In this document: positions 1 through 64,000 of the stretch, piece after piece
How positions within the stretch are numbered: the stretch's first letter is position 1
How the letters are laid out: each line of letters opens with the position of its first letter
NCBI GenBank assembly: GCA_009780035.1
Contig: WRAU01000007.1
Span: 1-64,000 of the forward strand
From: Alphaproteobacteria bacterium
GTDB lineage: Bacteria > Pseudomonadota > Alphaproteobacteria > WRAU01 > Hepatincolaceae
Reading direction: 5' to 3'
Length of the DNA stretch: 64,000 bases
The notes under the pieces: generated by a model
Told to the model about the DNA's origin: nothing
The model's input: the letters and a program-made list of their open reading frames with translations, nothing else
Databases searched by the model: none
Position numbers and translations under genes: made by a program

Positions 1-133
1 AGTTATCAGTAGAACCGTCGTTAATGCAGATAATTTCAATATCATGAAGAGTTTGATTGATAATGCTATTCAAACATTTTTCTAAATATATTTCTACATT
101 ATATACTGGAACAATTATTGATATCTTGCTCAA
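1..133 (-). CDS. Family 2 glycosyltransferase, N-terminal fragment
   Basis: The reverse strand opens with a TTG codon at 133-131, five bases after an AAAGAGG ribosome-binding site, and reads SKISIIVPVYNV, then an NDGSTDN motif before the window edge. This is the nucleotide-sugar binding start of a GT-A, family 2 glycosyltransferase (inverting transfer of a sugar to a polysaccharide or lipid acceptor). Its N-terminus closely resembles that of the glycosyltransferase at 45593, so the two are probably paralogues. It is divergent from glf, which suggests a surface-polysaccharide locus continuing to the left. The acceptor and sugar cannot be told from 44 residues. Confidence 0.8.
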   Translation of the reverse strand, partial: MSKISIIVPVYNVEIYLEKCLNSIINQTLHDIEIICINDGSTDN

Positions 134-254
134 ACTAACCTCTTTGTTTATGCTATGAAGACATAATAACATAAATACATAGTCTAATACTATTTTTTTT
201 GTTATAGTTTCATCATATGATAAAAATAAACTAAGTATTTATGGAGGACACCGC

Positions 255-1352
255 ATGAAATACGATTATTTAATAGTAGGGGCAGGGTTTGCTGGTGCTG
301 TGTATGCTCGTCTTTGCGCCGATAAAGATTTAAAAGTATTATTAATTGATAAAAGAAATCATATTGGCGGCAATGCTCATGATTCTTATAATGAAGATGG
401 CGTGCTAATTCATAACTATGGTCCTCATATCTTCCATACTAACAATAAAGAAGTTTTTGATTTTTTATCGCGTTTTACGCAATGGCATTATTATCAGCAT
501 TGGGTGTTGTCTAATGTTGACGGACAATTATTACCGATGCCGATTAATGTTTATACCATTAATAAACTTTACGGAACCAGCTATACTGCTTTTAATATCC
601 ATGAGTTTTATGAATCTAAAAAGAAAAAGCTCAATGGTGAAATTAAAAATTCTGAAGATTTTATAGTATCGCAAATTGGGGAAGATCTCTACGAGAAGTT
701 CTTTAAAAACTATACTAAAAAGCAATGGGGCGTTTATCCGTCTGAGTTAGATAAATCGGTAGCAGCAAGAATTCCTATCCGCCATAATTTTGACCCTAGA
801 TATTTTAGTGATAAATACCAAGCTATGCCGCAGCACGGCTTTACAAAAATGTTTGAAAGCATGCTGGATTCTAAGAATATTGATGTCCGCTTAGGTATAG
901 AAATGCAGAATTTAGACGAGGGCATTTCTTACGACAAAATGGTTTATACTGGCAAACTTGATGAATTTTTTGATTATAAACACGGAAAACTGCCTTATCG
1001 TTCTTTGCGGTTTGAACTTGAAAGTTTTGAAAAAGAGCAATATCAAATTGCCCCTGTAATTAATTATCCTAACGATTACGATTTTACCCGCATAACTGAG
1101 TATAAATACCTTACAGGGCAGGCTTCTGATAATACCACAATCTCTCGTGAATATCCGCAAGAAGAAGGAGAGCCTTATTATCCTGTCCCTAACGATTATT
1201 CTAAGGAAATTGTGGAAAAATATCTGTTAGAGTCCACAAAATTAAAAAATGTTTATTTTCTAGGAAGATTAGCTGAATACAAGTATTATAATATGGATTA
1301 TGTGATAGCAAGCAGCATAAGCAAATTTAAAGAAGTTGAAGAAAATAATTAA
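255..1352 (+). CDS. glf: UDP-galactopyranose mutase
   Basis: This 365-residue flavoenzyme interconverts UDP-galactopyranose and UDP-galactofuranose, the donor for galactofuranose in surface glycans. The FAD-binding Rossmann motif YLIVGAGFAGAVYA is at residues 5-18, and the NYTKKQWG motif typical of the family lies near the middle; the length is normal. A GGAGGA site at 243-248, six bases before the ATG, fixes the start. The stop overlaps the prmA start by one base (TAATG), so the two are probably co-transcribed. Together with the divergent glycosyltransferase fragment it points to a galactofuranose-containing polysaccharide; that link is inferred. Confidence 0.95.
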   Translation: MKYDYLIVGAGFAGAVYARLCADKDLKVLLIDKRNHIGGNAHDSYNEDGVLIHNYGPHIFHTNNKEVFDFLSRFTQWHYYQHWVLSNVDGQLLPMPINVYTINKLYGTSYTAFNIHEFYESKKKKLNGEIKNSEDFIVSQIGEDLYEKFFKNYTKKQWGVYPSELDKSVAARIPIRHNFDPRYFSDKYQAMPQHGFTKMFESMLDSKNIDVRLGIEMQNLDEGISYDKMVYTGKLDEFFDYKHGKLPYRSLRFELESFEKEQYQIAPVINYPNDYDFTRITEYKYLTGQASDNTTISREYPQEEGEPYYPVPNDYSKEIVEKYLLESTKLKNVYFLGRLAEYKYYNMDYVIASSISKFKEVEENN

Positions 1353-2227
1353 TGCAGTATCTTAAGTTAATTTTAGAAACTAACAACATTAAACCCTTTG
1401 AAGAAACTGTTGAGGAATATGTGCATAGCATTTTAACTCAAGGGGTTTTAGGGTTCGAAATTGAATCGGAAGATATCTTAAATTTGTCTTTTTTACGGTG
1501 GGAAGTGTTAATTTCTCCCGATAGCAGCGGCTTAGTTGATGAAAATTTTATACAGAATGTTTGTAAAAATCTTAATATAAAAATTATTGCCAGCAGTATT
1601 GTTGAAGATAATACTGACTATCTTAGCCAAAATAATCATAGATACTCCATATCTTTAGGTAATTTTGTGATTTTTAATAATATGGAAGATTACAGTAAGT
1701 TCTATTCCCCTGCAAAAATTCCTATAATTATTAATCAAAGCACTGCTTTCGGCACAGGCGAGCATGAAACTACGGCTCTTTGTTTAGAATGTATAGAGAA
1801 TCTTCATAATAAAGGCTATAATTTTAATAATATGCTAGATTTAGGTTGCGGTTCGGCAATTTTAGCCATTGCTATGAATAAATTATTTAGCGGTCAAATT
1901 TTAGCGGCAGATATTGACAGTTTAGCAATAGAAACTGCTTGTGAATTTGTTGTAAAGAATAATGCAGAAATAGCTATGCTAGTATCAAACGGTTTTGAAA
2001 GTATATCAATGCAGAAGTTTGATTTAATAACCGCAAATATTTTGTTAAATCCGCTTATCAGCATGAAAGATGACTTTTATAATTATTTAAATGACGGCGG
2101 TTATTTGGTGTTGTCGGGTTTTTTAGATTCGCAGGAAAAAGATCTGCGGGCGGCTTTTGATAAACAATTTAAATTTGTAGAAATAAAAGCAAAAAATTCG
2201 TGGCGGGCAATTGTATATACAAAATAA
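1352..2227 (+). CDS. prmA: Ribosomal protein L11 methyltransferase
   Basis: A class I SAM-dependent methyltransferase of 291 residues that trimethylates ribosomal protein L11. An N-terminal substrate-recognition domain precedes the AFGTGEHETT motif and the SAM-binding motif LDLGCGSAILAIA, with the acidic motif AADID and the catalytic-pocket motif NILLNPL downstream. All key family motifs are intact and the length is standard. Its ATG overlaps the glf stop by one base, an unusual partner for a housekeeping gene, and glmU follows after 25 bases, so the three may form one transcript. Confidence 0.95.
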   Translation: MQYLKLILETNNIKPFEETVEEYVHSILTQGVLGFEIESEDILNLSFLRWEVLISPDSSGLVDENFIQNVCKNLNIKIIASSIVEDNTDYLSQNNHRYSISLGNFVIFNNMEDYSKFYSPAKIPIIINQSTAFGTGEHETTALCLECIENLHNKGYNFNNMLDLGCGSAILAIAMNKLFSGQILAADIDSLAIETACEFVVKNNAEIAMLVSNGFESISMQKFDLITANILLNPLISMKDDFYNYLNDGGYLVLSGFLDSQEKDLRAAFDKQFKFVEIKAKNSWRAIVYTK

Positions 2228-2252
2228 AATTAATTGAAAACGGAGGAATGTA

Positions 2253-3560
2253 ATGGAAAACAATAAATTAACGGTTTTAATTTTAGCGGCAGGCATGGGA
2301 TCAAGAATGAATTCTTCAATTCCTAAGGCTATGCACATTTTAGGCGGCGTTCCAATGATTGATCATTTGCTGCACAAGGCGAAACAATTAAATCCTGCAC
2401 AGATTATTTCGATTATCGGCGAAGATATGCCAGCCCTGCAAGAGCATATTATAGATAGATGTGATGTTATCCATCAAAGTAAAAGGTTAGGCAGCGCCCA
2501 TGCGGTTTATACCACAAAGTATGTTCATAACCTTAAAGAAGGCATTACCTTAATCCTTTATGCTGATACACCATTAGTTGAAACTACAGCTTTACAAAAG
2601 CTGGTTGATAAAATAACAAACGGTGAAAGCGATGTTTGTGTTTTAGGATTTGAAAAAGAAGAAGAAAATTTTTACGGCAGATTGATAGTTGATGAAAAAG
2701 GCAATCTTCTTAAAATTACCGAAACTAAAGATTTAACCGGAGAAGAAAAAGATACCACCCTATGCAATTCAGGGGTTATGGCAATTAAAACCGAAATTAT
2801 TTGGGATTTAATTGCTAAAATCGGCAATGAGAACTCTAAGGGTGAATATTATTTAACCGATATTGTAGAAATTGCTGCTGAAGAAGGTCGTAAATGCCTA
2901 TTTGTTTTAGACGATGAAGAAACTTTGGGGGGGGCGAATACTAAAACCGAAATGGCAGATTTAGAGTTAATCTTTCAATCCATGCAGAGATTTAAATTTT
3001 TAGAGCAGGGGGTGCAGCTGATTGACCCTGACAGTGTTTATTTTTCTTTAGATACTAAAATTGGTCGCGATGTAGTTATATATCCAAATGTGCATATTTT
3101 GGCGAAAAGTGAAATCGGCGACGGCTGCACGATTTATCCGTTCAGCATTATAGAAGGTGCGGTTGTAGGTTTAAAATCTAAAGTAGGACCATTTGCACGA
3201 TTAAGACCAGAAACTGTTTTGCTAGGAGATAATCATATCGGCAATTTTGTGGAAATAAAAAAATCAACTATTGATGCGGGAGCTAAAATTAATCACCTAG
3301 CCTATATCGGTGATGCTTCTATTGGTAAAAAAACTAATGTGGGTGCTGGAACTATAACCTGTAATTACGACGGTAAAAATAAATTTAAAACCACCATCGG
3401 CGATAATTGTTTTATTGGATCAAATACTGCATTTGTAGCTCCTGTAAAAGTTGGTGATGGCAGCTCAGTTGGCGCAGGCAGTGTTATTACAAAAGATGTT
3501 GCTGCTGGAACTTTAGCTCTTTCAAGAGCCATGCAGAAGAATCTTCCTTGGAAAAAATAG
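2253..3560 (+). CDS. glmU: Bifunctional GlcNAc-1-P uridyltransferase / GlcN-1-P acetyltransferase
   Basis: GlmU makes UDP-GlcNAc, precursor of peptidoglycan and lipid A, in two steps. The N-terminal half has the pyrophosphorylase signature LILAAGMGSRM and the following PKAMH lysine; the C-terminal half is a left-handed beta-helix of hexapeptide repeats containing ARLRPE, NFVEIKKS, NVGAGTITCNYDG and SRAMQ. Length (435) is typical of alphaproteobacterial forms. An eight-G run at 2927-2934 lies inside the frame, which stands out in AT-rich DNA but leaves the frame open. The stop is followed by a large palindromic element. Confidence 0.96.
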   Translation: MENNKLTVLILAAGMGSRMNSSIPKAMHILGGVPMIDHLLHKAKQLNPAQIISIIGEDMPALQEHIIDRCDVIHQSKRLGSAHAVYTTKYVHNLKEGITLILYADTPLVETTALQKLVDKITNGESDVCVLGFEKEEENFYGRLIVDEKGNLLKITETKDLTGEEKDTTLCNSGVMAIKTEIIWDLIAKIGNENSKGEYYLTDIVEIAAEEGRKCLFVLDDEETLGGANTKTEMADLELIFQSMQRFKFLEQGVQLIDPDSVYFSLDTKIGRDVVIYPNVHILAKSEIGDGCTIYPFSIIEGAVVGLKSKVGPFARLRPETVLLGDNHIGNFVEIKKSTIDAGAKINHLAYIGDASIGKKTNVGAGTITCNYDGKNKFKTTIGDNCFIGSNTAFVAPVKVGDGSSVGAGSVITKDVAAGTLALSRAMQKNLPWKK

Positions 3561-3583
3561 AGTTTTTAACTAAAATTATGGCA

Positions 3584-3753
3584 ATTATATACATAAAAGA
3601 TGAAGATAATAAACTAGGTTATTTCGTCATACCGACGAAAGTCGGTATCTATTTGCAGATATTATAACAAACCAGATTGTTGTTTGTAAAATAATCTTAT
3701 GGATGCCAGCTCACTAGCACGACATGACGAAGTTGGTCTTTTATGTATATAAT
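3584..3753. repeat. Nested palindromic element with GTCATACC core
   Basis: Perfect 17-base inverted arms at 3584-3600 and 3737-3753 enclose a second pair (TTCGTCAT 3623-3630, ATGACGAA 3724-3731), and inside that an 8-bp stem with a GAAA loop (3629-3636 and 3641-3648). The element starts 24 bases after glmU and fills most of the gap to the symporter. A related element lies in opposite orientation at 51074-51200. The structure is seen directly. Whether it is a mobile repeat or an RNA structure that ends or stabilises the glmU message is open. Confidence 0.8.
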
Positions 3754-3984
3754 ATCAAAATTATTATTAAGCACAATCTTTTTAAAATGATAATCTTGAG
3801 TTTAAGATATTGATTTTCATATTTTGTTTGCTTTTATGAAACAGTCATTAACTATCCTGCTTAGTTATAATAAAATTAATATCTTTTTAAAACTTTTATA
3901 TTTATAATATCCTCGTTATTAATTTAATTGAGCCCATCATGGGGTGGGTTGTTTAAGTATATTTTAATTGAAAGAGGGTCTGTT
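3754..3984. other. AT-rich leader upstream of the symporter, no gene seen
   Basis: This stretch holds no convincing reading frame. A small CCCAT/ATGGG palindrome lies near 3933-3943 before the symporter start, and several TATAAT-like hexamers occur, but no promoter pair is clearly better than the rest in such AT-rich DNA. Confidence 0.4.
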
Positions 3985-5214
3985 ATGACAAAGTTTTTAA
4001 AAATTTATAATCATGCAATTACTATTATTATTCTGGCAGTTATCGGCGGATTTGTCGGCTATCTTTTCGGCGATAAAATTTTCTTCTTAAAACCTTTCGG
4101 CGATTTATTTATAAATCTTATTAAAATGCTGATTGTGCCAGTAATTTTTTTCACGGTAATTAATGCAACATCTAACCTTAACAGCCATTCCAATGCTGTT
4201 TCTTTAGGAGGATTCAGTCTATTTTACTATTTGCTGGCTTCAACAGTTGCAGGTTTATTAGGGGTGGCTATAGCTTATTACTTGGCGCCGGGAGTTGGCA
4301 TAGCAGCACTTCCGCAGGAATATTTAACCCTTCCTAAAGATTTAGAAAATGTGGGCGGCAGTATGACGATTGGATTTTGGGATTTTATTTTTGGCATGAT
4401 TCCAAAAAATCCTATTAAAGCCCTAACTGAAGGCAACCTTTTGCCGATTTTATTTTTTGCTATTTTTGTTGGAATTGGCATTTCATATTCTTCACATAAA
4501 GATAAGGATATTCTTATTAAAACCATAGCTAGTGCCAGCGATGTTTTTATGTGGATGGTAAAAAAAATCATGTTCCTTGCCCCTATTGCTGTATTCTGTT
4601 TAATTGCTTATTTAGTGGGAAGCATAGGCATTGAAGTAGTTTATTTAGTTGCTAAATTGTTTCTAGCAATTATTTTAGGACTACTTATTTGGATATATAT
4701 ATTTCTAGGAGGGTTGGCAGCGATTTTTTCTAAAGCATCTTATTTTAAGTTTGTTAAAACCATTCTGCCGCTGCAAGCCTTAGCATTCAGCACAAGCTCA
4801 TCCCTTGTGTGTTTGCCTAAAAATATGGAAACTTGTGAAAAACTAGGAGTATCAAAAGAAATTTATAACTTTGTGCTGCCAATAGGCACAACACTCCATA
4901 TGAATGGCAGTGCCTTATACTATTCAGTGGTAACTGTATTTTTTGCTCAAATGTTCGGCGTGCCGCTAGATTTTTATACCTATATTTTGATAGCTTTTAC
5001 AGCAGCGCTTGGTGCAATGGCAACACCAGGAGTGCCTGGACTATCTTTAACCATAGTAATGGTTCTAATGGTGGCAAATGTTCCTCTGATTGGTTTACCG
5101 CTAATAATAGCGATTGACAGAATTTTAGATATGTTTATCACTACCACTAATGTGATAGGAAATACAACCTATACTACCCTTGCCGAGCGCCTCTTCGGGA
5201 AGAAGAGAGCTTAA
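3985..5214 (+). CDS. Dicarboxylate/amino acid:cation symporter (GltP/DctA family)
   Basis: A 409-residue inner-membrane carrier of the DAACS family, which imports glutamate, aspartate or C4-dicarboxylates with protons or sodium. It is hydrophobic throughout and carries the serine-rich re-entrant loop AFSTSSSLVCLP, the LPIGTTLHMNGSALY substrate motif and ATPGVPG in the second hairpin. The frame is open 19 codons further upstream, but AAAGAGGG at 3971-3978 places the start at 3985, and MTKFLKIYNHAIT is the family-like beginning. The TAA stop lies inside the arm of a long hairpin. The exact substrate cannot be decided here. Confidence 0.9.
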   Translation: MTKFLKIYNHAITIIILAVIGGFVGYLFGDKIFFLKPFGDLFINLIKMLIVPVIFFTVINATSNLNSHSNAVSLGGFSLFYYLLASTVAGLLGVAIAYYLAPGVGIAALPQEYLTLPKDLENVGGSMTIGFWDFIFGMIPKNPIKALTEGNLLPILFFAIFVGIGISYSSHKDKDILIKTIASASDVFMWMVKKIMFLAPIAVFCLIAYLVGSIGIEVVYLVAKLFLAIILGLLIWIYIFLGGLAAIFSKASYFKFVKTILPLQALAFSTSSSLVCLPKNMETCEKLGVSKEIYNFVLPIGTTLHMNGSALYYSVVTVFFAQMFGVPLDFYTYILIAFTAALGAMATPGVPGLSLTIVMVLMVANVPLIGLPLIIAIDRILDMFITTTNVIGNTTYTTLAERLFGKKRA

Positions 5215-5308
5215 TCTTTGGATTACTGCTTCGTTGTGAGCCTCCTCATGTATTAAGCATACACTACGGAGTCTCACGCCTAGTATTAATCTCAAAAGAT
5301 TAAGCTCT
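5206..5308. repeat. Long hairpin with 14-bp terminal arms overlapping the symporter stop codon
   Basis: Perfect 14-base arms lie at 5206-5219 and 5295-5308. Nested inside are GTGAG/CTCAC (5236-5240, 5273-5277), CTCC/GGAG (5242-5245, 5268-5271) and TGTAT/ATACA (5249-5253, 5259-5263). The symporter stop (5212-5214) is within the left arm. The same plan, with different stem bases that still pair, is found at 7495-7599 and in a shorter copy at 5357-5380. It may act as a transcript end structure. Confidence 0.8.
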
Positions 5309-5356
5309 ATGGGAAAAGCAAATCTCTCTCTTAGGTTTATGATTTGTTGCAAAGCC

Positions 5357-5380
5357 GCTTATGTGTGTTATACACTAAGC
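5357..5380. repeat. Short copy of the TGTAT/ATACA hairpin
   Basis: GCTTA (5357-5361) pairs with TAAGC (5376-5380), and TGTGT (5362-5366) pairs with ATACA (5370-5374) through one G-T pair. It matches the inner core of the longer elements at 5206 and 7495 but I could not find the long outer arms. Confidence 0.55.
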
Positions 5381-5485
5381 AGTCCATACTCTAGTAGAAG
5401 TTCAAGACTATCTGCTTTTTATAATTCTCTTTATAAAAAAATTATTTTAGCTATAATATAATAATTAAAATAAGCGAGGAATAAT

Positions 5486-6067
5486 ATGAATAAATCTATA
5501 ATATTAGGCTCAATTTTGTCAGCTTTGCTGATAGCAGGCTGTGCTACTAAAAAAGAGACGACTGAGATAACTCAATGCAATTTTCCAGATGCTCCTAACA
5601 CAGCTGCTCCGTTATGGGTATGCGGCGGTGCAGTTGAGGGTGTTGCAATTGCTGCGGTGGGAGCGGCTCAAAAATCTCATGCTAATGTTAATTTTATGCT
5701 GCAGCAGGCAACTGCTAATGGCAGACTGGCTTTGGCGCAGGAAATACAATCAGATATTCAAGCTAAGGTAAAAAGTTTTACTGAAACGACTGGCAATTAT
5801 GATAGTGAAACGATAAATCAAGTTAATTCTTTAATATATCAGCAGATTACTAATCAGAAATTGCAAGGAACAAAAGCCTTTAATAGAATCACTAGCCCTA
5901 ATGGAACTTTATATGTTTTAGTTGGTTTTGATAAAAATATTTATGAGAATCTTCTAAAAGATTCCCTTCATACCAGCTACCAAGACAACCAAGCCCAATG
6001 GCAGCGGACTTTATCTGAAAAGGCCTTTGAGCAGTTGGAAGAATCTATCGCTCATTCGCATGAATAG
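5486..6067 (+). CDS. LPP20-like lipoprotein
   Basis: A 193-residue protein whose signal peptide ends in a lipobox, LLIAGC, giving a lipidated N-terminal Cys19. The mature part contains WVCGGAVEGVAIAAVGAA and a following segment that resembles LPP20-family lipoproteins, which often sit in outer-membrane or cell-envelope clusters. It begins a run of four envelope genes; the next starts five bases after its stop, so translation is likely coupled. Function is not established for this family, and no catalytic motif is visible. Confidence 0.7.
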   Translation: MNKSIILGSILSALLIAGCATKKETTEITQCNFPDAPNTAAPLWVCGGAVEGVAIAAVGAAQKSHANVNFMLQQATANGRLALAQEIQSDIQAKVKSFTETTGNYDSETINQVNSLIYQQITNQKLQGTKAFNRITSPNGTLYVLVGFDKNIYENLLKDSLHTSYQDNQAQWQRTLSEKAFEQLEESIAHSHE

Positions 6068-6072
6068 CTTAA

Positions 6073-7503
6073 ATGAGAGTTTTGTTTAAGTTAGGATTAT
6101 TGGGTGTATTTTTATTGCTGGCGGCTTGTTCTTCGCATCATGCAATTCTTGATGGTGAAATAGCAAGGCTGCAAAGCAATACCGTTGCAGAGAAAAACTT
6201 AAAAAAATTGGAAGTGTCAGAATCTTCTAATGACTATTTGCTTTTTATGCAGGAATTAGCGCGAATATATTTTATTACTGACGATGCTTCTAACTCTTTG
6301 CTTTATGGTAAAAAAGCTACGGATTATTATAATATGCTTGATGAGAAAGCTGTTCTTGCTGCCTCTAAGGTTGGCAGCTCTTTGTTGGCTTCAAGTTTCG
6401 GTTCGGATAATAATTTAGATTATACTGGCTCGGATTACGAGCGGGCTTTTGATTATTTTTACAGCAGTCTTAATTATTTAAAAAAAGGCGATATAAATTC
6501 TGCCATGATTGACATTCGGGCTAGCTCTGATATTCAAAAATTAGCAGTTGCTAGGCGTGAAGCTAGAATTGCAGCTGCCCATGAAAAAATTAACTCTAAA
6601 AGCAACTACAATTTATCGGGTGATATAAAAGGCATTATAGATCAAAATGCAAAAATACTATCTGACACACAGAGTAGTTTTTTAAATGCTTATATTTATT
6701 ATATTTCTGGCAATATCCGTGAATTGGCGGGTGATTTAAACGGCGCTTTGGTAGATTATAAACTTGCTCTTAGTGTTAATCCTACCAATCTTTATATTTT
6801 GCAAGATGTTTTGCGGCTGGCAAAAATTATGGATGTATCTTACTACCAAAGTTTAGCCCTCAATAATGTAAAAGAGATTGCTGATTATAAGCAAAAAGCT
6901 ACAGTAATTGTTGTGTATGAGCAAGGCTTTGTTCCAGCTAAGCAAGAGATTCGTGGAACGGTTTGGTTGTTTGACGGATCTTTTTATACTATCGCTTTGC
7001 CGTATTACCCTGAAAGTAAAATAAACCCTGCTAGAGTTATCGTTGATTCCTTCAATGCACGCGGCGAGGTGCAGTCTGCAAAAATGGAAGTGATTGCCGA
7101 TATTTATAAAATGGCTAGAAATGATTTAGCTGAAAATTACCCTTTTATTGTGGCAAGGCAGGTCAGCAGGGTTATTTCTAAAGGAGTTATGCAGTCGGTA
7201 GGAAAGTCGCTGGCAGACGATAAAAATGGCGGCTTAGGGCTTTTGATGTATAGTGCAGGGGCTATGGCTAGTGTTTTAGAAACTGCGGATATAAGATCAT
7301 TTAGAGTTCTTCCGCATTATGTGTTGCTAACGAAAATTAACTCTTTTGATAGTATAAATAAATTAAAGATTTCTGTTGATTCTAATAGAAGCATTGAAAT
7401 AGGAGATATTTCTGTAAAATTGGGAGAGACTGCGATAGTATATGTCGTTGATACTGGTAATTATATATATTATAAAGTAATATATAAATCAAGGAAACAG
7501 TAA
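6073..7503 (+). CDS. COG3014-like lipoprotein with helical repeats
   Basis: A 476-residue lipoprotein with lipobox LLLAACSS. The mature region has alpha-helical, TPR-like segments: YERAFDYFYSSLNYLKKGD around residue 140 and LNGALVDYKLALSVNP near residue 225, followed by a beta-rich C-terminal half. It resembles uncharacterised COG3014 proteins that co-occur with LpoB-like lipoproteins. It follows the LPP20-like gene by five bases. The stop (7501-7503) is inside the left arm of a large inverted repeat. A role as an outer-membrane assembly scaffold is inferred from context only. Confidence 0.65.
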   Translation: MRVLFKLGLLGVFLLLAACSSHHAILDGEIARLQSNTVAEKNLKKLEVSESSNDYLLFMQELARIYFITDDASNSLLYGKKATDYYNMLDEKAVLAASKVGSSLLASSFGSDNNLDYTGSDYERAFDYFYSSLNYLKKGDINSAMIDIRASSDIQKLAVARREARIAAAHEKINSKSNYNLSGDIKGIIDQNAKILSDTQSSFLNAYIYYISGNIRELAGDLNGALVDYKLALSVNPTNLYILQDVLRLAKIMDVSYYQSLALNNVKEIADYKQKATVIVVYEQGFVPAKQEIRGTVWLFDGSFYTIALPYYPESKINPARVIVDSFNARGEVQSAKMEVIADIYKMARNDLAENYPFIVARQVSRVISKGVMQSVGKSLADDKNGGLGLLMYSAGAMASVLETADIRSFRVLPHYVLLTKINSFDSINKLKISVDSNRSIEIGDISVKLGETAIVYVVDTGNYIYYKVIYKSRKQ

Positions 7504-7599
7504 ATTTTTTGAGTTTCTATGTTGTCATGCCGCTGCTTATGTATGTTTAATACACTTCGCAGCAGCATTTCTAATTAACTCTCAAAAGATTAACTGTTT
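7495..7599. repeat. Long hairpin element overlapping the COG3014-like stop codon
   Basis: Outer arms at 7495-7513 and 7581-7599 match at 17 of 19 positions. Inside, ATGCCGCTGC (7527-7536) pairs with GCAGCAGCAT (7559-7568) with one mismatch, and TGTAT (7540-7544) pairs with ATACA (7550-7554). The plan copies the element at 5206-5308 and it too covers the upstream stop codon. It separates the lipoprotein pair from the LpoB-like gene. Confidence 0.8.
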
Positions 7600-7619
7600 A
7601 AAACTAACGGGGAAAAATT

Positions 7620-8189
7620 ATGAGAAAATATCTAAGCATAGCTTTATTATTATTTTTAAGCGCCTGCGGAGGGACATCTTATCAGGCAGTTGATAAAAAT
7701 ACTGCCAGCAGTATGTTTTCAGCAATAGATCAAAAAATGCTGGTGGAAACTCTTGCTAGCAAGCTGGTAAACGATCAAAGTTTTAAGGCTGAATTAGGCG
7801 GTGATAAGCCTACTTTATTAATTGATACTATTAAAAATAAAACCTCAGAGCATATTGATACGGAAAGTATGACTGACACCCTTAAAGTATCTATTGTAAA
7901 AAGCCGTCTGTTTTCTATTATAAATAGAGAAAAAATGGATATTTTAGCGAAAGAAAATGCTATTGCTCAAAGCGGTTTAGCCGATTCGCAAAGAGCAACT
8001 GAGCTTGGCAGATTATGGGGTGCTAAGTATGTAATGTATGGTAATTTTAGTTCAATTGTAAATTTTGTTGGAAGCCAAAAACAAACATACTATAAATTTA
8101 CTTTAATCGTGCAGAATATTGAAACCGGTGAAGAAGTTTGGATAGATGAAGCAGAAATCAATAAAGTTTCAAAAAAAGGCATGTTCTAA
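7620..8189 (+). CDS. LpoB-like lipoprotein (PBP-activator family)
   Basis: A 189-residue lipoprotein with lipobox LFLSACG. The C-terminal half fits the LpoB/YcfM fold: PTLLIDTIKNKTSEHIDTES, then SRLFSIINREKMDILAKE, LWGAKYVMYGNF and IETGEEVWIDE. In E. coli LpoB is an outer-membrane lipoprotein that activates PBP1B, but LpoB-like proteins in such clusters may have other partners. It is placed between the COG3014-like and PEGA genes. The only class A PBP homologue in the window, at 33777, looks catalytically dead, so an LpoB-type activation role should not be assumed. Confidence 0.75.
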   Translation: MRKYLSIALLLFLSACGGTSYQAVDKNTASSMFSAIDQKMLVETLASKLVNDQSFKAELGGDKPTLLIDTIKNKTSEHIDTESMTDTLKVSIVKSRLFSIINREKMDILAKENAIAQSGLADSQRATELGRLWGAKYVMYGNFSSIVNFVGSQKQTYYKFTLIVQNIETGEEVWIDEAEINKVSKKGMF

Positions 8190-8208
8190 GTATTTAAGGG
8201 CATAATCC

Positions 8209-9324
8209 ATGAAAATAGCTAGATTTTTATTAATAGTGTGGCTATGCCCTTTATTTATAGGAAATGCTTTTGCAAATTTATCTTCTGATATTATTTTAGA
8301 GGCAACAGCTAAAGGAAAAAACCAAGAGCAGGCGGTTAATAATGCTTTGTCGCTGCTTTCGCAGCAGGTTTATGTTTCGCTGAAAAACACTACAGTAATT
8401 ACTGAAAATCTGCAAAATGAAGATTTTTCAACAAATATAGAAAATAATACGATTTTAACTTCTAACGGTTATTTTCAAAATATTACAATTGATACAAAAA
8501 AACTATCTAAAAATTCTTACGAGGCTACGGTTAGTTTATCTAGGCAGGCTTTGGCGAATACAATTAACTATCTTTTTATGCAATTGCTGCCTGAAAAAAT
8601 TGAAGATTCCTCTGCTATAAAGCTAAAAGAACAGCTGGATAGAGCTAACTTTTTATTCTCTTTAATTAACTATGCGCAGGTAAATAATGTTGTATTTCAG
8701 CGAAGCGATATAAATTTACAGAAGTATATTGCTGATTTACGAAAAATTATTAATGCCGATTCGCAGCTGCGATTTTTAATTTATCCGCAGGGAACTAATG
8801 CAGAAATTAGTATTGATAAAAAAAATTATAAAGAAACTGAGCGAATCTATCTTGCCCGCAAAAAATATATTTATAAAATTACCTCTCAAGGTTTCAAACC
8901 TGTGGTTGATGAAATTACTTTGCGGCAGGGAGATAATATTACCCTAGATATTCACATGCAAAAGCAGTTGGATAAAGTAATTCCAGTTAGGCTTAAAATT
9001 AGCAATAAAACCTCGCTGGCTGATTCAGTAATTAAAGATGATTTAAAATTTTTAATTTCACAGAATCAAATGCGGATTGTAGAAGATTCGCCAAATTATA
9101 TTGAATTTACACTGCAGCAGCAAATTGCTCCTAGTGTCATAAAAGGCTATAATAACCATATTGTTGAGGTTAGAATCAAAACCTTTATTAATGGAAAAGA
9201 AAGCATAACTCAATTTAGCATTAATAATCTGCTGGAAGATAACCAAAGCAAAATTCCCCCTAGTGTTTTTGTTAAACAAATTAATCCCTACGCACAAAAA
9301 TTCTTTGCAAGATTGTTTGATTAA
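8209..9324 (+). CDS. Periplasmic protein with LPP20/FlgT-like N-domain and PEGA domain
   Basis: A 371-residue exported protein with a signal peptide ending near GNAFA. Residues about 28-125 (ATAKGKNQEQAVNNALSLLS and on) resemble the N-terminal fold of FlgT/LPP20-type proteins. Residues about 190-250 contain a PEGA-type beta domain: FLIYPQGTNAEISIDKKNY, then YIYKITSQGFKPVVDEITL. It lies 19 bases after the LpoB-like gene and closes the envelope cluster. PEGA domains are commonly surface or cell-wall associated. Function is unknown. Confidence 0.65.
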   Translation: MKIARFLLIVWLCPLFIGNAFANLSSDIILEATAKGKNQEQAVNNALSLLSQQVYVSLKNTTVITENLQNEDFSTNIENNTILTSNGYFQNITIDTKKLSKNSYEATVSLSRQALANTINYLFMQLLPEKIEDSSAIKLKEQLDRANFLFSLINYAQVNNVVFQRSDINLQKYIADLRKIINADSQLRFLIYPQGTNAEISIDKKNYKETERIYLARKKYIYKITSQGFKPVVDEITLRQGDNITLDIHMQKQLDKVIPVRLKISNKTSLADSVIKDDLKFLISQNQMRIVEDSPNYIEFTLQQQIAPSVIKGYNNHIVEVRIKTFINGKESITQFSINNLLEDNQSKIPPSVFVKQINPYAQKFFARLFD

Positions 9325-9365
9325 TGTTATAAATTCTTTTTTTAATCATAAGGGAGGGGTTTAAA

Positions 9366-10652
9366 ATGAGTATTATTAATAGGTTTTTTAAATTACAAGA
9401 ATCGCAAACTTCAGTGGCTACTGAGTTTAGGGCTGGAATAACAACATTCTTAGCCATGTCTTATATAATTTTTGTGAATCCTTTAATTCTTTCTCATACA
9501 GGAATGGATAAATCGGCACTATTCACTGCTACGGTTTTAGCAATTGTCTTTTCAACATTGCTAATGGGTTTTTTAGGCAAATGGCCTATTGGTTTAGCTC
9601 CAGCTATGGGAGTTAATGCTTGGTTTGCTTTTGGTATAGTTGGGCATATGGGGTATTCATGGCAGCAGGCTTTAGGTTTTGTATTTGCTTCTGGGATTCT
9701 TATGATTATTTTTACACTTTTACCAGTAAGAGAAAGACTTATCAATGCCCTATCAGAATCTCTTAAAATTTCAATTACTGCAGGGTTAGGATTATTTATA
9801 GGGATAATTGGATTTAAAACTGCAGGAATTCTTGTTCCCAACGAGGCAACCTTTGCTAGTTTCGGCAATCTTACATCTATGGGGGTAATTTTAACTGTAT
9901 TAGGGCTAATTATTATTTTTATTTTTGAAAAGAAAAAAATATCTGGAGGGGTTTTAGCTTCTATTGCCACTGTATCAATTATTTCTTTAATTTTAGGGAG
10001 CAGCAGTTTTAGCGGAGTGGTTTCTAAACCAATCAGTATTGCTCCTTTATTCTTAGAATTACAGTTTGCGGATTTGCTATCAGCTAGCAGTTTGCTTATG
10101 ATTACTACTTTGTTTATTGTTTTATTTTTTGATAGCACAGCAACCTTTATTGGAGCATCTACCTCTTTAGTTAAACAAAAAGAAAAGCTGAATTTAACAA
10201 AGCCTCTTTTGGTTGACGGTATTGCTACGACAGTTGGTTCGCTTTTAGGAGTAAGCTCAACTACTGCTTATGTGGAAAGTGCTGCCGGTATTAAAGAAGG
10301 CGGCAGAACTGGTCTTACTGCTATATTTATAGCTTTATTATTTGCCTGCACTTTGTTTTTTTCACCGCTGCTTAGTATAATTCCAAGTTATGCAGCTTCA
10401 GCTGCCATGATTTATATTTCTTACTTAATGTTTTTGCCTTTGAAAAACTTAGCTTGGGATGATCCCACAGAATTATTGCCATGCGTAATTATTTTAAGCA
10501 TTACTACATTGACCTTTTCAATTTTTAATGGAATAGGCTTAGGAATTACATTGTGGATTATTTTAAAGATTCTCTATGGCAAATGGCAAAAAAGTTATTT
10601 ACCAATTATTATAGTGGCATTGTTGTTTATTTTATATATTATGGGACATTAA
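9366..10652 (+). CDS. Purine permease, NCS2/AzgA (PbuG) family
   Basis: A 428-residue inner-membrane carrier for hypoxanthine, guanine or adenine driven by protons. The start, with ATEFRAGITTFLAMSYIIFV, is characteristic of the AzgA-like branch, as are APAMGVNAWFAFGIVG and FFDSTATFIGAST; FGIVG and SSTTAYVESAAGI correspond to the conserved substrate-site segments. A GGGAGGGG site lies a few bases before the ATG. A purine phosphoribosyltransferase follows after 17 bases, so uptake and salvage are paired. Confidence 0.92.
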   Translation: MSIINRFFKLQESQTSVATEFRAGITTFLAMSYIIFVNPLILSHTGMDKSALFTATVLAIVFSTLLMGFLGKWPIGLAPAMGVNAWFAFGIVGHMGYSWQQALGFVFASGILMIIFTLLPVRERLINALSESLKISITAGLGLFIGIIGFKTAGILVPNEATFASFGNLTSMGVILTVLGLIIIFIFEKKKISGGVLASIATVSIISLILGSSSFSGVVSKPISIAPLFLELQFADLLSASSLLMITTLFIVLFFDSTATFIGASTSLVKQKEKLNLTKPLLVDGIATTVGSLLGVSSTTAYVESAAGIKEGGRTGLTAIFIALLFACTLFFSPLLSIIPSYAASAAMIYISYLMFLPLKNLAWDDPTELLPCVIILSITTLTFSIFNGIGLGITLWIILKILYGKWQKSYLPIIIVALLFILYIMGH

Positions 10653-10669
10653 AGGAGTAGTATTTAATT

Positions 10670-11122
10670 ATGTCGGAAAAAATTTATATATCTTGGGAGC
10701 AGTTTTTTAAAGATTCTAAAGAGTTATCCCAAAAGATTAAAGATATGAATCTTGATATTAAAGGAATCGTTTGCATTACAAGAGGCGGGCTTGCGCCTAC
10801 CTCTGTAGTTAGCAGTGAATTAAATATCCGTAAAATTGAAACTTTCAGCATTAAAACTTATTCAGATTCTATGGATAGAGAATCATCTTATGAAATATTA
10901 TCTACACCAATTGAGGCTATTAAAGATAAGGGGTTGGGGTGGATTATTATTGATGAGCTAGTTGATACCGGCAATACAGCGGAATATATTTTAGAACAGC
11001 TGCCGCTGGCAAAATTTTTTGTGCTTTACTCTAAGATTCCTAACCACAAAAGTATTACAAAATATATTCGGGATTTTGATAAAAGCATATGGCTGTGCTT
11101 CCCTTGGGAGCTAGAGGTATGA
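10670..11122 (+). CDS. gpt: Xanthine/guanine phosphoribosyltransferase, Gpt type
   Basis: A 150-residue type I phosphoribosyltransferase that converts xanthine or guanine and PRPP to the nucleotide. The PRPP loop reads IIIDELVDTGNTAE, CITRGGLAPTSVVSSEL gives the flexible N-terminal loop region, and the C-terminus WLCFPWE is the base-recognition end seen in E. coli Gpt. The length matches that enzyme (152). It is directly downstream of the purine permease, and its stop overlaps the next start (ATGA). The exact base preference is inferred from family likeness. Confidence 0.88.
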   Translation: MSEKIYISWEQFFKDSKELSQKIKDMNLDIKGIVCITRGGLAPTSVVSSELNIRKIETFSIKTYSDSMDRESSYEILSTPIEAIKDKGLGWIIIDELVDTGNTAEYILEQLPLAKFFVLYSKIPNHKSITKYIRDFDKSIWLCFPWELEV

Positions 11123-11499
11123 GGCGCAGCTCCTTAATAAAAATTACCAAAATCAGTATTGTGTTTATAGTTATTGCCGTAGTTTCTTTTATTTATTTTT
11201 CGCAAAGAGGAGAAAAAATTGATGAGAAATTGGCAGGAATTATTTGTGCAAAATTAATTAATGACTATGTTGACAGCAATTTTATTATCAAGAAAGTTAG
11301 TTTTAATGAATCTTATAAATTTAATCAAGTAAAAGTAGATTTATCTATTGCATATAATAACGGTAAAGAGACTTCATCTATGTGTTATTACAAAAAAAGA
11401 TATGGAAATTCTACAATATCGCTTATAAAAGCTGACTTGCGAGACTCAAGCGGCAAGTTAAAAACTTTTAGTGATTTAAAAGTAATATATAAAAATTAA
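11119..11499 (+). CDS. Small membrane-anchored protein of unknown function
   Basis: I do not recognise this 126-residue protein. One hydrophobic helix at about residues 8-28 (SIVFIVIAVVSFIYF) follows a basic RRSSLIK start, which suggests an N-in anchor with about 95 residues outside the membrane. The frame is open ten codons upstream, but GGGAG at 11106-11110 and the ATGA overlap with gpt favour 11119. It ends the purine-salvage operon, just before a perfect 13-bp hairpin. Confidence 0.6.
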   Translation: MRRSSLIKITKISIVFIVIAVVSFIYFSQRGEKIDEKLAGIICAKLINDYVDSNFIIKKVSFNESYKFNQVKVDLSIAYNNGKETSSMCYYKKRYGNSTISLIKADLRDSSGKLKTFSDLKVIYKN

Positions 11500-11505
11500 T
11501 TTTGG

Positions 11506-11533
11506 ATTAACATAATTCTTGAATTATGTTAAT
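11506..11533. terminator. Perfect 13-bp hairpin between operons
   Basis: ATTAACATAATTC (11506-11518) and its exact complement (11521-11533) are separated by two bases. It starts seven bases after the small membrane protein and lies before the stator operon. There is no run of T after it, so it may be a terminator, a processing site or an operator; the sequence alone does not decide. Confidence 0.5.
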
Positions 11534-11623
11534 AATTATTATATATTAACAGTAGGTGTGTTTTATTTTCCATTGCATCTACATTGAAATTTAGTTAAAT
11601 ACTAGGAATAATGAGATAAGAGT

Positions 11624-14600
11624 ATGTCTTTAAAAGTAAATTTTTTCCCGCTACACTTTATAGTATCTATTTTAGGATTAGTGGTTTTTTCAATAGTTTT
11701 TAGCGATACCATTTATTCGTATATGGCTGAAAATATAACCCTAAATGGTGCGATAATCGCCTTGTTCGTATTCTGTATGATATGGATATTTGGTTGTTTA
11801 TCTTATTATGCCCGTAGTGTTAAATTAATTAATAATTTATTTAACTCGGCAATACCGCAAAGTGTTGAGGGTGAAGAAGGTGCTCAGCCTGGTAGTCAAT
11901 CTATGTATATAGCTTCAAGTATATCTGGAACACTTATAGACAACCCAGTAGCTTCTAGGGTTTTATCTAATTTTGCTAAAACGGGCAAACTAGACATCAA
12001 TTACTCAGATGCAATGATTATCGTGCAAGCGGTAGATGAAAACGGCGACAGAATTATGGGTCCTGCTAAATTCTTAGGCGGGGTGTTTATATTATTAGGT
12101 CTTTTTGGAACATTTATCGGGCTACTACATACAATTGACGGTGTGGGAACGGCGTTGAAATCAGTGTCCGATGCAGATAATGTGGATGTGTTCGGTCTTG
12201 TAGGGCTTCTAGTAGAGCCTCTTCAAGGTATGGGTATGGCGTTCTCAGCTTCATTATTTGGTCTTACTGCAGGTCTTTTTGCTAACTATGGAATTTTCGT
12301 AGCCCATCATCAGTTGGCTGTTTTTATAAATAAATTAAAAAATTTCCTTACGGCTACAACTGGAATTTCTCAAGTAGATCCTTCTGAAATTAAAGCTGAA
12401 GATATTCTTTTAGCATTAGAAGATTCGTTCAACAAATTAAGTGTGGTTTTTGCTGAAAAGTTAGATATGGTAACTGAAGGTTTGTTGGCTATGTCTAAGG
12501 TTATTGCTAGAGGGCAAGATAGGCAGGAAAAGCTGTCAAAAGCATCGCTTATAAATTTAGTTAAAGTGGCTGAATTGGCTGAAAAATTAAATATATTAGA
12601 ATCTTTAGATGATAATGTTAGACAGGGATTAGAAGAAAACAGAATCGAGTTGTTTAAATATTTAGATTCGAAAGTGGTTGCTAGTTTTAATCAAGTATTA
12701 GATACTTTAGAATTAAACAATAGAATCTCTATAGATCATGTTGAGCTTTCAGAAAAAACATCAGTAGTAATAGAAGATTTAGCCGGTATGATGGAAAATC
12801 TTCTTGATTTAACTGAAGCTGGAAATGATGTTGTTTCTGAAAAATCTGATGTTATTAATGGCTCTTTAAGAGCAAATGGTGTAATTTTAAATGACTTGTT
12901 AGAATCTTCAGACGAATCTTTATCGGTTTTAGAATCTATTGATGGTAAAACTACCGGCATTGATTACAGACCAAACTTCGATGAAGTTGTTGATGCTGTT
13001 AATGAGAATAACGATTTAACAAGCGAATCTAATGCTTTATCAGATGAAGCTAATAACTTGGCTGATACTTTAATAAATAAAGTTGCTACTGAAGATAGTT
13101 TGCTTGCAACGATAGATTCAGTTGAAGATGCAACTGCTGCTATTGATGACACTATTAATGAATTAGAAACTCAAAGAGAGATTTTAAATGATACTTTAGA
13201 TTCTCTTAATGATATTGGTGATTCTATAGATGATAATTTAGAAAAAATTATTGAAAGCAATGATGGAATCTTGGCTGAGGTAGTTGATGCTAATTCTTTA
13301 AACAATGATATTCTTAGCGAAGCTACAAGAAACAATGAATTGAATGAAGATATTTTAGCTACAGCTAATGATAATTTAGATACCAACAGAGATATTTTAG
13401 ATGTTGCTTATAATGATTTAGATAACGACAGAGATATTTTAGATACGCTAAGAGACGGCTTAGATACTAACAGAGATACTTTAGATATGCTAAGAGATAC
13501 CTTAGATACTAATAGAGGCATCTTAGATACGCTTTATACTGTAGATTCTACATTGTCAGAACAAGCCTCATCTCTTTATAATTTAGAGCGTTATTCAGAT
13601 TCTATGTTGAATAATCTTGAAAGCATTTATTCATCATCTATTGAGCTGAATAATAGAGTTGGTGAAATGACTGACGGGTTCTCTACTTATCTGCCGATAA
13701 TGACTGATATTATGGGTGTAGTTAGAGATGAAATGAATGGTTTAAGCTCAACTGTAGAAATGTTAGGAAACAGCATTTATGATATGTCGCAAAATTTATC
13801 ACAGCATGGCGATGCTATTGGTAGATTAGGTGAAATTGTTTACTTGTTAGATTCAAGAATGGAAAGTTTAGACAATGCTACATCAAGTCTTAATAACTCA
13901 TTGCAGCAAACATTGCCAGCCATGTATGAAGCTATAGATATTTCTTCAACTAATTCGCAGTATCTTGCTCAATTGATTGGAACAATGGACTATATTGCTC
14001 AAGTATCTGAGGGCATAGGCAGAAGTATGGCTGATTTTGCTAATCAAGTATTGCAGGAAAATGCTTATATTGCTGATCAAGTTCAAAATGTATCATCAGT
14101 AGTTATGGATTCGATTGACAAAATGTCAAATACAGTGATGGATTCTACAAATCAAATTAGCAATTCTTTAGCAGAAACTTCTTATTCATTGATGGATACT
14201 TCTAATACTATAAATGGCGCTGCTAATACGGTAATGGATGCTGCTAATTTAATATCGCAAGCTGTTGAACAAAGCACTTTAATATCTAATGATAGCTCAA
14301 TGGCAGCGCAAACAATGCTATCAGTTGTTGATGAATTCTCACAATTAAGAGACTTATATTCTTCTCAAATGACTGATGTATCGCAATTGCTTTCAGATAC
14401 TATGTCTTCGGTTATGGCAGCAACTGATTATGTTTCTAATAATTTAATAAATTTAAATGATTTAGTTGCAACTGTGCAGGGTTATTCAAATGATGTTATG
14501 AATACTCAAGAAACAATTAGAGAATCTATGCAAGGAATGATGGGTGTTAGTGAGTATATGGCTAACTCTCAAGATAACTTCTTAAATGCGCTAAGCGGAA

Positions 14601-16123
14601 ATATGAATCAAATGGCATCAATAATTAGTGATGGCGTGAATTATACGGCTTCGTTATTAACAGGTGCTATGGATTCTTTATCTAATAATATTAATTATAC
14701 TGCCTCAATTTTAGCAGGCGGCATGGATAATGTAGTTGAAAGATTAAATAATATTAATATGCTTACAGAAGTTCAAACGGCTAAACTAGATAATTTAGAT
14801 TATAGATTAAGCGAACTTCCAGATACAGTGACAAGTATGTTTATGAACTTAGGTGATATGTTTAGCAATATGTCAAACTATCTTGGCAGCACTGTAGATA
14901 ATATGCAAAATCTAGTTTATGAGATTATGTCGCAAAATTCAGCTGCGCAGTCGGCTATTATGGAAGCAATTGTTGATAATAGAAGCGCTAATGCTATGGT
15001 TATGGACATGGTTAATCAAACCACTGGATTGCAATCTGTAATTGCTGATCTTGCCAGCCAGTCTAATTATGCTAATTCTATGGTAGATAATTTGGCATCG
15101 CAAACATCTATGCTGCAATCTACTATGGATATGCTGGCTAATAATTTTGCAAATCAAACTGATTCACTGCAATCATCTATGGGTGTATTAGCAGATACTT
15201 TCTCTGGAATTTATTCTGGTGTAATGGATACAACGCAAACAATGGCAGCTACATCTAATTCATTGTTCTCAATTTCTAATGAGTTAGCAACACAAACTGA
15301 TGCTTTGGAAAGAAACAGTGTGATGGCTTCTAATTTAAGCAACGATCTTCAGAGTTTAGCTTTCTCTAATGAAAATTTAAGAGATGTAGGCGGTATGCTA
15401 TCTAATGTAATAAACTCTTTTGATACATTAGCTAATGTATTATCAACAGTGCAGGTTTCTGCTGATAATATGGATAGAACTTTTGCTAATTATTCCGATA
15501 TGCTGTTTGGTGAAGTTTCTAGGCTGACTGAAACCCTAAATGCCCATTTAAGTAATTTTATGTCTAAAGACCTTACATTGGGACAAGATATATATAATAT
15601 TATGAATGGTCTTTCTATGGCAACCAATGATATTTCTAGCGCTATAAACACTTTTGAAAATCTAGCAAGCAATTCTATTGTTGCTAACAGTAATGTTCAA
15701 GCACAGATAGAAAGCTCTATGAATTATGCAATTAATGAGATTGCTTCTATTAAGGAAAATTTAGGCAATAATATTTCTGAAAGAATTATTTACGAAATTT
15801 CTCAAGTGTCAAATAATCAGCAAGAAATGATGAATAGATTAGGTATGGTTATGCCGCAGATTAATGACTTAATTAATATCCTAAGCTCAAATGGTGGTGG
15901 TTATGGTCAGAATATGATGGGTATGAATAATCCTAATGCTAATAATGGTGATCTTCTTAATGCTTTAATGACTTTAAGAGAAGAGCATCAAAATGGCAAC
16001 GCTAGATTAGACATCATGGCAAATGCTGTAGATACTTTGATTACTGAAATATTAAATTCTAGGGATGTTGCTGAAACAATACTTGATGTTGTTACTAGAA
16101 TGGCAGGATTAACTCCAAGATAA
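11624..16123 (+). CDS. Giant MotA/TolQ-like proton-channel protein with ~1,270-residue tail
   Basis: A 1,499-residue protein. Four membrane helices lie at about residues 9-28, 40-60, 149-168 and 201-226. The last pair fits the MotA/TolQ/ExbB channel core: FLGGVFILLGLFGTFIGLL, then GMGMAFSASLFGLTAGLFAN. After helix 4 comes a tail with heptad-like spacing, rich in Asn, Ser, Asp and Met, with many LxxxMxxxxN segments, so probably cytoplasmic coiled coil. Four 14-residue repeats lie at residues 583-638. Family MotA proteins are near 300 residues. A possible promoter (TTGCAT 11573, TAAATA 11596, 17-base gap) precedes it. The MotB-like partner follows after 33 bases. Function of the tail is unknown. 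Confidence 0.85.
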   Translation: MSLKVNFFPLHFIVSILGLVVFSIVFSDTIYSYMAENITLNGAIIALFVFCMIWIFGCLSYYARSVKLINNLFNSAIPQSVEGEEGAQPGSQSMYIASSISGTLIDNPVASRVLSNFAKTGKLDINYSDAMIIVQAVDENGDRIMGPAKFLGGVFILLGLFGTFIGLLHTIDGVGTALKSVSDADNVDVFGLVGLLVEPLQGMGMAFSASLFGLTAGLFANYGIFVAHHQLAVFINKLKNFLTATTGISQVDPSEIKAEDILLALEDSFNKLSVVFAEKLDMVTEGLLAMSKVIARGQDRQEKLSKASLINLVKVAELAEKLNILESLDDNVRQGLEENRIELFKYLDSKVVASFNQVLDTLELNNRISIDHVELSEKTSVVIEDLAGMMENLLDLTEAGNDVVSEKSDVINGSLRANGVILNDLLESSDESLSVLESIDGKTTGIDYRPNFDEVVDAVNENNDLTSESNALSDEANNLADTLINKVATEDSLLATIDSVEDATAAIDDTINELETQREILNDTLDSLNDIGDSIDDNLEKIIESNDGILAEVVDANSLNNDILSEATRNNELNEDILATANDNLDTNRDILDVAYNDLDNDRDILDTLRDGLDTNRDTLDMLRDTLDTNRGILDTLYTVDSTLSEQASSLYNLERYSDSMLNNLESIYSSSIELNNRVGEMTDGFSTYLPIMTDIMGVVRDEMNGLSSTVEMLGNSIYDMSQNLSQHGDAIGRLGEIVYLLDSRMESLDNATSSLNNSLQQTLPAMYEAIDISSTNSQYLAQLIGTMDYIAQVSEGIGRSMADFANQVLQENAYIADQVQNVSSVVMDSIDKMSNTVMDSTNQISNSLAETSYSLMDTSNTINGAANTVMDAANLISQAVEQSTLISNDSSMAAQTMLSVVDEFSQLRDLYSSQMTDVSQLLSDTMSSVMAATDYVSNNLINLNDLVATVQGYSNDVMNTQETIRESMQGMMGVSEYMANSQDNFLNALSGNMNQMASIISDGVNYTASLLTGAMDSLSNNINYTASILAGGMDNVVERLNNINMLTEVQTAKLDNLDYRLSELPDTVTSMFMNLGDMFSNMSNYLGSTVDNMQNLVYEIMSQNSAAQSAIMEAIVDNRSANAMVMDMVNQTTGLQSVIADLASQSNYANSMVDNLASQTSMLQSTMDMLANNFANQTDSLQSSMGVLADTFSGIYSGVMDTTQTMAATSNSLFSISNELATQTDALERNSVMASNLSNDLQSLAFSNENLRDVGGMLSNVINSFDTLANVLSTVQVSADNMDRTFANYSDMLFGEVSRLTETLNAHLSNFMSKDLTLGQDIYNIMNGLSMATNDISSAINTFENLASNSIVANSNVQAQIESSMNYAINEIASIKENLGNNISERIIYEISQVSNNQQEMMNRLGMVMPQINDLINILSSNGGGYGQNMMGMNNPNANNGDLLNALMTLREEHQNGNARLDIMANAVDTLITEILNSRDVAETILDVVTRMAGLTPR
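13370..13537 (+). repeat. Four tandem 42-bp (14-residue) repeats inside the stator tail
   Basis: Units start at 13370, 13412, 13454 and 13496, each in frame and encoding a variant of xLDTNRDILDxLRD. The unit length is two heptads, so the repeats extend a coiled coil without changing register. Divergence between units is small, which suggests recent duplication. Confidence 0.85.
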
Positions 16124-16156
16124 TTAAAATATTATAAGGAAATATAAGGAAAAATA

Positions 16157-17254
16157 ATGGCAAAAATGGAACAGGAAGATGTCGGTCAGCAATCATGGCC
16201 GGTATATGCGGATATTCTTTCTTCCACACTTATAGTTTTGGCATTTGCTCTTTTAGTTATGGTGATGGTGGTATCTGTTATGAGAGTAACCTCATCCATA
16301 AGAAATGAAAGCCACGAAACAGCTCCGTCTTCTTATAAGGTGGAATCTGAGGTTTTAGGAGATTACAGAGCAGAGTTTCAAAAATTAGCGATTGTTGCAA
16401 ATCCTAGTATGCGGGAAGAAATGCAGATACAAAGTGATGCGCCTACGGTTGATCAAATGAGCAATAGACCGATTTATGTTCCTAAAGATATTATTGATGT
16501 TGTAGATAAGCCTCAAGAAGTTAAAGCTATAGGAGATTCGGAAAGACAAGTTCTTGGGGATATGCCTAAAGTTGTAGATGTAAATCCGATTGAAGTTTTA
16601 GAAGAATTAATAATCGTGCAAAGAGATGTTATAGAACAGCAAAGAAAGGTTATTGAACAACAAGATGAACAGATTGCACAAACTGTAAGAGAATATCAAA
16701 GTTTATTGGCTCTTGTAACTAATGAAAGAGAAATTGAGGATGTTCGGCAAAAAATTAATCCGCAGCAGGATGTTGCAAGATTTACTCCTTTAGATATGGA
16801 AGGTCAAAGAGTATCTGGAACTACAGAGGCTCCAACTGGACAAGGTTCTTTGTTTTTATCACCGCCGAATAATCCTGTATCAAAAATTTCTGCTGAGGTG
16901 CTGAATGATGCTTTATTCTTTAATTTTAAAGACAATGCTCCTTTCTTAAATCAAGAGAGCAGCCAAGTGGCTACAGACACCATAAGAAATAATATTGATA
17001 AATTCAGTGGATCTAATATAATATTAGAAACAAAGGTTACAGATTTTGCAGTATCGGGAGCTGAAGCTCAAAGAATTGCTGTAGAAAGATTGTTAATTTT
17101 CCGTTCTCTTTTAATTGATGCTGGGGTTTCTCCTTCATTAATTAGATTGAAAACTATAGAGGGTCAGCCGGACGATCCTGCTGCTAGCAATAGTGGTCAA
17201 AGCGGTTCTGCAGAGTTAAATTATGGTTGGGTTGCGATAAAAAGAAATGGTTAG
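16157..17254 (+). CDS. MotB/OmpA-like stator partner
   Basis: A 365-residue inner-membrane protein. After a short cytoplasmic start, WPVYADILSSTLIVLAFALL forms the single helix; YAD matches the MotB position of the ion-carrying aspartate (Asp19 here). A periplasmic coiled-coil region around residues 155-200 (VQRDVIEQQRKVIEQQDEQ) leads to a C-terminal OmpA-like fold: LFFNFKDNAPFL, a VTD in the GHTD place, and VERLLIFRSLLIDAGVSPS. Peptidoglycan-binding residues are only partly recognisable. A strong AAGGA site precedes the start, and the end overlaps the TolC-like gene by eight bases. It should form the stator with the upstream protein. Confidence 0.82.
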   Translation: MAKMEQEDVGQQSWPVYADILSSTLIVLAFALLVMVMVVSVMRVTSSIRNESHETAPSSYKVESEVLGDYRAEFQKLAIVANPSMREEMQIQSDAPTVDQMSNRPIYVPKDIIDVVDKPQEVKAIGDSERQVLGDMPKVVDVNPIEVLEELIIVQRDVIEQQRKVIEQQDEQIAQTVREYQSLLALVTNEREIEDVRQKINPQQDVARFTPLDMEGQRVSGTTEAPTGQGSLFLSPPNNPVSKISAEVLNDALFFNFKDNAPFLNQESSQVATDTIRNNIDKFSGSNIILETKVTDFAVSGAEAQRIAVERLLIFRSLLIDAGVSPSLIRLKTIEGQPDDPAASNSGQSGSAELNYGWVAIKRNG

Positions 17255-18608
17255 AGTTATAAGTTTATTCTTAATTTTATTTGTTAGTATATTTTTTTCT
17301 AAATCAGCTTACAGTTTAACTGTGTATGAAGTGATAGAAAGGGTAGTCAATAACTCTCCAGAATTAAGAGTTATTTTTGAGAAGAAAAATCAAGCTGTAG
17401 CGGGATTTAAAGATCAAAGATCTCAATATCTTCCTCAAATATATACTATTTTCAATAGAGAGTATAATAAAAATGATCCAATAACCTCTACTGCTGATTC
17501 TGCTTGGGAGGCTTATAATAAGCTGCAAGTAATTTTAGAGCAAAGAATTTTTGATGTTGAGCAAATGACAAGAATATTAAGTTCTGCCCAAGCTGTGCAA
17601 TCTCAAGAATTTGAAAATCAAAAACTATTAGAATCTTTAATTCAGTTAGCGGTAATATCTTACTATGATGTTATTCAAAGTGAGTATCTTGTTTCCATTA
17701 ATAAGGAATATTTAAGGCAAGTTAGAGAAATAGAAACTTTAACAACTAATATGAGAAATCAAGGTGATGCTACATTAGGTGATGTTAATTTAGTTCAATC
17801 AAGATTGGCTTCAGCTAACTCTAACTTAATTTTATCTCAAGCAAATTTAGATAAAACTAGATTAAGATTAGCCTATTTATTAAACTTAGTAGATAAAAAT
17901 CAAATTAACTCTTCCGTAGCAGTTTTACCTGAGCTTACTAATAAGGACTTTTATGATTTAGGCGATAAAGTTATCAATATGATTCCTCTTACTGCTGAAG
18001 GTTTAATAAATGAAGTGTTAGCAAATAATATTGATATATTAATAATTCGTTCAAACCTTTGTTTATCTGGTTATGACTTAGAGGTGCAAAAATCAAGATA
18101 TTTACCTGTAGTAAACTTAACTGGTGAGTTAAGAAGTGAAGAAAGCAGAACTGGTTCTGGTTTTACAAGATATGGTAAATTAACTTTTGAAGCAAGATAC
18201 TCTATCTTTGATGGTGGCAGCAGAGAAGCTGGGGTTAAAAAATTCTCAGCAGCTTTAAAAGAATTAGAATATCAGTATGATATTATGGTAAGAGATACCA
18301 GTGATAGATCTTTCTCTACTTTTAACTTGTTGAGATCTTACGAACAACAAAGATTATCAATTTTAAAAGAAATTGAAGCTACAGAAGAAGTTGATAGAAT
18401 TTATAACATTCAGTTCCAATTTGCTAGCCGTAGTTTAATTGATAGATTAGATAACCTTGAAAGACTATCTAATGCTAGAGCTAAATTAGTGCAAACTGAT
18501 TATTCTATCTTATCTTCTCGGTTGCAAGTTTTATTACTAATGGGTAATTTTGTAGAGTTCTTTGGCTTCCAAAACTACTTAGAAACTAATAACTTAAAAT
18601 TATGTTAG
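17247..18608 (+). CDS. TolC-family outer-membrane channel protein
   Basis: A 453-residue exported protein with a signal peptide ending SKSAYS. The body has the two-fold outer-membrane efflux protein pattern: long helices with LTVYEVIERVVNNSPELRV at the start of the mature chain, MRNQGDATLGDVNLVQSRLA in the first repeat, and a second repeat beginning VLANNIDILIIRSNL. TolC proteins form trimeric tunnels across outer membrane and periplasm for type I secretion or efflux. No ABC exporter or membrane-fusion gene is nearby; instead the gene overlaps the MotB-like gene, so the tunnel may work with the stator. Confidence 0.88.
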   Translation: MVRVISLFLILFVSIFFSKSAYSLTVYEVIERVVNNSPELRVIFEKKNQAVAGFKDQRSQYLPQIYTIFNREYNKNDPITSTADSAWEAYNKLQVILEQRIFDVEQMTRILSSAQAVQSQEFENQKLLESLIQLAVISYYDVIQSEYLVSINKEYLRQVREIETLTTNMRNQGDATLGDVNLVQSRLASANSNLILSQANLDKTRLRLAYLLNLVDKNQINSSVAVLPELTNKDFYDLGDKVINMIPLTAEGLINEVLANNIDILIIRSNLCLSGYDLEVQKSRYLPVVNLTGELRSEESRTGSGFTRYGKLTFEARYSIFDGGSREAGVKKFSAALKELEYQYDIMVRDTSDRSFSTFNLLRSYEQQRLSILKEIEATEEVDRIYNIQFQFASRSLIDRLDNLERLSNARAKLVQTDYSILSSRLQVLLLMGNFVEFFGFQNYLETNNLKLC

Positions 18609-18642
18609 TATAATTTTACGAAAGAAATCTAATGTTTATAAA

Positions 18643-18673
18643 AAAAGGAGTATAATTATTTTATACTCCTTTT
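18643..18673 (+). terminator. Rho-independent terminator of the stator-TolC operon
   Basis: A perfect 13-base stem, AAAAGGAGTATAA (18643-18655) with its complement (18661-18673), ends in TTTT and lies 34 bases after the TolC-like stop. The A-run on the left makes it able to act in both directions. Confidence 0.85.
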
Positions 18674-18911
18674 ATTTATCTTTTATAGATTTATTAATTC
18701 TGTATTATAACAAAAAAGATCAATAAAATATATAATACCGATAAAAGCCGTAACTTATTTACATCCTAATTACACAGATGTTTGATATTATGATAAACTA
18801 TTTTCTAGGGATTAAATTTTAATTTATTTAGTTATCTTAATTTTTAACTTTCAAATTAATTTAAGTATTTTAATTTACTTTAATAAAACAACAACTTTAA
18901 ATTTTATTTTA
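18674..18911. other. AT-rich intergenic region, no gene seen
   Basis: Very AT-rich sequence with stops in all frames and no hairpin or ribosome-binding site that I can support. It separates the stator operon's terminator from the candidate small RNA. Confidence 0.5.
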
Positions 18912-18941
18912 TTGCTTAAGGCATAAAATATGTATTATAAT
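18912..18941 (+). promoter_or_regulatory. Promoter for candidate small RNA
   Basis: TTGCTT (18912-18917) and TATAAT (18936-18941) are spaced by 18 bases. The predicted transcript start, near 18948, coincides with the left arm of the first hairpin of the candidate RNA. AT-rich DNA yields such matches by chance. Confidence 0.45.
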
Positions 18942-18947
18942 ATAATT

Positions 18948-19050
18948 GATTCAGTGATATTATAATAATAAAATTGTAAAGAGGAAGGCGCACTGAATAC
19001 TATCTTTATATCTAGCTTGGATTGATATTCATCTAAGCTAGATATTTTTT
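18948..19050 (+). ncRNA. Candidate structured small RNA (~100 nt)
   Basis: Two hairpins follow a promoter-like pair. The first closes ATTCAGTG (18949-18956) on CACTGAAT (18991-18998) around a loop holding a purine-rich GAGGAAGGCG segment. The second is a 15-base stem (19008-19022 with 19031-19045, one G-T pair) followed by a T-run, a classic terminator. No reading frame of useful length runs through it, and neighbouring genes are 340 bases left and 160 bases right. It does not match 6S, 4.5S, tmRNA or RNase P RNA as I know them. An RNA gene is inferred, not shown. Confidence 0.45.
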
Positions 19051-19211
19051 GTAAGTATTTTATATGGAGTCTATTTCTTATAATTTACAGCAAAATGTTT
19101 CTATAAAAATTGATTCTATAATTTTTTATTAACCTAATTACTATGCTTAAGGGCATAACTAGTATATGAGATTTTTGGTATTATGTTTATTTTTCATTAA
19201 AATTATGAGTA

Positions 19212-20687
19212 TTATCCAATAATTTCATTGAGCTTAGCAATAAGCTGTTCTTTTTCGCCGCTGCCATTGGTTTTAAAACGAATTAATGGAATATTATATT
19301 TTTGTAAAATAGAATTTTTTAGAATATCTCTATGATATTGCTTGCTTCCCTTTTTATGATAATCAAAACCATCAACCTCAATAACAATAACTGGCATTTT
19401 ACTAAGTTTATCAAAAATCAGGAAATCTACATGGGTTAAAATATTTTTCGCATAAATTTTCTCATTATCTCCTAGCTTGCTCATATCTCGTAGTAGCATT
19501 TGCAAAGGTACAAAACTAGCAACATCAAATTTGGCGAAATGTTCCTCCTTTAAAACTTCGCCTATTAACGCAAACATTAGATTTTCACTGTCAAAATCAG
19601 AAATTTTCTTTTGATTTCTTAAAAACTCCTGCTTTTTATGATAATAACCCTTATATAAATAATCAAAAACCGAATAAACTTCACTTTTAATAATTTCTAA
19701 ATTATTATATTTAATATAATTCTCTAAATCGCCGATATTAGTATCCACAGCTTCATCATCACTTACAACCACTATAAGTTGATTAATTGCCCGAGAAACT
19801 GCCACATTCAAGCGATTAGCATTATCAGCAAATGCAGAAATTTTATTATCTACCGTGCTTAAAATCACCACTTCTTTTTCACGCCCTTGAAATTTATCTA
19901 CCGTATCGGCTTGAAACTTTGTATCGGCAAAGGCAGTCTGCAGGGCATTTGTTTGTTTCCTATAAGGGCTAACAATTCCCACATCGCAATTCTCAAGCCT
20001 TTGCTGCGAAATAACCTCATGTTTTATAACATCAATCTGCCTTTGGTTAATATGATTTCTATCATGATTTCCGGATACGGTTTTATAAAGTATAAGCGGC
20101 TGTTCTTTATTATTTTCGCTTAAAATAATCAGCTGATTGTTATAAAACTTTTGATTGCAAAATTCTATTATTTTAGGGTGGCAGCGATAATGCTCCCTTA
20201 GTAAGACTTTAGGTGCTTGCGGGAATAACTCACTACAACTCAACAAAATACTATGATTGTTATAACGATATATTTCAGCTACATTAAATTTATTCCATAT
20301 TATATCAGTAGATTTCGCAGTTTTAGGCTCAACCACATTGGGCAACTGCTTTAGGTCGCCAACCACCACAATGTTTTTGGCACAATACATTGCTAGGCTG
20401 CCGGTGGCAATATCTACCTGCGAGGCTTCATCAATAATTACATAATCATACAGTGTATTTTTAGATAAGCTGCTGATAAGCGAATAGGTGGTGGATAAAA
20501 TTACAGGGTAATATTTTAAGAATTTATAAGAATTTTTCCATAAATCTTCACTTGTAAAGCTAGTTTTAGTTAAATTTTTATATTTTTGCGATAAATTATT
20601 ATGGAATAATTTTAAAGATAAACTTGAGGATTCCTTCATTTTAGCATTAAAATTAAAATCCTCAAGCTCGTTTTCTGTTGCTTGCAA
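19212..20687 (-). pseudogene. UPF1/DNA2-like SF1 helicase, C-terminal half with DUF2726-like nuclease (frameshifted)
   Basis: This 491-codon frame holds the second half of a superfamily 1 helicase: Walker B IIDEASQVD, VVGDLKQLPNVV, LREHYRCHPKIIEFCN, and the last helicase motifs VDKFQGREKEVVILS and RLNVAVSRA. A C-terminal domain (about residues 365-491) has HVDFLIFDK, VIVIEVDGFDYH, RDILKNSILQKYNIPLIRFK, like DUF2726 nuclease-fold domains. The TTG at its edge is not a true start: the frame stays open upstream as YYITKINELSKLL, the natural continuation of the N-terminal half at 20696. One base missing in an A-run near 20728 would explain the break. Confidence 0.8.
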
Positions 20688-20695
20688 TAGTTTAC

Positions 20696-21751
20696 TTAGC
20701 TCATTAATTTTTGTGATGTAGTAGCTTTTTGGCAGAGTTTAATCATAATTTCTGGAGCAAGTTTATAAAATTCTTTAGTTTTAACTCCAAAGCGAAAGTA
20801 GTTAATCATTCTTGTAAAAAAATTTGGTTTTTTGTTATTACGAAGATATTTTTCGCATAAAAACCATAATTCCATAGATTTACTAGAGTTTATAGGCTTT
20901 AAGCATACAGATACAAAATTATCACTATATTGGCAGTATTCATTAAAATGCTGATATTCTAAATTAACTCCCGCTATTTCTTGCTTTAAGCTAGATAATT
21001 CATTTTTTTTAGCAAGCATAATTTCTAATTGCTGAGAAAGGCTAATTAAAGATTGCTTGGTTTTAATTTCTTCTAAGGGATTAATCTCCCAAGCCAACAA
21101 ATTAGGCAAAGGCTTTTGTTCTTCTATAAATTTTTGCTTGTTCTCGCTACTGCCAAGGTTAGCAGAAATAAAATCTACATGATATTTTTTTAATTTTTCA
21201 AACACATTCATAGTGGCAGAATTGTTGTTAGAAACTACAGCAACAGTTTTGCCCTGCATTACTAAGTTGGCGATAATATTTAAAATTGTTTGAGTTTTGC
21301 CGGTGCCAGGAGGACCTTCAATAATGCTGAAAGGGTTAGTCAGAGCGTTATCAATCGCTTTTTTCTGCGATAAATTAAAACCAAAGGGATAAATTGTAAA
21401 AGATGGGGGGTATGGCTTATTTTCAGGAAACCTTCCACTTAAAAAAGCAGCAAGAATAGTGTTTTTATTAATAAAATCAATTTTTTCATAATGATTTTGT
21501 AGAATGTTTTGGTCGCCATTTTTAATGCCAATTTCGTATGCGATACTTTTAAGATAGTTAAAGCAATTGCTGGAAGTACTTTCATTTAAAATAGAATGAA
21601 TAATTTCAACATTGCCGGCATTGTATGAAAAAGTTCTACCATCATTAAAGGTAATGCTGACTTTGTTGTCTTTTAAGTGGTAAGACTTAATATCGGCAGT
21701 CCTATCCTTGCCTTTAATGATGATTTTACTTTTTTGTTGGTATTCATTCAT
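20696..21751 (-). pseudogene. UPF1/DNA2-like SF1 helicase, N-terminal half (frameshifted)
   Basis: The first half of the same helicase, 351 codons. It carries PFGFNLSQKKAIDNAL (Q motif region) and Walker A IIEGPPGTGKTQTILNIIANL, then a helical insert, and stops at LMS just past LCQKATTSQ. The Walker B and later motifs are in the other frame downstream. I place the start at the ATG 21751, preceded by GAGG at a six-base gap, rather than the upstream TTG. Restoring one A in the CAAAAAG tract near 20728 would fuse both halves into a protein of about 850 residues. Loss of function, a programmed shift, or a sequencing error all fit. Confidence 0.8.
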
Positions 21752-21822
21752 CTTTTGCCTCAATTACTACTATAAATTAGCATAAGCAAGGCAAAAAGTC
21801 TATTATAAGAGCTAAGCTACAG

Positions 21823-22236
21823 TTAAGCCCAAATTGGCTGCCATACTACGCCGAATTTGTCAACTATCCATGCACATTTGCGGATATGACCTACGCATTC
21901 TGGTCCCATCATCACGACGCCGCCTTCAGCAAGAGCTTTAAATATGGCGTCAAATTCAGCCTCGTCTTTGCAGTCTATACATAAAGAATTTGCCCAGTTA
22001 AATTCAGGGCAGGCATGAGCTTCAGTCATATCTAAAAACATAATATGTTCTTCGCCTATGCTAAGCTGACCGAACATTACTCTTTTTTTATCACCCTCAG
22101 TAGCAGCCATTGGGTGATCGCCATACGGCTCGCATTTGGTAATTTTAGTGTTAGGAATAATTCCAGCGTAAAATTTCATAGCCTCTTCAGCACGACCATT
22201 GAAAGTTAGGAAAGGCGTAATTTTTTGTTTTTGCAT
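21823..22236 (-). CDS. VOC-fold PhnB-like protein
   Basis: A 137-residue protein of the PhnB/3-demethylubiquinone-methyltransferase-like branch of the vicinal oxygen chelate superfamily. KITPFLTFNGRAEEAMKFY is the characteristic start, GEEHIMFLD and FNWANSLCIDCKDE mark the central strand region, and FGVVWQPIW is the standard end. Such proteins are usually of unknown substrate; metal-binding residues are not obvious. It stands alone, facing away from the P-type ATPase at 22452. Confidence 0.85.
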   Translation of the reverse strand: MQKQKITPFLTFNGRAEEAMKFYAGIIPNTKITKCEPYGDHPMAATEGDKKRVMFGQLSIGEEHIMFLDMTEAHACPEFNWANSLCIDCKDEAEFDAIFKALAEGGVVMMGPECVGHIRKCAWIVDKFGVVWQPIWA

Positions 22237-22451
22237 CAGTTTTCTCTAGTTTTCTATATTAATATAAAAGTATGAAAGCATATATAATTATAAAGAATAT
22301 ATATTTTTTTACAAGGTAATAAAACCCATGGTAATACTACCTAAAATTATTTTTGTAAATGCGTTAATTAATGTGTTATAATTTTATTTAAAGCTGTTTG
22401 ATTCTATAGTCCATGTATTTATAATAAAAAATAATAAGGAAATAATTCACC

Positions 22452-25061
22452 ATGAATTGGCATGAGAAAAGTAAAGAAGATGTTCTTAAGGAGTTAGATT
22501 CTAATATTGATAACGGGTTATCCTTAGCTAGTGTTGAAAAATTACAGCAGAAGCATGGGAAAAACGAGTTTGCAGAACCTCCGGCAGAGAGTATTTTTTC
22601 TATGATAGTGCGGCACATGAAAGACCTTGCCACTATAATATTATGTATAGCTGCTTTTATATCATTGTTGATGGTAATCTTTCAAGGCGATGATATTTAT
22701 AAATTTATTGCAATTACTGGAATAATTATTTTAAATCTCACCCTAGCTATCACTCAAGAAAGGGGAGCTGAAAGGTCGCTCGCTGCACTTAAAAAACTTA
22801 GCAGTCCTACCAATATTGTTTTGCGTGAGGGCAAACGGCAAGAAATTCCCTCTACTGAATTAGTAGTAGGAGATATTATATTCTTGAAGACTGGCGATAT
22901 GATATCAGCAGACGCAAGATTGCTGGAAAGCACTAATCTTATGGTAGACGAAGCAGCCCTTACCGGCGAGAGCGTTTCTTCAGAAAAAGACTCTAATCTT
23001 ATATTGCCTGAACAAACAGTCGTAGGCGATCAAAAAAACATGGTATTTGCTGGTTGCCTTGTGGTGGCTGGGCATGCTAAAGCGATTGTTGTTGCTACAG
23101 CCATGAAAACTCAAGTGGGTATTATTGCCGGCTATTTAAACAGCACAGTAAAACTACAAACTCCACTGCAAATAAGAATTAATAAATTAGGTAAAATTAT
23201 AAGTATTGTAGCAATTCTTTCTGCTATCTTGTTGTTAATATCTGGTTTGCTTAGAGGTTGGGATCTTTTAGAACTAGCTTTGCTGGCAATTGCCCTATGT
23301 GTGGCAGCTGTGCCAGAAACTTTGCCTTTAATTGTAACCCTAACCTTAGCCCATGGCGTAAAGGAAATGGTTAAAAAGCATGCCCTTATAAGAAAATTGC
23401 AAGCAGTAGAAACATTAGGCAGCACCTCAATAATTTGTTCCGATAAAACTGGCACGCTTACCCAAAATCGTATGGCGGTTAAAAAATTATGGGCTGGTGA
23501 TGGCGATCCTTTTAGCGATGAAGATAATTTTTCGGCAGCCCAATTAGACCTATTAAGTAAGTTTGCTTTTGCCACAAATGCGACGATGGAAACTAACTCC
23601 AATGGTGAAGTTGTGGTAATCGGCTCGCCTACGGAATCGGCAATTATGAATTTATTAATTGCTAAGGGAATTGATAAAAAAGCAGCAGAAAAAAACTTTC
23701 CAAGGGTTGAAGAAATTCCATTTTCTTCAGAACGCAAAATGGCAACTTTTATCCAGAAAGACCCTGAAGGCGGCTATAGAGTATTAACTCTTGGGGCTTA
23801 TGATAGAGTTCCGTTTAAAAATACCTCTGTTGAGCGGGATAAAATGCACGATAATTTTGCTGAAAATGCTTTGCGGATATTAGCTCTTGGCAGCAAGCAT
23901 ATAGCTGAAATTCCAACTAATTTAAGCGATGTAGAGCGTGAGCTAGAATTTGAAGGCATACTTGGAATTATAGATCCGCCGCGTCCAGAGGCTATAACCA
24001 GCGTGGCAATTGCTAAAGCGGCAGGCGTGCGGACAGTAATGATCACGGGAGACCATGCCATTACTGCCAAAGCCATTGCTAAGCAAGTCGGCATATTAAA
24101 TGATGGCGACAAGGTTATAACAGGAGTAGAGTTAGCTCAAAAAAGCCAAGAAGAACTTGAGGCAGCGGTTAAAGACTATTCTGTTTATGCTAGGGTTTCT
24201 CCGGAGGATAAAATCCGTATAGTTAAGGCTTGGCAATCGCATAATGAAGTTGTGGCTATGACCGGTGATGGTGTTAATGATGCTCCTGCATTAAAAAGAG
24301 CTGATGTTGGTGTGGCAATGGGTATAACAGGCACAGAAGTTTCTAAAAGTGCATCTGATATGGTTTTAACCGATGATAATTTTGCTTCAATTGTTGACGC
24401 TATTAAATACGGGCGGAATGTTTTTGCCAATATCCAGAAAACTGTCTATTTTCTTTTAACCTGTAATTTCTCTGAAATTATCTTAATATTAGGTGCAGGC
24501 ATGATGGGTTGGGGCATTCCTTTAACGCCTATTATGATATTATTTATTAATGTGCTAGCCGATGGTGTGCCGGGCATGGCTTTGGCTCTTGAAAAACCAG
24601 CCCCAGAAATAATGCAGCGGAAGCCTGTGGGCAGAAAAGAAAGTATATTCAATGGCTATAAATTTGTAATAACTATGCAAACTATGGCATTCGTAGCAGT
24701 TGGCTGGGTTGCTTATTATATTGGAAAATTTATTCCATTAGACAACTATATTATGCCATCGCACGAATTAGGGCAAACTTTGGCATTTATTGTAATAGGC
24801 TGGACTTCTATTTTTCATATATTTACTGTCCGCAGCCGCTACTCTATTATTAAAAGCAATATAGGAGATAATCCATTATTAGCGTATCTTGCTTTATTGA
24901 TGACCATGTCTTTTATACCAATTGCTTTAATACCGCAGGTGGGTGCAATATTTGATGTGGTTCCAATAAATACTAATCATTGGCTGGTGATAGCAGGGCT
25001 TTCAATTATTCCTACCATAATAGCTGAAATTCATAAGTTTATTACAAAGGAAAGAGTGTAA
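22452..25061 (+). CDS. P-type cation-transporting ATPase, calcium-pump-like (type II)
   Basis: An 869-residue membrane pump. Order: N-terminal cation ATPase domain, actuator with TGESVSSEK, helix 4 motif AAVPETLP, phosphorylation site DKTGTLT (Asp331), KMATFIQKD in the nucleotide domain, TGDHAITAKAIA, MTGDGVNDAPALKRADVG, and helix 6 NVLADGVPG. These fit type IIA/IIB pumps that export Ca2+ (or Na+/Mn2+). Helix 6 has NxxAD rather than the NxxTD of well-studied Ca2+ pumps, so the ion is uncertain. Length is normal and no neighbour shares its operon. Confidence 0.9.
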   Translation: MNWHEKSKEDVLKELDSNIDNGLSLASVEKLQQKHGKNEFAEPPAESIFSMIVRHMKDLATIILCIAAFISLLMVIFQGDDIYKFIAITGIIILNLTLAITQERGAERSLAALKKLSSPTNIVLREGKRQEIPSTELVVGDIIFLKTGDMISADARLLESTNLMVDEAALTGESVSSEKDSNLILPEQTVVGDQKNMVFAGCLVVAGHAKAIVVATAMKTQVGIIAGYLNSTVKLQTPLQIRINKLGKIISIVAILSAILLLISGLLRGWDLLELALLAIALCVAAVPETLPLIVTLTLAHGVKEMVKKHALIRKLQAVETLGSTSIICSDKTGTLTQNRMAVKKLWAGDGDPFSDEDNFSAAQLDLLSKFAFATNATMETNSNGEVVVIGSPTESAIMNLLIAKGIDKKAAEKNFPRVEEIPFSSERKMATFIQKDPEGGYRVLTLGAYDRVPFKNTSVERDKMHDNFAENALRILALGSKHIAEIPTNLSDVERELEFEGILGIIDPPRPEAITSVAIAKAAGVRTVMITGDHAITAKAIAKQVGILNDGDKVITGVELAQKSQEELEAAVKDYSVYARVSPEDKIRIVKAWQSHNEVVAMTGDGVNDAPALKRADVGVAMGITGTEVSKSASDMVLTDDNFASIVDAIKYGRNVFANIQKTVYFLLTCNFSEIILILGAGMMGWGIPLTPIMILFINVLADGVPGMALALEKPAPEIMQRKPVGRKESIFNGYKFVITMQTMAFVAVGWVAYYIGKFIPLDNYIMPSHELGQTLAFIVIGWTSIFHIFTVRSRYSIIKSNIGDNPLLAYLALLMTMSFIPIALIPQVGAIFDVVPINTNHWLVIAGLSIIPTIIAEIHKFITKERV

Positions 25062-25156
25062 AATCATCATGCAATAACAGTTGTCATGATCTCTGCAATT
25101 TTATTACAAACTAATTTCAAATAAATTTTTTAAGCAATTAAATAGTTTAGATATTA

Positions 25157-25184
25157 CAACCCTTTATTAATATTAATAAAGGGT
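25157..25184. promoter_or_regulatory. Perfect 28-base palindrome upstream of autotransporter
   Basis: AACCCTTTATTAAT is followed directly by its reverse complement. It lies 96 bases after the ATPase stop and abuts the palindrome that overlaps the autotransporter promoter. With no T-run it looks more like a protein-binding site than a terminator. Confidence 0.5.
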
Positions 25185-25220
25185 TAAAAGTCTTGACAGA
25201 CTTTTAACAATACTTATACT
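25183..25220 (+). promoter_or_regulatory. Promoter with operator-like palindrome centred on the -35 box
   Basis: A consensus TTGACA (25193-25198) and TATACT (25215-25220) are spaced by 16 bases. Exact inverted arms GTTAAAAGTC (25183-25192) and GACTTTTAAC (25199-25208) enclose the -35 box precisely. A repressor bound here would block RNA polymerase, so the downstream surface protein is probably regulated. The regulator is unknown. Confidence 0.7.
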
Positions 25221-25252
25221 TGTATAGTATTATTTGTTAAAGGAATAAAATA

Positions 25253-27568
25253 TTGAATAAAATAATTTTGAGAATAATTTTAATTGCGTTGTTCTCACTG
25301 CCAGCTGCAGCAGGTCAGGTTGTTAATATTACTCAAAACCCAACTGGTGATGTATACGGCAATGCTAGTGATGTTAATAATCCTTATGACAGGTTAGGAG
25401 ACCCCAACAATAATACGCTTAACCTAAATACAGATAATTTACTTTTTTATAAAATTGTTTTTTATGGAGCTAGCAGTAGTTCTGCTACAGGGAATCTTAG
25501 CGGAAATACGATAAATATTACAGGAACAGGATTTCAAATATATGTCCTAATGGGTGCTTTTGCATCAACCTCTGGAAATATGAGCAATAATACAGTATTT
25601 ATAAGCGAATCTACTAATAGTTTTTATGGTATTATTACTGGTGCATTAAACAATGGAGATGGGCGGGTAAATAATAACAAAGTTGATATTCGTTCGGGGA
25701 TTATTTCTGTTGTAAGCGGTGGTTTAGGAAGTAAGGGTGTTGTAGATTCTAATTCTGTTTATTTAAGCAATGTGGCTGGAAGCAGCGGATTTGCCATATC
25801 TGGCGGAGGCGGAGGCGGTAAAGTATTAAACAATATTGTAGAAATAAAAAATTCATCTTTTATGGGGCTTGAGGGCGATTTATCAATAAGCGGAGGGTAT
25901 GATCTTTTCAAGACATATGATTGTTCTGCAAACTGTGAAATTTCTGGTAATAGTGTATCTTTAGAGAACACAATAGTTAATGAGGGTTATATCTATGGCG
26001 GCGGTAATAGATATGATAGTGATAGTAAGTATTTAATTAAAAACAACACAGTAAATATCAATGGCGGTTCAATTGGCGGTGAGATATATGGCGGATATGT
26101 AGGCAGCGGCGGCGGTGATGTTATTAATAATACAATTAATATTTATAACAATCCAGATTTATCAAGAGTCTACTTGTATGGAGGATATTCTAGCAACGGT
26201 GTAGTTTCTGGAAATACACTAAATTTATACACCAACACGAAAGTTTACTTAGTATCAGGCTTTCAAAATTACAACTTTTACACAGATGGCAAAAACTTAG
26301 AAATACCAATGCTAAAAACTACAGGGTTAACTCTTATAAATATGAATAACACTGTAGTAGGACTATATTTAAAAGATGGCTCGCAAGCCTTAAAAGGTGG
26401 AGATACAATATATTTGGTATCAAACATAACTGGCAACAATATCAGCCAAGCCAGTGGAATAATTCGTAGTGGAGCAACTATGCTTTATGATTGGGATTTG
26501 TTGGTAGATGGCAGAAATTTATATGCAAAAATAAAAGGAGATGTTGATACGGGAAAGCCTGCCCCATGTATAGGAGAAGACTGTGGCAGCGGAGGCGGTA
26601 ATAACGGAGGAGACAACGATGGAGCAGGTCGTTTAAACCCCGAAACTAAGTCTTTAGCTGAGGGATATTTATCTGGTATGTCGTTGCTAATAACTGGAGG
26701 CGATTTAGCAAATGAGGGCAGCAGTATATTAGATTCTACTTTGCAAAACGATGGTGATGGAATGTTTTCTAGCATTAGCGCTAATTCTATAAAGCTAAAC
26801 AGCGGATCTTATGTTGATACTAAAAGCGGCTCTCTCATAGTAGGTTTCGGCAGTAAAGTTGATAATATTTTGTTAGGATATTTTTTAGAAGCTGGCGGCG
26901 GTAAGTATAACACCTACAATGAGTTTACTGATATAGATTCTGTTGTAAAAGGTGAGGGCAGCAATACTTATGCCGGAGGCGGACTGCTAGGCAGGCTGTC
27001 TTTTGATTCTATTTATTTTGACGCTTTAATTCGCGGCGGGTATATATCTACAGATTATAAAGCAGACTACTCCCCTGATGCTAACTACAATATTGGAGAG
27101 CTGTATTACGGTGGGCAGTTTGGAGTTGGACTAATTCAGCGTATGGATTCTTTCTCTCTCAATGAATATATTAAATATTTGGCAGCAATGCGGCAAGGGA
27201 ATACAATAAAGCTAGATTCTGGGGAAGAAATTCAATTTGCCAATGTAATGTCTTCCCGTGCAGTAGCTGGAGTGAGGGCTAAATACACGGCAGTATATGT
27301 TGGCTATGCTTATGAGCAAGAACTAGCAGGTGAAGCGAAATCTACAACATCTAAGCAAACAATTGACGCTCCAACCATTAAAGGTGGAACTAGCGTGATT
27401 GAGGCTGGCTACGACCAAACTTTCTCCCATAAGTCAATACAGTATGGTTATGGGCGTAATACCCGTTATAGCCCTGCCTCTAGCTTAAATATCGGCTTTG
27501 GCGGTAAATATTACATAGGTCAAAGAGAAGGCTTCTCCGTAAATGCTAAACTTGGTTATATGTTTTAG
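25253..27568 (+). CDS. Autotransporter with NN-rich beta passenger
   Basis: A 771-residue type V secretion protein starting with TTG, eight bases after AAAGGA. The signal peptide ends LFSLPAAAG. The passenger (about 25-440) is a run of short repeats of the form NNTVNISGG and GGEIYGGY, expected to make a right-handed beta-helix. A Gly/Asn/Asp linker with a CIGEDCG pair follows, then a beta-barrel (about 500-771) ending in GYMF with the terminal aromatic. The NPETKSLAEGYLSGMSLLITG segment marks the junction. It is a paralogue of the protein at 42749. Role in adhesion is inferred. Confidence 0.88.
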   Translation: MNKIILRIILIALFSLPAAAGQVVNITQNPTGDVYGNASDVNNPYDRLGDPNNNTLNLNTDNLLFYKIVFYGASSSSATGNLSGNTINITGTGFQIYVLMGAFASTSGNMSNNTVFISESTNSFYGIITGALNNGDGRVNNNKVDIRSGIISVVSGGLGSKGVVDSNSVYLSNVAGSSGFAISGGGGGGKVLNNIVEIKNSSFMGLEGDLSISGGYDLFKTYDCSANCEISGNSVSLENTIVNEGYIYGGGNRYDSDSKYLIKNNTVNINGGSIGGEIYGGYVGSGGGDVINNTINIYNNPDLSRVYLYGGYSSNGVVSGNTLNLYTNTKVYLVSGFQNYNFYTDGKNLEIPMLKTTGLTLINMNNTVVGLYLKDGSQALKGGDTIYLVSNITGNNISQASGIIRSGATMLYDWDLLVDGRNLYAKIKGDVDTGKPAPCIGEDCGSGGGNNGGDNDGAGRLNPETKSLAEGYLSGMSLLITGGDLANEGSSILDSTLQNDGDGMFSSISANSIKLNSGSYVDTKSGSLIVGFGSKVDNILLGYFLEAGGGKYNTYNEFTDIDSVVKGEGSNTYAGGGLLGRLSFDSIYFDALIRGGYISTDYKADYSPDANYNIGELYYGGQFGVGLIQRMDSFSLNEYIKYLAAMRQGNTIKLDSGEEIQFANVMSSRAVAGVRAKYTAVYVGYAYEQELAGEAKSTTSKQTIDAPTIKGGTSVIEAGYDQTFSHKSIQYGYGRNTRYSPASSLNIGFGGKYYIGQREGFSVNAKLGYMF

Positions 27569-27587
27569 ATAAACACCTAGTTGCAAC

Positions 27588-27617
27588 AAAAAGGCTAACC
27601 TTTATGTTAGACTTTTT
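27588..27617. terminator. Bidirectional terminator between convergent genes
   Basis: CTAAC (27595-27599) pairs with GTTAG (27606-27610), and the flanking AAAAAG and CTTTTT extend the stem past one mismatch. T-runs on either strand suit both the autotransporter and the mgtA message. Confidence 0.75.
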
Positions 27618-27657
27618 TTATTGCCATAGTGGAGCAAAAGAATATGATGACTATATA

Positions 27658-30369
27658 CTACAATAATTCGCCATATCTTTTTATAAACACCTTTTTTAAT
27701 ACGGTGACCAGCACCATATACAGCATAATTGTTAATAGCAAAAACGGAAAGAATATAAACGGTAGTTGCTCCATTTGAAATTTTGCACCCAACGGAGTAT
27801 AAACAAGAATTGTTCCCATCAGCATTCCTAAGCTGGTAAAGGTAGTAAGAATAAACGAAGAATTGCTTTGCAACAATGGTATTTTAGGTGTGCGTATCAT
27901 ATGAATTACTAGCGTTTGCGTCCATAAAGATTCTACAAACCAGCCGGCATGGAATAAGGCTATGAATAAACCCTGCTGCGAGGCGTTCAGCTCGTTAAAA
28001 TTACCGCCCACAATGAGGGGACATATATAGAAAAACAGCAATGCAAATGTGGTTATATCAAACACCGAAGATGTAGGACCTATCCAAACCATAAATTTAC
28101 TTATGGACATGGCATTCCACGACTTTGGTTTTTTTAAGAAGTCTTCATCCACATTATCCCACGGAATTGCCGTGCAAGAAATATCATATATTAAATTAAG
28201 CATTAATATTTGCAAGGGCAGCATTGGCAGAAAAGGCAGAAAAATGCTAGCAACTACCACAGAAAACATATTGCCGAAGTTAGAGCTGGCGGTCATTTTA
28301 ATATATTTAATTGTATTGGCATAGGTTTTTCGACCTTCAATTATCCCTTCTTCCAGCACCATCAGGCTTTTTTCAAGCATAATAATATTTGCAGATTCCT
28401 TAGCAATATCTACCGCACTATCTACCGAAATACCTACATCGGCTTCTTTCATGGCCGCCGCATCGTTAATGCCGTCGCCCATAAAACCTACGGTATTACC
28501 GTTATTCCTTAATGCGGCTACAACACGCACCTTCTGCTGCGGTGAAAGTTTGGCAAAAACATTAGTTTTTTCAACTTTTTCTGCAAGTTCTTTATCCTGC
28601 ATGTTTTCAATATCTTTACCCAGCAGGATATTATCTATTTTTATGCCAACCTGTTTACAGATAGATTTTGTCACGGCATCATTATCGCCAGTGAGGATTT
28701 TTGTGGTAACGCCATATTCAGCTAGAATTTTTATGGCAGGGGCAGCGGTTTCTTTAGGAGGGTCTAAAAAGGCGAGAAGTCCTATTAGCACCATGTCAGA
28801 TTCATCTTTTACCGAGAATGTGCCAGCCGAAGACGAGCTTATTTTTTGGGCTATGGCTAAAACCCGCATACCATCGTCATTGTAATCTTCCGCAATTTTC
28901 CTTACTTCGCTTCTTAAATCATCTGTAAGCGGTTCAGTTTTACCATTATATTCAACATAAGAGCATACCGCAAACATTTCTTCCACTGCTCCCTTGGTGA
29001 TTATCTCTTCTTGGTTAGAGCTATCTGCCACCACAACGCTCATACGGCGGCGGTTAAAATCAAAAGGGATTTCATCTATTTTTGTATAGTTTTTCCATTG
29101 AACAACAGCCTCATTTTTTTCGGCATAGTTGATAATTGCTATATCCATAAGGTTTTTTAACCCCGTTTGATGCCAGCTATTTAAAAAAGCATGACGCAGC
29201 ACTCCCTCATCTTGATTACCGTGAACATCTAAACTATATATCAAAACCACTTTATCTTGTGTTAGTGTGCCGGTTTTATCGGTGCAAAGGACATTCATTG
29301 CCCCTAAGTTTTGTATGGAATTAAGACTTTTAACAATTACTTTTTTACGAGAAAGCATTACCGCACCTTTTGCAAGGTTGGTAGATACAATCATCGGTAG
29401 CATTTCCGGCGTTAAACCTACGGCAACGGATAGTGCAAACATAAAAGCCTCTAACCAATCGCCTTTTGTAAAGCCGTTTATGAACAGCACTGCCGGCACC
29501 ATTACCAGCATAAACCTTATTAATACCCACGAAACTGAAGCCACACCTTTATCAAAGCTGGTGGCTTTTTTATTATCGCTGATTTGTTGGGCAATGGAGC
29601 CAAAAATAGTTCTATCACCAGATACAATAACCATAGCAATAGCAGATCCACTAACCACATTGCTGCCCATAAAAACAAGGTTATTTGCATCAAGAGGATT
29701 AGTTTGTGCCCCTTCCATAGCGGCACTAAATTTTTCCACAGGGGCACTTTCCCCCGTTAGGGACGACTGGCTAACAAATAGGTCTTTTGCTTGTAAAATA
29801 CGGCAGTCAGCTGGTATCATGTCGCCGGAGGAAAGGTTAATGATGTCTCCTACAACTAATTCAGTTATAGGTATTTCTTGAGATATATTTAGATTGTCTC
29901 TTTTTTCCTGTGTTTCTTGGTTAGTTTTTCTACGCACGGATATGGTTGTTTTAACCATATTTTTAAGTTTTTCTGCCGATTTATCGGAGCGATATTCTTG
30001 CACAAAACGCAATATGCCGCTAATAAATACCATTGTGGTTATTATTAGGACAGCACTGTAGTCTTTTTCTCCAGGGTTAGCTAAAATTACATCGGTAAAA
30101 AGTGAGACTGTAGCTAAGATAAACAATATAATCGTAAATGGACTAATAAACGCTCCATACAATTGTTTAAATATGGATGCTCCTTTTTTATGGCTTATTT
30201 CATTTGAGCCATACTTTGCGCGCATACTAGCGATTATCTCGAGAGGTAGTCCCGCTAAACTATTTTGATATTCTTTAAATATTGACTCATTATTCATAGT
30301 GCAAGATTCAAGCAAACGCTTTTTTGATATGGAGTCAGATATGATTTTGTTTTTATTTTCCTTCATCAT
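27658..30369 (-). CDS. mgtA: Magnesium-translocating P-type ATPase
   Basis: A 903-residue type IIIB P-type ATPase that imports Mg2+. Motifs in order: TGESAPVEK in the actuator, [20 protein letters not shown] (the MgtA form of helix 4), DKTGTLT with Asp364, [42 protein letters not shown], and [20 protein letters not shown]. The LTPEMLP and [10 protein letters not shown]-like segments are specific to MgtA/MgtB. Length is as expected. It converges on the autotransporter and is read away from tRNA-Ser. No Mg2+ leader element was recognised upstream. Confidence 0.95.
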
Positions 30370-30444
30370 TTTATACCGCTTTTTTATTGGATTATTTGGG
30401 ATTTTTTAATATATTTTCTATTTTGTTACGGGGGAGGGTAATTT

Positions 30445-30533
30445 TGGCGGATCGGGGGGGATTCGAACCCCCGATAGGGTTTGCCTATACACGATTTCCA
30501 ATCGTGCTCCTTAAGCCACTCGGACACCGATCC
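30445..30533 (-). tRNA. tRNA-Ser (GGA)
   Basis: The reverse strand folds into a class II tRNA: acceptor GGATCGG/CCGATCC, anticodon stem CACGA/TCGTG around loop TTGGAAA (anticodon GGA), a long variable arm, the T-loop GTTCGAATC, discriminator G and an encoded CCA at 30447-30445. Confidence 0.97.
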
Positions 30534-30624
30534 TAGAAAATAAAAGTTTAATCGTTTTTATTTGAATTGCCAAGTTTTTATTATCAGTAATGTCTTCCTT
30601 ACTTTTATTTTTGCAGTCCGCAGC

Positions 30625-30978
30625 TTATTTTAAAGGAAGTTTAGAGGCGGGTTTCTTCTTTTTCGGCTTTGGCATAGGTAGAATGCGATATAATAATACT
30701 GCTAAATCTAGCACTAATTCTTTATCGTCTATATCAACTATATAATGTTCTTTTGCACCGTTATAAGGATAGCTTGTCTCGAGCATACGCTCATGCTTTA
30801 GGAAAACTTCTGCAACCTCCGGCAGCATTTTAGCAAATACTGTATTATTGCAGACAAGAAAAATTGGCTTGGCATAGCAATAAATCATATATTCACCGAA
30901 CATTTTTTTGTTTGTTATATCACCTGCTTCGTGCATTTGTTTACAAGCATAATCAATAAAGTTTTTATCTGTAGCCAT
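30625..30978 (-). CDS. TfoX N-terminal domain protein
   Basis: A 117-residue protein matching the TfoX/Sxy N-terminal domain: FIDYACKQMHEAGDITNKKMFGEYMIYC, where KMFGEY is the family hallmark, then IFLVCNNTVFAKM. It ends in a Lys/Pro-rich tail (MPKPKKKKPASKLPLK). The C-terminal TfoX domain found in full-length competence regulators is absent. It lies 63 bases after ubiV on the same strand and may share its transcript. A competence role should not be assumed. Confidence 0.85.
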   Translation of the reverse strand: MATDKNFIDYACKQMHEAGDITNKKMFGEYMIYCYAKPIFLVCNNTVFAKMLPEVAEVFLKHERMLETSYPYNGAKEHYIVDIDDKELVLDLAVLLYRILPMPKPKKKKPASKLPLK

Positions 30979-31041
30979 AGAAAAAACACTTTCCTTAATA
31001 AAAATATAATTTCAATTGCGGTAGGCTAATGCTATCCAAAA

Positions 31042-31959
31042 TTATTCAAACTTTTCATAAGTTCTACCCTCAGCACCGCGATAAAACCCATTAGAGAATT
31101 TATCACCTTTAGGAAGCAATGGCTGCATTAGGGCAAAAGCCTCGCTGCCAGATATTTTTTTATCCAGCACATCTTTAAATAACGAAATTACTTTAAGCAT
31201 ATCCATATAATGCGGAGATATTCTAAAAATATTTACACCCATATCCTTAAGTTCTCCTACCTCGCTAATTAAATTTGCATAAGTATAAGACATGGTTTGC
31301 GTGCCGTTAACGGTTAAAAAATTCTCGTCTGTTAATGTAGATATAGTTTTGCCATTATAATCTTTTTCACATACATATTTACAATCATCTTTAGAAGTAT
31401 GATGAATTCTTGCATGATAGCATCTTGCAGCAATTGCTAAGGGCATGCGTCCAAAGGCAAAAATCTCTTTTTCAGTTTTAGGGTTGGCTGCTGCTGAGAT
31501 AACTTTAAGAGATTCTCTATCAATTTCATAAGGAAAGCAGAACCGTTTAGCCCCTTGTGTTTCTAAGGTTTTAACTGTTCCTTCATTATACACATTAACA
31601 GTAGGACCTATAATGTAGGGCTTATCTTTTAATAAACCTAAAAGCCCAACATCATTTACTTCTATTAAAGTATTGCTTTGAGCTTTTTCTATTAATTTTT
31701 TGCAAACATTCATTTCTAAGTCGCTTAGAATTAAAGAAAAAGTAGAAAAATGGACTTTTTTTCCGGCTTTAGTTAGTCTATCTACAACATTTTCAAAGGC
31801 TGCTTCAAAAAATGGATACCTTTTATAGCAAACTACTTCACCCAAATATACTTCATCGATGTTTGATTCTTCAGCAATTTTGAAGTAAAAGTCTTGCCAA
31901 TCGTTTACTTTCCAGTTGAATAGACAGGCTCCCAATGTTAATTTATAATCTACAGCCAT
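31042..31959 (-). CDS. ubiV: O2-independent ubiquinone hydroxylation protein UbiV (U32 family)
   Basis: A 305-residue U32-family protein. With UbiU it forms a complex that hydroxylates ubiquinone precursors without oxygen. KLTLGACLFNW at the start, then YLGEVVCYKRYP, and the cysteine set ARCYHARIHHTSKDDCKYVC provide the four Cys expected to bind a 4Fe-4S cluster. The start codon overlaps the end of ubiU by ten bases, so the two are translated together. Length fits UbiV (about 295). Confidence 0.92.
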   Translation of the reverse strand: MAVDYKLTLGACLFNWKVNDWQDFYFKIAEESNIDEVYLGEVVCYKRYPFFEAAFENVVDRLTKAGKKVHFSTFSLILSDLEMNVCKKLIEKAQSNTLIEVNDVGLLGLLKDKPYIIGPTVNVYNEGTVKTLETQGAKRFCFPYEIDRESLKVISAAANPKTEKEIFAFGRMPLAIAARCYHARIHHTSKDDCKYVCEKDYNGKTISTLTDENFLTVNGTQTMSYTYANLISEVGELKDMGVNIFRISPHYMDMLKVISLFKDVLDKKISGSEAFALMQPLLPKGDKFSNGFYRGAEGRTYEKFE

Positions 31960-32936
31960 TTTCGCACATATGCTCCTGTGGTGTTGGTGTTGCCCTCTGA
32001 TAGTTTTTCAACATCTGGTATATCATAAGGCTTACCCTGATTAACTGCATCAACTGCAGTGCGGAATTGTTTAACAATAGATTCCACATAGGCTTTTCCT
32101 CTTTGACGGCCTTCTATTTTTAAAGCGCTAACGCCAGCTTCTAATAGTTCTGGCAGTTTATCAATAATTGACAGCGAAGTTGGTTCTTCAAATAAATATG
32201 ATGTTTCATCATCAACATTAAATCTACCTTTGCAAATGGTTGGATAACCAGGAGATTCTTCTTTTTTAAAAGAATTAATTACCGAATTATTCAGTTTGCT
32301 TACAAGACTTCGTCCTCTATCTTCATACTCTACAAATTCCGCCGGCGAACAGACGCCGTTCTTGTTGGGAGATTTTCCAGTAATATAAGAAGAAAGCGAG
32401 CATTTGCCTTCTGCCATTACACATAATCCGCCGTAAACAAAAACTTCAATTTCTGCATTGGTTCTTTCTTTAAATTGTTTAATTTGCCGCAAGGTTAAAA
32501 CTCTTGGCAAAACCACTCGGCTAACCTCGTAAGTATTAATGAAATAATTGATTGCCTCTATACTTGAGGCAGTGGCTTGAACAGAAAGATGTCTTTTTAA
32601 ATTAGGGTGATTCTTATGAGCATAATCAAGCAAGCCAATATCTGCTAAAATTACTGCATAAGCACCAGCTTCTTCTGCATCGACAAGAGCTTTATGCCAA
32701 ATATCTAATTTACCGGCAGTAGGGTAAGTATTAATTGCCACTAAAACTTTACTTCCTTTAGATTTTGCATAAGCTATGCCTTCATGCAGTTCTTCAGTAG
32801 AAAAGTTAAGTCCTGGAAAATTTCTGGCATTGGTTTCGTTTCTAAAGCCGCAATAAACTGTATCAGCCCCTGCGTCTACTGCGGTTTTTAAGGCTGATGG
32901 AGTTCCTGCCGGGCACACAATTTCTAGTTTCTTCAT
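31950..32936 (-). CDS. ubiU: O2-independent ubiquinone hydroxylation protein UbiU (U32 family)
   Basis: A 328-residue U32-family protein, partner of UbiV. ELVCPAGTPS-like start (LEIVCPAGTPSALKTAV), DTVYCGFRNETNARNF, and the signature YGGLCVMAEGKCSLSSY are present. Cys172, Cys179, Cys196 and Cys235 match the spacing of the four cluster ligands known for E. coli UbiU. Lying between ubiT and ubiV on one strand, it completes the anaerobic ubiquinone set, meaning respiration with ubiquinone at low oxygen. The original protease naming of U32 does not apply. Confidence 0.94.
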   Translation of the reverse strand: MKKLEIVCPAGTPSALKTAVDAGADTVYCGFRNETNARNFPGLNFSTEELHEGIAYAKSKGSKVLVAINTYPTAGKLDIWHKALVDAEEAGAYAVILADIGLLDYAHKNHPNLKRHLSVQATASSIEAINYFINTYEVSRVVLPRVLTLRQIKQFKERTNAEIEVFVYGGLCVMAEGKCSLSSYITGKSPNKNGVCSPAEFVEYEDRGRSLVSKLNNSVINSFKKEESPGYPTICKGRFNVDDETSYLFEEPTSLSIIDKLPELLEAGVSALKIEGRQRGKAYVESIVKQFRTAVDAVNQGKPYDIPDVEKLSEGNTNTTGAYVRKWL

Positions 32937-32981
32937 TTTTTTGCCTTCATATCGTTAAAATAAAAAATTGATATTTATCAA

Positions 32982-33668
32982 TTAAGAATTATTATAGTCT
33001 GATTTTTTCCTAATTTCTTCTTTTTTTATTTTATTGATAACTGTTTTAAGATTATCAAGGTCTTCCTCTGCTTCAATTATTCTATTTTTTATAGAAGCAA
33101 TATCTTTATTAGTTTTTGAAAGAATTGCTGAAGTAATTGTATTTAAGCTATTTTGAAGGATACTATATTTTTCTACAGTTTTATTGCCAATTTTTTTAGC
33201 AGCATTTTCAAAAGGAGCTGCCATTGATGATAAATCGGCAATGATATTCATATCCTCACCATCTACAGCATTTCGTAAAGCTACACTTGCCGCTGTTGAA
33301 CCTTCTATTACTAATTCGTTTGAAAAAAACATGGCATCACCATCGGCATTGCCTTCAAACAGCTGCAGTAAATTACTAAGACTTCCCTTAATAGTAGCTG
33401 CTACATTAACATGCTCGCTGCGATGGATGGCTTTTAAAACAGGGGAGGTAAGGGATGGTTTTAAATAAAAAACAAAAGGTAAATCCGTTGCGTCTATTAT
33501 GAAATCAAATTCTTCACCGGAAAGTCTTTCAAAAATACGAGGATGTTTTTCCTGCATTATTTTAAGTGATTTATCTAAAAAAGGCTGTAAAAAAGATAAA
33601 GGAACTTTTTTAAAAAAAATTCCTAGAAGCAAAACCACTGATAAATCGTTTTTTGTATCACTGCTCAT
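32982..33668 (-). CDS. ubiT: SCP2-domain ubiquinone accessory protein UbiT
   Basis: A 228-residue protein whose middle part is an SCP2 sterol-carrier-like lipid-binding fold: VNVAATIKGSLSNLLQLFEG, then GDAMFFSNELVIEGSTAAS. UbiT binds lipid intermediates for UbiU-UbiV. The C-terminal 60 residues form a coiled coil (NRIIEAEEDLDNLKTVINKI), longer than in E. coli UbiT (174 residues). It is the first gene of a ubiT-ubiU-ubiV operon, 46 bases before ubiU. Confidence 0.85.
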   Translation of the reverse strand: MSSDTKNDLSVVLLLGIFFKKVPLSFLQPFLDKSLKIMQEKHPRIFERLSGEEFDFIIDATDLPFVFYLKPSLTSPVLKAIHRSEHVNVAATIKGSLSNLLQLFEGNADGDAMFFSNELVIEGSTAASVALRNAVDGEDMNIIADLSSMAAPFENAAKKIGNKTVEKYSILQNSLNTITSAILSKTNKDIASIKNRIIEAEEDLDNLKTVINKIKKEEIRKKSDYNNS

Positions 33669-33694
33669 AATGCCTTACTGCTTATAATATTGAA

Positions 33695-33765
33695 TACTGG
33701 CAATCCGATTACATAATCGGCGGGCTAATTATTATAAAAAACCGCCGCAATTAATTAATACCAGT
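33695..33765. repeat. Nested palindrome between ubiT and the PBP-like gene
   Basis: ACTGG/CCAGT (33696-33700, 33761-33765) enclose a CCGATTA/TAATCGG hairpin (33705-33711, 33714-33720) and a CGGCGG/CCGCCG pair (33718-33723, 33742-33747). The last two are mutually exclusive, which allows two alternative folds. No T-run follows on the reverse strand. Confidence 0.5.
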
Positions 33766-33776
33766 GCCATCTAAAT

Positions 33777-36515
33777 TTATTGTTGTAATAAATTCATAAC
33801 ATTTCCAACTAATACTTCAAGACTTTCAGTGGTATCTTTGAACTTTTTATCGCCGTTTATGTCTCCTAACCATAAAGCAATTATATACTCATCATTAAAG
33901 ATAATAGCAGATTGGAAATCCATCATAATAAAGAAAGTGTTTCCTCTATTTGTGGTTATGGTGTTAAAGTAAACATTCTTTAATAGCTCGGTATAAGTTC
34001 TTCTTAATGTGATAAGTGTTTTCATATCATATTTAGATTCGTTGATGCCATTGATATTATCAATTATTTGAGTTTCAATAATTGAAGGTTCAGCTTGGAA
34101 TGCTGTATAAGACCTAGTAATATCAAAGAAATTAACTCTTACATCCCCGTTAAGCAAATCTGGCATTGCAATAGGTGCTGTTGGAGTTATTCTTAATCTA
34201 TTAAACATATCCTCAAATTCTTTTGCGGTAAGTGCTGAGAAGAAATTATTTTCTAAATAAGTTAGTTTTTCAGCCAGCATTTTTCTAATACCGCTTGGCA
34301 TAACTGCTAAATCTTTTGATTCTATGGTTTGCAGTTCGCTAACCGTCATTTTAACTTCAGTTGTATTGAAAGTTAAATTTGGATTAACTATCGGCGGCAC
34401 AAACTGCTCAATTCTTTTATTAGAGAATATTAAATTTTGATAGTTGGAATCTAATATCTGAGTTGGCACATCTTTTTTATTATCCAGCAAAGTTAAATAC
34501 ATCCATGGCTTAAGCGAATTATAGACAAAAGTTTCTGGATAAGTATTTTTAAAATACAATTTGCCGTCAACCATAGTTGTAGTAAGCCCAACTAATAATT
34601 GATTATTTTGAATAACAATAGCAGAACCTTCTGGAATGTTATTTCTTCTTAATTGCTCGCCTAGCAAAGAGGAAAGGGCATTTTGCAAAGCATTAGAGAA
34701 AGTGGTTTTCACTGTAATATCATAGCTTTCAGGGAAGTGTTCATAACCAGACAAGAATAAGCTATCTAAATAAATTGAGAAAGAAGTTCTTGGAATTTTT
34801 GCATTACTGCTAGCTTTTTTGTATTCATCTAAAATATTTTCCCTAAGATCTTCTGGAACATAATCATTAGCTATCATCATATCTAAAATATTTTCTACTG
34901 TAATCTCGTAGTTAGGGTAATATTTCTTATTATTATCGTAAAGAAGTTTCAGCATAAATAAAGCATGAGGAACATCCATAGTATTTGGATCAACTTTTTC
35001 AAAATAGTTGATAAAAGACGCTTTCATTCCTATCTGATAATTGGAGAAATAAGTTACATTTAACAGCAGCTCAAAGAAATTTCCTAAAGATACTTTCTCT
35101 TTAAGCCAATTTACTAAGAGGTAATTTTTAATAGGATTAATATATCTGGCAACAAATCCTGTAGTATCAGGCTGATAAAATTTAGTCATTATAATATTAA
35201 TGGAAGAAAATTCACAGTTAGGAGAAGCCATATCTTCCGGACCTTTAAAAATTTTACAGCCATTAATTATATAAAAATCGTTTCTGCTGAAAATTTCATT
35301 GTTAGCACCGGCAACTTCAGTAAGATAATAAGTATCAATTCTATCATTAGGAAGCAATGGTTGATCGCTTGGAGCAAACTCGTTTTGCATCTCAAATCCT
35401 ATATTAATATCAGATTGACCCATAAATAAATTATTTGCCCAATCAAGAAATTTGTTGGGGATTGCCGTTGCCACATCGGAAATCGTGCCGAAAATGCTGG
35501 TGTTTCTTCTAAATATACTTTCTCTAGGAGCATTAATATAATTGCGGTATTCTAAAATTAGAAAATTTATAAAGTCTTGATCTACTTTTACATTTTCAAC
35601 AGGAATTCTTTCTACAGATGCCTGTTCCTTAGCCTTTTGATAAATTAGCTCATTCAAGGCATGAAGTGCAATAAAAGCATGTTCAAAGTTGCTTGAAATA
35701 TTAGCAGCATAAGTAAGAGTTCTTGGCTCTCTTTTGGTTTCAAATATTTTAGCATCGCGGCTATCTACTATTTTAATGGAAAGCGGTTTATTAATGGAAG
35801 CTAAAATTGGAACTAATGGATTGGCTTGATTTAAGAAAGTGCCAATCATAAACATCATAACAATTAAAGCAAAAATCATAAAAGCTAAAACTTTTAATTG
35901 ATTATTTACGATTCCTTTACCATCAACAGTTTTAGATAAAGCCTGAATATAACTTTCAGTTTCTTCTGTATCTACGCCTCTAGCCGACTGCAGTCTAATA
36001 GCTTGCTCTGATCTATGCTTACGATTTTGCTCTACTAATGATCTAATGTTCCCGTTAAGACCGTCGCCGGTTTTCTGTCTATTTTTATAAGCGTCTTTTA
36101 CCTCATTCCTAATTGAAAAAGATGGAAGCCTTACCTGTTTATGCTTATTAAGAGAACCCTCGAGTTCATAATCTTCCCCCGCGTTTCTTCCTGTATATGT
36201 GCGGTTGCTAGTAGGTTTTGGTGAAGAATTATCTTCTCTAGATTCAGGTGCTTTGCTGGGAGAAGCATACCTGCTAGATGCTGATGAGCTTGAGCCCCGA
36301 TTGGAAGAGTTTCTCGTTGAGCCTGATCTGCCTGTGGAATTTCTATTATTTTCTCTATTAAGGATTAAAAAATTAAAGTTCTTATCAGAAAAATTATTAT
36401 TATTAAAATTACTAAACCCCGCTAAAGAATATTTAAGTTTATTTTCACCTGGGAAAATTTTTTGACATAATTCTTTATAAGCAGAGTTTAAAAATATTTT
36501 TTTTAAAAAATTCAC
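33777..36515 (-). CDS. Class A penicillin-binding protein homologue lacking catalytic residues
   Basis: A 912-residue bitopic protein: a cytoplasmic Ser/Arg/Asn-rich region (1-207), one helix at 208-228, and a long periplasmic part. Residues 272-292 align with the transglycosylase start (usual AFIAIEDRRF; here AFIALHALNE), so His285 replaces the catalytic Glu. KEKVSLGNFFELLLNVTYF and the YFEK segment fit the later GT51 motifs. In the transpeptidase part YNSLKP (665-670) replaces GSxxKP, putting Asn666 at the nucleophile; SKD (733-735) stands for SxN; NRGNTF replaces KTGT. NGDVRVNFFDITRSYTAF still fits. Fold assignment is inferred from motif order; a scaffold role is my suggestion. Confidence 0.65.
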   Translation of the reverse strand: MNFLKKIFLNSAYKELCQKIFPGENKLKYSLAGFSNFNNNNFSDKNFNFLILNRENNRNSTGRSGSTRNSSNRGSSSSASSRYASPSKAPESREDNSSPKPTSNRTYTGRNAGEDYELEGSLNKHKQVRLPSFSIRNEVKDAYKNRQKTGDGLNGNIRSLVEQNRKHRSEQAIRLQSARGVDTEETESYIQALSKTVDGKGIVNNQLKVLAFMIFALIVMMFMIGTFLNQANPLVPILASINKPLSIKIVDSRDAKIFETKREPRTLTYAANISSNFEHAFIALHALNELIYQKAKEQASVERIPVENVKVDQDFINFLILEYRNYINAPRESIFRRNTSIFGTISDVATAIPNKFLDWANNLFMGQSDINIGFEMQNEFAPSDQPLLPNDRIDTYYLTEVAGANNEIFSRNDFYIINGCKIFKGPEDMASPNCEFSSINIIMTKFYQPDTTGFVARYINPIKNYLLVNWLKEKVSLGNFFELLLNVTYFSNYQIGMKASFINYFEKVDPNTMDVPHALFMLKLLYDNNKKYYPNYEITVENILDMMIANDYVPEDLRENILDEYKKASSNAKIPRTSFSIYLDSLFLSGYEHFPESYDITVKTTFSNALQNALSSLLGEQLRRNNIPEGSAIVIQNNQLLVGLTTTMVDGKLYFKNTYPETFVYNSLKPWMYLTLLDNKKDVPTQILDSNYQNLIFSNKRIEQFVPPIVNPNLTFNTTEVKMTVSELQTIESKDLAVMPSGIRKMLAEKLTYLENNFFSALTAKEFEDMFNRLRITPTAPIAMPDLLNGDVRVNFFDITRSYTAFQAEPSIIETQIIDNINGINESKYDMKTLITLRRTYTELLKNVYFNTITTNRGNTFFIMMDFQSAIIFNDEYIIALWLGDINGDKKFKDTTESLEVLVGNVMNLLQQ

Positions 36516-36540
36516 AGAGAAACCTTCTAAATTTTATTAT

Positions 36541-36617
36541 TGGCGTACCCGAGAAGACTTGAACTCCTAACCTTCTGATTCGTAGTCAGATGCTCTATCC
36601 AGTTGAGCTACGGGTAC
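36541..36617 (-). tRNA. tRNA-Arg (ACG)
   Basis: The reverse strand gives acceptor GTACCCG/CGGGTAC, D-arm AGCTCAACTGGATAGAGC, anticodon stem TCTGA/TCAGA with loop CTACGAA (anticodon ACG), T-arm with GTTCAAGTC, discriminator G and encoded CCA (36543-36541). Confidence 0.97.
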
Positions 36618-36741
36618 TTACTTCATAAAAACCCACAACATTTAATGTTGTTATAATAATTAGTATATATTAATATACATATTATCATATATTATTGTAT
36701 AATTAAAAAAAATCAAGATATATTTAACTTAGGTGTGATTT

Positions 36742-37122
36742 ATGATAAGATTTTTCATAAGTATCTTTATTTGTTTATTTGTATTTAGCACTGCGGAGGC
36801 TTCGCTGTTTCGCGATAATATTTTTATCGGCAAAAATAAAGAGAAATATTCTTATTTTTTCAGCATTACAGAATTTACTTCAATAAAAGATATAGAACAA
36901 AAACTTCGCAGCAAAAAATTTTCGCTGAAAAAAAATACAAAGCTACTGGTAATATTAGAAATGCCTAATAATTTAAGCTCATCAAAGCAAGAAGCCCTGT
37001 GGGTGCAGCTTGGCGATTTAAAAACCAGCTTTAATAATACCCCGTATCATTTCATCACAAAATTCAATGGCATAGTAGATAAAAATCTTTCCATGTATGT
37101 AGTCCATTTATACTATAAATAA
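36742..37122 (+). CDS. Small secreted protein of unknown function
   Basis: I do not recognise this 126-residue protein. The first 20 residues, FFISIFICLFVFSTAEA, are a clear Sec signal peptide with an AEA cleavage site. The mature part is basic, alternates strands and helices (IEQKLRSKKFSLKKNTKLLVIL), and ends VVHLYYK; no cysteine is present. It lies upstream of the rpmH promoter on the same strand. A periplasmic location is inferred. Confidence 0.6.
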   Translation: MIRFFISIFICLFVFSTAEASLFRDNIFIGKNKEKYSYFFSITEFTSIKDIEQKLRSKKFSLKKNTKLLVILEMPNNLSSSKQEALWVQLGDLKTSFNNTPYHFITKFNGIVDKNLSMYVVHLYYK

Positions 37123-37124
37123 AG

Positions 37125-37153
37125 TTGACTAATAATTTTATTTGATATAGTAT
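37125..37153 (+). promoter_or_regulatory. Promoter of the rpmH operon
   Basis: TTGACT (37125-37130) and TAGTAT (37148-37153) are spaced by 17 bases, about 40 bases before rpmH. Near-consensus boxes in the right place make this one of the better promoters in the window. Confidence 0.65.
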
Positions 37154-37192
37154 ATTGCTTACTTGTAGATTGAAAATTAAGGAGAGAAACCC

Positions 37193-37327
37193 TTGAAAAG
37201 AACTTATCAGCCTAGTAAATTGGTTAGAAAAAGAAGGCACGGCTTTAGAGTTAGAATGGCTACTAAAGGCGGAAGAAAAGTATTAGCGGCTAGACGCGCA
37301 AAAGGGCGTTATGTATTAAGTGCATAA
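37193..37327 (+). CDS. rpmH: 50S ribosomal protein L34
   Basis: A 44-residue basic protein read from a TTG codon, with GGAGAG at 37181-37186 as ribosome-binding site. It matches L34 from end to end: [18 protein letters not shown], then [20 protein letters not shown]34 lies on the large subunit's 23S rRNA. The last codons overlap the GTG start of rnpA, giving the classical rpmH-rnpA coupling. The TTG start and small size make it easy to miss. Confidence 0.97.
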
Positions 37328-37670
37328 TACACAAATAAAGCGGATAGTAAAAGCTAAGCAATTTTCTAATCTTAAAAAAAATGGAGACAAATTGGTTTAT
37401 AAACCGTTTGTTATTCTTTATTTAAAGGAAGAAAACTTATTAGAAGAAGTTTATATCGGCTTTATTGCTAGTTCTAAACTTGGAAATGCGGTTGCACGCA
37501 ATCGGGTAAAAAGAAGACTAAGAAATATAGCCATGAGTGTTTTAAGCAGTATTGATACTCATGGTTTTTCTATTTGTGTAATTGGCAGACATAGTGCATT
37601 TGATTACGATTTTGCCAAAATGAAGGATTTATTCACTCATGCCATTAAAAAAATTGTTGCAGCAAAATAG
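37320..37670 (+). CDS. rnpA: Ribonuclease P protein component
   Basis: A 116-residue basic protein that binds the RNase P RNA to mature tRNA 5' ends. The start is a GTG at 37320, inside the end of rpmH. The RNA-binding motif [16 protein letters not shown] matches the family's RNR signature. It overlaps yidD by 32 bases. Gene order rpmH-rnpA-yidD-yidC is conserved across bacteria. Confidence 0.95.
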
Positions 37671-37974
37671 AGAATCAGATTCGCATAAATTGCTTGGTAA
37701 AGTAATTTATATTGTGTTGAGTTTTTTTAAAGTATTTGGGAAAATATTTTCTTATATGGCGATTGGTTTTGTAAAGTTTTATCAAACAGTAATTTCGCCT
37801 TATTTAGCGCCGTCATGCCGCTATACTCCCACATGTTCGCAGTATGCTATAGAAAGCTATAAAACACACAATATATTTTTTGCGACTATTTTAGTGTTAA
37901 AAAGAATTTTAAAATGCAGTCCGCTTGGAGGCTATGGCTACGATCCAGTTCCTAAGAGAAAACATAAGATTTAA
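37639..37974 (+). CDS. yidD: Membrane protein insertion efficiency factor
   Basis: A 111-residue small membrane-associated protein that assists YidC. The core FVKFYQTVISPYLAPSCRY, PTCSQYAIESY and CSPLGGYGYDPVP is diagnostic, with both conserved Cys pairs. The ATG at 37639 overlaps the rnpA end by 32 bases, so the N-terminal 20-30 residues may be an extension; a later start is possible. yidC follows 11 bases on. Confidence 0.93.
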   Translation: MPLKKLLQQNRESDSHKLLGKVIYIVLSFFKVFGKIFSYMAIGFVKFYQTVISPYLAPSCRYTPTCSQYAIESYKTHNIFFATILVLKRILKCSPLGGYGYDPVPKRKHKI

Positions 37975-37985
37975 GAGGTTTATTA

Positions 37986-39728
37986 ATGGGTGATTTATTT
38001 AATAAAAATTTTGTAATTGCAGCAGTTATCGCTTTTTTAATTATAGTTTTTTGGGATAATCTTTTTTTAAAAGATATTCGGGAAAAAGAAGCTGCCTTAG
38101 ATAAACAGGCATCTCAAACGGTAGCTGTCGGCGGACATAATTCGCAAGCCCAAAATATCAATACAGATACTTCTATGCCTCAGCTGCAAAACTTGCCTCG
38201 TATTAGTATTGCCAACTCTTCTGTTCAAGGCTCGCTGTCGCTGCAGGCTGGCAGAATTGATGATATAGCACTGCTGCATTTCCAAGAAACCGTTGATAAA
38301 AATTCACCGAATATTCATTTGTTCAATAAAAAAGGCACTAAAGATGCCTACTTTTTTGAAAGCGGCTGGCTGTCTGAAAGTAAAATAGATTTGCCAGGTG
38401 CTAATACAGTTTGGTCGGTTGAGGCGGGCAGCAGCAATAAGCTGACGCCAGAAACCCCTGTAGTTTTGGTGTGGAAAAATTCACAGGGAATTCTTTTTAG
38501 AAAGCATATTTCTATTGATGATTTATACATGATAACTATCAAAGATGAGGTTATTAATCACTCTAAGAATGAATTAAACATTAATCCTTTTGCTTTAATT
38601 GTTCGTCATGGCGATCCGCAGACCCGTGATTTATTTATTTCTCATGAGGGTTTTGCCGGTCATGTTGGCGGCAGTTTAGAGCGTATTAAATACAAAGACG
38701 CCTTGAGTGAAACCTTTAAATTTGAAACGCAAGGCGGCTGGATAGGCTTTACCGATCAGTATTGGCTTTCGGCTCTTGTATTAGATAATTCTCATCATTA
38801 TACAACGAGATTCTTGTCGTATAAAGATTCACAGAATATTAACAATTTCCAATTAGACTTTTTAGGCAAAGATACACGGCTTTTAGTGGGCGAAAGTTTC
38901 GCAAAAACTACAAGAGTCTTTGTTGGACCTAAGGAATACAATCTTTTAAGCAAATACGACGATATGTTTAATATCGGTAAATTTACCGATGCTATAGATT
39001 TTGGCTGGTTCTTCTTTATTACCAAGCCAATGATGATGTTCTTATTGTTTATTTATAATTTTGTCGGCAATTTTGGCTATACTATTTTAATTTTTACTAT
39101 CATTATAAGGGCAGTTATTTTGCCGATTGCTTATAAATCTTATGTTTCTATGGCTAAAATGAAAGAATTGCAGCCGAAAATGAAAGAGCTGAAAACCTTG
39201 TATAAAGGTGATATGCAAAAGTATAATAAAGAAATTGCGAATCTTTATAAAAAAGAAAGGGTAAATCCATTATCAGGATGTTTGCCGCTATTGCTGCAGA
39301 TTCCAATTTTCTTTTCTATTTATAAAGTAATTTTTATTAGCATTGAAATGCGGCATGCTCCCTTTATTGGCTGGATTAGAGATATGTCTGCTATGGATCC
39401 TTCTAACATATTTACATTGTTTGGGTTAATACCAATAACTTTGCCGTCTTTTTTACACATTGGGATTTTGCCGATTTTAATGGGAATTACCATGTTTTTC
39501 CAACAAAAACTTTCTATGTCGCAATCTTTAGAACCAATGCAGCAGCGGATTATGAATATGATGCCGATTGTTTTGGTAATTGTGCTGGCTTCTTTTCCGG
39601 CAGGTTTAGTGATTTATTGGGTGTGGAGCAATATCATTTCCATTATTCAACAGCTGATTATTAACAAAATCGTTCATAAAGAATTTGGACTTAGACGCAA
39701 AAAACACAAAGTAAAAGCCAGTTCTTAA
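37986..39728 (+). CDS. yidC: Membrane protein insertase YidC
   Basis: A 580-residue insertase for inner-membrane proteins, acting with or without SecYEG. An N-terminal helix, NFVIAAVIAFLIIVFWD, is followed by a large periplasmic beta domain (to about 340). The conserved membrane core begins at about 355 (GNFGYTILIFTIIIRAVILP), with the cytoplasmic coiled hairpin AKMKELQPKMKELKTLYKG and VNPLSGCLPLLLQIPIFFS. The C-terminal tail is basic. Length and architecture are those of gram-negative YidC. Its stop overlaps the engB start. Confidence 0.97.
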   Translation: MGDLFNKNFVIAAVIAFLIIVFWDNLFLKDIREKEAALDKQASQTVAVGGHNSQAQNINTDTSMPQLQNLPRISIANSSVQGSLSLQAGRIDDIALLHFQETVDKNSPNIHLFNKKGTKDAYFFESGWLSESKIDLPGANTVWSVEAGSSNKLTPETPVVLVWKNSQGILFRKHISIDDLYMITIKDEVINHSKNELNINPFALIVRHGDPQTRDLFISHEGFAGHVGGSLERIKYKDALSETFKFETQGGWIGFTDQYWLSALVLDNSHHYTTRFLSYKDSQNINNFQLDFLGKDTRLLVGESFAKTTRVFVGPKEYNLLSKYDDMFNIGKFTDAIDFGWFFFITKPMMMFLLFIYNFVGNFGYTILIFTIIIRAVILPIAYKSYVSMAKMKELQPKMKELKTLYKGDMQKYNKEIANLYKKERVNPLSGCLPLLLQIPIFFSIYKVIFISIEMRHAPFIGWIRDMSAMDPSNIFTLFGLIPITLPSFLHIGILPILMGITMFFQQKLSMSQSLEPMQQRIMNMMPIVLVIVLASFPAGLVIYWVWSNIISIIQQLIINKIVHKEFGLRRKKHKVKASS

Positions 39729-40363
39729 TGAGTGAAGATAATCTTAACCTAGAGATAAAGCAAAAAGACCTTAGTCTTTTTAGAAAAAAATGCAATTTTG
39801 TTTTAGGGGTGGCTAGTTTAAAACAGCTTCCCCAAACAAATCTGCCAGAGGTGGCTTTTTGGGGGCGAAGTAATGTTGGGAAGTCTTCTTTAATTAATAG
39901 TCTTTTAAATCGCAAAAATTTAGTAAAAGTATCATCTACTCCTGGTAAAACTAAGGAAATTAATTATTTTTCATTAAACGAAGAGCTTTATTTAGTTGAT
40001 CTTCCCGGCTATGGCTATGCGAAAGTCAGCAAAAACATTAAAGAGCTATGGAATGATTTAGTGGTAGAATACTTAATAAAAGCTAAAAATTTACGGCGGG
40101 TTTTTCTTTTAATTGATGCTAAAGTGGGCTTTAAAGAAATAGATTTTAATATTATGGATTTTTTAGATTACTATGGTCGTTCTTATCAAATAGTTTGGAC
40201 AAAAGTTGATAAAATCAATAAATTTATGCTGGCAGATTTAAAACAGCATGTAAAAAATACAGTGGAAAGTCGTCCGGCTTGTTATCCGGAGTTTATTTTT
40301 AGCAGCAGTGCAACTGCTGAGGGGATGGAATCCTTGCAGTCAGCCATATTGAATATTTTATAA
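39728..40363 (+). CDS. engB: Ribosome biogenesis GTP-binding protein EngB/YsxC
   Basis: A 211-residue GTPase needed for 50S subunit assembly. G1 is FWGRSNVGKSSLIN, G2 lies in SSTPGKTKEINYF, G3 is VDLPGYGYAKV, and G4 is TKVDK. The TAATG overlap with yidC implies coupled translation; yidC-engB adjacency is common in alphaproteobacteria. Confidence 0.96.
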   Translation: MSEDNLNLEIKQKDLSLFRKKCNFVLGVASLKQLPQTNLPEVAFWGRSNVGKSSLINSLLNRKNLVKVSSTPGKTKEINYFSLNEELYLVDLPGYGYAKVSKNIKELWNDLVVEYLIKAKNLRRVFLLIDAKVGFKEIDFNIMDFLDYYGRSYQIVWTKVDKINKFMLADLKQHVKNTVESRPACYPEFIFSSSATAEGMESLQSAILNIL

Positions 40364-40408
40364 TTTAAACTATATGTATAATATAGACCGTTGAAATTTG
40401 AGGATAAA

Positions 40409-40819
40409 ATGTCAAGATTGTTATTTAACCATCCGTTTTTATTAGGTTTTGATTCTGTAAGTCAAACCTTAGAAAAGCTATCTAAAGCTACCGATAATTA
40501 TCCGCCTTATAATATTGAACAATATGATAATAATATTTTGGTTATAAAAATTGCCGTAGCTGGGTTTGAAATTGAAGATTTATCTGTAGTGCAGGAAAAT
40601 AACGAGCTGATAATAGTGGGCGAAAAAAAATGCAAGGATATTAATGTAGAATATATCCATCAGGGGATTTCCTGCCGAAAATTCCAAAAAGTTTTTGTGC
40701 TGGCTGAAGAGGTTATTCCTGTGTCGTCGCATATAAAAAATGGACTTTTGGTTATTCAGCTAAAAAGAGAAGTTATTCAAAAAGATGTTAAAGTAATTGC
40801 CATAGCCGACCATAATTAA
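40409..40819 (+). CDS. Small heat-shock protein, Hsp20/IbpA family
   Basis: A 136-residue alpha-crystallin-domain chaperone that holds unfolded proteins. MSRLLFNHPFLLGFDSVS and YPPYNIEQ are typical of alphaproteobacterial Hsp20, and the domain continues with ELIIVGEKK and the GLLVIQLKRE strand near the C-terminus; IxI-like VIAIADHN ends it. I chose the ATG at 40409 (GAGGA at 40400-40404) rather than the upstream TTG at 40391. It is 46 bases after engB and six before lgt; no heat-shock promoter was identified. Confidence 0.9.
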   Translation: MSRLLFNHPFLLGFDSVSQTLEKLSKATDNYPPYNIEQYDNNILVIKIAVAGFEIEDLSVVQENNELIIVGEKKCKDINVEYIHQGISCRKFQKVFVLAEEVIPVSSHIKNGLLVIQLKREVIQKDVKVIAIADHN

Positions 40820-40824
40820 AAAAC

Positions 40825-41646
40825 ATGATAAATTTCCCAGATATTTCACCAGTAGTTTTTTCAGTAGGAGCATTTTCTTTAGGCTCTATAGAGATAGGTC
40901 CTATTGAGATTCGTTGGTATTCTTTAGCTTATATTTTTGGAGCAATTTTTGCGTTGCTATATATTAAATTCCTAAACCGTAATCTTGCTTTAATCCCAGA
41001 GCCCCGCAGGAAAAATTTTTTTGAGGATTTATTGTTTTATATTATTTTAGGAGTTTTGCTTGGCGGCAGATTAGGTTTTGTAATTTTTTATGGATTTTCT
41101 TATTATATTTCTAACCCCCTAGAAATTTTTTATCTATGGCAGGGTGGCATGTCTTATCATGGCGGCTTAATAGGGGTATTGATTGCCTCGTTCTTGTTAG
41201 CAAAAAAATATAATATGAATTTTTTAAGAATTACTGACATAATTGCCCCCTCAGTTCCTATAGGCTTATTTTTAGGGAGGCTGGCTAATTTTATTAATGC
41301 CGAGCTTTACGGCAAGCCTGCAACTGTGCCGTGGGCGGTTCATTTCCCTAATGTGTATTTGCCGCGCCATCCCAGCCAGTTATATGAGGCAATGCTAGAG
41401 GGGGTTGTGCTGTTTGTTGTGCTAGGAATAATGTGGCATCGCAAAGTTTACAACAAAGAGGGCTATTTAAGTGCAGCATTATTGATTCTTTATGGTATTT
41501 TTAGGATATTTATAGAGTTTTTTAGGGTTGGCGAAATTTACTTTTTTAATGTTATTTCTATGGGGCAAGTGCTGTCGCTTCCAATGATTATTGCCGGAGT
41601 ATTTATTCTATATTATGCTAAAAGAAAGAATCAAGAAATTAATTAA
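40825..41646 (+). CDS. lgt: Prolipoprotein diacylglyceryl transferase
   Basis: A 273-residue membrane enzyme that transfers diacylglycerol from phosphatidylglycerol to the lipobox Cys of prelipoproteins. EIRWYSLAYIFGAIFALLY, LLGGRLGFVIFY, GGMSYHGGLIG and the signature GRLANFINAELYGKP, with HPSQLYEA, are all present. It would modify the lipoproteins encoded at 5486-8189. It overlaps the midA-like gene by 32 bases. Confidence 0.96.
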   Translation: MINFPDISPVVFSVGAFSLGSIEIGPIEIRWYSLAYIFGAIFALLYIKFLNRNLALIPEPRRKNFFEDLLFYIILGVLLGGRLGFVIFYGFSYYISNPLEIFYLWQGGMSYHGGLIGVLIASFLLAKKYNMNFLRITDIIAPSVPIGLFLGRLANFINAELYGKPATVPWAVHFPNVYLPRHPSQLYEAMLEGVVLFVVLGIMWHRKVYNKEGYLSAALLILYGIFRIFIEFFRVGEIYFFNVISMGQVLSLPMIIAGVFILYYAKRKNQEIN

Positions 41647-42673
41647 AGAACAGGGAGCAATCCCGTTTGATAAATTTATGAGCTTGGCGGCTCATAACTA
41701 CTATGCTAATTCTAATCCCATAGGAAGCAGCGGCGACTTTATAACAGCTCCGGAAATATCCCAAGTTTTTGGTGAATTGATAGGTTTATGGCTGCTGGAT
41801 ACTTGGCTTAAATTAGGATCTCCTGATAGATGCCATCTGATAGAATTAGGAGCAGGACGGGGAACGCTGATGGCTGATATTCTGCGGGTTGCTAAAAGTT
41901 GTCCGCAATTTCATAACTCTTTAAAAATAGCTATTCTTGAAATTAATAAGGAACTAATTTCTATACAAAAAGAAACTCTGCAAGATTATAAAAATATTTC
42001 TTGGGTAGGGACTGTTGAAGATTTACATATAGAATATCCTGTATTAATTTACTCTAACGAATTTTTTGATGCACTTCCAGTTAAGCAGTATCTTGTTAAA
42101 AATGAAGATGTTTTTGAACTGTGCGTAGATATAGATACGGAAAACAGGTTAAAATTAGTGTTTGTAAAAGCAGCTATTCCTATGCTTGCTGGTAATGATG
42201 AAGAGAAAATTATAGAAACCTCACCAGTTGCTAATTCTATATTTAATTACTTAGCTGAGTTTGTCTCTAGGTATGGCGGGGTATTTTTAACTATTGATTA
42301 TGGTTATGAAAAGCCAGAGTTTAGAAATACCATTCGCGGTTATAAAAATCATGAATTTTTAAGCATTTTTGAAATTATCAATCTGTGCGGAGAAGTAGAT
42401 TGGACCTATAATGTTAATTTTAAAGAGTTAATAGATTCTTTAGGGGATTTAAGTATTGATAAATATGCAATAATAACTCAAAAAGAATTTTTAGAGAGTT
42501 TAGGACTTCATTCTCGGGTTGATATTCTACTAAAAAACATTGCTGCCGAAAAGGATAAGGAAGATTTTCTTAAGGGAATTCAAAAGCTAATTTTGCCAAA
42601 AGAAATGGGAGAAAAATTTAAAATCCTTTGTGTTTCAAAAAATATTCCAGATTTAGCAGTTTTTAAACAATAA
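41615..42673 (+). CDS. MidA-like SAM-dependent methyltransferase
   Basis: A 352-residue methyltransferase of the MidA/NDUFAF7 family; the eukaryotic member methylates an Arg of complex I subunit NDUFS2. IGSSGDFITAPEISQVFGELIGLWL is the family start, HLIELGAGRGTLMADILR the SAM site, and YSNEFFDALPVKQY and FLTIDYGYE follow. The frame is open eight codons upstream, but the ATG at 41615 gives the expected MLKERIKKLI beginning. The lgt-midA pair is standard in alphaproteobacteria; the usual next gene, pgeF, is missing here and lies at 52164. Confidence 0.88.
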   Translation: MLKERIKKLIKEQGAIPFDKFMSLAAHNYYANSNPIGSSGDFITAPEISQVFGELIGLWLLDTWLKLGSPDRCHLIELGAGRGTLMADILRVAKSCPQFHNSLKIAILEINKELISIQKETLQDYKNISWVGTVEDLHIEYPVLIYSNEFFDALPVKQYLVKNEDVFELCVDIDTENRLKLVFVKAAIPMLAGNDEEKIIETSPVANSIFNYLAEFVSRYGGVFLTIDYGYEKPEFRNTIRGYKNHEFLSIFEIINLCGEVDWTYNVNFKELIDSLGDLSIDKYAIITQKEFLESLGLHSRVDILLKNIAAEKDKEDFLKGIQKLILPKEMGEKFKILCVSKNIPDLAVFKQ

Positions 42674-42748
42674 AATAAATATATAATATATTATAATATA
42701 TTAATAAAGTATATTATATATATACTTATAATTAACCACATTCATTCA

Positions 42749-45532
42749 ATGAAGAAATTTTGTTTATTTATATGCTTAATATTTTTTGTGCCACAAATTA
42801 ATGCAGCAGGGCAAACGGTTACAATTACAGTTGATCCGGCAAGTGATGTATCTGGGAATTCAGAAACCCCAGATGGCTTAGGTGTTGCTACCTTAGACCC
42901 TGCAAACAATACGGTTAATGTTATTGGAAACAACATTAATACTACTTATTCCATAGCCGGCGGAAGAATTAGCTCTGCCGTTTCATTTAGCGAGGTTAGC
43001 GGTAATACGGTAAATATTCTCGGTGATGACTCAACCTTTGCTGAGGTGTATGGCGGAATTATATCCTACAGCGGTAATAACGGAAATGTAATTAATAATA
43101 CCATAAACATTTCAGGTAATAATTTAACATTTAATAAAATAATTCGTGGCGGCACTTCCTCTGGGTTAGGAAGTATTAATAACAACACTATAAATATTGG
43201 TGGGAGTGTATCTACATTTAATGACAATATTTTTGGAGGATATACACTAGGGTCTCAAATAAATGCCGATGGCAATACTGTAAATATAAGTGAATCTTCT
43301 AATAATTCATATGCTGGCAGCGTTATTACAGGAGGTCGTGGGGCATCGGCTAATAACAATAAGGTTATTATAAAGTCTGGCACTTTTATACAGTCTGCTA
43401 CTACAATAAGGGGCGGCAATGGTGGGGGCAGCACTGCTGTTAATGTTGGGAGTGCCAATAATAATTTAGTTGATTTAAGCAACATTACTTTTATGGCATC
43501 AGGAACTGTTATCGCCGGCGGACATGCCCATACCATAGCCAACGACAACAATGTAAAAATAAATAAATTAAGTTTTACGGGTAGCACAACAATAAGGGGA
43601 GGCTGGGCAGAATCTCCTGGTCAACAAGCACCTGATTCTTTTGAGGCATCTGGTAATAATGTATATATAGAAGACAGTGATATTTCTGGAAGTATATCTG
43701 GTGGAGAAATTACTGGCAATTCTAGAGATAACACCTTAGTGAAAGTTCAAAATAATACATTAAATATTAAAGGCGGCAGTTATAGCGGCAATTTATACGG
43801 CGGTAATGCTAGCCGTGGGACAACAAGTGCAACCAATCTAGCAGGAATTGTCCAGTCTAATGGTGTAAATATTTCAGGTAGCAATATTGTAGGCTCTGCA
43901 ATATATGGAGGAAGAGGCGGGGTTGTTAATAACAACTATGTAGTAATTAAAGATGGCAATCTTGAAAATACGAAAGTTTACGGAGGATATTCCGATGGCA
44001 GCAGCACGGCAACTGATGTATCCTTTGAGGCATCGGGCAATAGTGTATCTATAAATGGCGGGGTGATTGGTGGTGAAATTTACGGCGGCTTTAGCTATTT
44101 GCAAGCAGGTTCTACAGCACCAGTAAACAATAATACGGTTAGCATTTCTGGTAATGTAGATTTAAGCAATGCTTCTTTGTTTGGCGGATTTGCTACAGAT
44201 GGCAATTCTACTTCTAGCGGCACCGGCAATACACTAAATTTAGCCAGCAGCATAACCCTTTTAAAAGTTGCTAATTTTGATAATTACAATTTTTATATAA
44301 CCGGCAGCAATAATACCAGCCCTATAATGCACACCACATTTGAGCAAACCGATATGAGCGGGACAACTATTGGGCTATATTTACAAGAAGGAATAAATGC
44401 CAATTTTAAAATAGGTGATACCATATGGCTAGCCGAAAATATAAAAGGAGATGAAGATAGTTTAAATCAATCTTCTCGTTATGTTCGCCAAGGGGTTGCT
44501 AAAATTTATGATTGGGATATACATATAACTGGAGATAATTTATATGCAGTTATTAATAAAGATGTATATGTTAGCACAGATGGAGGTGCAAATCCTGAGG
44601 CAAAATCTTTACTTGAGGGGAATTTATCTTCGCTTGGAATGCTAATTTCTGGAGCCGATTTAATAGCAGATAGTGGTGTCCGTTCTTTAGAGGCAGCTTT
44701 ATTTAATAAATCTACTGGTATTTTTACAAGTGGTAGCTTTAATTCACAAAAACTTAATAGTGGTTCTTATGCTAAGGTTAATAGCACTTCTTTTATATTA
44801 GGGTTAGGACACACAACTAAAAACAACAACATATGGGGTTTATTTTTAGAATATAGTAATGCCAATCATAATACTTTTAATAAAATTGAAGACTATGAAC
44901 TACAGGGTGGATCTATTGTTAAAGGCAATGGCACAAATATTTATACTGGGCTGGGCTATCTTGGCAGAATGAGTTTCAACTCTATGTATTTTGATAGTTC
45001 GCTGCGTGGCGGATATGTGGCAACTACTCATAATGCCGATTATACAGTAGGTGCTGAATATAATATAGGAACATTCTATTATGGAGGGCATTTGCGGTAT
45101 GGCTACATGCACAATATAAAAAATATAGAAATGACCGAGTATGTGCAGTATTTAGCAACATTGCAGCAAGGTAAAACCACAACTTTATCTAGCCGCGAAA
45201 AAATTAAATTTGCTAGTATGCTTTCTTCCATAGTATCAATAGGAGGTCGTGCTAAATATAATGGAATGTATTTAGGATATGCCTACGAGCAAGAACTCGC
45301 TGGAGAATCTAAAGCTAGCATAGAGGGATTAGTGGTTAATCCAGCAACTATAAAAGGCGGCACAAATGTGGTAGAGACTGGCTATGAGCAAAATTTCGTG
45401 AAGTTATATTCTCGCTCAGCGCCAGGCAAGGGCTTTGGTATAGGTTCTACCAGCATAGGCTTAGGCGGAAAATATTATATTGGTGTTAGAAATGGTTATT
45501 CTATTAATGCTAAATTTGGTTATATGTTTTAG
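42749..45532 (+). CDS. Autotransporter with NN-rich beta passenger (second paralogue)
   Basis: A 927-residue type V secretion protein. Signal peptide ends VPQINAAG. The passenger (about 20-600) holds dozens of repeats around NNTVNIS, NNTINI and GGEIYGGF, a right-handed beta-helix pattern. NPEAKSLLEGNLSSLG marks the transition to the C-terminal barrel (about 655-927), which ends in FGYMF. Beginning and barrel match the protein at 25253. No good ribosome-binding site lies before the ATG, and an AT-only palindrome-rich stretch (42674-42735) precedes it. It sits between midA and a glycosyltransferase at an apparent inversion point. Confidence 0.88.
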   Translation: MKKFCLFICLIFFVPQINAAGQTVTITVDPASDVSGNSETPDGLGVATLDPANNTVNVIGNNINTTYSIAGGRISSAVSFSEVSGNTVNILGDDSTFAEVYGGIISYSGNNGNVINNTINISGNNLTFNKIIRGGTSSGLGSINNNTINIGGSVSTFNDNIFGGYTLGSQINADGNTVNISESSNNSYAGSVITGGRGASANNNKVIIKSGTFIQSATTIRGGNGGGSTAVNVGSANNNLVDLSNITFMASGTVIAGGHAHTIANDNNVKINKLSFTGSTTIRGGWAESPGQQAPDSFEASGNNVYIEDSDISGSISGGEITGNSRDNTLVKVQNNTLNIKGGSYSGNLYGGNASRGTTSATNLAGIVQSNGVNISGSNIVGSAIYGGRGGVVNNNYVVIKDGNLENTKVYGGYSDGSSTATDVSFEASGNSVSINGGVIGGEIYGGFSYLQAGSTAPVNNNTVSISGNVDLSNASLFGGFATDGNSTSSGTGNTLNLASSITLLKVANFDNYNFYITGSNNTSPIMHTTFEQTDMSGTTIGLYLQEGINANFKIGDTIWLAENIKGDEDSLNQSSRYVRQGVAKIYDWDIHITGDNLYAVINKDVYVSTDGGANPEAKSLLEGNLSSLGMLISGADLIADSGVRSLEAALFNKSTGIFTSGSFNSQKLNSGSYAKVNSTSFILGLGHTTKNNNIWGLFLEYSNANHNTFNKIEDYELQGGSIVKGNGTNIYTGLGYLGRMSFNSMYFDSSLRGGYVATTHNADYTVGAEYNIGTFYYGGHLRYGYMHNIKNIEMTEYVQYLATLQQGKTTTLSSREKIKFASMLSSIVSIGGRAKYNGMYLGYAYEQELAGESKASIEGLVVNPATIKGGTNVVETGYEQNFVKLYSRSAPGKGFGIGSTSIGLGGKYYIGVRNGYSINAKFGYMF

Positions 45533-45592
45533 AACTTCATAAAGATTTAGCCGTTTTTAAGAAAATTTAATAATTAAGTAGGAATAAAGTAA

Positions 45593-46603
45593 ATGAATCA
45601 AATAAAAGTATCAGTAGTTGTGCCTATTTATAATGTAGAGAAGTATTTAAGGCAATGTCTTGACAGTATTGTTAATCAGAGCCTGCAAGATATTGAAATT
45701 ATTCTTGTTAATGATGGGTCAACGGATTCCTCTTTTGATATTATTGCAGAATACGCAGCACTTGATAAACGCATTACGGTTATTAACCAAGAAAATTGCG
45801 GTTATGGGCATAGCGTTAATAAAGGTATTGCTAATGCAGTTGGCGAGTATATTGCCATTGTAGAGTCTGATGATTTTATAGATTTAGCAATGTATGAAAA
45901 ACTATATAAAATAGCCGCAGCTAATAAAACTGATTTAGTGAAATGCAATTTTTATATGTATAACTCTAAAGCTCCCTTAAAGCAGCAGAATATTTTATTT
46001 AAACAAAAACATCGTGATTTAACTACCGCTCCTAAAGGAGTTTTCAATATTTTAGAATATCCGCAGCTAATGATATTCCACTCTTCTTTATGGGCAGGAC
46101 TATATAATGCTGAATTTATTAAAAGTATTAGCTTAGATGAAGGCAAATCTTCAAGCTATCAAGATTTCCCATTTATGGTTGAAGTTTTAGCTAAAGCGAA
46201 GGCAATTTTTGTGGTAAATGAGCCTCTGGTTTATTATAGAAATGAACCGCAGCAGAACAGCTCTACCATAAGGAAAGACAGAAAACTTTTAATTATGCCA
46301 GAACAGTCTATGAGGGCATTAGAGATATTAAAATCTTATAATTTGTATGATAGTTTGAAGGAAGAAATTTATTATCATATATTCATTGCTAATTGGGGAT
46401 TTTATAATAAAATTAATGATGAATATAAAGAGGAATACTTTAATTTATTGCACAATATTTTCATTAATTTAAAAGATGATAAAAATTTTACTTATAAATA
46501 TTTTAATAAAAAGAAAATTAAATTAGTTAAATACTTTATGCAAGGAGAATATAAAAAATTTCCAAGAAAATTTCTCTTTAATCTTTTTAATTTTATGAAG
46601 TAA
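45593..46603 (+). CDS. Family 2 glycosyltransferase
   Basis: A 336-residue GT-A fold glycosyltransferase. VSVVVPIYNVEKYLRQCLDS is the nucleotide-binding start, VNDGSTDSS follows, and EYIAIVESDDFID contains the metal-binding DxD-like motif. The C-terminal third is basic and Lys-rich. It probably transfers a sugar to a surface glycan; sugar and acceptor are unknown. It follows the autotransporter by 60 bases and could modify it, but that is only a suggestion. Closest visible relative is the fragment at 1-133. Confidence 0.85.
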   Translation: MNQIKVSVVVPIYNVEKYLRQCLDSIVNQSLQDIEIILVNDGSTDSSFDIIAEYAALDKRITVINQENCGYGHSVNKGIANAVGEYIAIVESDDFIDLAMYEKLYKIAAANKTDLVKCNFYMYNSKAPLKQQNILFKQKHRDLTTAPKGVFNILEYPQLMIFHSSLWAGLYNAEFIKSISLDEGKSSSYQDFPFMVEVLAKAKAIFVVNEPLVYYRNEPQQNSSTIRKDRKLLIMPEQSMRALEILKSYNLYDSLKEEIYYHIFIANWGFYNKINDEYKEEYFNLLHNIFINLKDDKNFTYKYFNKKKIKLVKYFMQGEYKKFPRKFLFNLFNFMK

Positions 46604-46614
46604 TTAAAAGATAA

Positions 46615-47715
46615 TTACACATTAAACCTAAATAATATTACATCGCCGTCTTTAACAACATAGGTTTTGCCCTCAGAGCGCATTTTGCCTGCAGATTTAG
46701 CTCCAGCCTCACCGCCGCACTCTATAAAGTCATTAAAAGAGATAACCTCAGCAGCAATGAAGCCGCGTTCAAAATCGCTATGAATTACTCCTGCTGCCTG
46801 CGGGGCTTTAGTGTTAATGTCAATCGTCCATGCGCGGCTTTCAATAGGACCGCTGGTAAAATATGTTTGCAATCCAAGCAAGCTAAAAGCTGATTTAATA
46901 ATTTTATCAAGTCCGGTTTCTGCTAATCCTAAAGCCTCTAGGAATTCTTTTTTCTCGGCTAATGATTCCAAAATAGAAATTTCTTGTTCTATTTGGGCAG
47001 AAATTTTAACGCATACAGAATTTTCTTTTTCTGCAAACACTTGCACTTGTTTAACATATTCGTTATCCTCATGCAGCTCTCCTTCTGCTACATTGCAAAC
47101 ATAAAGCACAGGCTTGGCGCTCATTAGAAACATTTTTCGGACAATGTCTTGTTCTTCTAAGTCAAAATTTATGCTGCGTATAGGATTGCCTGCCTGCAGA
47201 ACAGGGATCATTTTTTTTATTAATTCTACTTGTCCGCCAGCCGCTTTATCGCCGCCTTTAGCTTTTTTTTCTAGGGCGGGCAATCTTTTTTCTAAACTTT
47301 CTAAATCGGCAAGCATAAGCTCTATATTTACAATATCAATATCCCGCAAAGGATTGACGCTACCTTCTACATGGATAATATCAGTTGATTCAAAACACCG
47401 CACCACATGTATTATTGCATCTACCTCTTTAATATTGGCTAAGAATTGATTGCCTAATCCTTCGCCTTTACTTGCTCCGCGCACTAACCCAGCAATATCT
47501 ACAAATTCTAGCTTGGCATATAAAATATTTTTAGATTTAGTAATAGCAGAAATTTGATCTAGGCGGTTATCAGGAACATCAACAATTCCTTTGTTAGGAT
47601 CTATGGTGCAAAAAGGATAATTTGCCGATTGCGCATTCTGTGTTGAGGTTAGGGCGTTGAAAAGAGTTGATTTTCCCACATTTGGCAATCCAACAATTCC
47701 ACAATTTAAGGACAT
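46615..47715 (-). CDS. ychF: Redox-regulated ATPase YchF
   Basis: A 366-residue Obg-family P-loop protein that prefers ATP and interacts with the ribosome. GIVGLPNVGKSTLFNALT is the G1 loop, DIAGLVRGASKGEGLGNQFL the G3 region, and the C-terminal TGS domain contains TSGPIESRAWTI and KDGDVILFRFNV, the invariant end. Its start overlaps the pth stop, giving the conserved pth-ychF pair. Confidence 0.97.
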   Translation of the reverse strand: MSLNCGIVGLPNVGKSTLFNALTSTQNAQSANYPFCTIDPNKGIVDVPDNRLDQISAITKSKNILYAKLEFVDIAGLVRGASKGEGLGNQFLANIKEVDAIIHVVRCFESTDIIHVEGSVNPLRDIDIVNIELMLADLESLEKRLPALEKKAKGGDKAAGGQVELIKKMIPVLQAGNPIRSINFDLEEQDIVRKMFLMSAKPVLYVCNVAEGELHEDNEYVKQVQVFAEKENSVCVKISAQIEQEISILESLAEKKEFLEALGLAETGLDKIIKSAFSLLGLQTYFTSGPIESRAWTIDINTKAPQAAGVIHSDFERGFIAAEVISFNDFIECGGEAGAKSAGKMRSEGKTYVVKDGDVILFRFNV

Positions 47716-48281
47716 TATATACCTCGTTTGTTAATATTTTCTATAAAAGTTTTAAAATCTTTGTTTAGTAAATGCGGCAATTCAACTGCCATATTATAAA
47801 AAGTTTTTTCTAATTCAATCATTTCCGATTTACTAAAATTGCTTAGCACATAACTGCTTACATCAGCATCCTCGGCAGGTCTGCCTATGCCGATTTTAAT
47901 TCTATGAATATTTTTACCGATTTTATTTTGAATATCGCGAACGCCCTTTTGCCCGCCATCGCCGCTATTGGTTTTATAACGGATAGCATTAAAGTTTAAA
48001 TCAATATCATCTTGAATAACAATAACATCCTCTGGGAGAATTTTGTAATAGCTGCATAAAGGCTGCACGGCTTGTCCCGACAAATTCATAAAAGTTTGGG
48101 GTTTCTGCAAAAAAACTTTGTGTGAATCAATATTTTTTTCAGTGATCAGCGATTTAAAATTATCTTTCGGTGCGGGAAAATTGTAAAAAGAGGCAATATA
48201 ATCTAAGCATAAAAAACCCGCATTATGACGAGTTAATTGATACTCACGACCGATATTGCCTAATCCTACAATTAATATCAT
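47715..48281 (-). CDS. pth: Peptidyl-tRNA hydrolase
   Basis: A 188-residue enzyme that recycles peptidyl-tRNA. ILIVGLGNIGREYQLTRHNAGF contains the catalytic His region, KPQTFMNLSGQAV and VIQDDIDLNF the conserved Asn and Asp, and SGDGGQKGVRDI the substrate loop (usual GGHNGLRSI, here GGQKGVRDI). Length is standard. It lies seven bases after rplY on the same strand. Confidence 0.96.
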   Translation of the reverse strand: MILIVGLGNIGREYQLTRHNAGFLCLDYIASFYNFPAPKDNFKSLITEKNIDSHKVFLQKPQTFMNLSGQAVQPLCSYYKILPEDVIVIQDDIDLNFNAIRYKTNSGDGGQKGVRDIQNKIGKNIHRIKIGIGRPAEDADVSSYVLSNFSKSEMIELEKTFYNMAVELPHLLNKDFKTFIENINKRGI

Positions 48282-48287
48282 TAGGGA

Positions 48288-48884
48288 CTACTTTTTAGAT
48301 TCCGCCCCTTCTTCTTCAGCACTTGCAGCAGCTGTAAGCGAAGCAATCGGAGTTCCTTTAGGATAATAAGTTTTAATTCCTTCTGGCAATACAATATCTT
48401 CAATCTTAATAACTGTTCCTGAAGTAGAGCTTCCTAAATCTATATCAATTTGTTTTGGAGCTTTTTTAGGATTCCCTGAGATTTCTAAATAATGCAGCAG
48501 AATATTTAAAGAGCCGCCAAATCTAAGTCCTGGAGATTTATCTTGGTTAAGAAACACCACTGGAATTTCCATTCTAGTAATAGTTTTAGCACCAACGCGC
48601 AGCATATCCACATGCAGCGGCTGATCTGATACCGGATGAAGCTGCACATCTCTGATTAAAACTTCTTGATCTTTACCGTCAACCAAGACTTTATAAATAT
48701 TATTGTAAAGAGTTTTCTTTGCAAGCTGCGACATCACCTCACTGGGCAATAGGCAAACTGAAGCAGGATCTTTAGAGTCACCGTAAATAGTAGCAGGTAC
48801 TAAATTTTGTCTTCTAGCTTCACGAGAGGCCCCCTTGCCAACTTTTTCGCGCATAGTCGCTGTGAAAGTAAATTGTTCTGTCAT
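48288..48884 (-). CDS. rplY: 50S ribosomal protein L25/general stress protein Ctc
   Basis: A 198-residue long-form L25, which binds 5S rRNA. FTATMREKVGKGASREARRQ and VPATIYGDSK are the family start, RDVQLHPVSDQPLHVDMLRV the 5S-binding region, then the C-terminal TL5-like domain. The frame is open 20 codons upstream, but AAAGGA just before the ATG at 48884 sets the start. It begins an rplY-pth-ychF operon. Confidence 0.95.
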   Translation of the reverse strand: MTEQFTFTATMREKVGKGASREARRQNLVPATIYGDSKDPASVCLLPSEVMSQLAKKTLYNNIYKVLVDGKDQEVLIRDVQLHPVSDQPLHVDMLRVGAKTITRMEIPVVFLNQDKSPGLRFGGSLNILLHYLEISGNPKKAPKQIDIDLGSSTSGTVIKIEDIVLPEGIKTYYPKGTPIASLTAAASAEEEGAESKK

Positions 48885-49049
48885 AATTTTTTCCTTTAAA
48901 TTTAAAACAGTTAATGTTGATACCTCCAAGGGTGTAAACAACATTAAAAATTATACTCTTTCGTTTCTTTAAAGTCTAGTGTAATTTTTACTTTATTTAA
49001 TTTGAGCATTTGTTAAAATATAAATAAATATGTTGAAAGGAGAAAATAA

Positions 49050-50039
49050 ATGAAAAAACTAATTAACAGCCCTGAAAATGTGGTTAAAGAAATGCTGCAG
49101 GGTATGATTCTTGCTAATAAAGATTTGCAATTGTTTGCGGAGGAGTCGGTAATTGCCAGAAAAAATTTCACAAAAAAGGTTGGCATTGTTAGCGGAGGCG
49201 GCAGCGGACATGAGCCTGCTCATGCGGGATATGTAGGATTTGGCATGCTAGATGCGGCAGTATGCGGCGAAGTGTTCACATCGCCAACGCCTTTTCAGGT
49301 TTATAAGGCGATTGAAGAAGTTAACCAAGGCGAAGGAGTTTTATTAGTAATAAAAAATTATACTGGGGATGTGTTAAATTTTGAAATGGCGATGGATATG
49401 GCAAAAGATAACAACATTAAAGTAGCCAGTGTATTGGTTGATGATGATGTGGCTATGGAAAATAGTCTTTATACCGTAGGGAAAAGAGGGGTTGCCGGCA
49501 CAGTTTTGGTGCATAAAATTGCCGGAGCTTTAGCAGAAAAAGGTGCAAATTTAGAAACTATCCAAAAAATTGCTGCAGATGTTGTAGCAAATATGGCAAC
49601 CATGGGGTTGTCTTTAGGCGCCTGCACGGTGCCGGCTTCCGGAAAGCCAAGTTTTGAACTGGGTGAGGATGAAATGGAGGTAGGTTTAGGAATTCATGGC
49701 GAACCTGGCGTTTATCGCAGCAAAATTAAAACTGCCGGAGAATGTGCGGAACTGCTAATGGAAAAGGTTTTAAATCACTTAAAACTAAATGCGGGTGAAG
49801 AAGTTTGTCTTTTAGTAAATGGCTTAGGAGCAACACCTTTAATGGAGCTAGATATTATGAATTATGAATGCCATAAAATTTTAGCAGCTAAAAATATTAA
49901 AGTTTTCAAGAATCTAGTAGGCAACTATATGACATCTCTTGAAATGCCGGGGGTTTCTGTTTCGCTATTGCGCTTAAAAAATGAATTTAAAGAATCGCTG
50001 CTGGCTAAAGCTAACACAACTTTTTATAAAGAGGTGTAA
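49050..50039 (+). CDS. dhaK: PTS-dependent dihydroxyacetone kinase, DhaK subunit
   Basis: A 329-residue subunit that binds dihydroxyacetone covalently. GIVSGGGSGHEPAHAGYVG forms the substrate pocket, and VGLGIHGEPGV carries the hemiaminal-forming His216. A strong AAAGGAG precedes the start. dhaL follows one base after the stop. The three genes dhaKLM together phosphorylate dihydroxyacetone using PEP via the PTS. They sit, in opposite orientation, between rplY and prs, which are normally neighbours, so the operon looks inserted. Confidence 0.95.
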   Translation: MKKLINSPENVVKEMLQGMILANKDLQLFAEESVIARKNFTKKVGIVSGGGSGHEPAHAGYVGFGMLDAAVCGEVFTSPTPFQVYKAIEEVNQGEGVLLVIKNYTGDVLNFEMAMDMAKDNNIKVASVLVDDDVAMENSLYTVGKRGVAGTVLVHKIAGALAEKGANLETIQKIAADVVANMATMGLSLGACTVPASGKPSFELGEDEMEVGLGIHGEPGVYRSKIKTAGECAELLMEKVLNHLKLNAGEEVCLLVNGLGATPLMELDIMNYECHKILAAKNIKVFKNLVGNYMTSLEMPGVSVSLLRLKNEFKESLLAKANTTFYKEV

Positions 50040-50040
50040 A

Positions 50041-50670
50041 ATGCAGTTGAATTCTATTAAAGAAATTATTGCAGCTATCACAAAAAATTTAGAAGCATAT
50101 CGTGAAGATTTAGACGGTTTAGATAGAGATATTGGCGACGGCGATCATGGCAGTAATCTTGTGCGCGGCTTTGAGGCGGTTTTAGAGGATTCTAAAAATT
50201 GGGACAGTTTAAATTTATCGGCGGTTATGAAGAAAATCGGCATGACGCTTTTAGCCAAAGTCGGCGGAGCTTCGGGAGTTTTATACGCCTCAGCATGTTT
50301 AAAAATTGCCCCTAGCGTTAATAAAGAAGACTTGCAAATCAGTGATTTTTTAAATGCCATCAACATTGCCATGCTAGAAATTTCTAGCAAAGGAAAGTCG
50401 GCAGTAGGTAATAAAACCATGTTAGATGCTATGAATGGTTTCAGCGAGGCTTTTGCTTTAAAAATGCAGAACAGTCAAAATTTCATAGAAATTTTGCAAG
50501 CAGGCGTGCAAGGAGCAGAGTCTGGAGCTTTAGCAACTAAGGATATGGTTGCAAAATCTGGCAGAGCCAGCTATTTGGGTGAGCGAAGTGTCGGACATAC
50601 AGATGCTGGGGCAACATCTTTTTATATAATTGTTAAATCCATTTTACAATACCTAAAGGAGCAGCAATAA
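50041..50670 (+). CDS. dhaL: PTS-dependent dihydroxyacetone kinase, ADP-binding DhaL subunit
   Basis: A 209-residue subunit holding a permanent ADP that is rephosphorylated by DhaM. DIGDGDHGSNLVRGF has the Asp and His residues for Mg-ADP binding; GGASGVLYAS and GRASYLGERSVGHTDAGA complete the site. The frame is open 20 codons upstream inside dhaK, but GAGGTG and the ATG at 50041 give the family-like start. It overlaps dhaM by one base. Confidence 0.94.
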   Translation: MQLNSIKEIIAAITKNLEAYREDLDGLDRDIGDGDHGSNLVRGFEAVLEDSKNWDSLNLSAVMKKIGMTLLAKVGGASGVLYASACLKIAPSVNKEDLQISDFLNAINIAMLEISSKGKSAVGNKTMLDAMNGFSEAFALKMQNSQNFIEILQAGVQGAESGALATKDMVAKSGRASYLGERSVGHTDAGATSFYIIVKSILQYLKEQQ

Positions 50671-51074
50671 TGGCGAATTTAGTGGTAGTAAGCCATAGTT
50701 TTGTTATGGCTGCAGAGGTTATAAACTTTGCCAAAGTAATGAGCGGTAATAAAAATTTAGACTATAAAATTATTAATGCTGCCGGTATGAGCGATGGCAG
50801 TTTTGGCACCGATGGTCTTAAAATTAATCAGGTGCTTATAGGGGCGCTTAGTGATTCTGAGGTTATGATTTTTCATGAGATTGGCAGCAGTATTTTAGCA
50901 AGCGAAATGGCAATTGAAATGTTAGAAGATGATTTAAAATCTAAAGTAGTAATGGCAAGGCTGCCGCTGGTGGAGAGTTTGTTTGTTGCTTTAAATGTTA
51001 ATAGTAAAGATATGAAAGCAACAGTGCTGCAAGATACTTTAAAAGAAGAAATCAAGAATCTTTATAATATATAA
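50670..51074 (+). CDS. dhaM: Dihydroxyacetone kinase phosphoryl donor, DhaM EIIA domain
   Basis: A 134-residue EIIA-Man-like protein. LVVVSHS places the phosphorylated His at residue 9, and GMSDGSFGTDGLKINQVL and HEIGSS fit DhaM. Only the EIIA domain is present; E. coli DhaM also has HPr and EI-like domains, so general EI and HPr must be encoded elsewhere. It closes the dha operon, three bases or fewer before a palindromic element. Confidence 0.9.
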   Translation: MANLVVVSHSFVMAAEVINFAKVMSGNKNLDYKIINAAGMSDGSFGTDGLKINQVLIGALSDSEVMIFHEIGSSILASEMAIEMLEDDLKSKVVMARLPLVESLFVALNVNSKDMKATVLQDTLKEEIKNLYNI

Positions 51075-51200
51075 GCTCCTGTAATACTGACGAAAGTCGG
51101 TATCCATTGGGTTATTATACAAAACACAAACTGCAGTGCAATACTCTGCAAATAGATGCCGTGTTAAGCACGGCATGATGAAAGTGATGATGCTGAGCTC
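51074..51200. repeat. Palindromic element, inverted relative of the one at 3584
   Basis: AGCTC/GAGCT (51074-51078, 51195-51199) enclose two hairpins: ATACTGAC/GTCGGTAT with a GAAA loop (51084-51103) and ATGCCGTG/CACGGCAT (51156-51176). CTGCAAATAGATGCC near 51146 is the reverse complement, with one change, of a piece of the element at 3584. It lies between convergent dhaM and prs and may end both transcripts. Confidence 0.75.
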
Positions 51201-51221
51201 TAGTATGAAAATTTATGTATG

Positions 51222-52157
51222 TTATTTCAAAAACAAATCACTCATAGATGCTTCGGTTGATATTCTTTGAATACCCTCAGCAAGAATTTTTGCCACGCTT
51301 AAATATTTAATTTTTGGTGAAATATAATCTTTATTCACAAGACTTATAGAGTTGCTGACAATAATTTCTTTAATCGGTGAGCTGTCAATTTTTGACATGG
51401 CGTCTTTAGAAAATAAACCATGAGTAGCATAGGCGTAAATAGATTTTGCGCCTGCTTCATGCAAAGCTGCCGAACCATTGCAAAGCGTGCCGGCGCTATC
51501 GGCAATATCATCAATAATAATACAGTTTCGCCCCTCAACATTTCCAATAATATTCATAACTTCCGATACTCCGGCAAGCGGTCTTCTTTTATCAATAATT
51601 GCTAAATCAACGCCGCACCATTTGGCAACTGAACGCGCACGCATTACGCCGCCAATATCTGGCGAAACAATTACTGTGTTATCAATGCCAATTCTTTTTT
51701 TTATATCATCAACAAAAATAATATTTGCTAATAAATGGTCTACAGGAATATCAAAAAATCCTTGAATTTGAGCAGCATGTAAGTCTAACACTAAAATTCT
51801 GTCAGCCCCTGCTACTGAAATTAAATTTGCTACTAATTTTGCAGAAATTGGTGTGCGGGGTGCAGATTTTCTATCCTGCCTTGCATAGCCAAAATAAGGA
51901 ATAACCGCAGTAATGCGTTTAGCTGAGCCTCTTTTAAGGGCATCAATCATTACAAGCAGCTCCATAAGATTATCGTTTGTAGGGTATGAGGTGGACTGAA
52001 TAACAAAAACATCTTCTCCCCTTATGCTTTCATTAATTTCCACATTAATTTCCTGATCTGCGAATCTGCCTATCTTAGCATCTAATAGTTTTGTGTTTAG
52101 ATATTGAGCTATTTCCTCTGCTAAACCGTGATTAGAAGTGCCGGCAATTAATTTCAT
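51222..52157 (-). CDS. prs: Ribose-phosphate pyrophosphokinase
   Basis: A 311-residue class I PRPP synthase. FADQEINVEINESIRGEDVF, the ATP-binding YFGYARQDRKSAPRTPISAK, VLDLHAAQIQGFFDIPVDHL and the PRPP loop IIIDDIADSAGTL are all intact. It supplies PRPP for nucleotide synthesis and for the salvage enzyme at 10670. pgeF lies six bases upstream on the same strand. Confidence 0.96.
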   Translation of the reverse strand: MKLIAGTSNHGLAEEIAQYLNTKLLDAKIGRFADQEINVEINESIRGEDVFVIQSTSYPTNDNLMELLVMIDALKRGSAKRITAVIPYFGYARQDRKSAPRTPISAKLVANLISVAGADRILVLDLHAAQIQGFFDIPVDHLLANIIFVDDIKKRIGIDNTVIVSPDIGGVMRARSVAKWCGVDLAIIDKRRPLAGVSEVMNIIGNVEGRNCIIIDDIADSAGTLCNGSAALHEAGAKSIYAYATHGLFSKDAMSKIDSSPIKEIIVSNSISLVNKDYISPKIKYLSVAKILAEGIQRISTEASMSDLFLK

Positions 52158-52163
52158 AAAGTT

Positions 52164-52946
52164 TTACTCCTGTGTTTTAATAGTTATGCAAGAAAGCTGT
52201 AATCCTTTGCCTTCATTACGATGTGTTGACCTCCTGTGTGAAAAAAATAAATCCTCATTTTTATAGGTATCTAGGTTTATTATATCCACATTATTCTTAT
52301 TAATACCATTTTTTATACCTATATTATAAGCATAAAGCGGCAAATTGAAAACATACTTTTTTTGTGCTTGTAATTTTTTAAAAAATTCATGGGCAGATTG
52401 GTCTTTATTAATAAAGCTATCATAAAAATTTTCATCTACCTCGTAGCTGTTTTCATGAATGCAGGGACCAATTACCATAAGGATATTATTTTTTGCAGAG
52501 CTTTTAAGTTTGGCAATAGTGTTTTGGATTATGCCACCCAGCAAACCCTTCCAGCCGCAGTGAATTGCTGCAATTTGTTTATTGATTGTATCGCAGAATA
52601 AAATTGGAATGCAATCAGCGGTATAAATGCCTAAAACTATATCTGATTCGCATGTTATCATACCATCGGCTTCAATATCGCATGGTGTAGATTTATCTGC
52701 TTGAATAACTTTAGGGCTATGCACTTGGTTGAGAGTTAACAATTTATTGGTGGGTAAGTTAAAACTTTTAGCAATTGCCTCTCTATTTTTTTCAACATGC
52801 TGAGGATTGTCTTCCAGTTTAAAACTGGTGTTAAGTGAAGAGTAAATGCCAGTGCTTAATCCGCCAACTCTGCCAAAAAAAGCATGGTCAATAAAACTAA
52901 TTTGCGATAAAAGTGAAGATTGCAAACGCAAGGGTGCTGTATTCAT
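52164..52946 (-). CDS. pgeF: Peptidoglycan editing factor PgeF (laccase-domain, YfiH)
   Basis: A 260-residue purine nucleoside-binding/multicopper-fold protein. E. coli YfiH trims misincorporated Ser from UDP-MurNAc, hence the name; other members act on nucleosides. HAFFGRVGGLS start, LTLNQVHS, AIHCGWKGLLGGI (Cys and His ligands) and FFSHRRSTHRNEGKGLQLS at the end are conserved. It pairs with prs in an operon and is normally next to midA. Confidence 0.93.
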   Translation of the reverse strand: MNTAPLRLQSSLLSQISFIDHAFFGRVGGLSTGIYSSLNTSFKLEDNPQHVEKNREAIAKSFNLPTNKLLTLNQVHSPKVIQADKSTPCDIEADGMITCESDIVLGIYTADCIPILFCDTINKQIAAIHCGWKGLLGGIIQNTIAKLKSSAKNNILMVIGPCIHENSYEVDENFYDSFINKDQSAHEFFKKLQAQKKYVFNLPLYAYNIGIKNGINKNNVDIINLDTYKNEDLFFSHRRSTHRNEGKGLQLSCITIKTQE

Positions 52947-52987
52947 AAATATAACTCCATATCCTTTTTGTTACGCTGATGTCCATT

Positions 52988-53017
52988 CCGTCATACCTGC
53001 GAAAGCAGGCATGACGG
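52988..53017. repeat. GTCATACC-type hairpin with GAAA loop
   Basis: A 13-base stem (52988-53000 with 53005-53017, one G-T-type mismatch) closes on GAAA. It lies between the histidine kinase end and the pgeF start and may end the kinase transcript. Same family as elements at 3584, 51074, 59236 and 61908. Confidence 0.8.
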
Positions 53018-53023
53018 GCTTAG

Positions 53024-54406
53024 TTAAATAGGAATAGTAATATCTACACGCAGACCACCGTATTGAGAATCGCCCAGCTCAATGCTGCCGCCATGTTTGG
53101 TAATAATATCTTTAACGATATACAACCCTAAGCCGACACTGCCTTTTTTAGCTGTTCTAGCCTCGTTTACTTTGTAAAAAGGGCGAAAAACCAGCTCTCT
53201 AGCTTCTTCAGGAATACCGCTGCCATCATCTTCTATGGTGATTGCTAAATTATGATTGCCTAAATCTTTGATTGTAATTTTAATTCTATTAGCAAATCCT
53301 ACCGCATTATTTAGAATATTATCTATGGCTCTGCGAAAAAGCAACGGGCTGATTTCAATATTTTTATGAGACTGTTCAAAACTAACATTAATGCTGATGC
53401 CAGCATAATTAGGATTTTTAATGATAGATTTAAAAAATTCTTTAATATTAGTATATTGTTTTTCATAAACTACAGAATCATCTCTGGCAAAACTTAGATA
53501 AGAAGAAATCATTTGATACATGCTGTCAACCTCTTCTTTTAACTCATGCGACAAAGGAGTTTCATTGACATCTAAAATTAAATTCATTTTAGTCAGCGAG
53601 GTTTTTAAATCATGTGATACGCTAGATAAAAGCATAGTCCGCTGCTCTATAAACCGCTGAATCTGCGAAGTCATTTCATTAAAGGCTATAGTAGTTTCAC
53701 GGATTTCAATTGAACCTCTTGGCTGAATATAAGGAATTTTTTCACCTTTGCCAAAAAGTTTCGCATATTTAGACAGCTTGTTAATTGGTCTTAGCTGCAG
53801 CCTAATAAACTGAATAATTATTAAAAGTGTAATAATGTATAGTAAAACCGCAGATATGATAAAGTAGGTTATAGGTTTCATAAAAAACAGTTCTTTTTCT
53901 AAATAAAAGGTAATGTAGATATTGTCCTTAATTAAAACTGAAAGACGCAGTATGGAGAAATCTTTGCCGTATTCCTTAATATAAATAGGGTTATTCGGTA
54001 TCTGTGCCTGAATTTCTTTAGCTAAATCAATACTGCGGCTGGTTGATTGCAGCATAGGGCTATTTTTATCATCAATTATTATCATCTGCGGGTTCAGCGT
54101 GGAATATTTGTTAGCTTTATCGATAGCATTTTGAATTTCCTCTGGAGTTGCAGCTTCATCAACCTGCGAAACAATATTAACAATATTGTTGGCGAGATTC
54201 CGCAATAAAAAAAGCTGCACTTTCCGCCAATAGCTGTCGTAAAAAATAATAGCTGCTGCCACATGAATCAATAGCAGAGTGCTGGATATTATCAAAATAG
54301 TGCGGTAATATAAACTTTTTGGTAAAAATTTCTTCAGCGGAATGATAATATATCTATGATAGAACCGTTTTAACTGTTTTAAAAAACTACTAAGATGCCA
54401 AAACAA
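53024..54406 (-). CDS. Sensor histidine kinase, EnvZ-like
   Basis: A 460-residue inner-membrane kinase. Helices at TILIISSTLLLIHVAAAIIF and YFIISAVLLYIITLLIIIQF enclose a periplasmic sensor region; a HAMP domain follows, then the H box LSSVSHDLKTSLTKM with the phosphorylated His, N box DNILNNAVGFA, and GSGIPEEARE plus GLGLYIVKDIITKHGG for ATP binding. I chose the TTG at 54406 after GAGGA; the frame is open 25 codons upstream, but that lies inside the regulator gene. It pairs with the regulator at 54390. The stimulus is unknown. Confidence 0.92.
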   Translation of the reverse strand: MFWHLSSFLKQLKRFYHRYIIIPLKKFLPKSLYYRTILIISSTLLLIHVAAAIIFYDSYWRKVQLFLLRNLANNIVNIVSQVDEAATPEEIQNAIDKANKYSTLNPQMIIIDDKNSPMLQSTSRSIDLAKEIQAQIPNNPIYIKEYGKDFSILRLSVLIKDNIYITFYLEKELFFMKPITYFIISAVLLYIITLLIIIQFIRLQLRPINKLSKYAKLFGKGEKIPYIQPRGSIEIRETTIAFNEMTSQIQRFIEQRTMLLSSVSHDLKTSLTKMNLILDVNETPLSHELKEEVDSMYQMISSYLSFARDDSVVYEKQYTNIKEFFKSIIKNPNYAGISINVSFEQSHKNIEISPLLFRRAIDNILNNAVGFANRIKITIKDLGNHNLAITIEDDGSGIPEEARELVFRPFYKVNEARTAKKGSVGLGLYIVKDIITKHGGSIELGDSQYGGLRVDITIPI

Positions 54407-55070
54407 AACCTTTTCCTCTGATAGTTTTAATGTGTTTTTTGCTGCTGCCCATGCTGTTTCGCAAACGCATGATATTAACATTTAAAGTATTAAGGTTGCT
54501 TTCATTTATTTGCTTGCCTAAGGCTTTAAGAATATCTTCTTTATCAATGATTTTATTGATATTATTTATAAATATTTTAAAAATTTCCATCTCTAAAGAA
54601 GATAAATTTACTTCTATGTCATTAATTTTCAGCGAATTATTAACTTTATTAAAGGCTATATCATTATACCTAATAATATCCTGCGAATTATCATCTAAAC
54701 CAAACCTTATTTTCAGCAGATTCTGCACCCGCAGCAGCAATTCTTTAGAATTAAAAGGCTTGGTTAAATAATCGTTTGCTCCGCAGGAAAGTGCTCCAAT
54801 TTTATTATCAATTTCATCAACTGCAGTCAGCATAATTGAGGGAATATTTATGCCGCTAGCGTGCAGCGAGGATATAAAATCTATGCCGTTTTCTTTTGGC
54901 ATCATGTAATCAACTATTAAAGCATTGAAAGAAATATATTTGATTAGTTTCCGAGCCTCAGCTGTATTCAACACATAAAAAGCTATGTAGCCGTTCTTCA
55001 TAAATAACTGCGATAGCAAATCTCCGATTTTTTCATCGTCGTCTATAATTAATACCTGCGGCTTAAACAT
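54390..55070 (-). CDS. OmpR-family response regulator
   Basis: A 226-residue regulator: receiver domain with DDDEK acidic pocket and phosphorylated Asp54 in LIVDYMMPKENG, then Thr and Lys of LTAVDE and YLTKPFNSKELLLRV. The C-terminal winged helix (about 130-226) has LEMEIFKIFINN and HIKTIRGKGFVL. It overlaps the kinase by 17 bases, so the pair is made together, and it follows the LOG gene by one base. Confidence 0.93.
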   Translation of the reverse strand: MFKPQVLIIDDDEKIGDLLSQLFMKNGYIAFYVLNTAEARKLIKYISFNALIVDYMMPKENGIDFISSLHASGINIPSIMLTAVDEIDNKIGALSCGANDYLTKPFNSKELLLRVQNLLKIRFGLDDNSQDIIRYNDIAFNKVNNSLKINDIEVNLSSLEMEIFKIFINNINKIIDKEDILKALGKQINESNLNTLNVNIMRLRNSMGSSKKHIKTIRGKGFVLAS

Positions 55071-55071
55071 T

Positions 55072-55860
55072 TTAATCCATAGAAAACAATCTGCTGGTTA
55101 CATATTCAAAAGTTTCTTCAATGGAATCGGTAATTAAGAATTTATTTTTATCGTCTTCACTAATTAGCGAATATTTTTCAAAAAGCTCTATATTTAAAAC
55201 CTTGCTGAAAAACTCTGAGCCGAAAAATACTACCGGAACTTTTTTACCCATTTTGTTGGTTTGTTCTAAGGTTAGCATTTCAAATAATTCGTCCATAGTG
55301 CCGAATCCGCCAGGAAAAACAATAAAAGCCTTAGCGAAATAAGCAAACCAAAATTTTCTCATGAAAAAATAATTAAAATTAATATCTAAATCTGCTGATA
55401 CATATTTATTAGAGCTTTGTTCAAAAGGCAGATCTATGTTTAAGCCGATAGTTCGCTCTCCGGCTTCATATGCTCCGCGGTTGGCAGCTTCCATAATGCC
55501 TGGTCCGCCGCCGGAACAGATATAGTATTTTTCTTTTTTCGGCAGATTTTTAGACCATGTAGCAAATTTATTAGCTAATTCCCGAGTTTTTTCATAATAT
55601 TCAGAAATTTCGTATTTATGCTCGGCCTTTTTTAAAAATTTTTCGGCAACGGCTTTATCTTCAGCAGTTTTTAAATTATCCTGCGCCAGTTTAAGATTTT
55701 TTCCAGCTTCCTCTTTAGACATAATCCGCGCTGATCCATACATGACAATGGTGTTATGAATATCTTGATCTTCAAGTTTGTCTTTTGCTTGAATATATTC
55801 ATTAATAATGCGGTATAATCTTGCTTCCCGAGAGTTTAAATTATTTATTTTATCTTCCAT
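55072..55860 (-). CDS. LOG-family (TIGR00730) Rossmann protein
   Basis: A 262-residue protein of the lysine-decarboxylase-like (LOG) family, most of which are nucleotide 5'-monophosphate phosphoribohydrolases. ICSGGGPGIMEAANRGA and VFPGGFGTMDELFEMLT are the two signature motifs. An N-terminal helical extension of about 110 residues (coiled, Lys/Glu-rich) makes it longer than the plant-type enzyme. It overlaps pgsA by 11 bases and is followed by the regulator gene; why these travel together is unclear. Confidence 0.88.
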   Translation of the reverse strand: MEDKINNLNSREARLYRIINEYIQAKDKLEDQDIHNTIVMYGSARIMSKEEAGKNLKLAQDNLKTAEDKAVAEKFLKKAEHKYEISEYYEKTRELANKFATWSKNLPKKEKYYICSGGGPGIMEAANRGAYEAGERTIGLNIDLPFEQSSNKYVSADLDINFNYFFMRKFWFAYFAKAFIVFPGGFGTMDELFEMLTLEQTNKMGKKVPVVFFGSEFFSKVLNIELFEKYSLISEDDKNKFLITDSIEETFEYVTSRLFSMD

Positions 55861-56428
55861 GTGCTGCTCCTTTTTTAATAGATTTATATGATTGATTAAG
55901 ATATTGAAAACCCGATAACAGTGAGAGAATTACTGAGAAAAATAGTAAAAGTATCCCAAAATTCATACAGTTTTCATAAAAATTATTTTCTCTGCCGCCA
56001 ATGATTAAGAATCCAAGGGCGAGCATTTGAAAAGTGGCTTTGTATTTTCCTATTCTATTGACTTTAATAATTACCTGCTGGGTGGCAATACCCTCACGCA
56101 CGCCAGAAATTACCAGTTCTCTTAAAATGGTTATCATCACGGGGATAATAATTACTTTGGCTAAATCTGTTTCTTTTAGCAAAACCATAATGCAGACAAT
56201 AATAATTAAAGATTTATCGGCAATAGGGTCAAAAATTCGCCCAAAGTTAGAAATAACCTGATATTTGCGGGCAAGATAGCCGTCAAGAAAATCGGTAATG
56301 CTAGCGATGGCAAATAATGCAAGAAACACCCAGCGGTTAAAAACAGTATCTTCCACATACAGCATAACAATAAAACTAGGAATAATAACTAATCTTATTA
56401 ATGTTAAGATATTAGGCAGTTGTTTCAT
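55850..56428 (-). CDS. pgsA: CDP-diacylglycerol-glycerol-3-phosphate 3-phosphatidyltransferase
   Basis: A 192-residue membrane enzyme for phosphatidylglycerol synthesis. The CDP-alcohol phosphatidyltransferase signature DFLDGYLARKYQVISNFGRI continues to DPIAD, with all Asp and Arg residues in place; four to six hydrophobic helices flank it. It starts a likely operon pgsA-LOG-regulator-kinase, linking phospholipid synthesis to an EnvZ/OmpR-like system. uvrC and pgsA are often adjacent in alphaproteobacteria; here they are 3 kb apart. Confidence 0.94.
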   Translation of the reverse strand: MKQLPNILTLIRLVIIPSFIVMLYVEDTVFNRWVFLALFAIASITDFLDGYLARKYQVISNFGRIFDPIADKSLIIIVCIMVLLKETDLAKVIIIPVMITILRELVISGVREGIATQQVIIKVNRIGKYKATFQMLALGFLIIGGRENNFYENCMNFGILLLFFSVILSLLSGFQYLNQSYKSIKKGAAHGR

Positions 56429-56590
56429 TTAGTTCATGCACCTTAATTATAATAGTAGAATATATCATATTCGTAATTAATGGAAGTAATTAATTATTTT
56501 TTATCATTGCAAATTTGTGTAGTTTTTTGTTATAATTATTGATATAAATAATTAGATTCTTTTACTTTTTAACTTAAAAAGGTAGTTTTT

Positions 56591-57841
56591 ATGAGTGTTA
56601 TAGATCGTTTTATAAAATATACTAAAATCAATACCACCACTGTTCCTAAAACAGGAGCTTTACCTAGCAATAAAGCTGAGTTTGATTTAGCAAATTTAAT
56701 CGCACAAGAACTTCAAGATATTGGTCTTGTTGATGTTAAAGTCGCCGATAATTGTATTTTAACGGCACGGCTGCCTGCTAATACAAATATAGCTGTTCCT
56801 CGTCTTATGTTCTCGGCACACTTAGATACCAGCAGCGAGCAAAAAGGGGATACCTATGCCCAAATTCACAAGTATAACGGCGGCGATATTGTTCTAAATG
56901 CTGAACAAAATATAATTATGCAGGCTAGTAAATTTCCTGAATTAAAAAATTATGTTGGCGAAGATATAATTACAACAGATGGCACTTCGCTGCTGGGAGC
57001 TGACGATAAAGCCGGGCTTGCTGCCATTGTAGAAGGGCTGCAATATTTGGTTGATAATCCTCATATTAAGCATGGCGAAATTAAAGTTGCATTTTTACCT
57101 GATGAAGAGCAGGGGCTGCTTGGAGCAAAAGCGTTTACGGAAGAAAATTTTGCTGAACTTGGTTTTATGCTAGATGGCGGCAGCTTGGGTGAATATTCCA
57201 CGGAGAATTGGAATGCCGATGATGCTGAGATAGTTTTTCATGGGGTAAGTGCCCACCCCATGTCAGCAAAGGGCAAAATGATAAACTCTCTTTTAATTGC
57301 CCATGAATTTATTTCAAAGTTTCCCTCTGCTGAAAGACCAGAGCTCACAGAAGGCATCGAGGGCTATTTTTGGGTAAAAAATATTCAAGGAAATACCAGC
57401 AAAACTATATTAAATATTGATGTTAGAGATTTTGGGGCAGAAACTAGACTTAAAAGGTTAGATTTTATCCACAATCTCGTTGCAGAATTTAATAAAACTT
57501 ACGGAGAAAATACCGTAGAGGCTGCTGTAAATTCAAGATACTCTAATGTGGCAAATCACTTACAGCAGTTTCCTTGGACAGAAGAGTTAATATTAAAGGC
57601 TATGAATAATCTAAATATTAAGCCCAAAAAATTAATAATGCGGGGCGGCTATGATGGAGCTGTGCTTTCGCAAAAAGGGATACCTTGTCCTAATATATTT
57701 ACCGGAGCTTATAATTTTCATAGCATTTATGAATTTTTACCTGTGAAATCTTTAAATTTAGCAGCATCTATGGTTGCAGAATTAGCGGCTATTTTAGTTA
57801 GTTATGCTGAACAAAATCAAATCAAATCAAATAAAAAATAG
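56591..57841 (+). CDS. pepT: Peptidase T (tripeptide aminopeptidase)
   Basis: A 416-residue cytosolic M20 metallopeptidase that removes N-terminal residues from tripeptides. MFSAHLDTSSE gives zinc ligand His77 with Asp79, GTSLLGADDKAGLAAIVE the bridging Asp, FLPDEEQGLLGA the catalytic Glu and FMLDGGSLGE the further ligand; HSIYEFLPV ends the site. Complete in length. The carrier gene follows after nine bases, so peptide breakdown and dicarboxylate transport may be co-expressed. Confidence 0.95.
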   Translation: MSVIDRFIKYTKINTTTVPKTGALPSNKAEFDLANLIAQELQDIGLVDVKVADNCILTARLPANTNIAVPRLMFSAHLDTSSEQKGDTYAQIHKYNGGDIVLNAEQNIIMQASKFPELKNYVGEDIITTDGTSLLGADDKAGLAAIVEGLQYLVDNPHIKHGEIKVAFLPDEEQGLLGAKAFTEENFAELGFMLDGGSLGEYSTENWNADDAEIVFHGVSAHPMSAKGKMINSLLIAHEFISKFPSAERPELTEGIEGYFWVKNIQGNTSKTILNIDVRDFGAETRLKRLDFIHNLVAEFNKTYGENTVEAAVNSRYSNVANHLQQFPWTEELILKAMNNLNIKPKKLIMRGGYDGAVLSQKGIPCPNIFTGAYNFHSIYEFLPVKSLNLAASMVAELAAILVSYAEQNQIKSNKK

Positions 57842-57850
57842 GGAAGTAAA

Positions 57851-59224
57851 ATGATAATATCGGCTTTAATTGTTATTGCAACAATTATTTTAATTGGAAG
57901 ACTAATACTAAAAGGATATTCTGCTAAAATTGTTCTCTTAATCGGAGGTTTTGTTTTAATGACCTCAGCATACCTGCTAAAAACAGGGGAGGTATTGCCA
58001 AGCAATGTTAAGCCTACAGGTTTGATGATTGGTGATCTGCTGGCTTTTTTAGATTATATGTTCAGTATAAATAGTGCTGGGCTAGGCTTAATAATTATGC
58101 TTTTGAGCGGATTTTCTATGTATATGTCCGAAATTAAAGCCAACGATGCGGTGGTGTTAGTTTTTACGAAACCGCTCAAAAAGCTGAACTCGCCCTCAAC
58201 ATTGCTGTTTTTAGCCTATCTTGTGGGGGTATCTTTAACACTAGCCGTGCCTTCGGCTAGCGGTTTAGGATTATTGCTGATGGTAACCATGTTTCCGACT
58301 CTTGTGGCACTTTCTATCAGCCCTCTTTCAGCCGCTGCAGTAATTGCTACCAGCAGTGCCGTAACATTTTCTCCTTTAGCTGTAGATAGTATCGCTGCCG
58401 CAAACTTTTTAGGAGAAAATCTGCTAGTATTTACACTTTATAAAGTTCTGCCGGTAGCTTTGGCAACAATTTTAGTTGTGGGCATAGCTCATGTTTTTTG
58501 GCAAAAATATATGGATAAAAAAATCGGCTTTAAACCTGTAGAGCTCAACACAAGTGCTGATACTTTAACTGCCCCTAAATTTTATGCCGTATTCCCATTT
58601 TTACCAATTATATTTGCGATAGTGTTTTCGCCGGTAGTTATGGACGAGTTAGGCTTTAGCTTTACTTTGAGTGTAAATGTGGTGGTTTTATTATCTATAG
58701 GTATAATATTTATTTCCGAATTATGTGTAAAAAGAAATTTCAAAGAAGTATGCAGCACTTTTGAAAGTTTTTTTAAAGGAATGGGAGATTCTTTTACCTC
58801 TGTGGTGGTTCTTTTAGTAGCAGCCGGTTTTTTTGCCCATGGCTTAATGGCAATCGGCATTATTGATGATATGATTAATTTATCAAAAGATGTCGGCTTG
58901 CCATCGCACTTTATGACTGTTCTTTTAGCAGTTATAACCTTAGGCGGAGCTTTTATGACCGGTTCTGGCAATGCAATTTACCTGGCATTTGCTCCTATGA
59001 TACCGGCTTTAGCAAAAAGTTTGGGCATAAGCGGAACTACTATGATGCTGCCAATGCTGCAAGCCTCTAATATGGGGCGGGCGATGTCTCCGGTAAGCGG
59101 TGTAGTAATAGCAGTAGCCGGTATTGCTAAGGTGAGCCCGTTTGACATTATGAAAAGAACCGCGCTACCAGTTTTTATTGGCTTTTTATTTAATTTAATT
59201 ATTACGCTAATATTTATTTCGTAA
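57851..59224 (+). CDS. dcuC: C4-dicarboxylate carrier, DcuC family
   Basis: A 457-residue inner-membrane protein with about 12 helices. GRLILKGYSAKIVLLIGGFVL resembles the DcuC start, SMYMSEIKANDAVVLVFTKP, SASGLGLLLMVTMFPTLVAL and MTGSGNAIYLAFAPMIPAL fit the family. DcuC exports succinate or exchanges it for fumarate during anaerobic growth. The aspartate released by peptidases such as the neighbouring pepT could feed fumarate respiration; this is inference. Confidence 0.88.
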   Translation: MIISALIVIATIILIGRLILKGYSAKIVLLIGGFVLMTSAYLLKTGEVLPSNVKPTGLMIGDLLAFLDYMFSINSAGLGLIIMLLSGFSMYMSEIKANDAVVLVFTKPLKKLNSPSTLLFLAYLVGVSLTLAVPSASGLGLLLMVTMFPTLVALSISPLSAAAVIATSSAVTFSPLAVDSIAAANFLGENLLVFTLYKVLPVALATILVVGIAHVFWQKYMDKKIGFKPVELNTSADTLTAPKFYAVFPFLPIIFAIVFSPVVMDELGFSFTLSVNVVVLLSIGIIFISELCVKRNFKEVCSTFESFFKGMGDSFTSVVVLLVAAGFFAHGLMAIGIIDDMINLSKDVGLPSHFMTVLLAVITLGGAFMTGSGNAIYLAFAPMIPALAKSLGISGTTMMLPMLQASNMGRAMSPVSGVVIAVAGIAKVSPFDIMKRTALPVFIGFLFNLIITLIFIS

Positions 59225-59235
59225 AATAGACTATT

Positions 59236-59265
59236 CCGTCATACCGTCTGCACACGGTATGACGG
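59236..59265. terminator. Bidirectional 12-bp hairpin between dcuC and uvrC
   Basis: CCGTCATACCGT (59236-59247) pairs perfectly with its complement at 59254-59265. It lies between convergent genes, so it may end both messages. It belongs to the GTCATACC repeat family, here with a six-base loop in place of GAAA. Confidence 0.75.
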
Positions 59266-59279
59266 GTTTATGGCATAAC

Positions 59280-61133
59280 CTAATGAAAGTAATTAAATAT
59301 ATTTTTGGCAATATTTTCACTAATACCCTTAACTTTTTTTAATTCTTCAATGCTAGCATCTTTTACCTTTTCAATAGAGCCGAAATAGTTAAGCAGCTCT
59401 TTTTTTCGTTTGCTGCCAATTTCTGGGATTTTATCAATTGATGACTTGGTCAGAGAATTTAGTTTGCGTTTAGCAACGCTTTTAACCGCATGGCGATGGA
59501 CTTCATTACGAATCATTTGAATAAAATGCAATGTGGAAGAAAATTTATTGGGGTGCAGCTCTTCCCCGCTATCAGTAAAAAGAGTTTCTTCGCCGGCGTT
59601 TCTATCAGCTCCTTTAGCGATAGCCACCAATTTTATGTTAGATATATTTAATTCATGCAAAACCTGCATAGCGATACTAAGCTGCCCCTTGCCGCCATCT
59701 ATAAAAACCAGCTGCGGAATTTCTTGATTTTCTTTCAGCATTCTCACAAATCTTCTTAAAAGAGTATGCCTTAAAATTGCGTAGTCGTCCCGCGTATCTA
59801 TGGTTTCATCTTTTAAATTAAAGGTGCGGTATTCCTTTTTTTCAAAGCCATAAACTCTAACGGAAACCATTGCTCCCAGCGGAAAAGTGCCATAGAGATG
59901 CGAGTTATCGTAAACCTCAATTTTAGTAATTGACTGAGAAATTTTAAAATAACTCTGCAAGTCTGCAAAATGCTTTTGCCATTTTTGCGACTTTTCTTCA
60001 TATTTGTTAAGGCTTTCAAAAGCATTTCGCACCACAATATCCATAATTTCAGCTGATCGCTTGCTTTTAGGATTACTGATAACCGCCTTTTTACCTCGTT
60101 GATTCTTAAGAAAAGTTTGTAGAATTTCCGTAGATTCTTTTTCTAAGGCAATATTGGTATAAATTTTATCGGGAATATCGCGGTTATCGTAAAATTGTGT
60201 AATAAAAGAAGACAGAGCGTTTTCTTGGCTTTCTTCAAGTAAAATTTTACTGGGAAAATCTAAGCTGCCGTAATTATGCCCGTTTTTAAACATAAAAACC
60301 TTAAATAAATAATAGCCGTTGTGTTCTATTAGGGCTAAAAAATCGGAATTTTCGTTGTTATCCAGCATAATGCTTTGCGAGGCATTCAGCTGCGATAGAG
60401 CTTTAATGCGTTCACGAAAAATTATCGCCTGTTCAAAATTGTTGTTTTGGCTGGCGGCAAGCATGGCTTGCTTCAATTCATTTTTAAGATTATCGGTAGA
60501 TCCTTTTAAAAAGAAAACAGTCTGCTTAAGGCTTTCTGCATAATCTGCTTTAGATATTTTATTAACACAAGGAGCAGAGCACCGCTTAATTTGATATAAT
60601 ACACAAGGCTGTTTGCGGCTTTCAAAGGCGGTATCAGAGCAGCTGCGCAGATGAAACATTCGTTGAATTGCCTTAATACTTTCTTCAACATTTACGGCGG
60701 AGGCGAATGGTCCAAAGGTGTTTTTATCTGGCGTGCCGTTTTTGCTTCTAATTTTGGTAATTCTAGGAAAGTCGTTGGTGTGTTCAATTTTAATAAATGG
60801 AAACGCTTTATCGTCTTTCAGCAGAATATTATAGCGGGGCTTAAAGTGTTTTATTAAATCGGATTCTAAAAGCAGGGCGTCTTGTTCATCTTTAGTAATT
60901 ACCCATTCAATATGATTAATTAAGCTAACCATTACCTCTGTGCGCGGCAGCAGGTGAAGGTTAGAGTAGGAGGTAATACGATTTTTTAGATTCTTCGCCT
61001 TGCCGATATAGATAATTTTTCTTTGCGAATCCATCATTTTGTAAATGCCGGCTGATAGCGGAATATCGGCAGATAGGTTTTTTATAAGGTCTTTACCAAT
61101 TATTTTAGGCAGTTGATTTTTTTTTATTGACAT
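59280..61133 (-). CDS. uvrC: Excinuclease ABC subunit C
   Basis: A 617-residue nucleotide-excision-repair nuclease. GIYKMMDSQRKIIYIGKAKNLKNRI is the GIY-YIG domain for the 3' cut; a UVR motif lies near 207-240; the C-terminal RNase H-like endonuclease domain starts at YDNSHLYGTFPLGAMV, with YAILRHTLLRR and LVFIDGGKGQLSIA; two helix-hairpin-helix motifs end it (DKIPEIGSKRKKELLNYFGS). Length normal. Confidence 0.96.
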   Translation of the reverse strand: MSIKKNQLPKIIGKDLIKNLSADIPLSAGIYKMMDSQRKIIYIGKAKNLKNRITSYSNLHLLPRTEVMVSLINHIEWVITKDEQDALLLESDLIKHFKPRYNILLKDDKAFPFIKIEHTNDFPRITKIRSKNGTPDKNTFGPFASAVNVEESIKAIQRMFHLRSCSDTAFESRKQPCVLYQIKRCSAPCVNKISKADYAESLKQTVFFLKGSTDNLKNELKQAMLAASQNNNFEQAIIFRERIKALSQLNASQSIMLDNNENSDFLALIEHNGYYLFKVFMFKNGHNYGSLDFPSKILLEESQENALSSFITQFYDNRDIPDKIYTNIALEKESTEILQTFLKNQRGKKAVISNPKSKRSAEIMDIVVRNAFESLNKYEEKSQKWQKHFADLQSYFKISQSITKIEVYDNSHLYGTFPLGAMVSVRVYGFEKKEYRTFNLKDETIDTRDDYAILRHTLLRRFVRMLKENQEIPQLVFIDGGKGQLSIAMQVLHELNISNIKLVAIAKGADRNAGEETLFTDSGEELHPNKFSSTLHFIQMIRNEVHRHAVKSVAKRKLNSLTKSSIDKIPEIGSKRKKELLNYFGSIEKVKDASIEELKKVKGISENIAKNIFNYFH

Positions 61134-61552
61134 GGATTTATGGGGTTTTATCTTAAACTGCGGTTTTAGTTGTCAAGCACTATTTTATTATTTTATATTT
61201 TCTATCTGCAGGCTTTTTATTTATTACTGCGAATCAATAGTTAATTTTTTATCCACTGAATCTGTGGATAGATTTGTGGATAAATTTTACAATTCTTATT
61301 GTATCAAGAAAATAATTTTTTGCCTATTTTTTAAATAGAATTTATAAATTACGGATTTTACTGGAGTTGAGTGATTTTGATTGTGTAATTTCTATTTTTT
61401 CATGCAGCAAAAAGCAGGCAAACCTTAAATGTGTATAACTAATATAATTTGTGTTTCGCTTATTAATAATTATCAAGAAATGGTAAAATAATTTGCCGCT
61501 TTTGGAGATTGTATTACAATAAATTACATCGTAATACAACAAGGAGATAGTT
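61134..61552. other. Long AT-rich gap with a cluster of DnaA-box-like sites
   Basis: No gene is visible in these 419 bases between divergent uvrC and the antitoxin gene. Three nonamers close to the DnaA box lie within 35 bases: TTATCCACT (61249-61257), CTATCCACA on the reverse strand (61263-61271) and a perfect TTATCCACA on the reverse strand (61275-61283). AT-rich stretches flank them. This could be a DnaA-regulated site or part of an origin; the operator at 61509 is listed separately. Confidence 0.45.
61509..61539. promoter_or_regulatory. Operator-like palindrome of the antitoxin gene
   Basis: TTGTATTAC (61509-61517) and its exact complement GTAATACAA (61531-61539) are separated by 13 bases, and a further ATTAC half-site lies between. 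It stands 14 bases before the antitoxin ATG with an AAGGAG site in between. Ribbon-helix-helix antitoxins usually repress their own promoters at such palindromes. Confidence 0.65.
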
Positions 61553-61792
61553 ATGAAAATTGTAAGCGTTAGAATGAGTGAAGAAGTTATAGCTGAAATA
61601 GATAAATTCGCCAAAATGCAAGATAGAGACAGAAGCTATATTATCAATAAAGCCATGCGGGCTTATATCGCGAAAGAGAAACTGATTTTAGACAACATTC
61701 AAGAAGGAATTGATGATATGGAGGCAGGGAGAGGTCGTAGCTATGAAGATTTTAAAAAAGAAATGGCTGAATATATAAAATCTCAGGAATAA
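61553..61792 (+). CDS. Ribbon-helix-helix antitoxin (CopG/ParD type)
   Basis: A 79-residue DNA-binding protein. VSVRMSEEVIAEIDKFA, then RDRSYIINKAMRAYI, is a ribbon-helix-helix fold; the acidic tail (IQEGIDDMEAGRGRSYEDFKKEM) is the usual toxin-neutralising part. A palindrome lies just upstream, suggesting autoregulation. The expected RelE/ParE toxin gene starts three bases after the stop but breaks off after nine codons, so this is an orphan. Confidence 0.88.
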   Translation: MKIVSVRMSEEVIAEIDKFAKMQDRDRSYIINKAMRAYIAKEKLILDNIQEGIDDMEAGRGRSYEDFKKEMAEYIKSQE

Positions 61793-61795
61793 AAA

Positions 61796-61825
61796 ATGAA
61801 AATTATTATTATGCCTAGAGCATAA
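61796..61825 (+). pseudogene. Remnant of a RelE/ParE-type toxin gene
   Basis: An ATG three bases after the antitoxin stop reads MKIIIMPRA and then TAA. RelE/ParE toxins commonly begin MKIxxxPRA, so this looks like the intact start of a lost toxin gene. The sequence after the stop does not resemble toxin in the frame I read. Confidence 0.5.
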
Positions 61826-61907
61826 AAAAATATAACGGCACTATGCTTTATAATTTTAACATCAAAGCCGTATTTTAATTAAGATAAAGTGAAGACCAAA
61901 ACCAACT

Positions 61908-61966
61908 GTCATGCTGTTGGCAAACGGCATCTTTTCTTCAATGGATACAGGCGTAGCCGGTATGAC
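61908..61966. repeat. GTCATACC-type nested palindrome
   Basis: GTCATGC (61908-61914) pairs with GTATGAC (61960-61966) through one G-T pair, enclosing smaller imperfect pairs (GGCATC near 61926 and GGATAC near 61943). The order of blocks matches the element at 3584. It lies between the lost toxin gene and the rppH end. Confidence 0.6.
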
Positions 61967-61976
61967 GAGTTATATA

Positions 61977-62438
61977 TTAATTATCAAATATCTTATTAGC
62001 CATGCCGAAATCAACAATTTGCTTATAAACATCTTTTTTAAATTTGGTAATGCGTTCAAGTAAGGTTTTTGTATCAACCCATTCATAACATGCAAATTCA
62101 GGTTTTACATCGGCATTAAGGTTAATATCGCCGTCTTCTCCTAAGAATTTTAAAAAGAACCAAACTTGTTCTTGCCCGATATATTTTCCTCCCCAAAAAT
62201 TTTTGCGGAAACCCTCTGGAAGTTCGTATTTTAGCCAATCAGTTTTAGTGATAATTTCAAATTTATTAGTGCCAACTTCCTCGAGCATTTCTCTAAATAC
62301 TGCTGTTTCTGGTTTTTCATCGGCTTCAAGCCCTCCTTGCGGCATCTGCCACTCACCTTTAATATCAAGCCTTTCTCCCATAAATATTTTCCCTTCGCTA
62401 TTAATAATAACTGCTCCGACTCCTTTTCTATACATCAC
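61977..62438 (-). CDS. rppH: RNA pyrophosphohydrolase
   Basis: A 153-residue Nudix hydrolase that removes pyrophosphate from mRNA 5' ends, starting decay. GGLEADEKPETAVFREMLEE plus VG forms the Nudix box with all acidic residues, and WQMPQGG just before it is typical of RppH. KYIGQEQVWFFLKFLG follows. It lies directly after ctpA, with ATG of rppH next to the ctpA stop. Confidence 0.94.
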   Translation of the reverse strand: MMYRKGVGAVIINSEGKIFMGERLDIKGEWQMPQGGLEADEKPETAVFREMLEEVGTNKFEIITKTDWLKYELPEGFRKNFWGGKYIGQEQVWFFLKFLGEDGDINLNADVKPEFACYEWVDTKTLLERITKFKKDVYKQIVDFGMANKIFDN

Positions 62439-63647
62439 TCACTCCTTAGTTTGCAGAATTTCTATTGCTTTATTAAGTTGATAGTCTATTGCCGAGCCTT
62501 CTTTTGCAACAAAATTGTTTTCTAGCCCTTTCATTTCTTTTAATTTAGAATCGGTGCAGTTTTTACAAATGCTCCCGTCTTTGAAGATAATTATATCGGG
62601 CATAATTCCTACGCCGTCAACCTTTTTATCAGATGGCAGCAGATATTCCGAAGTGGTTAGCTTAAGATAATCTCCATTACCAATGCTTAGAATATCCTGC
62701 ACTACACCTTTGCCAAAACTTTTAGTGCCAACAATTGTTGCCCGATGATTTTCCTGCAGCGATCCTGCTAAAACTTCTGATGCAGAAGCGGTGCTTTCAT
62801 CAATTAATATTACAATCGGCTGCCCGTTTAAAATATCCCCTGGTTTTGATGTGAAAATTTCTTCATGAGACATATTGCTGTTTTCTAATTTTGCAATCAG
62901 CCGATTATCTAAAAATAGGTCAGCTGCAAAAATTGCTTGATTTAAAAGACCGCCCCCGTTATTTCTTAAATCTAAAATTATTCCGCTGATATTTTTGTTT
63001 TTATTAATAACTTTTTTTAGTTCAATGGCAGTATTTTTATTAAAAGTTGGAATTTTAATATATAAAATATTGCCATATTTTTTTGTGGAAATATCATCTA
63101 TTTTAATTTTTTCTTTATTAAGAGTTATATGATATGAGCGATTATTTTCATGAATTAAATCCATGCGGATATTTTTATCTTTTTCCTGCAGCCTTTGCGA
63201 TACTTCCATTACCGATAGGTAGCTTACGGGCTTATTATTAATGCTTAATAATATATCGCCCGAATGAATGCCGTTTCTTTTTGCCGGCGAGCCGTCAACC
63301 ACATACAGAATTTCAATCATATTATTTTTATTTTTAAAAAATTGAATCCCTACGCCGTATAACTCACCATTGGTGTAGTTATTAAGCTCTTTAAAATCTT
63401 CTTTTTTAAGATAGCTGCTGTAAGGATCTAATTTTTCCAGCATGCCTTCAATAGCATAATTAATTAGGGTTGATATGGGTATATCTTTATAATAAGATTG
63501 TTTCACTTCGTATAGAATGGTAGTGAAAAGATTAATGGATTCGTAAACATCTTTCTCCATTGGCTGCGTTTTTGCAGTTTTATTGAAATTAGCCAAGACA
63601 ATTCCAGTTATAATAAGCAGAAATATAATGATTAAAATTTTTTTCAT
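62439..63647 (-). CDS. ctpA: Carboxy-terminal processing protease (S41)
   Basis: A 402-residue periplasmic serine protease with a signal anchor (ILIIIFLLIITGIVLANF). A PDZ domain lies at about 85-170 (GVGIQFFKNKN, GDILLSINNKPV); the catalytic part has GIILDLRNNGGGLLNQA, the Ser in DESTASASEVLAGSLQ and the Lys in GTKSFGKGVVQ. Such proteases act on cell-wall hydrolases and their regulators. The ATGA overlap with the M23 gene upstream supports a shared role in wall turnover. Confidence 0.95.
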   Translation of the reverse strand: MKKILIIIFLLIITGIVLANFNKTAKTQPMEKDVYESINLFTTILYEVKQSYYKDIPISTLINYAIEGMLEKLDPYSSYLKKEDFKELNNYTNGELYGVGIQFFKNKNNMIEILYVVDGSPAKRNGIHSGDILLSINNKPVSYLSVMEVSQRLQEKDKNIRMDLIHENNRSYHITLNKEKIKIDDISTKKYGNILYIKIPTFNKNTAIELKKVINKNKNISGIILDLRNNGGGLLNQAIFAADLFLDNRLIAKLENSNMSHEEIFTSKPGDILNGQPIVILIDESTASASEVLAGSLQENHRATIVGTKSFGKGVVQDILSIGNGDYLKLTTSEYLLPSDKKVDGVGIMPDIIIFKDGSICKNCTDSKLKEMKGLENNFVAKEGSAIDYQLNKAIEILQTKE

Positions 63648-64000
63648 GGTTTTTCTCTTTTTTCAAACCACATAACCGGATCTTCAGATTTATTATCGTA
63701 TTTTATTTCAAAATAAATTGGTGTTAAATTCTTGCCTGATAAAGCAATGGGTTCATGTTTTTTTACCAGCTGCTGCTGTTTTACAAGAGGAGATACATTT
63801 CCTGATATAACCGAATAAATACTAGAGGAATGTTTAATAATAATTACCTTATTGAATTTTTCAAAGTCATCGATAAAAAGAATTTCACCATCAAAAGGAG
63901 CTACAACTTGTGAATTAGGAAGATTTAGCAGCACAATCCCATTTTTATAAAGCCGATTAGGGCTTTTTTTGAAAGGGGATTCTAAAAAGCCGGCGCTAGG
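63644..64000 (-). CDS. M23-family murein hydrolase activator (EnvC-like), C-terminal fragment
   Basis: The frame runs off the window's right edge, leaving 118 codons. VVAPFDGEILFID, VIIIKHSSSIYSVISGN and PIYFEIKYDNKSEDPVMWF match the C-terminal LytM/M23 domain, though the zinc-binding HxH is not clear (LTPIYFEIKY in place of HLHFEI), so it is probably the degenerate, EnvC-like type that activates amidases. It overlaps ctpA by four bases; M23-ctpA-rppH is a common alphaproteobacterial order. Confidence 0.85.
   Translation of the reverse strand, partial: PSAGFLESPFKKSPNRLYKNGIVLLNLPNSQVVAPFDGEILFIDDFEKFNKVIIIKHSSSIYSVISGNVSPLVKQQQLVKKHEPIALSGKNLTPIYFEIKYDNKSEDPVMWFEKREKP

What the first reader, a model, noticed from the sequence alone, without database searches (positions are those of the whole stretch)
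11624..18608. Three-gene stator-TolC operon with a 1,270-residue cytoplasmic tail
A MotA/TolQ-like channel protein of 1,499 residues, a MotB-like partner with the ion-carrying Asp19, and a TolC-family outer-membrane tunnel overlap or abut and end in a strong terminator, with no ABC exporter, fusion protein, flagellar or Tol-Pal gene beside them. Known tailed stators (ZorA of the Zorya defence system) have shorter tails and no TolC. A proton-driven stator pushing or gating a TolC tunnel would be an unusual trans-envelope machine. The long tail may reach far into the cytoplasm as a lever or sensor. Family assignments are by motifs; joint action is inferred.
Basis: partly seen in the sequence, partly recalled or inferred. 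Interest (0 to 1): 0.88.

Follow-up and report, generated by a model that had tools for sequence, protein, structure and literature searches.

The report
Tailed motor of an adhesin exporter
Three neighbouring genes encode a proton-driven membrane motor with a very long internal rod and a TolC outer-membrane channel; relatives show that the set belongs to a secretion machine that exports giant surface proteins, much like an accessory motor known from Salmonella, but in a new, long-tailed form.

Summary
The three ORFs are real and intact: a MotA/TolQ-fold stator with a ~1,240-residue coiled-coil tail (A), a MotB-like partner with Asp19 and an OmpA/SiiA-fold peptidoglycan-binding domain (B), and a TolC-family channel (T). 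The triad is conserved, not accidental. It occurs in the same order in 3 of the 4 held genomes of the order and in 17 genomes of four other alphaproteobacterial families. In relative G001 the operon runs straight on into a 3,487-aa RTX giant, protein X, a type I secretion ABC permease (LssB type) and HlyD. In 16 of the 17 other loci a type I exporter and/or an RTX giant adjoins the triad. The window's own genome has that exporter and two giants on another contig. The genome that lacks the stator (G003, 85% complete) lacks T, RTX proteins and the LssB exporter too. Best reading: T is the outer-membrane channel of a type I secretion system for giant RTX adhesin-like proteins, and A-B is its proton-motive-force-driven auxiliary motor, working like Salmonella SiiA/SiiB. 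The linkage is strong; how the motor acts is inferred. New variant of a known kind.

The parts
11624..16123 (+). Gene A: tailed MotA/TolQ-fold stator subunit, 1,499 aa; predicted membrane helices within about residues 10-66 and 150-222, long cytoplasmic coiled-coil tail from about residue 258
12395..16120 (+). Tail of A: about 1,240 residues, hydrophobic period 3.53 (coiled coil), net charge about -129, no Cys or Trp; shaft hardly conserved (2-8% three-way identity), last 49 residues (1451-1499) conserved (47%)
16157..17254 (+). Gene B: MotB-like partner, 365 aa; one TM helix with Asp19 (invariant 20/20), C-terminal OmpA-like peptidoglycan-binding fold with invariant R311 and R316
17247..18608 (+). 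Gene T: TolC-family outer-membrane factor, 453 aa, signal peptide-like N-terminus; 71% identical in two other genera
18643..18673 (+). AT-rich 13-pair hairpin, possible terminator after the operon
11089..11499 (+). Small gene (136 aa, one TM helix, no Pfam family) upstream of A; a similar small gene lies upstream of A in G001 and G002, so possibly part of the unit

Best explanation
The operon encodes two accessory parts and the outer-membrane channel of a type I secretion system (T1SS) for giant RTX adhesin-like proteins. T is the TolC-type exit channel that docks onto the HlyD/ABC pump (encoded on contig C4 in this genome). A and B form an inner-membrane stator, by homology A5B2, anchored to peptidoglycan through B and driven by ions that pass B Asp19. 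The motor uses the proton motive force to control the giant substrate in the T1SS, most likely whether it is held on the cell surface or released, as proposed for SiiA/SiiB and SiiE in Salmonella. The five tails would bundle into a long cytoplasmic rod whose conserved tip docks a cytoplasmic partner (the ABC protein, the unfolded end of the substrate, or the coiled-coil protein X), passing rotation or pumping state to the exporter. Shown here: gene order, conservation, folds by prediction, link to T1SS/RTX. Inferred: assembly, ion flow, retention/release role, role of the rod.
For: A-B-T in identical order in 3 of 4 genomes of the order and in 17 genomes of families f136, f239, f241, f242. In G001 one co-directional run A-B-TolC-RTX giant (3,487 aa)-X-ABC-HlyD. 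ABC is LssB type (TIGR03375, 7e-184, below the curated cut-off) and HlyD is over the TIGR01843 cut-off. ABC/HlyD and/or an RTX protein adjoin the triad in 16 of 17 outside loci; the 17th contig is only 7 kb. In all 14 of those genomes with a match, the best match to the window's TolC is the stator-linked TolC, not the genome's other TolCs. The RTX giants of both groups share an N-terminal module of about 90 aa (hhalign 96.6%; hmmsearch 2e-9 to 2e-5). G003 lacks stator, T, RTX and the full-length LssB ABC. Asp19 invariant in 20/20. A folds like ExbB/TolQ/ZorA. B's end folds like OmpA/MotB/SiiA, with SiiA 6qvp giving the highest target TM-score among the hits listed, 0.73. Precedent SiiAB.
Against: In the window genome and in G002 the triad is not next to the T1SS genes. 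The genome's other TolC (C13, in an RND-pump operon) scores over the type_I_sec_TolC cut-off, so T need not be the T1SS channel. No sequence-level match of B to SiiA was found. Ion flow, complex formation and any effect on secretion are untested. In Salmonella SiiAB is dispensable for secretion itself, so the precedent does not give a mechanism.
Confidence: 0.77

Rival explanations
1. A stand-alone trans-envelope machine: the stator acts directly on a TolC channel without any ABC exporter or HlyD.
For: In the window and in G002 the three genes stand alone and B and T overlap.
Against: The T1SS exporter and RTX giants adjoin the triad in G001 and in 16 of 17 loci of other families, and G003 lacks all of them together.
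Confidence: 0.06
2. A Zorya-like anti-phage motor: the tailed stator senses envelope damage and activates a nuclease; TolC is unrelated to its role. A helicase with a DUF2726 nuclease-like domain lies just downstream on the other strand.
For: Weak ZorA profile matches (9e-9); ZorA has a rod-like tail; helicase halves match Mko/Hhe defence models.
Against: The genes examined around the operon gave no ZorC/D/E match; ZorA falls far from A in the tree; the helicase is not beside the operon in G001 or G002; T1SS/RTX linkage is the rule instead.
Confidence: 0.05
3. The stator drives surface motility or force rather than adhesin retention: rotation of the rod or of B moves cell-surface RTX adhesins through the T1SS/TolC conduit, giving gliding or attachment force.
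For: Stators of this fold power gliding and type 9 secretion; giant or RTX surface proteins or their exporter accompany the motor in 19 of 20 genomes.
Against: No motility data; no gliding-specific genes were sought or found; simpler SiiAB-like regulation explains the same linkage.
Confidence: 0.12

Closest known systems
SiiA/SiiB of the Salmonella SPI-4 type I secretion system
   Same: MotAB-like proton channel pair encoded with TolC-type channel, HlyD, ABC exporter and a giant adhesin; SiiA periplasmic domain is the structural neighbour of B with the highest target TM-score in the list.
   Different: Here the MotA-like subunit carries a 200 to 1,240-residue coiled-coil tail, substrates are RTX giants with their own N-terminal module, TolC is in one operon with the stator, hosts are Alphaproteobacteria; no sequence match of B to SiiA was found. 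SiiB was not compared residue by residue.
ZorA/ZorB of Zorya
   Same: Stator fold with elongated cytoplasmic tail and peptidoglycan-binding partner.
   Different: No match to ZorC/D/E among the neighbours examined; tail about twice as long as the 683-780 aa ZorA models imply; far apart in the tree.
Class-wide short alphaproteobacterial stator pair (about 300-430 aa A with a 'WPGFVDAL' B, PRK09039-like)
   Same: Same core and partner motif; homologues of A, mostly of this short kind, found in 251 of 385 class genomes.
   Different: No long tail; no TolC homologue of T found in the 18 loci examined.
DUF802-like tailed stators of other Pseudomonadota (name recalled, not tested)
   Same: 700 to over 1,000-residue A with MotB-like partner; join the window A in one clade of the tree with moderate support.
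   Different: No T1SS or RTX linkage in the loci examined.
LssB/LapB-type T1SS for giant RTX adhesins
   Same: ABC, HlyD, TolC and giant RTX substrate.
   Different: To my knowledge standard systems have no stator.

Membership tests
MotA/TolQ/ExbB - MotB/TolR/ExbD stator superfamily | Pfam MotA_ExbB match over cut-off | tested here: not met
   10.1 bits against 22.9
MotA/TolQ/ExbB - MotB/TolR/ExbD stator superfamily | TolQ/ExbB-type membrane fold | tested here: met
   AF2 model matches ExbB, TolQ, ZorA with probability 0.96-1.00 for most of the top hits, TM-scores modest
MotA/TolQ/ExbB - MotB/TolR/ExbD stator superfamily | Partner with one TM helix and an ion-carrying Asp | tested here: met
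   Asp19 invariant in 20/20
MotA/TolQ/ExbB - MotB/TolR/ExbD stator superfamily | Ion conduction, 5:2 assembly | not testable with these tools
   needs biochemistry or cryo-EM
TolC / outer-membrane factor | OEP domain | tested here: met
   PF02321 3.5e-37, two stretches
Type I secretion system | ABC exporter, HlyD adaptor and outer-membrane factor in the genome | tested here: met
   C4 ABC (LssB type) and HlyD, T in window
Type I secretion system | These genes in one locus with the stator | tested here: met
   met in G001 and, wholly or in part, in 16/17 other-family loci; not in the window genome itself or G002
SiiAB-type T1SS auxiliary motor | Stator pair encoded with T1SS and giant adhesin | tested here: met
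SiiAB-type T1SS auxiliary motor | Peptidoglycan-binding fold of SiiA | tested here: met
   6qvp target TM-score 0.72-0.73; binding itself not tested
SiiAB-type T1SS auxiliary motor | Sequence homology to SiiA/SiiB | tested here: inconclusive
   B profile finds no SiiA in the PDB at E<=1; SiiB was not fetched
SiiAB-type T1SS auxiliary motor | Controls retention/release of the giant adhesin | not testable with these tools
   needs mutants
Zorya | ZorC, ZorD or ZorE with ZorAB | tested here: not met
   no match among the proteins in and around the operon that were scanned against PADLOC; the rest of the window was not scanned
Zorya | A groups with ZorA | tested here: not met
   tree
Flagellar MotAB / Tol-Pal / Ton | Neighbouring flagellar, Tol-Pal or TonB genes | tested here: not met
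   none among the neighbours examined; TolQ is on contig C10

The most novel reading that the evidence does not exclude
A proton-driven rotary motor with a cytoplasmic rod of up to about 170 nm (if one continuous helix) is a built-in mechanical part of a type I secretion system: the rod engages the exporter or its unfolded substrate and the motor pulls, ratchets or holds giant RTX proteins in the TolC conduit, so that secretion is powered by ATP and by the proton gradient together.
Probability: 0.3. Interest if true: 0.85.

Novelty: new variant of a known kind. Interest (0 to 1): 0.64.

Why it matters
The role of SiiA/SiiB is a known puzzle: how a proton channel governs a giant adhesin made and exported by an ATP-driven pump is unclear (PMC12607715). 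A large, conserved alphaproteobacterial family in which stator, TolC, exporter and RTX giant travel together, with tails of 200 to 1,240 residues, suggests that motor-assisted type I secretion is a wider principle, and gives natural tail-length variants with which to test what the cytoplasmic rod does. Reviews of MotAB relatives and of type I secretion searched here do not mention such a family.

Tried and rejected
Zorya membership: weak ZorA profile hits only, no partner match among the genes examined, distant in the tree. The downstream helicase as partner: not conserved beside the operon. Chance adjacency of TolC: rejected by 20 of 20 loci and 14 of 14 best hits. Tail matches to SpiroCoCo, sigma-1, JetC and prefoldin: generic coiled-coil similarity. 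T as the only TolC of the genome: wrong, there are two; the other sits in an RND-pump operon, but its score means it might serve the T1SS too. Naming the host order failed: only G002 could be named (freshwater MAG RE-23may17-523). Whether families f136/f239/f241/f242 are known predators (for example Micavibrio) could not be settled. The first genome-contig search found nothing. Papers linking a stator to T1SS outside Salmonella: none found.

Full report
WHAT IS THERE. Three ORFs on the + strand at 11624-16123, 16157-17254 and 17247-18608. The third is a clear TolC/OEP protein. The first scores below the Pfam cut-off for MotA_ExbB, but an alignment-based AlphaFold2 model of residues 1-420 shows two helices at about 10-76, a cytoplasmic part, two long helices (127-183, 189-246) and then one long helix. 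Foldseek puts it with ExbB, TolQ and ZorA. The second has one membrane helix with Asp19 and a C-terminal domain modelled with high confidence (residues 244-334) that matches OmpA, MotB and, with the highest target-normalised score in the list (0.73), the peptidoglycan-binding domain of Salmonella SiiA. Across 20 homologues Asp19, R311 and R316 of B and residues T163, P199, G202, A206, F207, S208 and S210 of A never vary.

THE TAIL. From about residue 258 to 1499 the protein has no Cys or Trp in the part analysed (residue 301 on), a strong negative charge and a hydrophobic period of 3.53 residues far above shuffled sequence (1.6 against 0.42), the mark of a coiled coil. Between the three genera the shaft is barely conserved (2-8% three-way identity over most of its length) and varies in length (proteins of 1,336, 1,499 and 1,528 aa), while the last 49 residues are as conserved as the membrane core (47%). 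A spacer with a conserved tip is what a rod with a docking site would look like; that is an inference.

IT IS A CONSERVED UNIT. The held part of the order has four genomes of one family. Three carry A-B-T in the same order; TolC is 71% identical among them. The fourth (0.9 Mb, 85% complete) lacks it. A class-wide search found a more distant relative of A in G238 with B and TolC behind it. A search around G238 found 17 such genomes in four other families, patchily spread, and every locus read has A, B and T in this order with gaps of -77 to 124 bp. In the 14 of these genomes with a match, the best match to the window-type TolC is the stator-linked one, although most hold other TolCs.

IT BELONGS TO A TYPE I SECRETION SYSTEM. 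In G001 the run is A, B, TolC, an RTX giant of 3,487 aa, protein X (1,356 aa), an ABC protein of the LssB type I secretion kind, and HlyD, all on one strand. In the window genome the block giant-X-ABC-HlyD lies on contig C4 (12242-35657), with a second giant of 3,872 aa at 45564-57182. In G002 X-ABC-HlyD and the giant lie on contigs C9 and C4. In the 17 other-family loci an ABC/HlyD pair and/or an RTX protein adjoins the triad in 16; the last contig is 7 kb long. The giants of the two groups share an N-terminal module of about 90 residues. One full-length LssB exporter exists in each genome that has the stator and none in G003, which also lacks RTX proteins. The other TolC of the window genome sits in an RND-pump operon, though its profile score leaves open that it serves the T1SS too.

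HOW IT MOST LIKELY WORKS. The closest functional precedent is SPI-4 of Salmonella: SiiA and SiiB are a MotAB-like proton channel next to SiiC (TolC type), SiiD (HlyD), SiiF (ABC) and the 595-kDa adhesin SiiE. They are not needed for secretion as such but control surface retention and release, and uncoupling the membrane lowers retention (PMC12607715, PMC6272769). SiiAB is already listed among the pentamer-dimer motors (PMC12204202). I propose the same kind of role here, with the added cytoplasmic rod as the coupling element. For Zorya, a rod made of the five ZorA tails has been seen and is needed for activity (PMC11890865), so a tail bundle is a reasonable model. Which partner the tip meets is unknown.

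WHAT IT IS NOT. It is not Zorya on present evidence: no match to ZorC/D/E among the neighbours examined, and ZorA far away in the tree. It is not the class-wide short stator pair, which lacks the tail and the TolC. In the tree the three window-type stators, the 17 T1SS-linked ones and the DUF802-like tailed ones form one group with good but not settled support, and the order inside it is not resolved. So descent of the window stator from a common ancestor with the 17 is likely from synteny and TolC, not proven by A alone.

LIMITS. All assembly, ion flow and function are inferred. Only monomer models were possible. The terminator claim is weak.

Noticed in passing
window 19212-20687 and 20696-21763 (- strand): Two adjacent ORFs are the two parts of a superfamily 1 helicase (AAA_11/AAA_12) with a C-terminal DUF2726 domain; they look like one broken or split gene and match Mko/Hhe defence models.
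   Followed up: partly
L072/L073 = G000:C4:23928-31967; L049 8687-12757; L075 15243-18464: Protein X (2,679, 1,356 and at least 1,073 aa), no Pfam match in the one member scanned, coiled-coil-rich, no membrane helix, sits just before the ABC gene in all three genomes; could be a cytoplasmic partner of the motor tail or a second substrate.
   Followed up: partly
L099 10261-12693, L132, L134: An autotransporter beta-domain protein of about 800 aa lies directly before the stator gene in three of the other-family loci.
   Followed up: no
window 25253-27568 (+): 771-aa ORF without any Pfam match.
   Followed up: no
window 5486-9324 (+): Run of LPP20-like, TPR-like, LpoB-like and unknown envelope proteins upstream of the operon.
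   Followed up: no
window 22452-25061 (+) and 27658-30369 (-): Two P-type cation ATPase-like proteins close together on opposite strands (the second by Pfam, the first by its sequence only).
   Followed up: no
L100-L113: A separate set of tailed stators (700 to over 1,000 aa) with a MotB-like partner 'VWAVFGDLMSVLLGAF' and usually a third protein of 200-260 aa, in other Pseudomonadota; no T1SS nearby.
   Followed up: partly

Follow-up and report, generated by a model that had tools for sequence, protein, structure and literature searches.

A lineage-conserved homologue of class A PBPs that has lost the catalytic residues of both domains, encoded beside ubiquinone genes in an alphaproteobacterial order

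The window analysed here, i.e. the whole stretch of 64,000 nucleotides, encodes a 912-residue homologue of class A PBPs (aPBPs), which is well supported as a lineage-conserved pseudoenzyme and not a decaying gene. The protein would be a membrane-anchored aPBP paralogue in which the GT51-like domain is remodelled, the C-terminal domain keeps the transpeptidase fold and neither chemistry is left, and it most likely serves—a reading held with moderate confidence—as a non-catalytic partner of wall synthases. The coordinates had been given correctly by the initial annotation, which left the strand (minus) unstated. The 912-codon frame runs uninterrupted from a GTG start, 7 nt before which there is the Shine-Dalgarno-like sequence AGAAGG. 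The gene and its parts are as follows:

33777–36515, minus strand: pseudoenzyme gene, class A PBP-like, coding for 912 aa from a GTG (open reading frame; TIGR02074; orthologues in four of four genomes of the order)
35895–36515, minus strand: cytoplasmic low-complexity tail, residues 1–207, rich in Ser, Asn, Arg and Lys (four-orthologue alignment, composition)
35829–35894, minus strand: predicted transmembrane helix, about residues 208–229 (hydrophobic; HMM-aligned to the transmembrane segment of active aPBPs; helix in the model)
35661–35663, minus strand: His285, which replaces the catalytic Glu of GT51 motif 1 (HMM, orthologues; within the model helix 275–301)
35214–35258, minus strand: Cys420 and Cys434, next to where motif 2 has degenerated (both invariant in four orthologues)
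34836–35216, minus strand: GT51-like region with motifs 3–5, residues 434–560 (PF00912 in orthologues)
35124–35126, minus strand: Asn464, which replaces the second catalytic Glu, that of GT51 motif 3 (alignment with active aPBPs)
33780–34715, minus strand: transpeptidase-like domain, residues 601–912 (hhalign; model compared with solved PBP transpeptidase domains)
34509–34520, minus strand: N666-S-L-K669 replacing SxxK, Ser lost and Lys kept (N and K unchanged across the four orthologues)
34311–34319, minus strand: SKD, residues 733–735, probable SxN position, unconserved (alignment; model pLDDT below 50)
33900–33912, minus strand: site of the missing KTGT strand/loop of 13 columns, after residue 870 (alignment)

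The relationship to aPBPs spans both the GT51 and the transpeptidase regions. The NCBIfam model TIGR02074 (PBP_1a_fam) matches residues 462–691 with an E-value of 6.7e-11 and a score of 41.7 bits, which, in keeping with a strongly diverged relative, is far under the curated cut-off of 508.75. The profile of the pseudoenzyme and its orthologues, compared by hhalign with active alphaproteobacterial class A PBPs, aligns over 379 columns with a probability of 98.9 and an E-value of 2.9e-17. Since the pseudoenzyme alone found no significant match in Pfam, or by phmmer among PDB sequences, its homology rests on NCBIfam, the profile methods and the fold. PF00912 exceeds its cut-off in the orthologues from the genomes G002 and G003, covering there just the half with motifs 3–5, and reaches a sub-cut-off 13.5 bits in the window protein. 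Structure prediction, named in the initial annotation as a check, was carried out with AlphaFold2 on an alignment of eight rows; the one model obtained (mean pLDDT 63.5) has a transpeptidase fold, in a part with pLDDT mostly of 70–90, which superimposes on solved PBP transpeptidase domains over 234 residues with a Z-score of 19.7 and an rmsd of 2.9. Compared with the full-length PBP1a from A. baumannii (3udx), the model gave a Z-score of 19.0 over 372 residues with an rmsd of 10.1, the latter value probably reflecting either domains arranged in a different way or a GT part that is modelled with uncertainty.

Concerning the catalytic residues, both aPBP active sites had been described as erased, and this is borne out at His285, Asn464 and Asn666 as well as by the deletion of the KTGT stretch. 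The HMM of active aPBPs covers residues 213–283, ending two positions before the catalytic Glu of the GT domain; its ungapped extension places His285 on that Glu, and the tripeptide ALH is invariant in all four orthologues. It should be noted that a first multiple alignment had placed a different residue there, and a local alignment a Glu; according to the HMM alignment this was an off-register artefact, caused by the more than 100 residues inserted after the slot, and the assignment of His285 therefore relies on the orthologues and the HMM. Where the second Glu would stand, and where Asn had been recognised (Asn464), the four orthologues read Asn, Asn, Asn and Thr. For GT motif 2 (GGSTITQQ), the alignment with active aPBPs and orthologues revealed no recognisable equivalent in the pseudoenzyme; His285 and Cys434 lie about 150 residues apart, vs. 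about 37 residues from motif 1 to motif 2 in the active enzyme. The invariant pair Cys420/Cys434 suggests a possible disulfide that may replace the substrate loop.

In the transpeptidase domain, the nucleophile Ser is indeed replaced by Asn666, invariant in all four orthologues, with Lys669 and Pro670 being retained, and the absence of KTGT corresponds to 13 deleted alignment columns. With regard to the SxN motif, read originally as SKD, its degradation and its lack of conservation hold under either placement, the placement itself being uncertain: SKD lies at the end of the SxN helix in a part of the model with pLDDT below 50, MAFFT favours residue 750, and the SKD column contains S, N, K or Q in the first position and D, D, D or N in the third one across the four orthologues. 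Judging from these residues, the pseudoenzyme is expected to be incapable of lipid II polymerisation and of acyl-enzyme formation.

Full-length orthologues of the pseudoenzyme are present in all four genomes of the order examined, covering one family and four genera, and all four carry the same replacements at two catalytic slots, His285 and Asn666. The window protein is 34, 28 and 25% identical to the other three. Among 385 genomes sampled evenly across the class, no further orthologue was found; the scores in this sample fall from more than 1000 bits to at most 69, and the top-scoring proteins inspected were ordinary active aPBPs. In a wider contig collection, the single-protein query gave no match, while the alignment query gave two MAG records—both containing an orthologue and both from lake samples, as suggested by the isolate names—one orthologue MAG record bearing the depositor label Rickettsia typhi, which is considered unreliable. 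The search of viral contigs for relatives of the pseudoenzyme retrieved none.

The gene is a fast-evolving one, its orthologues sharing 25–34% identity vs. 71–76% for UbiU, 55–58% for YidC and 52% for the intact PBP1A, yet its frame stays open; the chance of 707 unconstrained codons remaining open at this base composition is about 5e-26. The view that the gene is not decaying and is retained by selection as a pseudoenzyme, already expressed in the initial annotation, is upheld by the full-length orthologues in four genera, their shared replacements and the fixed gene order, together with the homology, the fold and the motif loss. Around the former active sites there are 3 invariant columns per 11, a value equalled by 19% of the periplasmic windows (not significant); these surroundings being no more conserved than the periplasmic rest, there is no sign of the dead clefts themselves being the selected feature.

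The cytoplasmic tail of about 207 residues, rich in Ser and Arg, is present as had been described, but the remark on its atypical character carries little weight, because the tail is unconserved: in residues 1–205 just one of 65 gap-free aligned columns is invariant among the four orthologues, and the orthologue tails vary from 139 to 206 residues in length and from +13 to −21 in net charge, the one from G003 being acidic (−21). The intact PBP1A in the window's genome likewise possesses a tail of more than 150 residues. The Ser/Asn/Arg-rich part is best read as a disordered tail rather than a domain.

A search for an active class A PBP, proposed along with the original description, identified in each of the four genomes one protein, and no more, that combines PF00912 with PF00905 (frames of 884–958 aa). 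Every one of these genomes also encodes PBP2- and PBP3-type proteins, i.e. at least two class B-type PBPs, and two SEDS proteins; the wall machinery is thus seemingly complete in each genome, and the pseudoenzyme is therefore an extra component and not a replacement. One additional PF00905 match, in a short frame, was seen in each of G002 and G003. A search for TLC transporters, which bears on host dependence, was silent, as were its controls.

As far as the ancestry is concerned, the pseudoenzyme clade is located in the free tree on a very long stem, the nearest sequences being the short aPBPs L023 and L024. Descent as a direct sister of the genomes' own PBP1A was rejected (p-AU 0.006), whereas grouping it with all PBP1A proteins of the long type was not (p-AU 0.31). 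The spacing between GT motif 5 and SxxK favours the short aPBP type as the parent. The alphaproteobacterial aPBPs of about 600–640 aa (e.g. the loci L023–L026), which are the best-scoring active relatives of the pseudoenzyme family profile, share with it a similar motif 5–SxxK spacing and the lack of an OB-like domain or insert; unlike the pseudoenzyme, they keep both Glu residues, SxxK, SxN and KTGT, and their gene context differs (gpsA, tsaD), no synteny with the pseudoenzyme locus being observed for L023 and L024. The PBP1A from the same genome (958 aa), on the other hand, resembles the pseudoenzyme in domain order and in the long cytoplasmic tail, but has its catalytic motifs intact and contains a PCB_OB domain.

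If neither chemistry is left, the selected function would have to be binding, positioning or regulation. A role as a partner or scaffold seems the likeliest, considering the retention beside one intact aPBP and the published non-catalytic roles of PBPs: the protein would bind, position or regulate the one active PBP1A and/or the SEDS complexes (RodA-PBP2 or FtsW-PBP3). The catalytically inactive PBP2B from B. subtilis still supports division via a structural role (PMC5656894), and the PBP3 from C. difficile, which is found in a complex with the aPBP PBP1, works non-catalytically (PMC12539705). Both are PBPs serving wall complexes without their own chemistry, as proposed for the pseudoenzyme; they are, however, class B proteins, either inactivated in the laboratory or with a dispensable activity, whereas the pseudoenzyme is of class A and lacks both sites naturally. 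Against the partner role it has to be said that the faster divergence (25–34% vs. 52% identity for the intact PBP1A) is compatible with weak constraint as well, that the conservation of the former active sites does not exceed the periplasmic background, and that the gene adjoins ubiquinone genes and not wall genes. The neighbouring genes are:

36541–36617, minus strand: tRNA-Arg(ACG), directly upstream (same strand in four of four genomes)
32982–33668, minus strand: ubiT with an SCP2 domain, next downstream (NF047962 over cut-off; same strand in four of four)
31950–32936, minus strand: ubiU (NF047963, 492 bits)
31042–31959, minus strand: ubiV (NF047965, 333 bits)

The order tRNA-Arg(ACG), pseudoenzyme, ubiT and ubiU is fixed in all four genomes and is continued by ubiV in three of them (it is absent there in G003); the tRNA ends 25 nt before the pseudoenzyme start. 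Since the genome G001 is a single contig of 1.34 Mb, the arrangement is not a binning artefact. A small frame that looks secreted or lipoprotein-like runs divergently from the locus, and beyond it rnpA-yidD-yidC are found. This frame, at 36742–37122 on the plus strand, codes for 126 residues with a signal-like start and belongs to no family in Pfam or NCBIfam; G001 and G002 have counterparts in a similar position that hardly resemble it in sequence (18–21%), and G003 has a comparable frame.

The neighbourhood lends some substance to another reading, possible although rather unlikely, in which the protein would be a ligand sensor, its empty GT groove or transpeptidase cleft binding lipid II, undecaprenyl lipids or stem peptides, and the tail or the UbiT/U/V pathway relaying the information, e.g. 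on wall or polyprenyl status under low oxygen. UbiTUV represent the oxygen-independent ubiquinone pathway and UbiT contains a lipid-binding SCP2 domain (PMC6747719). In addition to the conserved order with ubiT, ubiU and mostly ubiV, the gaps between the pseudoenzyme and ubiT in the four genomes (108, −14, 19 and 1 bp, i.e. 1–108 bp or an overlap) suggest one transcript, the cytoplasmic tail is present in all four orthologues, and Lys669 with Pro670 have survived from SxxK. On the other hand, the tail is unconserved in sequence, a shared function does not follow from gene order alone, and motif 2 is unrecognisable in the pseudoenzyme. In active enzymes, motif 2 helps to hold lipid II. A more specific and quite doubtful idea is that the pseudoenzyme, co-transcribed with ubiTUV, couples peptidoglycan synthesis to oxygen-independent ubiquinone synthesis, regulating the single active aPBP or the SEDS complexes according to the respiratory or polyprenyl-lipid state.

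It is very unlikely that activity persists via shifted or new catalytic residues, such as the acid four positions after His285 or His285 itself. The former is an acid in all four orthologues (Glu, Glu, Glu and Asp) and the latter is invariant; the acid at +4 is, however, located one turn further along the continuous predicted helix 275–301, the second Glu has become Asn or Thr, motif 2 is unrecognisable, Ser is replaced by Asn and the KTGT stretch is deleted, so that both the GT and the transpeptidase sites would need to be rebuilt. A decaying gene, a recent pseudogene or an assembly artefact is scarcely credible, since, although the gene evolves faster than its neighbours, there is not a single stop across four genera at 25–34% identity, the Shine-Dalgarno-like site and the start are present, the location is identical in the one-contig genome G001, and the four intact orthologues refute decay as a general account.

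A search of the open-access literature turned up no published case of a class A PBP that is dead by nature, and the novelty is therefore a lead and not proof. The aPBPs are known as enzymes; one that occurs naturally, has lost both activities and was retained over deep divergence beside an active one would demonstrate a selected function of the aPBP body by itself, which bears on the open question of aPBP roles besides catalysis. The pseudoenzyme would thus offer a natural separation-of-function protein for testing such non-catalytic roles. It should also be pointed out that automated aPBP counts based on homology only can get the number of wall enzymes wrong where an alphaproteobacterial genome is small.

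Several other features of the window deserve mention. Two long, mutually similar frames at 25253–27568 and 42749–45532, both on the plus strand, with Asn/Gly-rich repeats and autotransporter-like C-terminal ends, flank the pseudoenzyme region on both sides, the former being without a Pfam match. The frame at 11624–16120 (plus strand), also lacking a Pfam match, encodes a protein of 1499 residues that has hydrophobic helices at its N-terminus and, in addition, a repetitive region of great length; next comes a frame at 16157–17251, OmpA/MotB-like by eye and without a Pfam match, and then by a TolC-like frame at 17247–18608. Finally, an SF1-type helicase with DUF2726 is split over two frames on the minus strand, 19212–20687 and 20696–21763; the AAA_11 domain being divided between them (profile positions 2–75 in the first and 165–254 in the second), the helicase gene looks disrupted.
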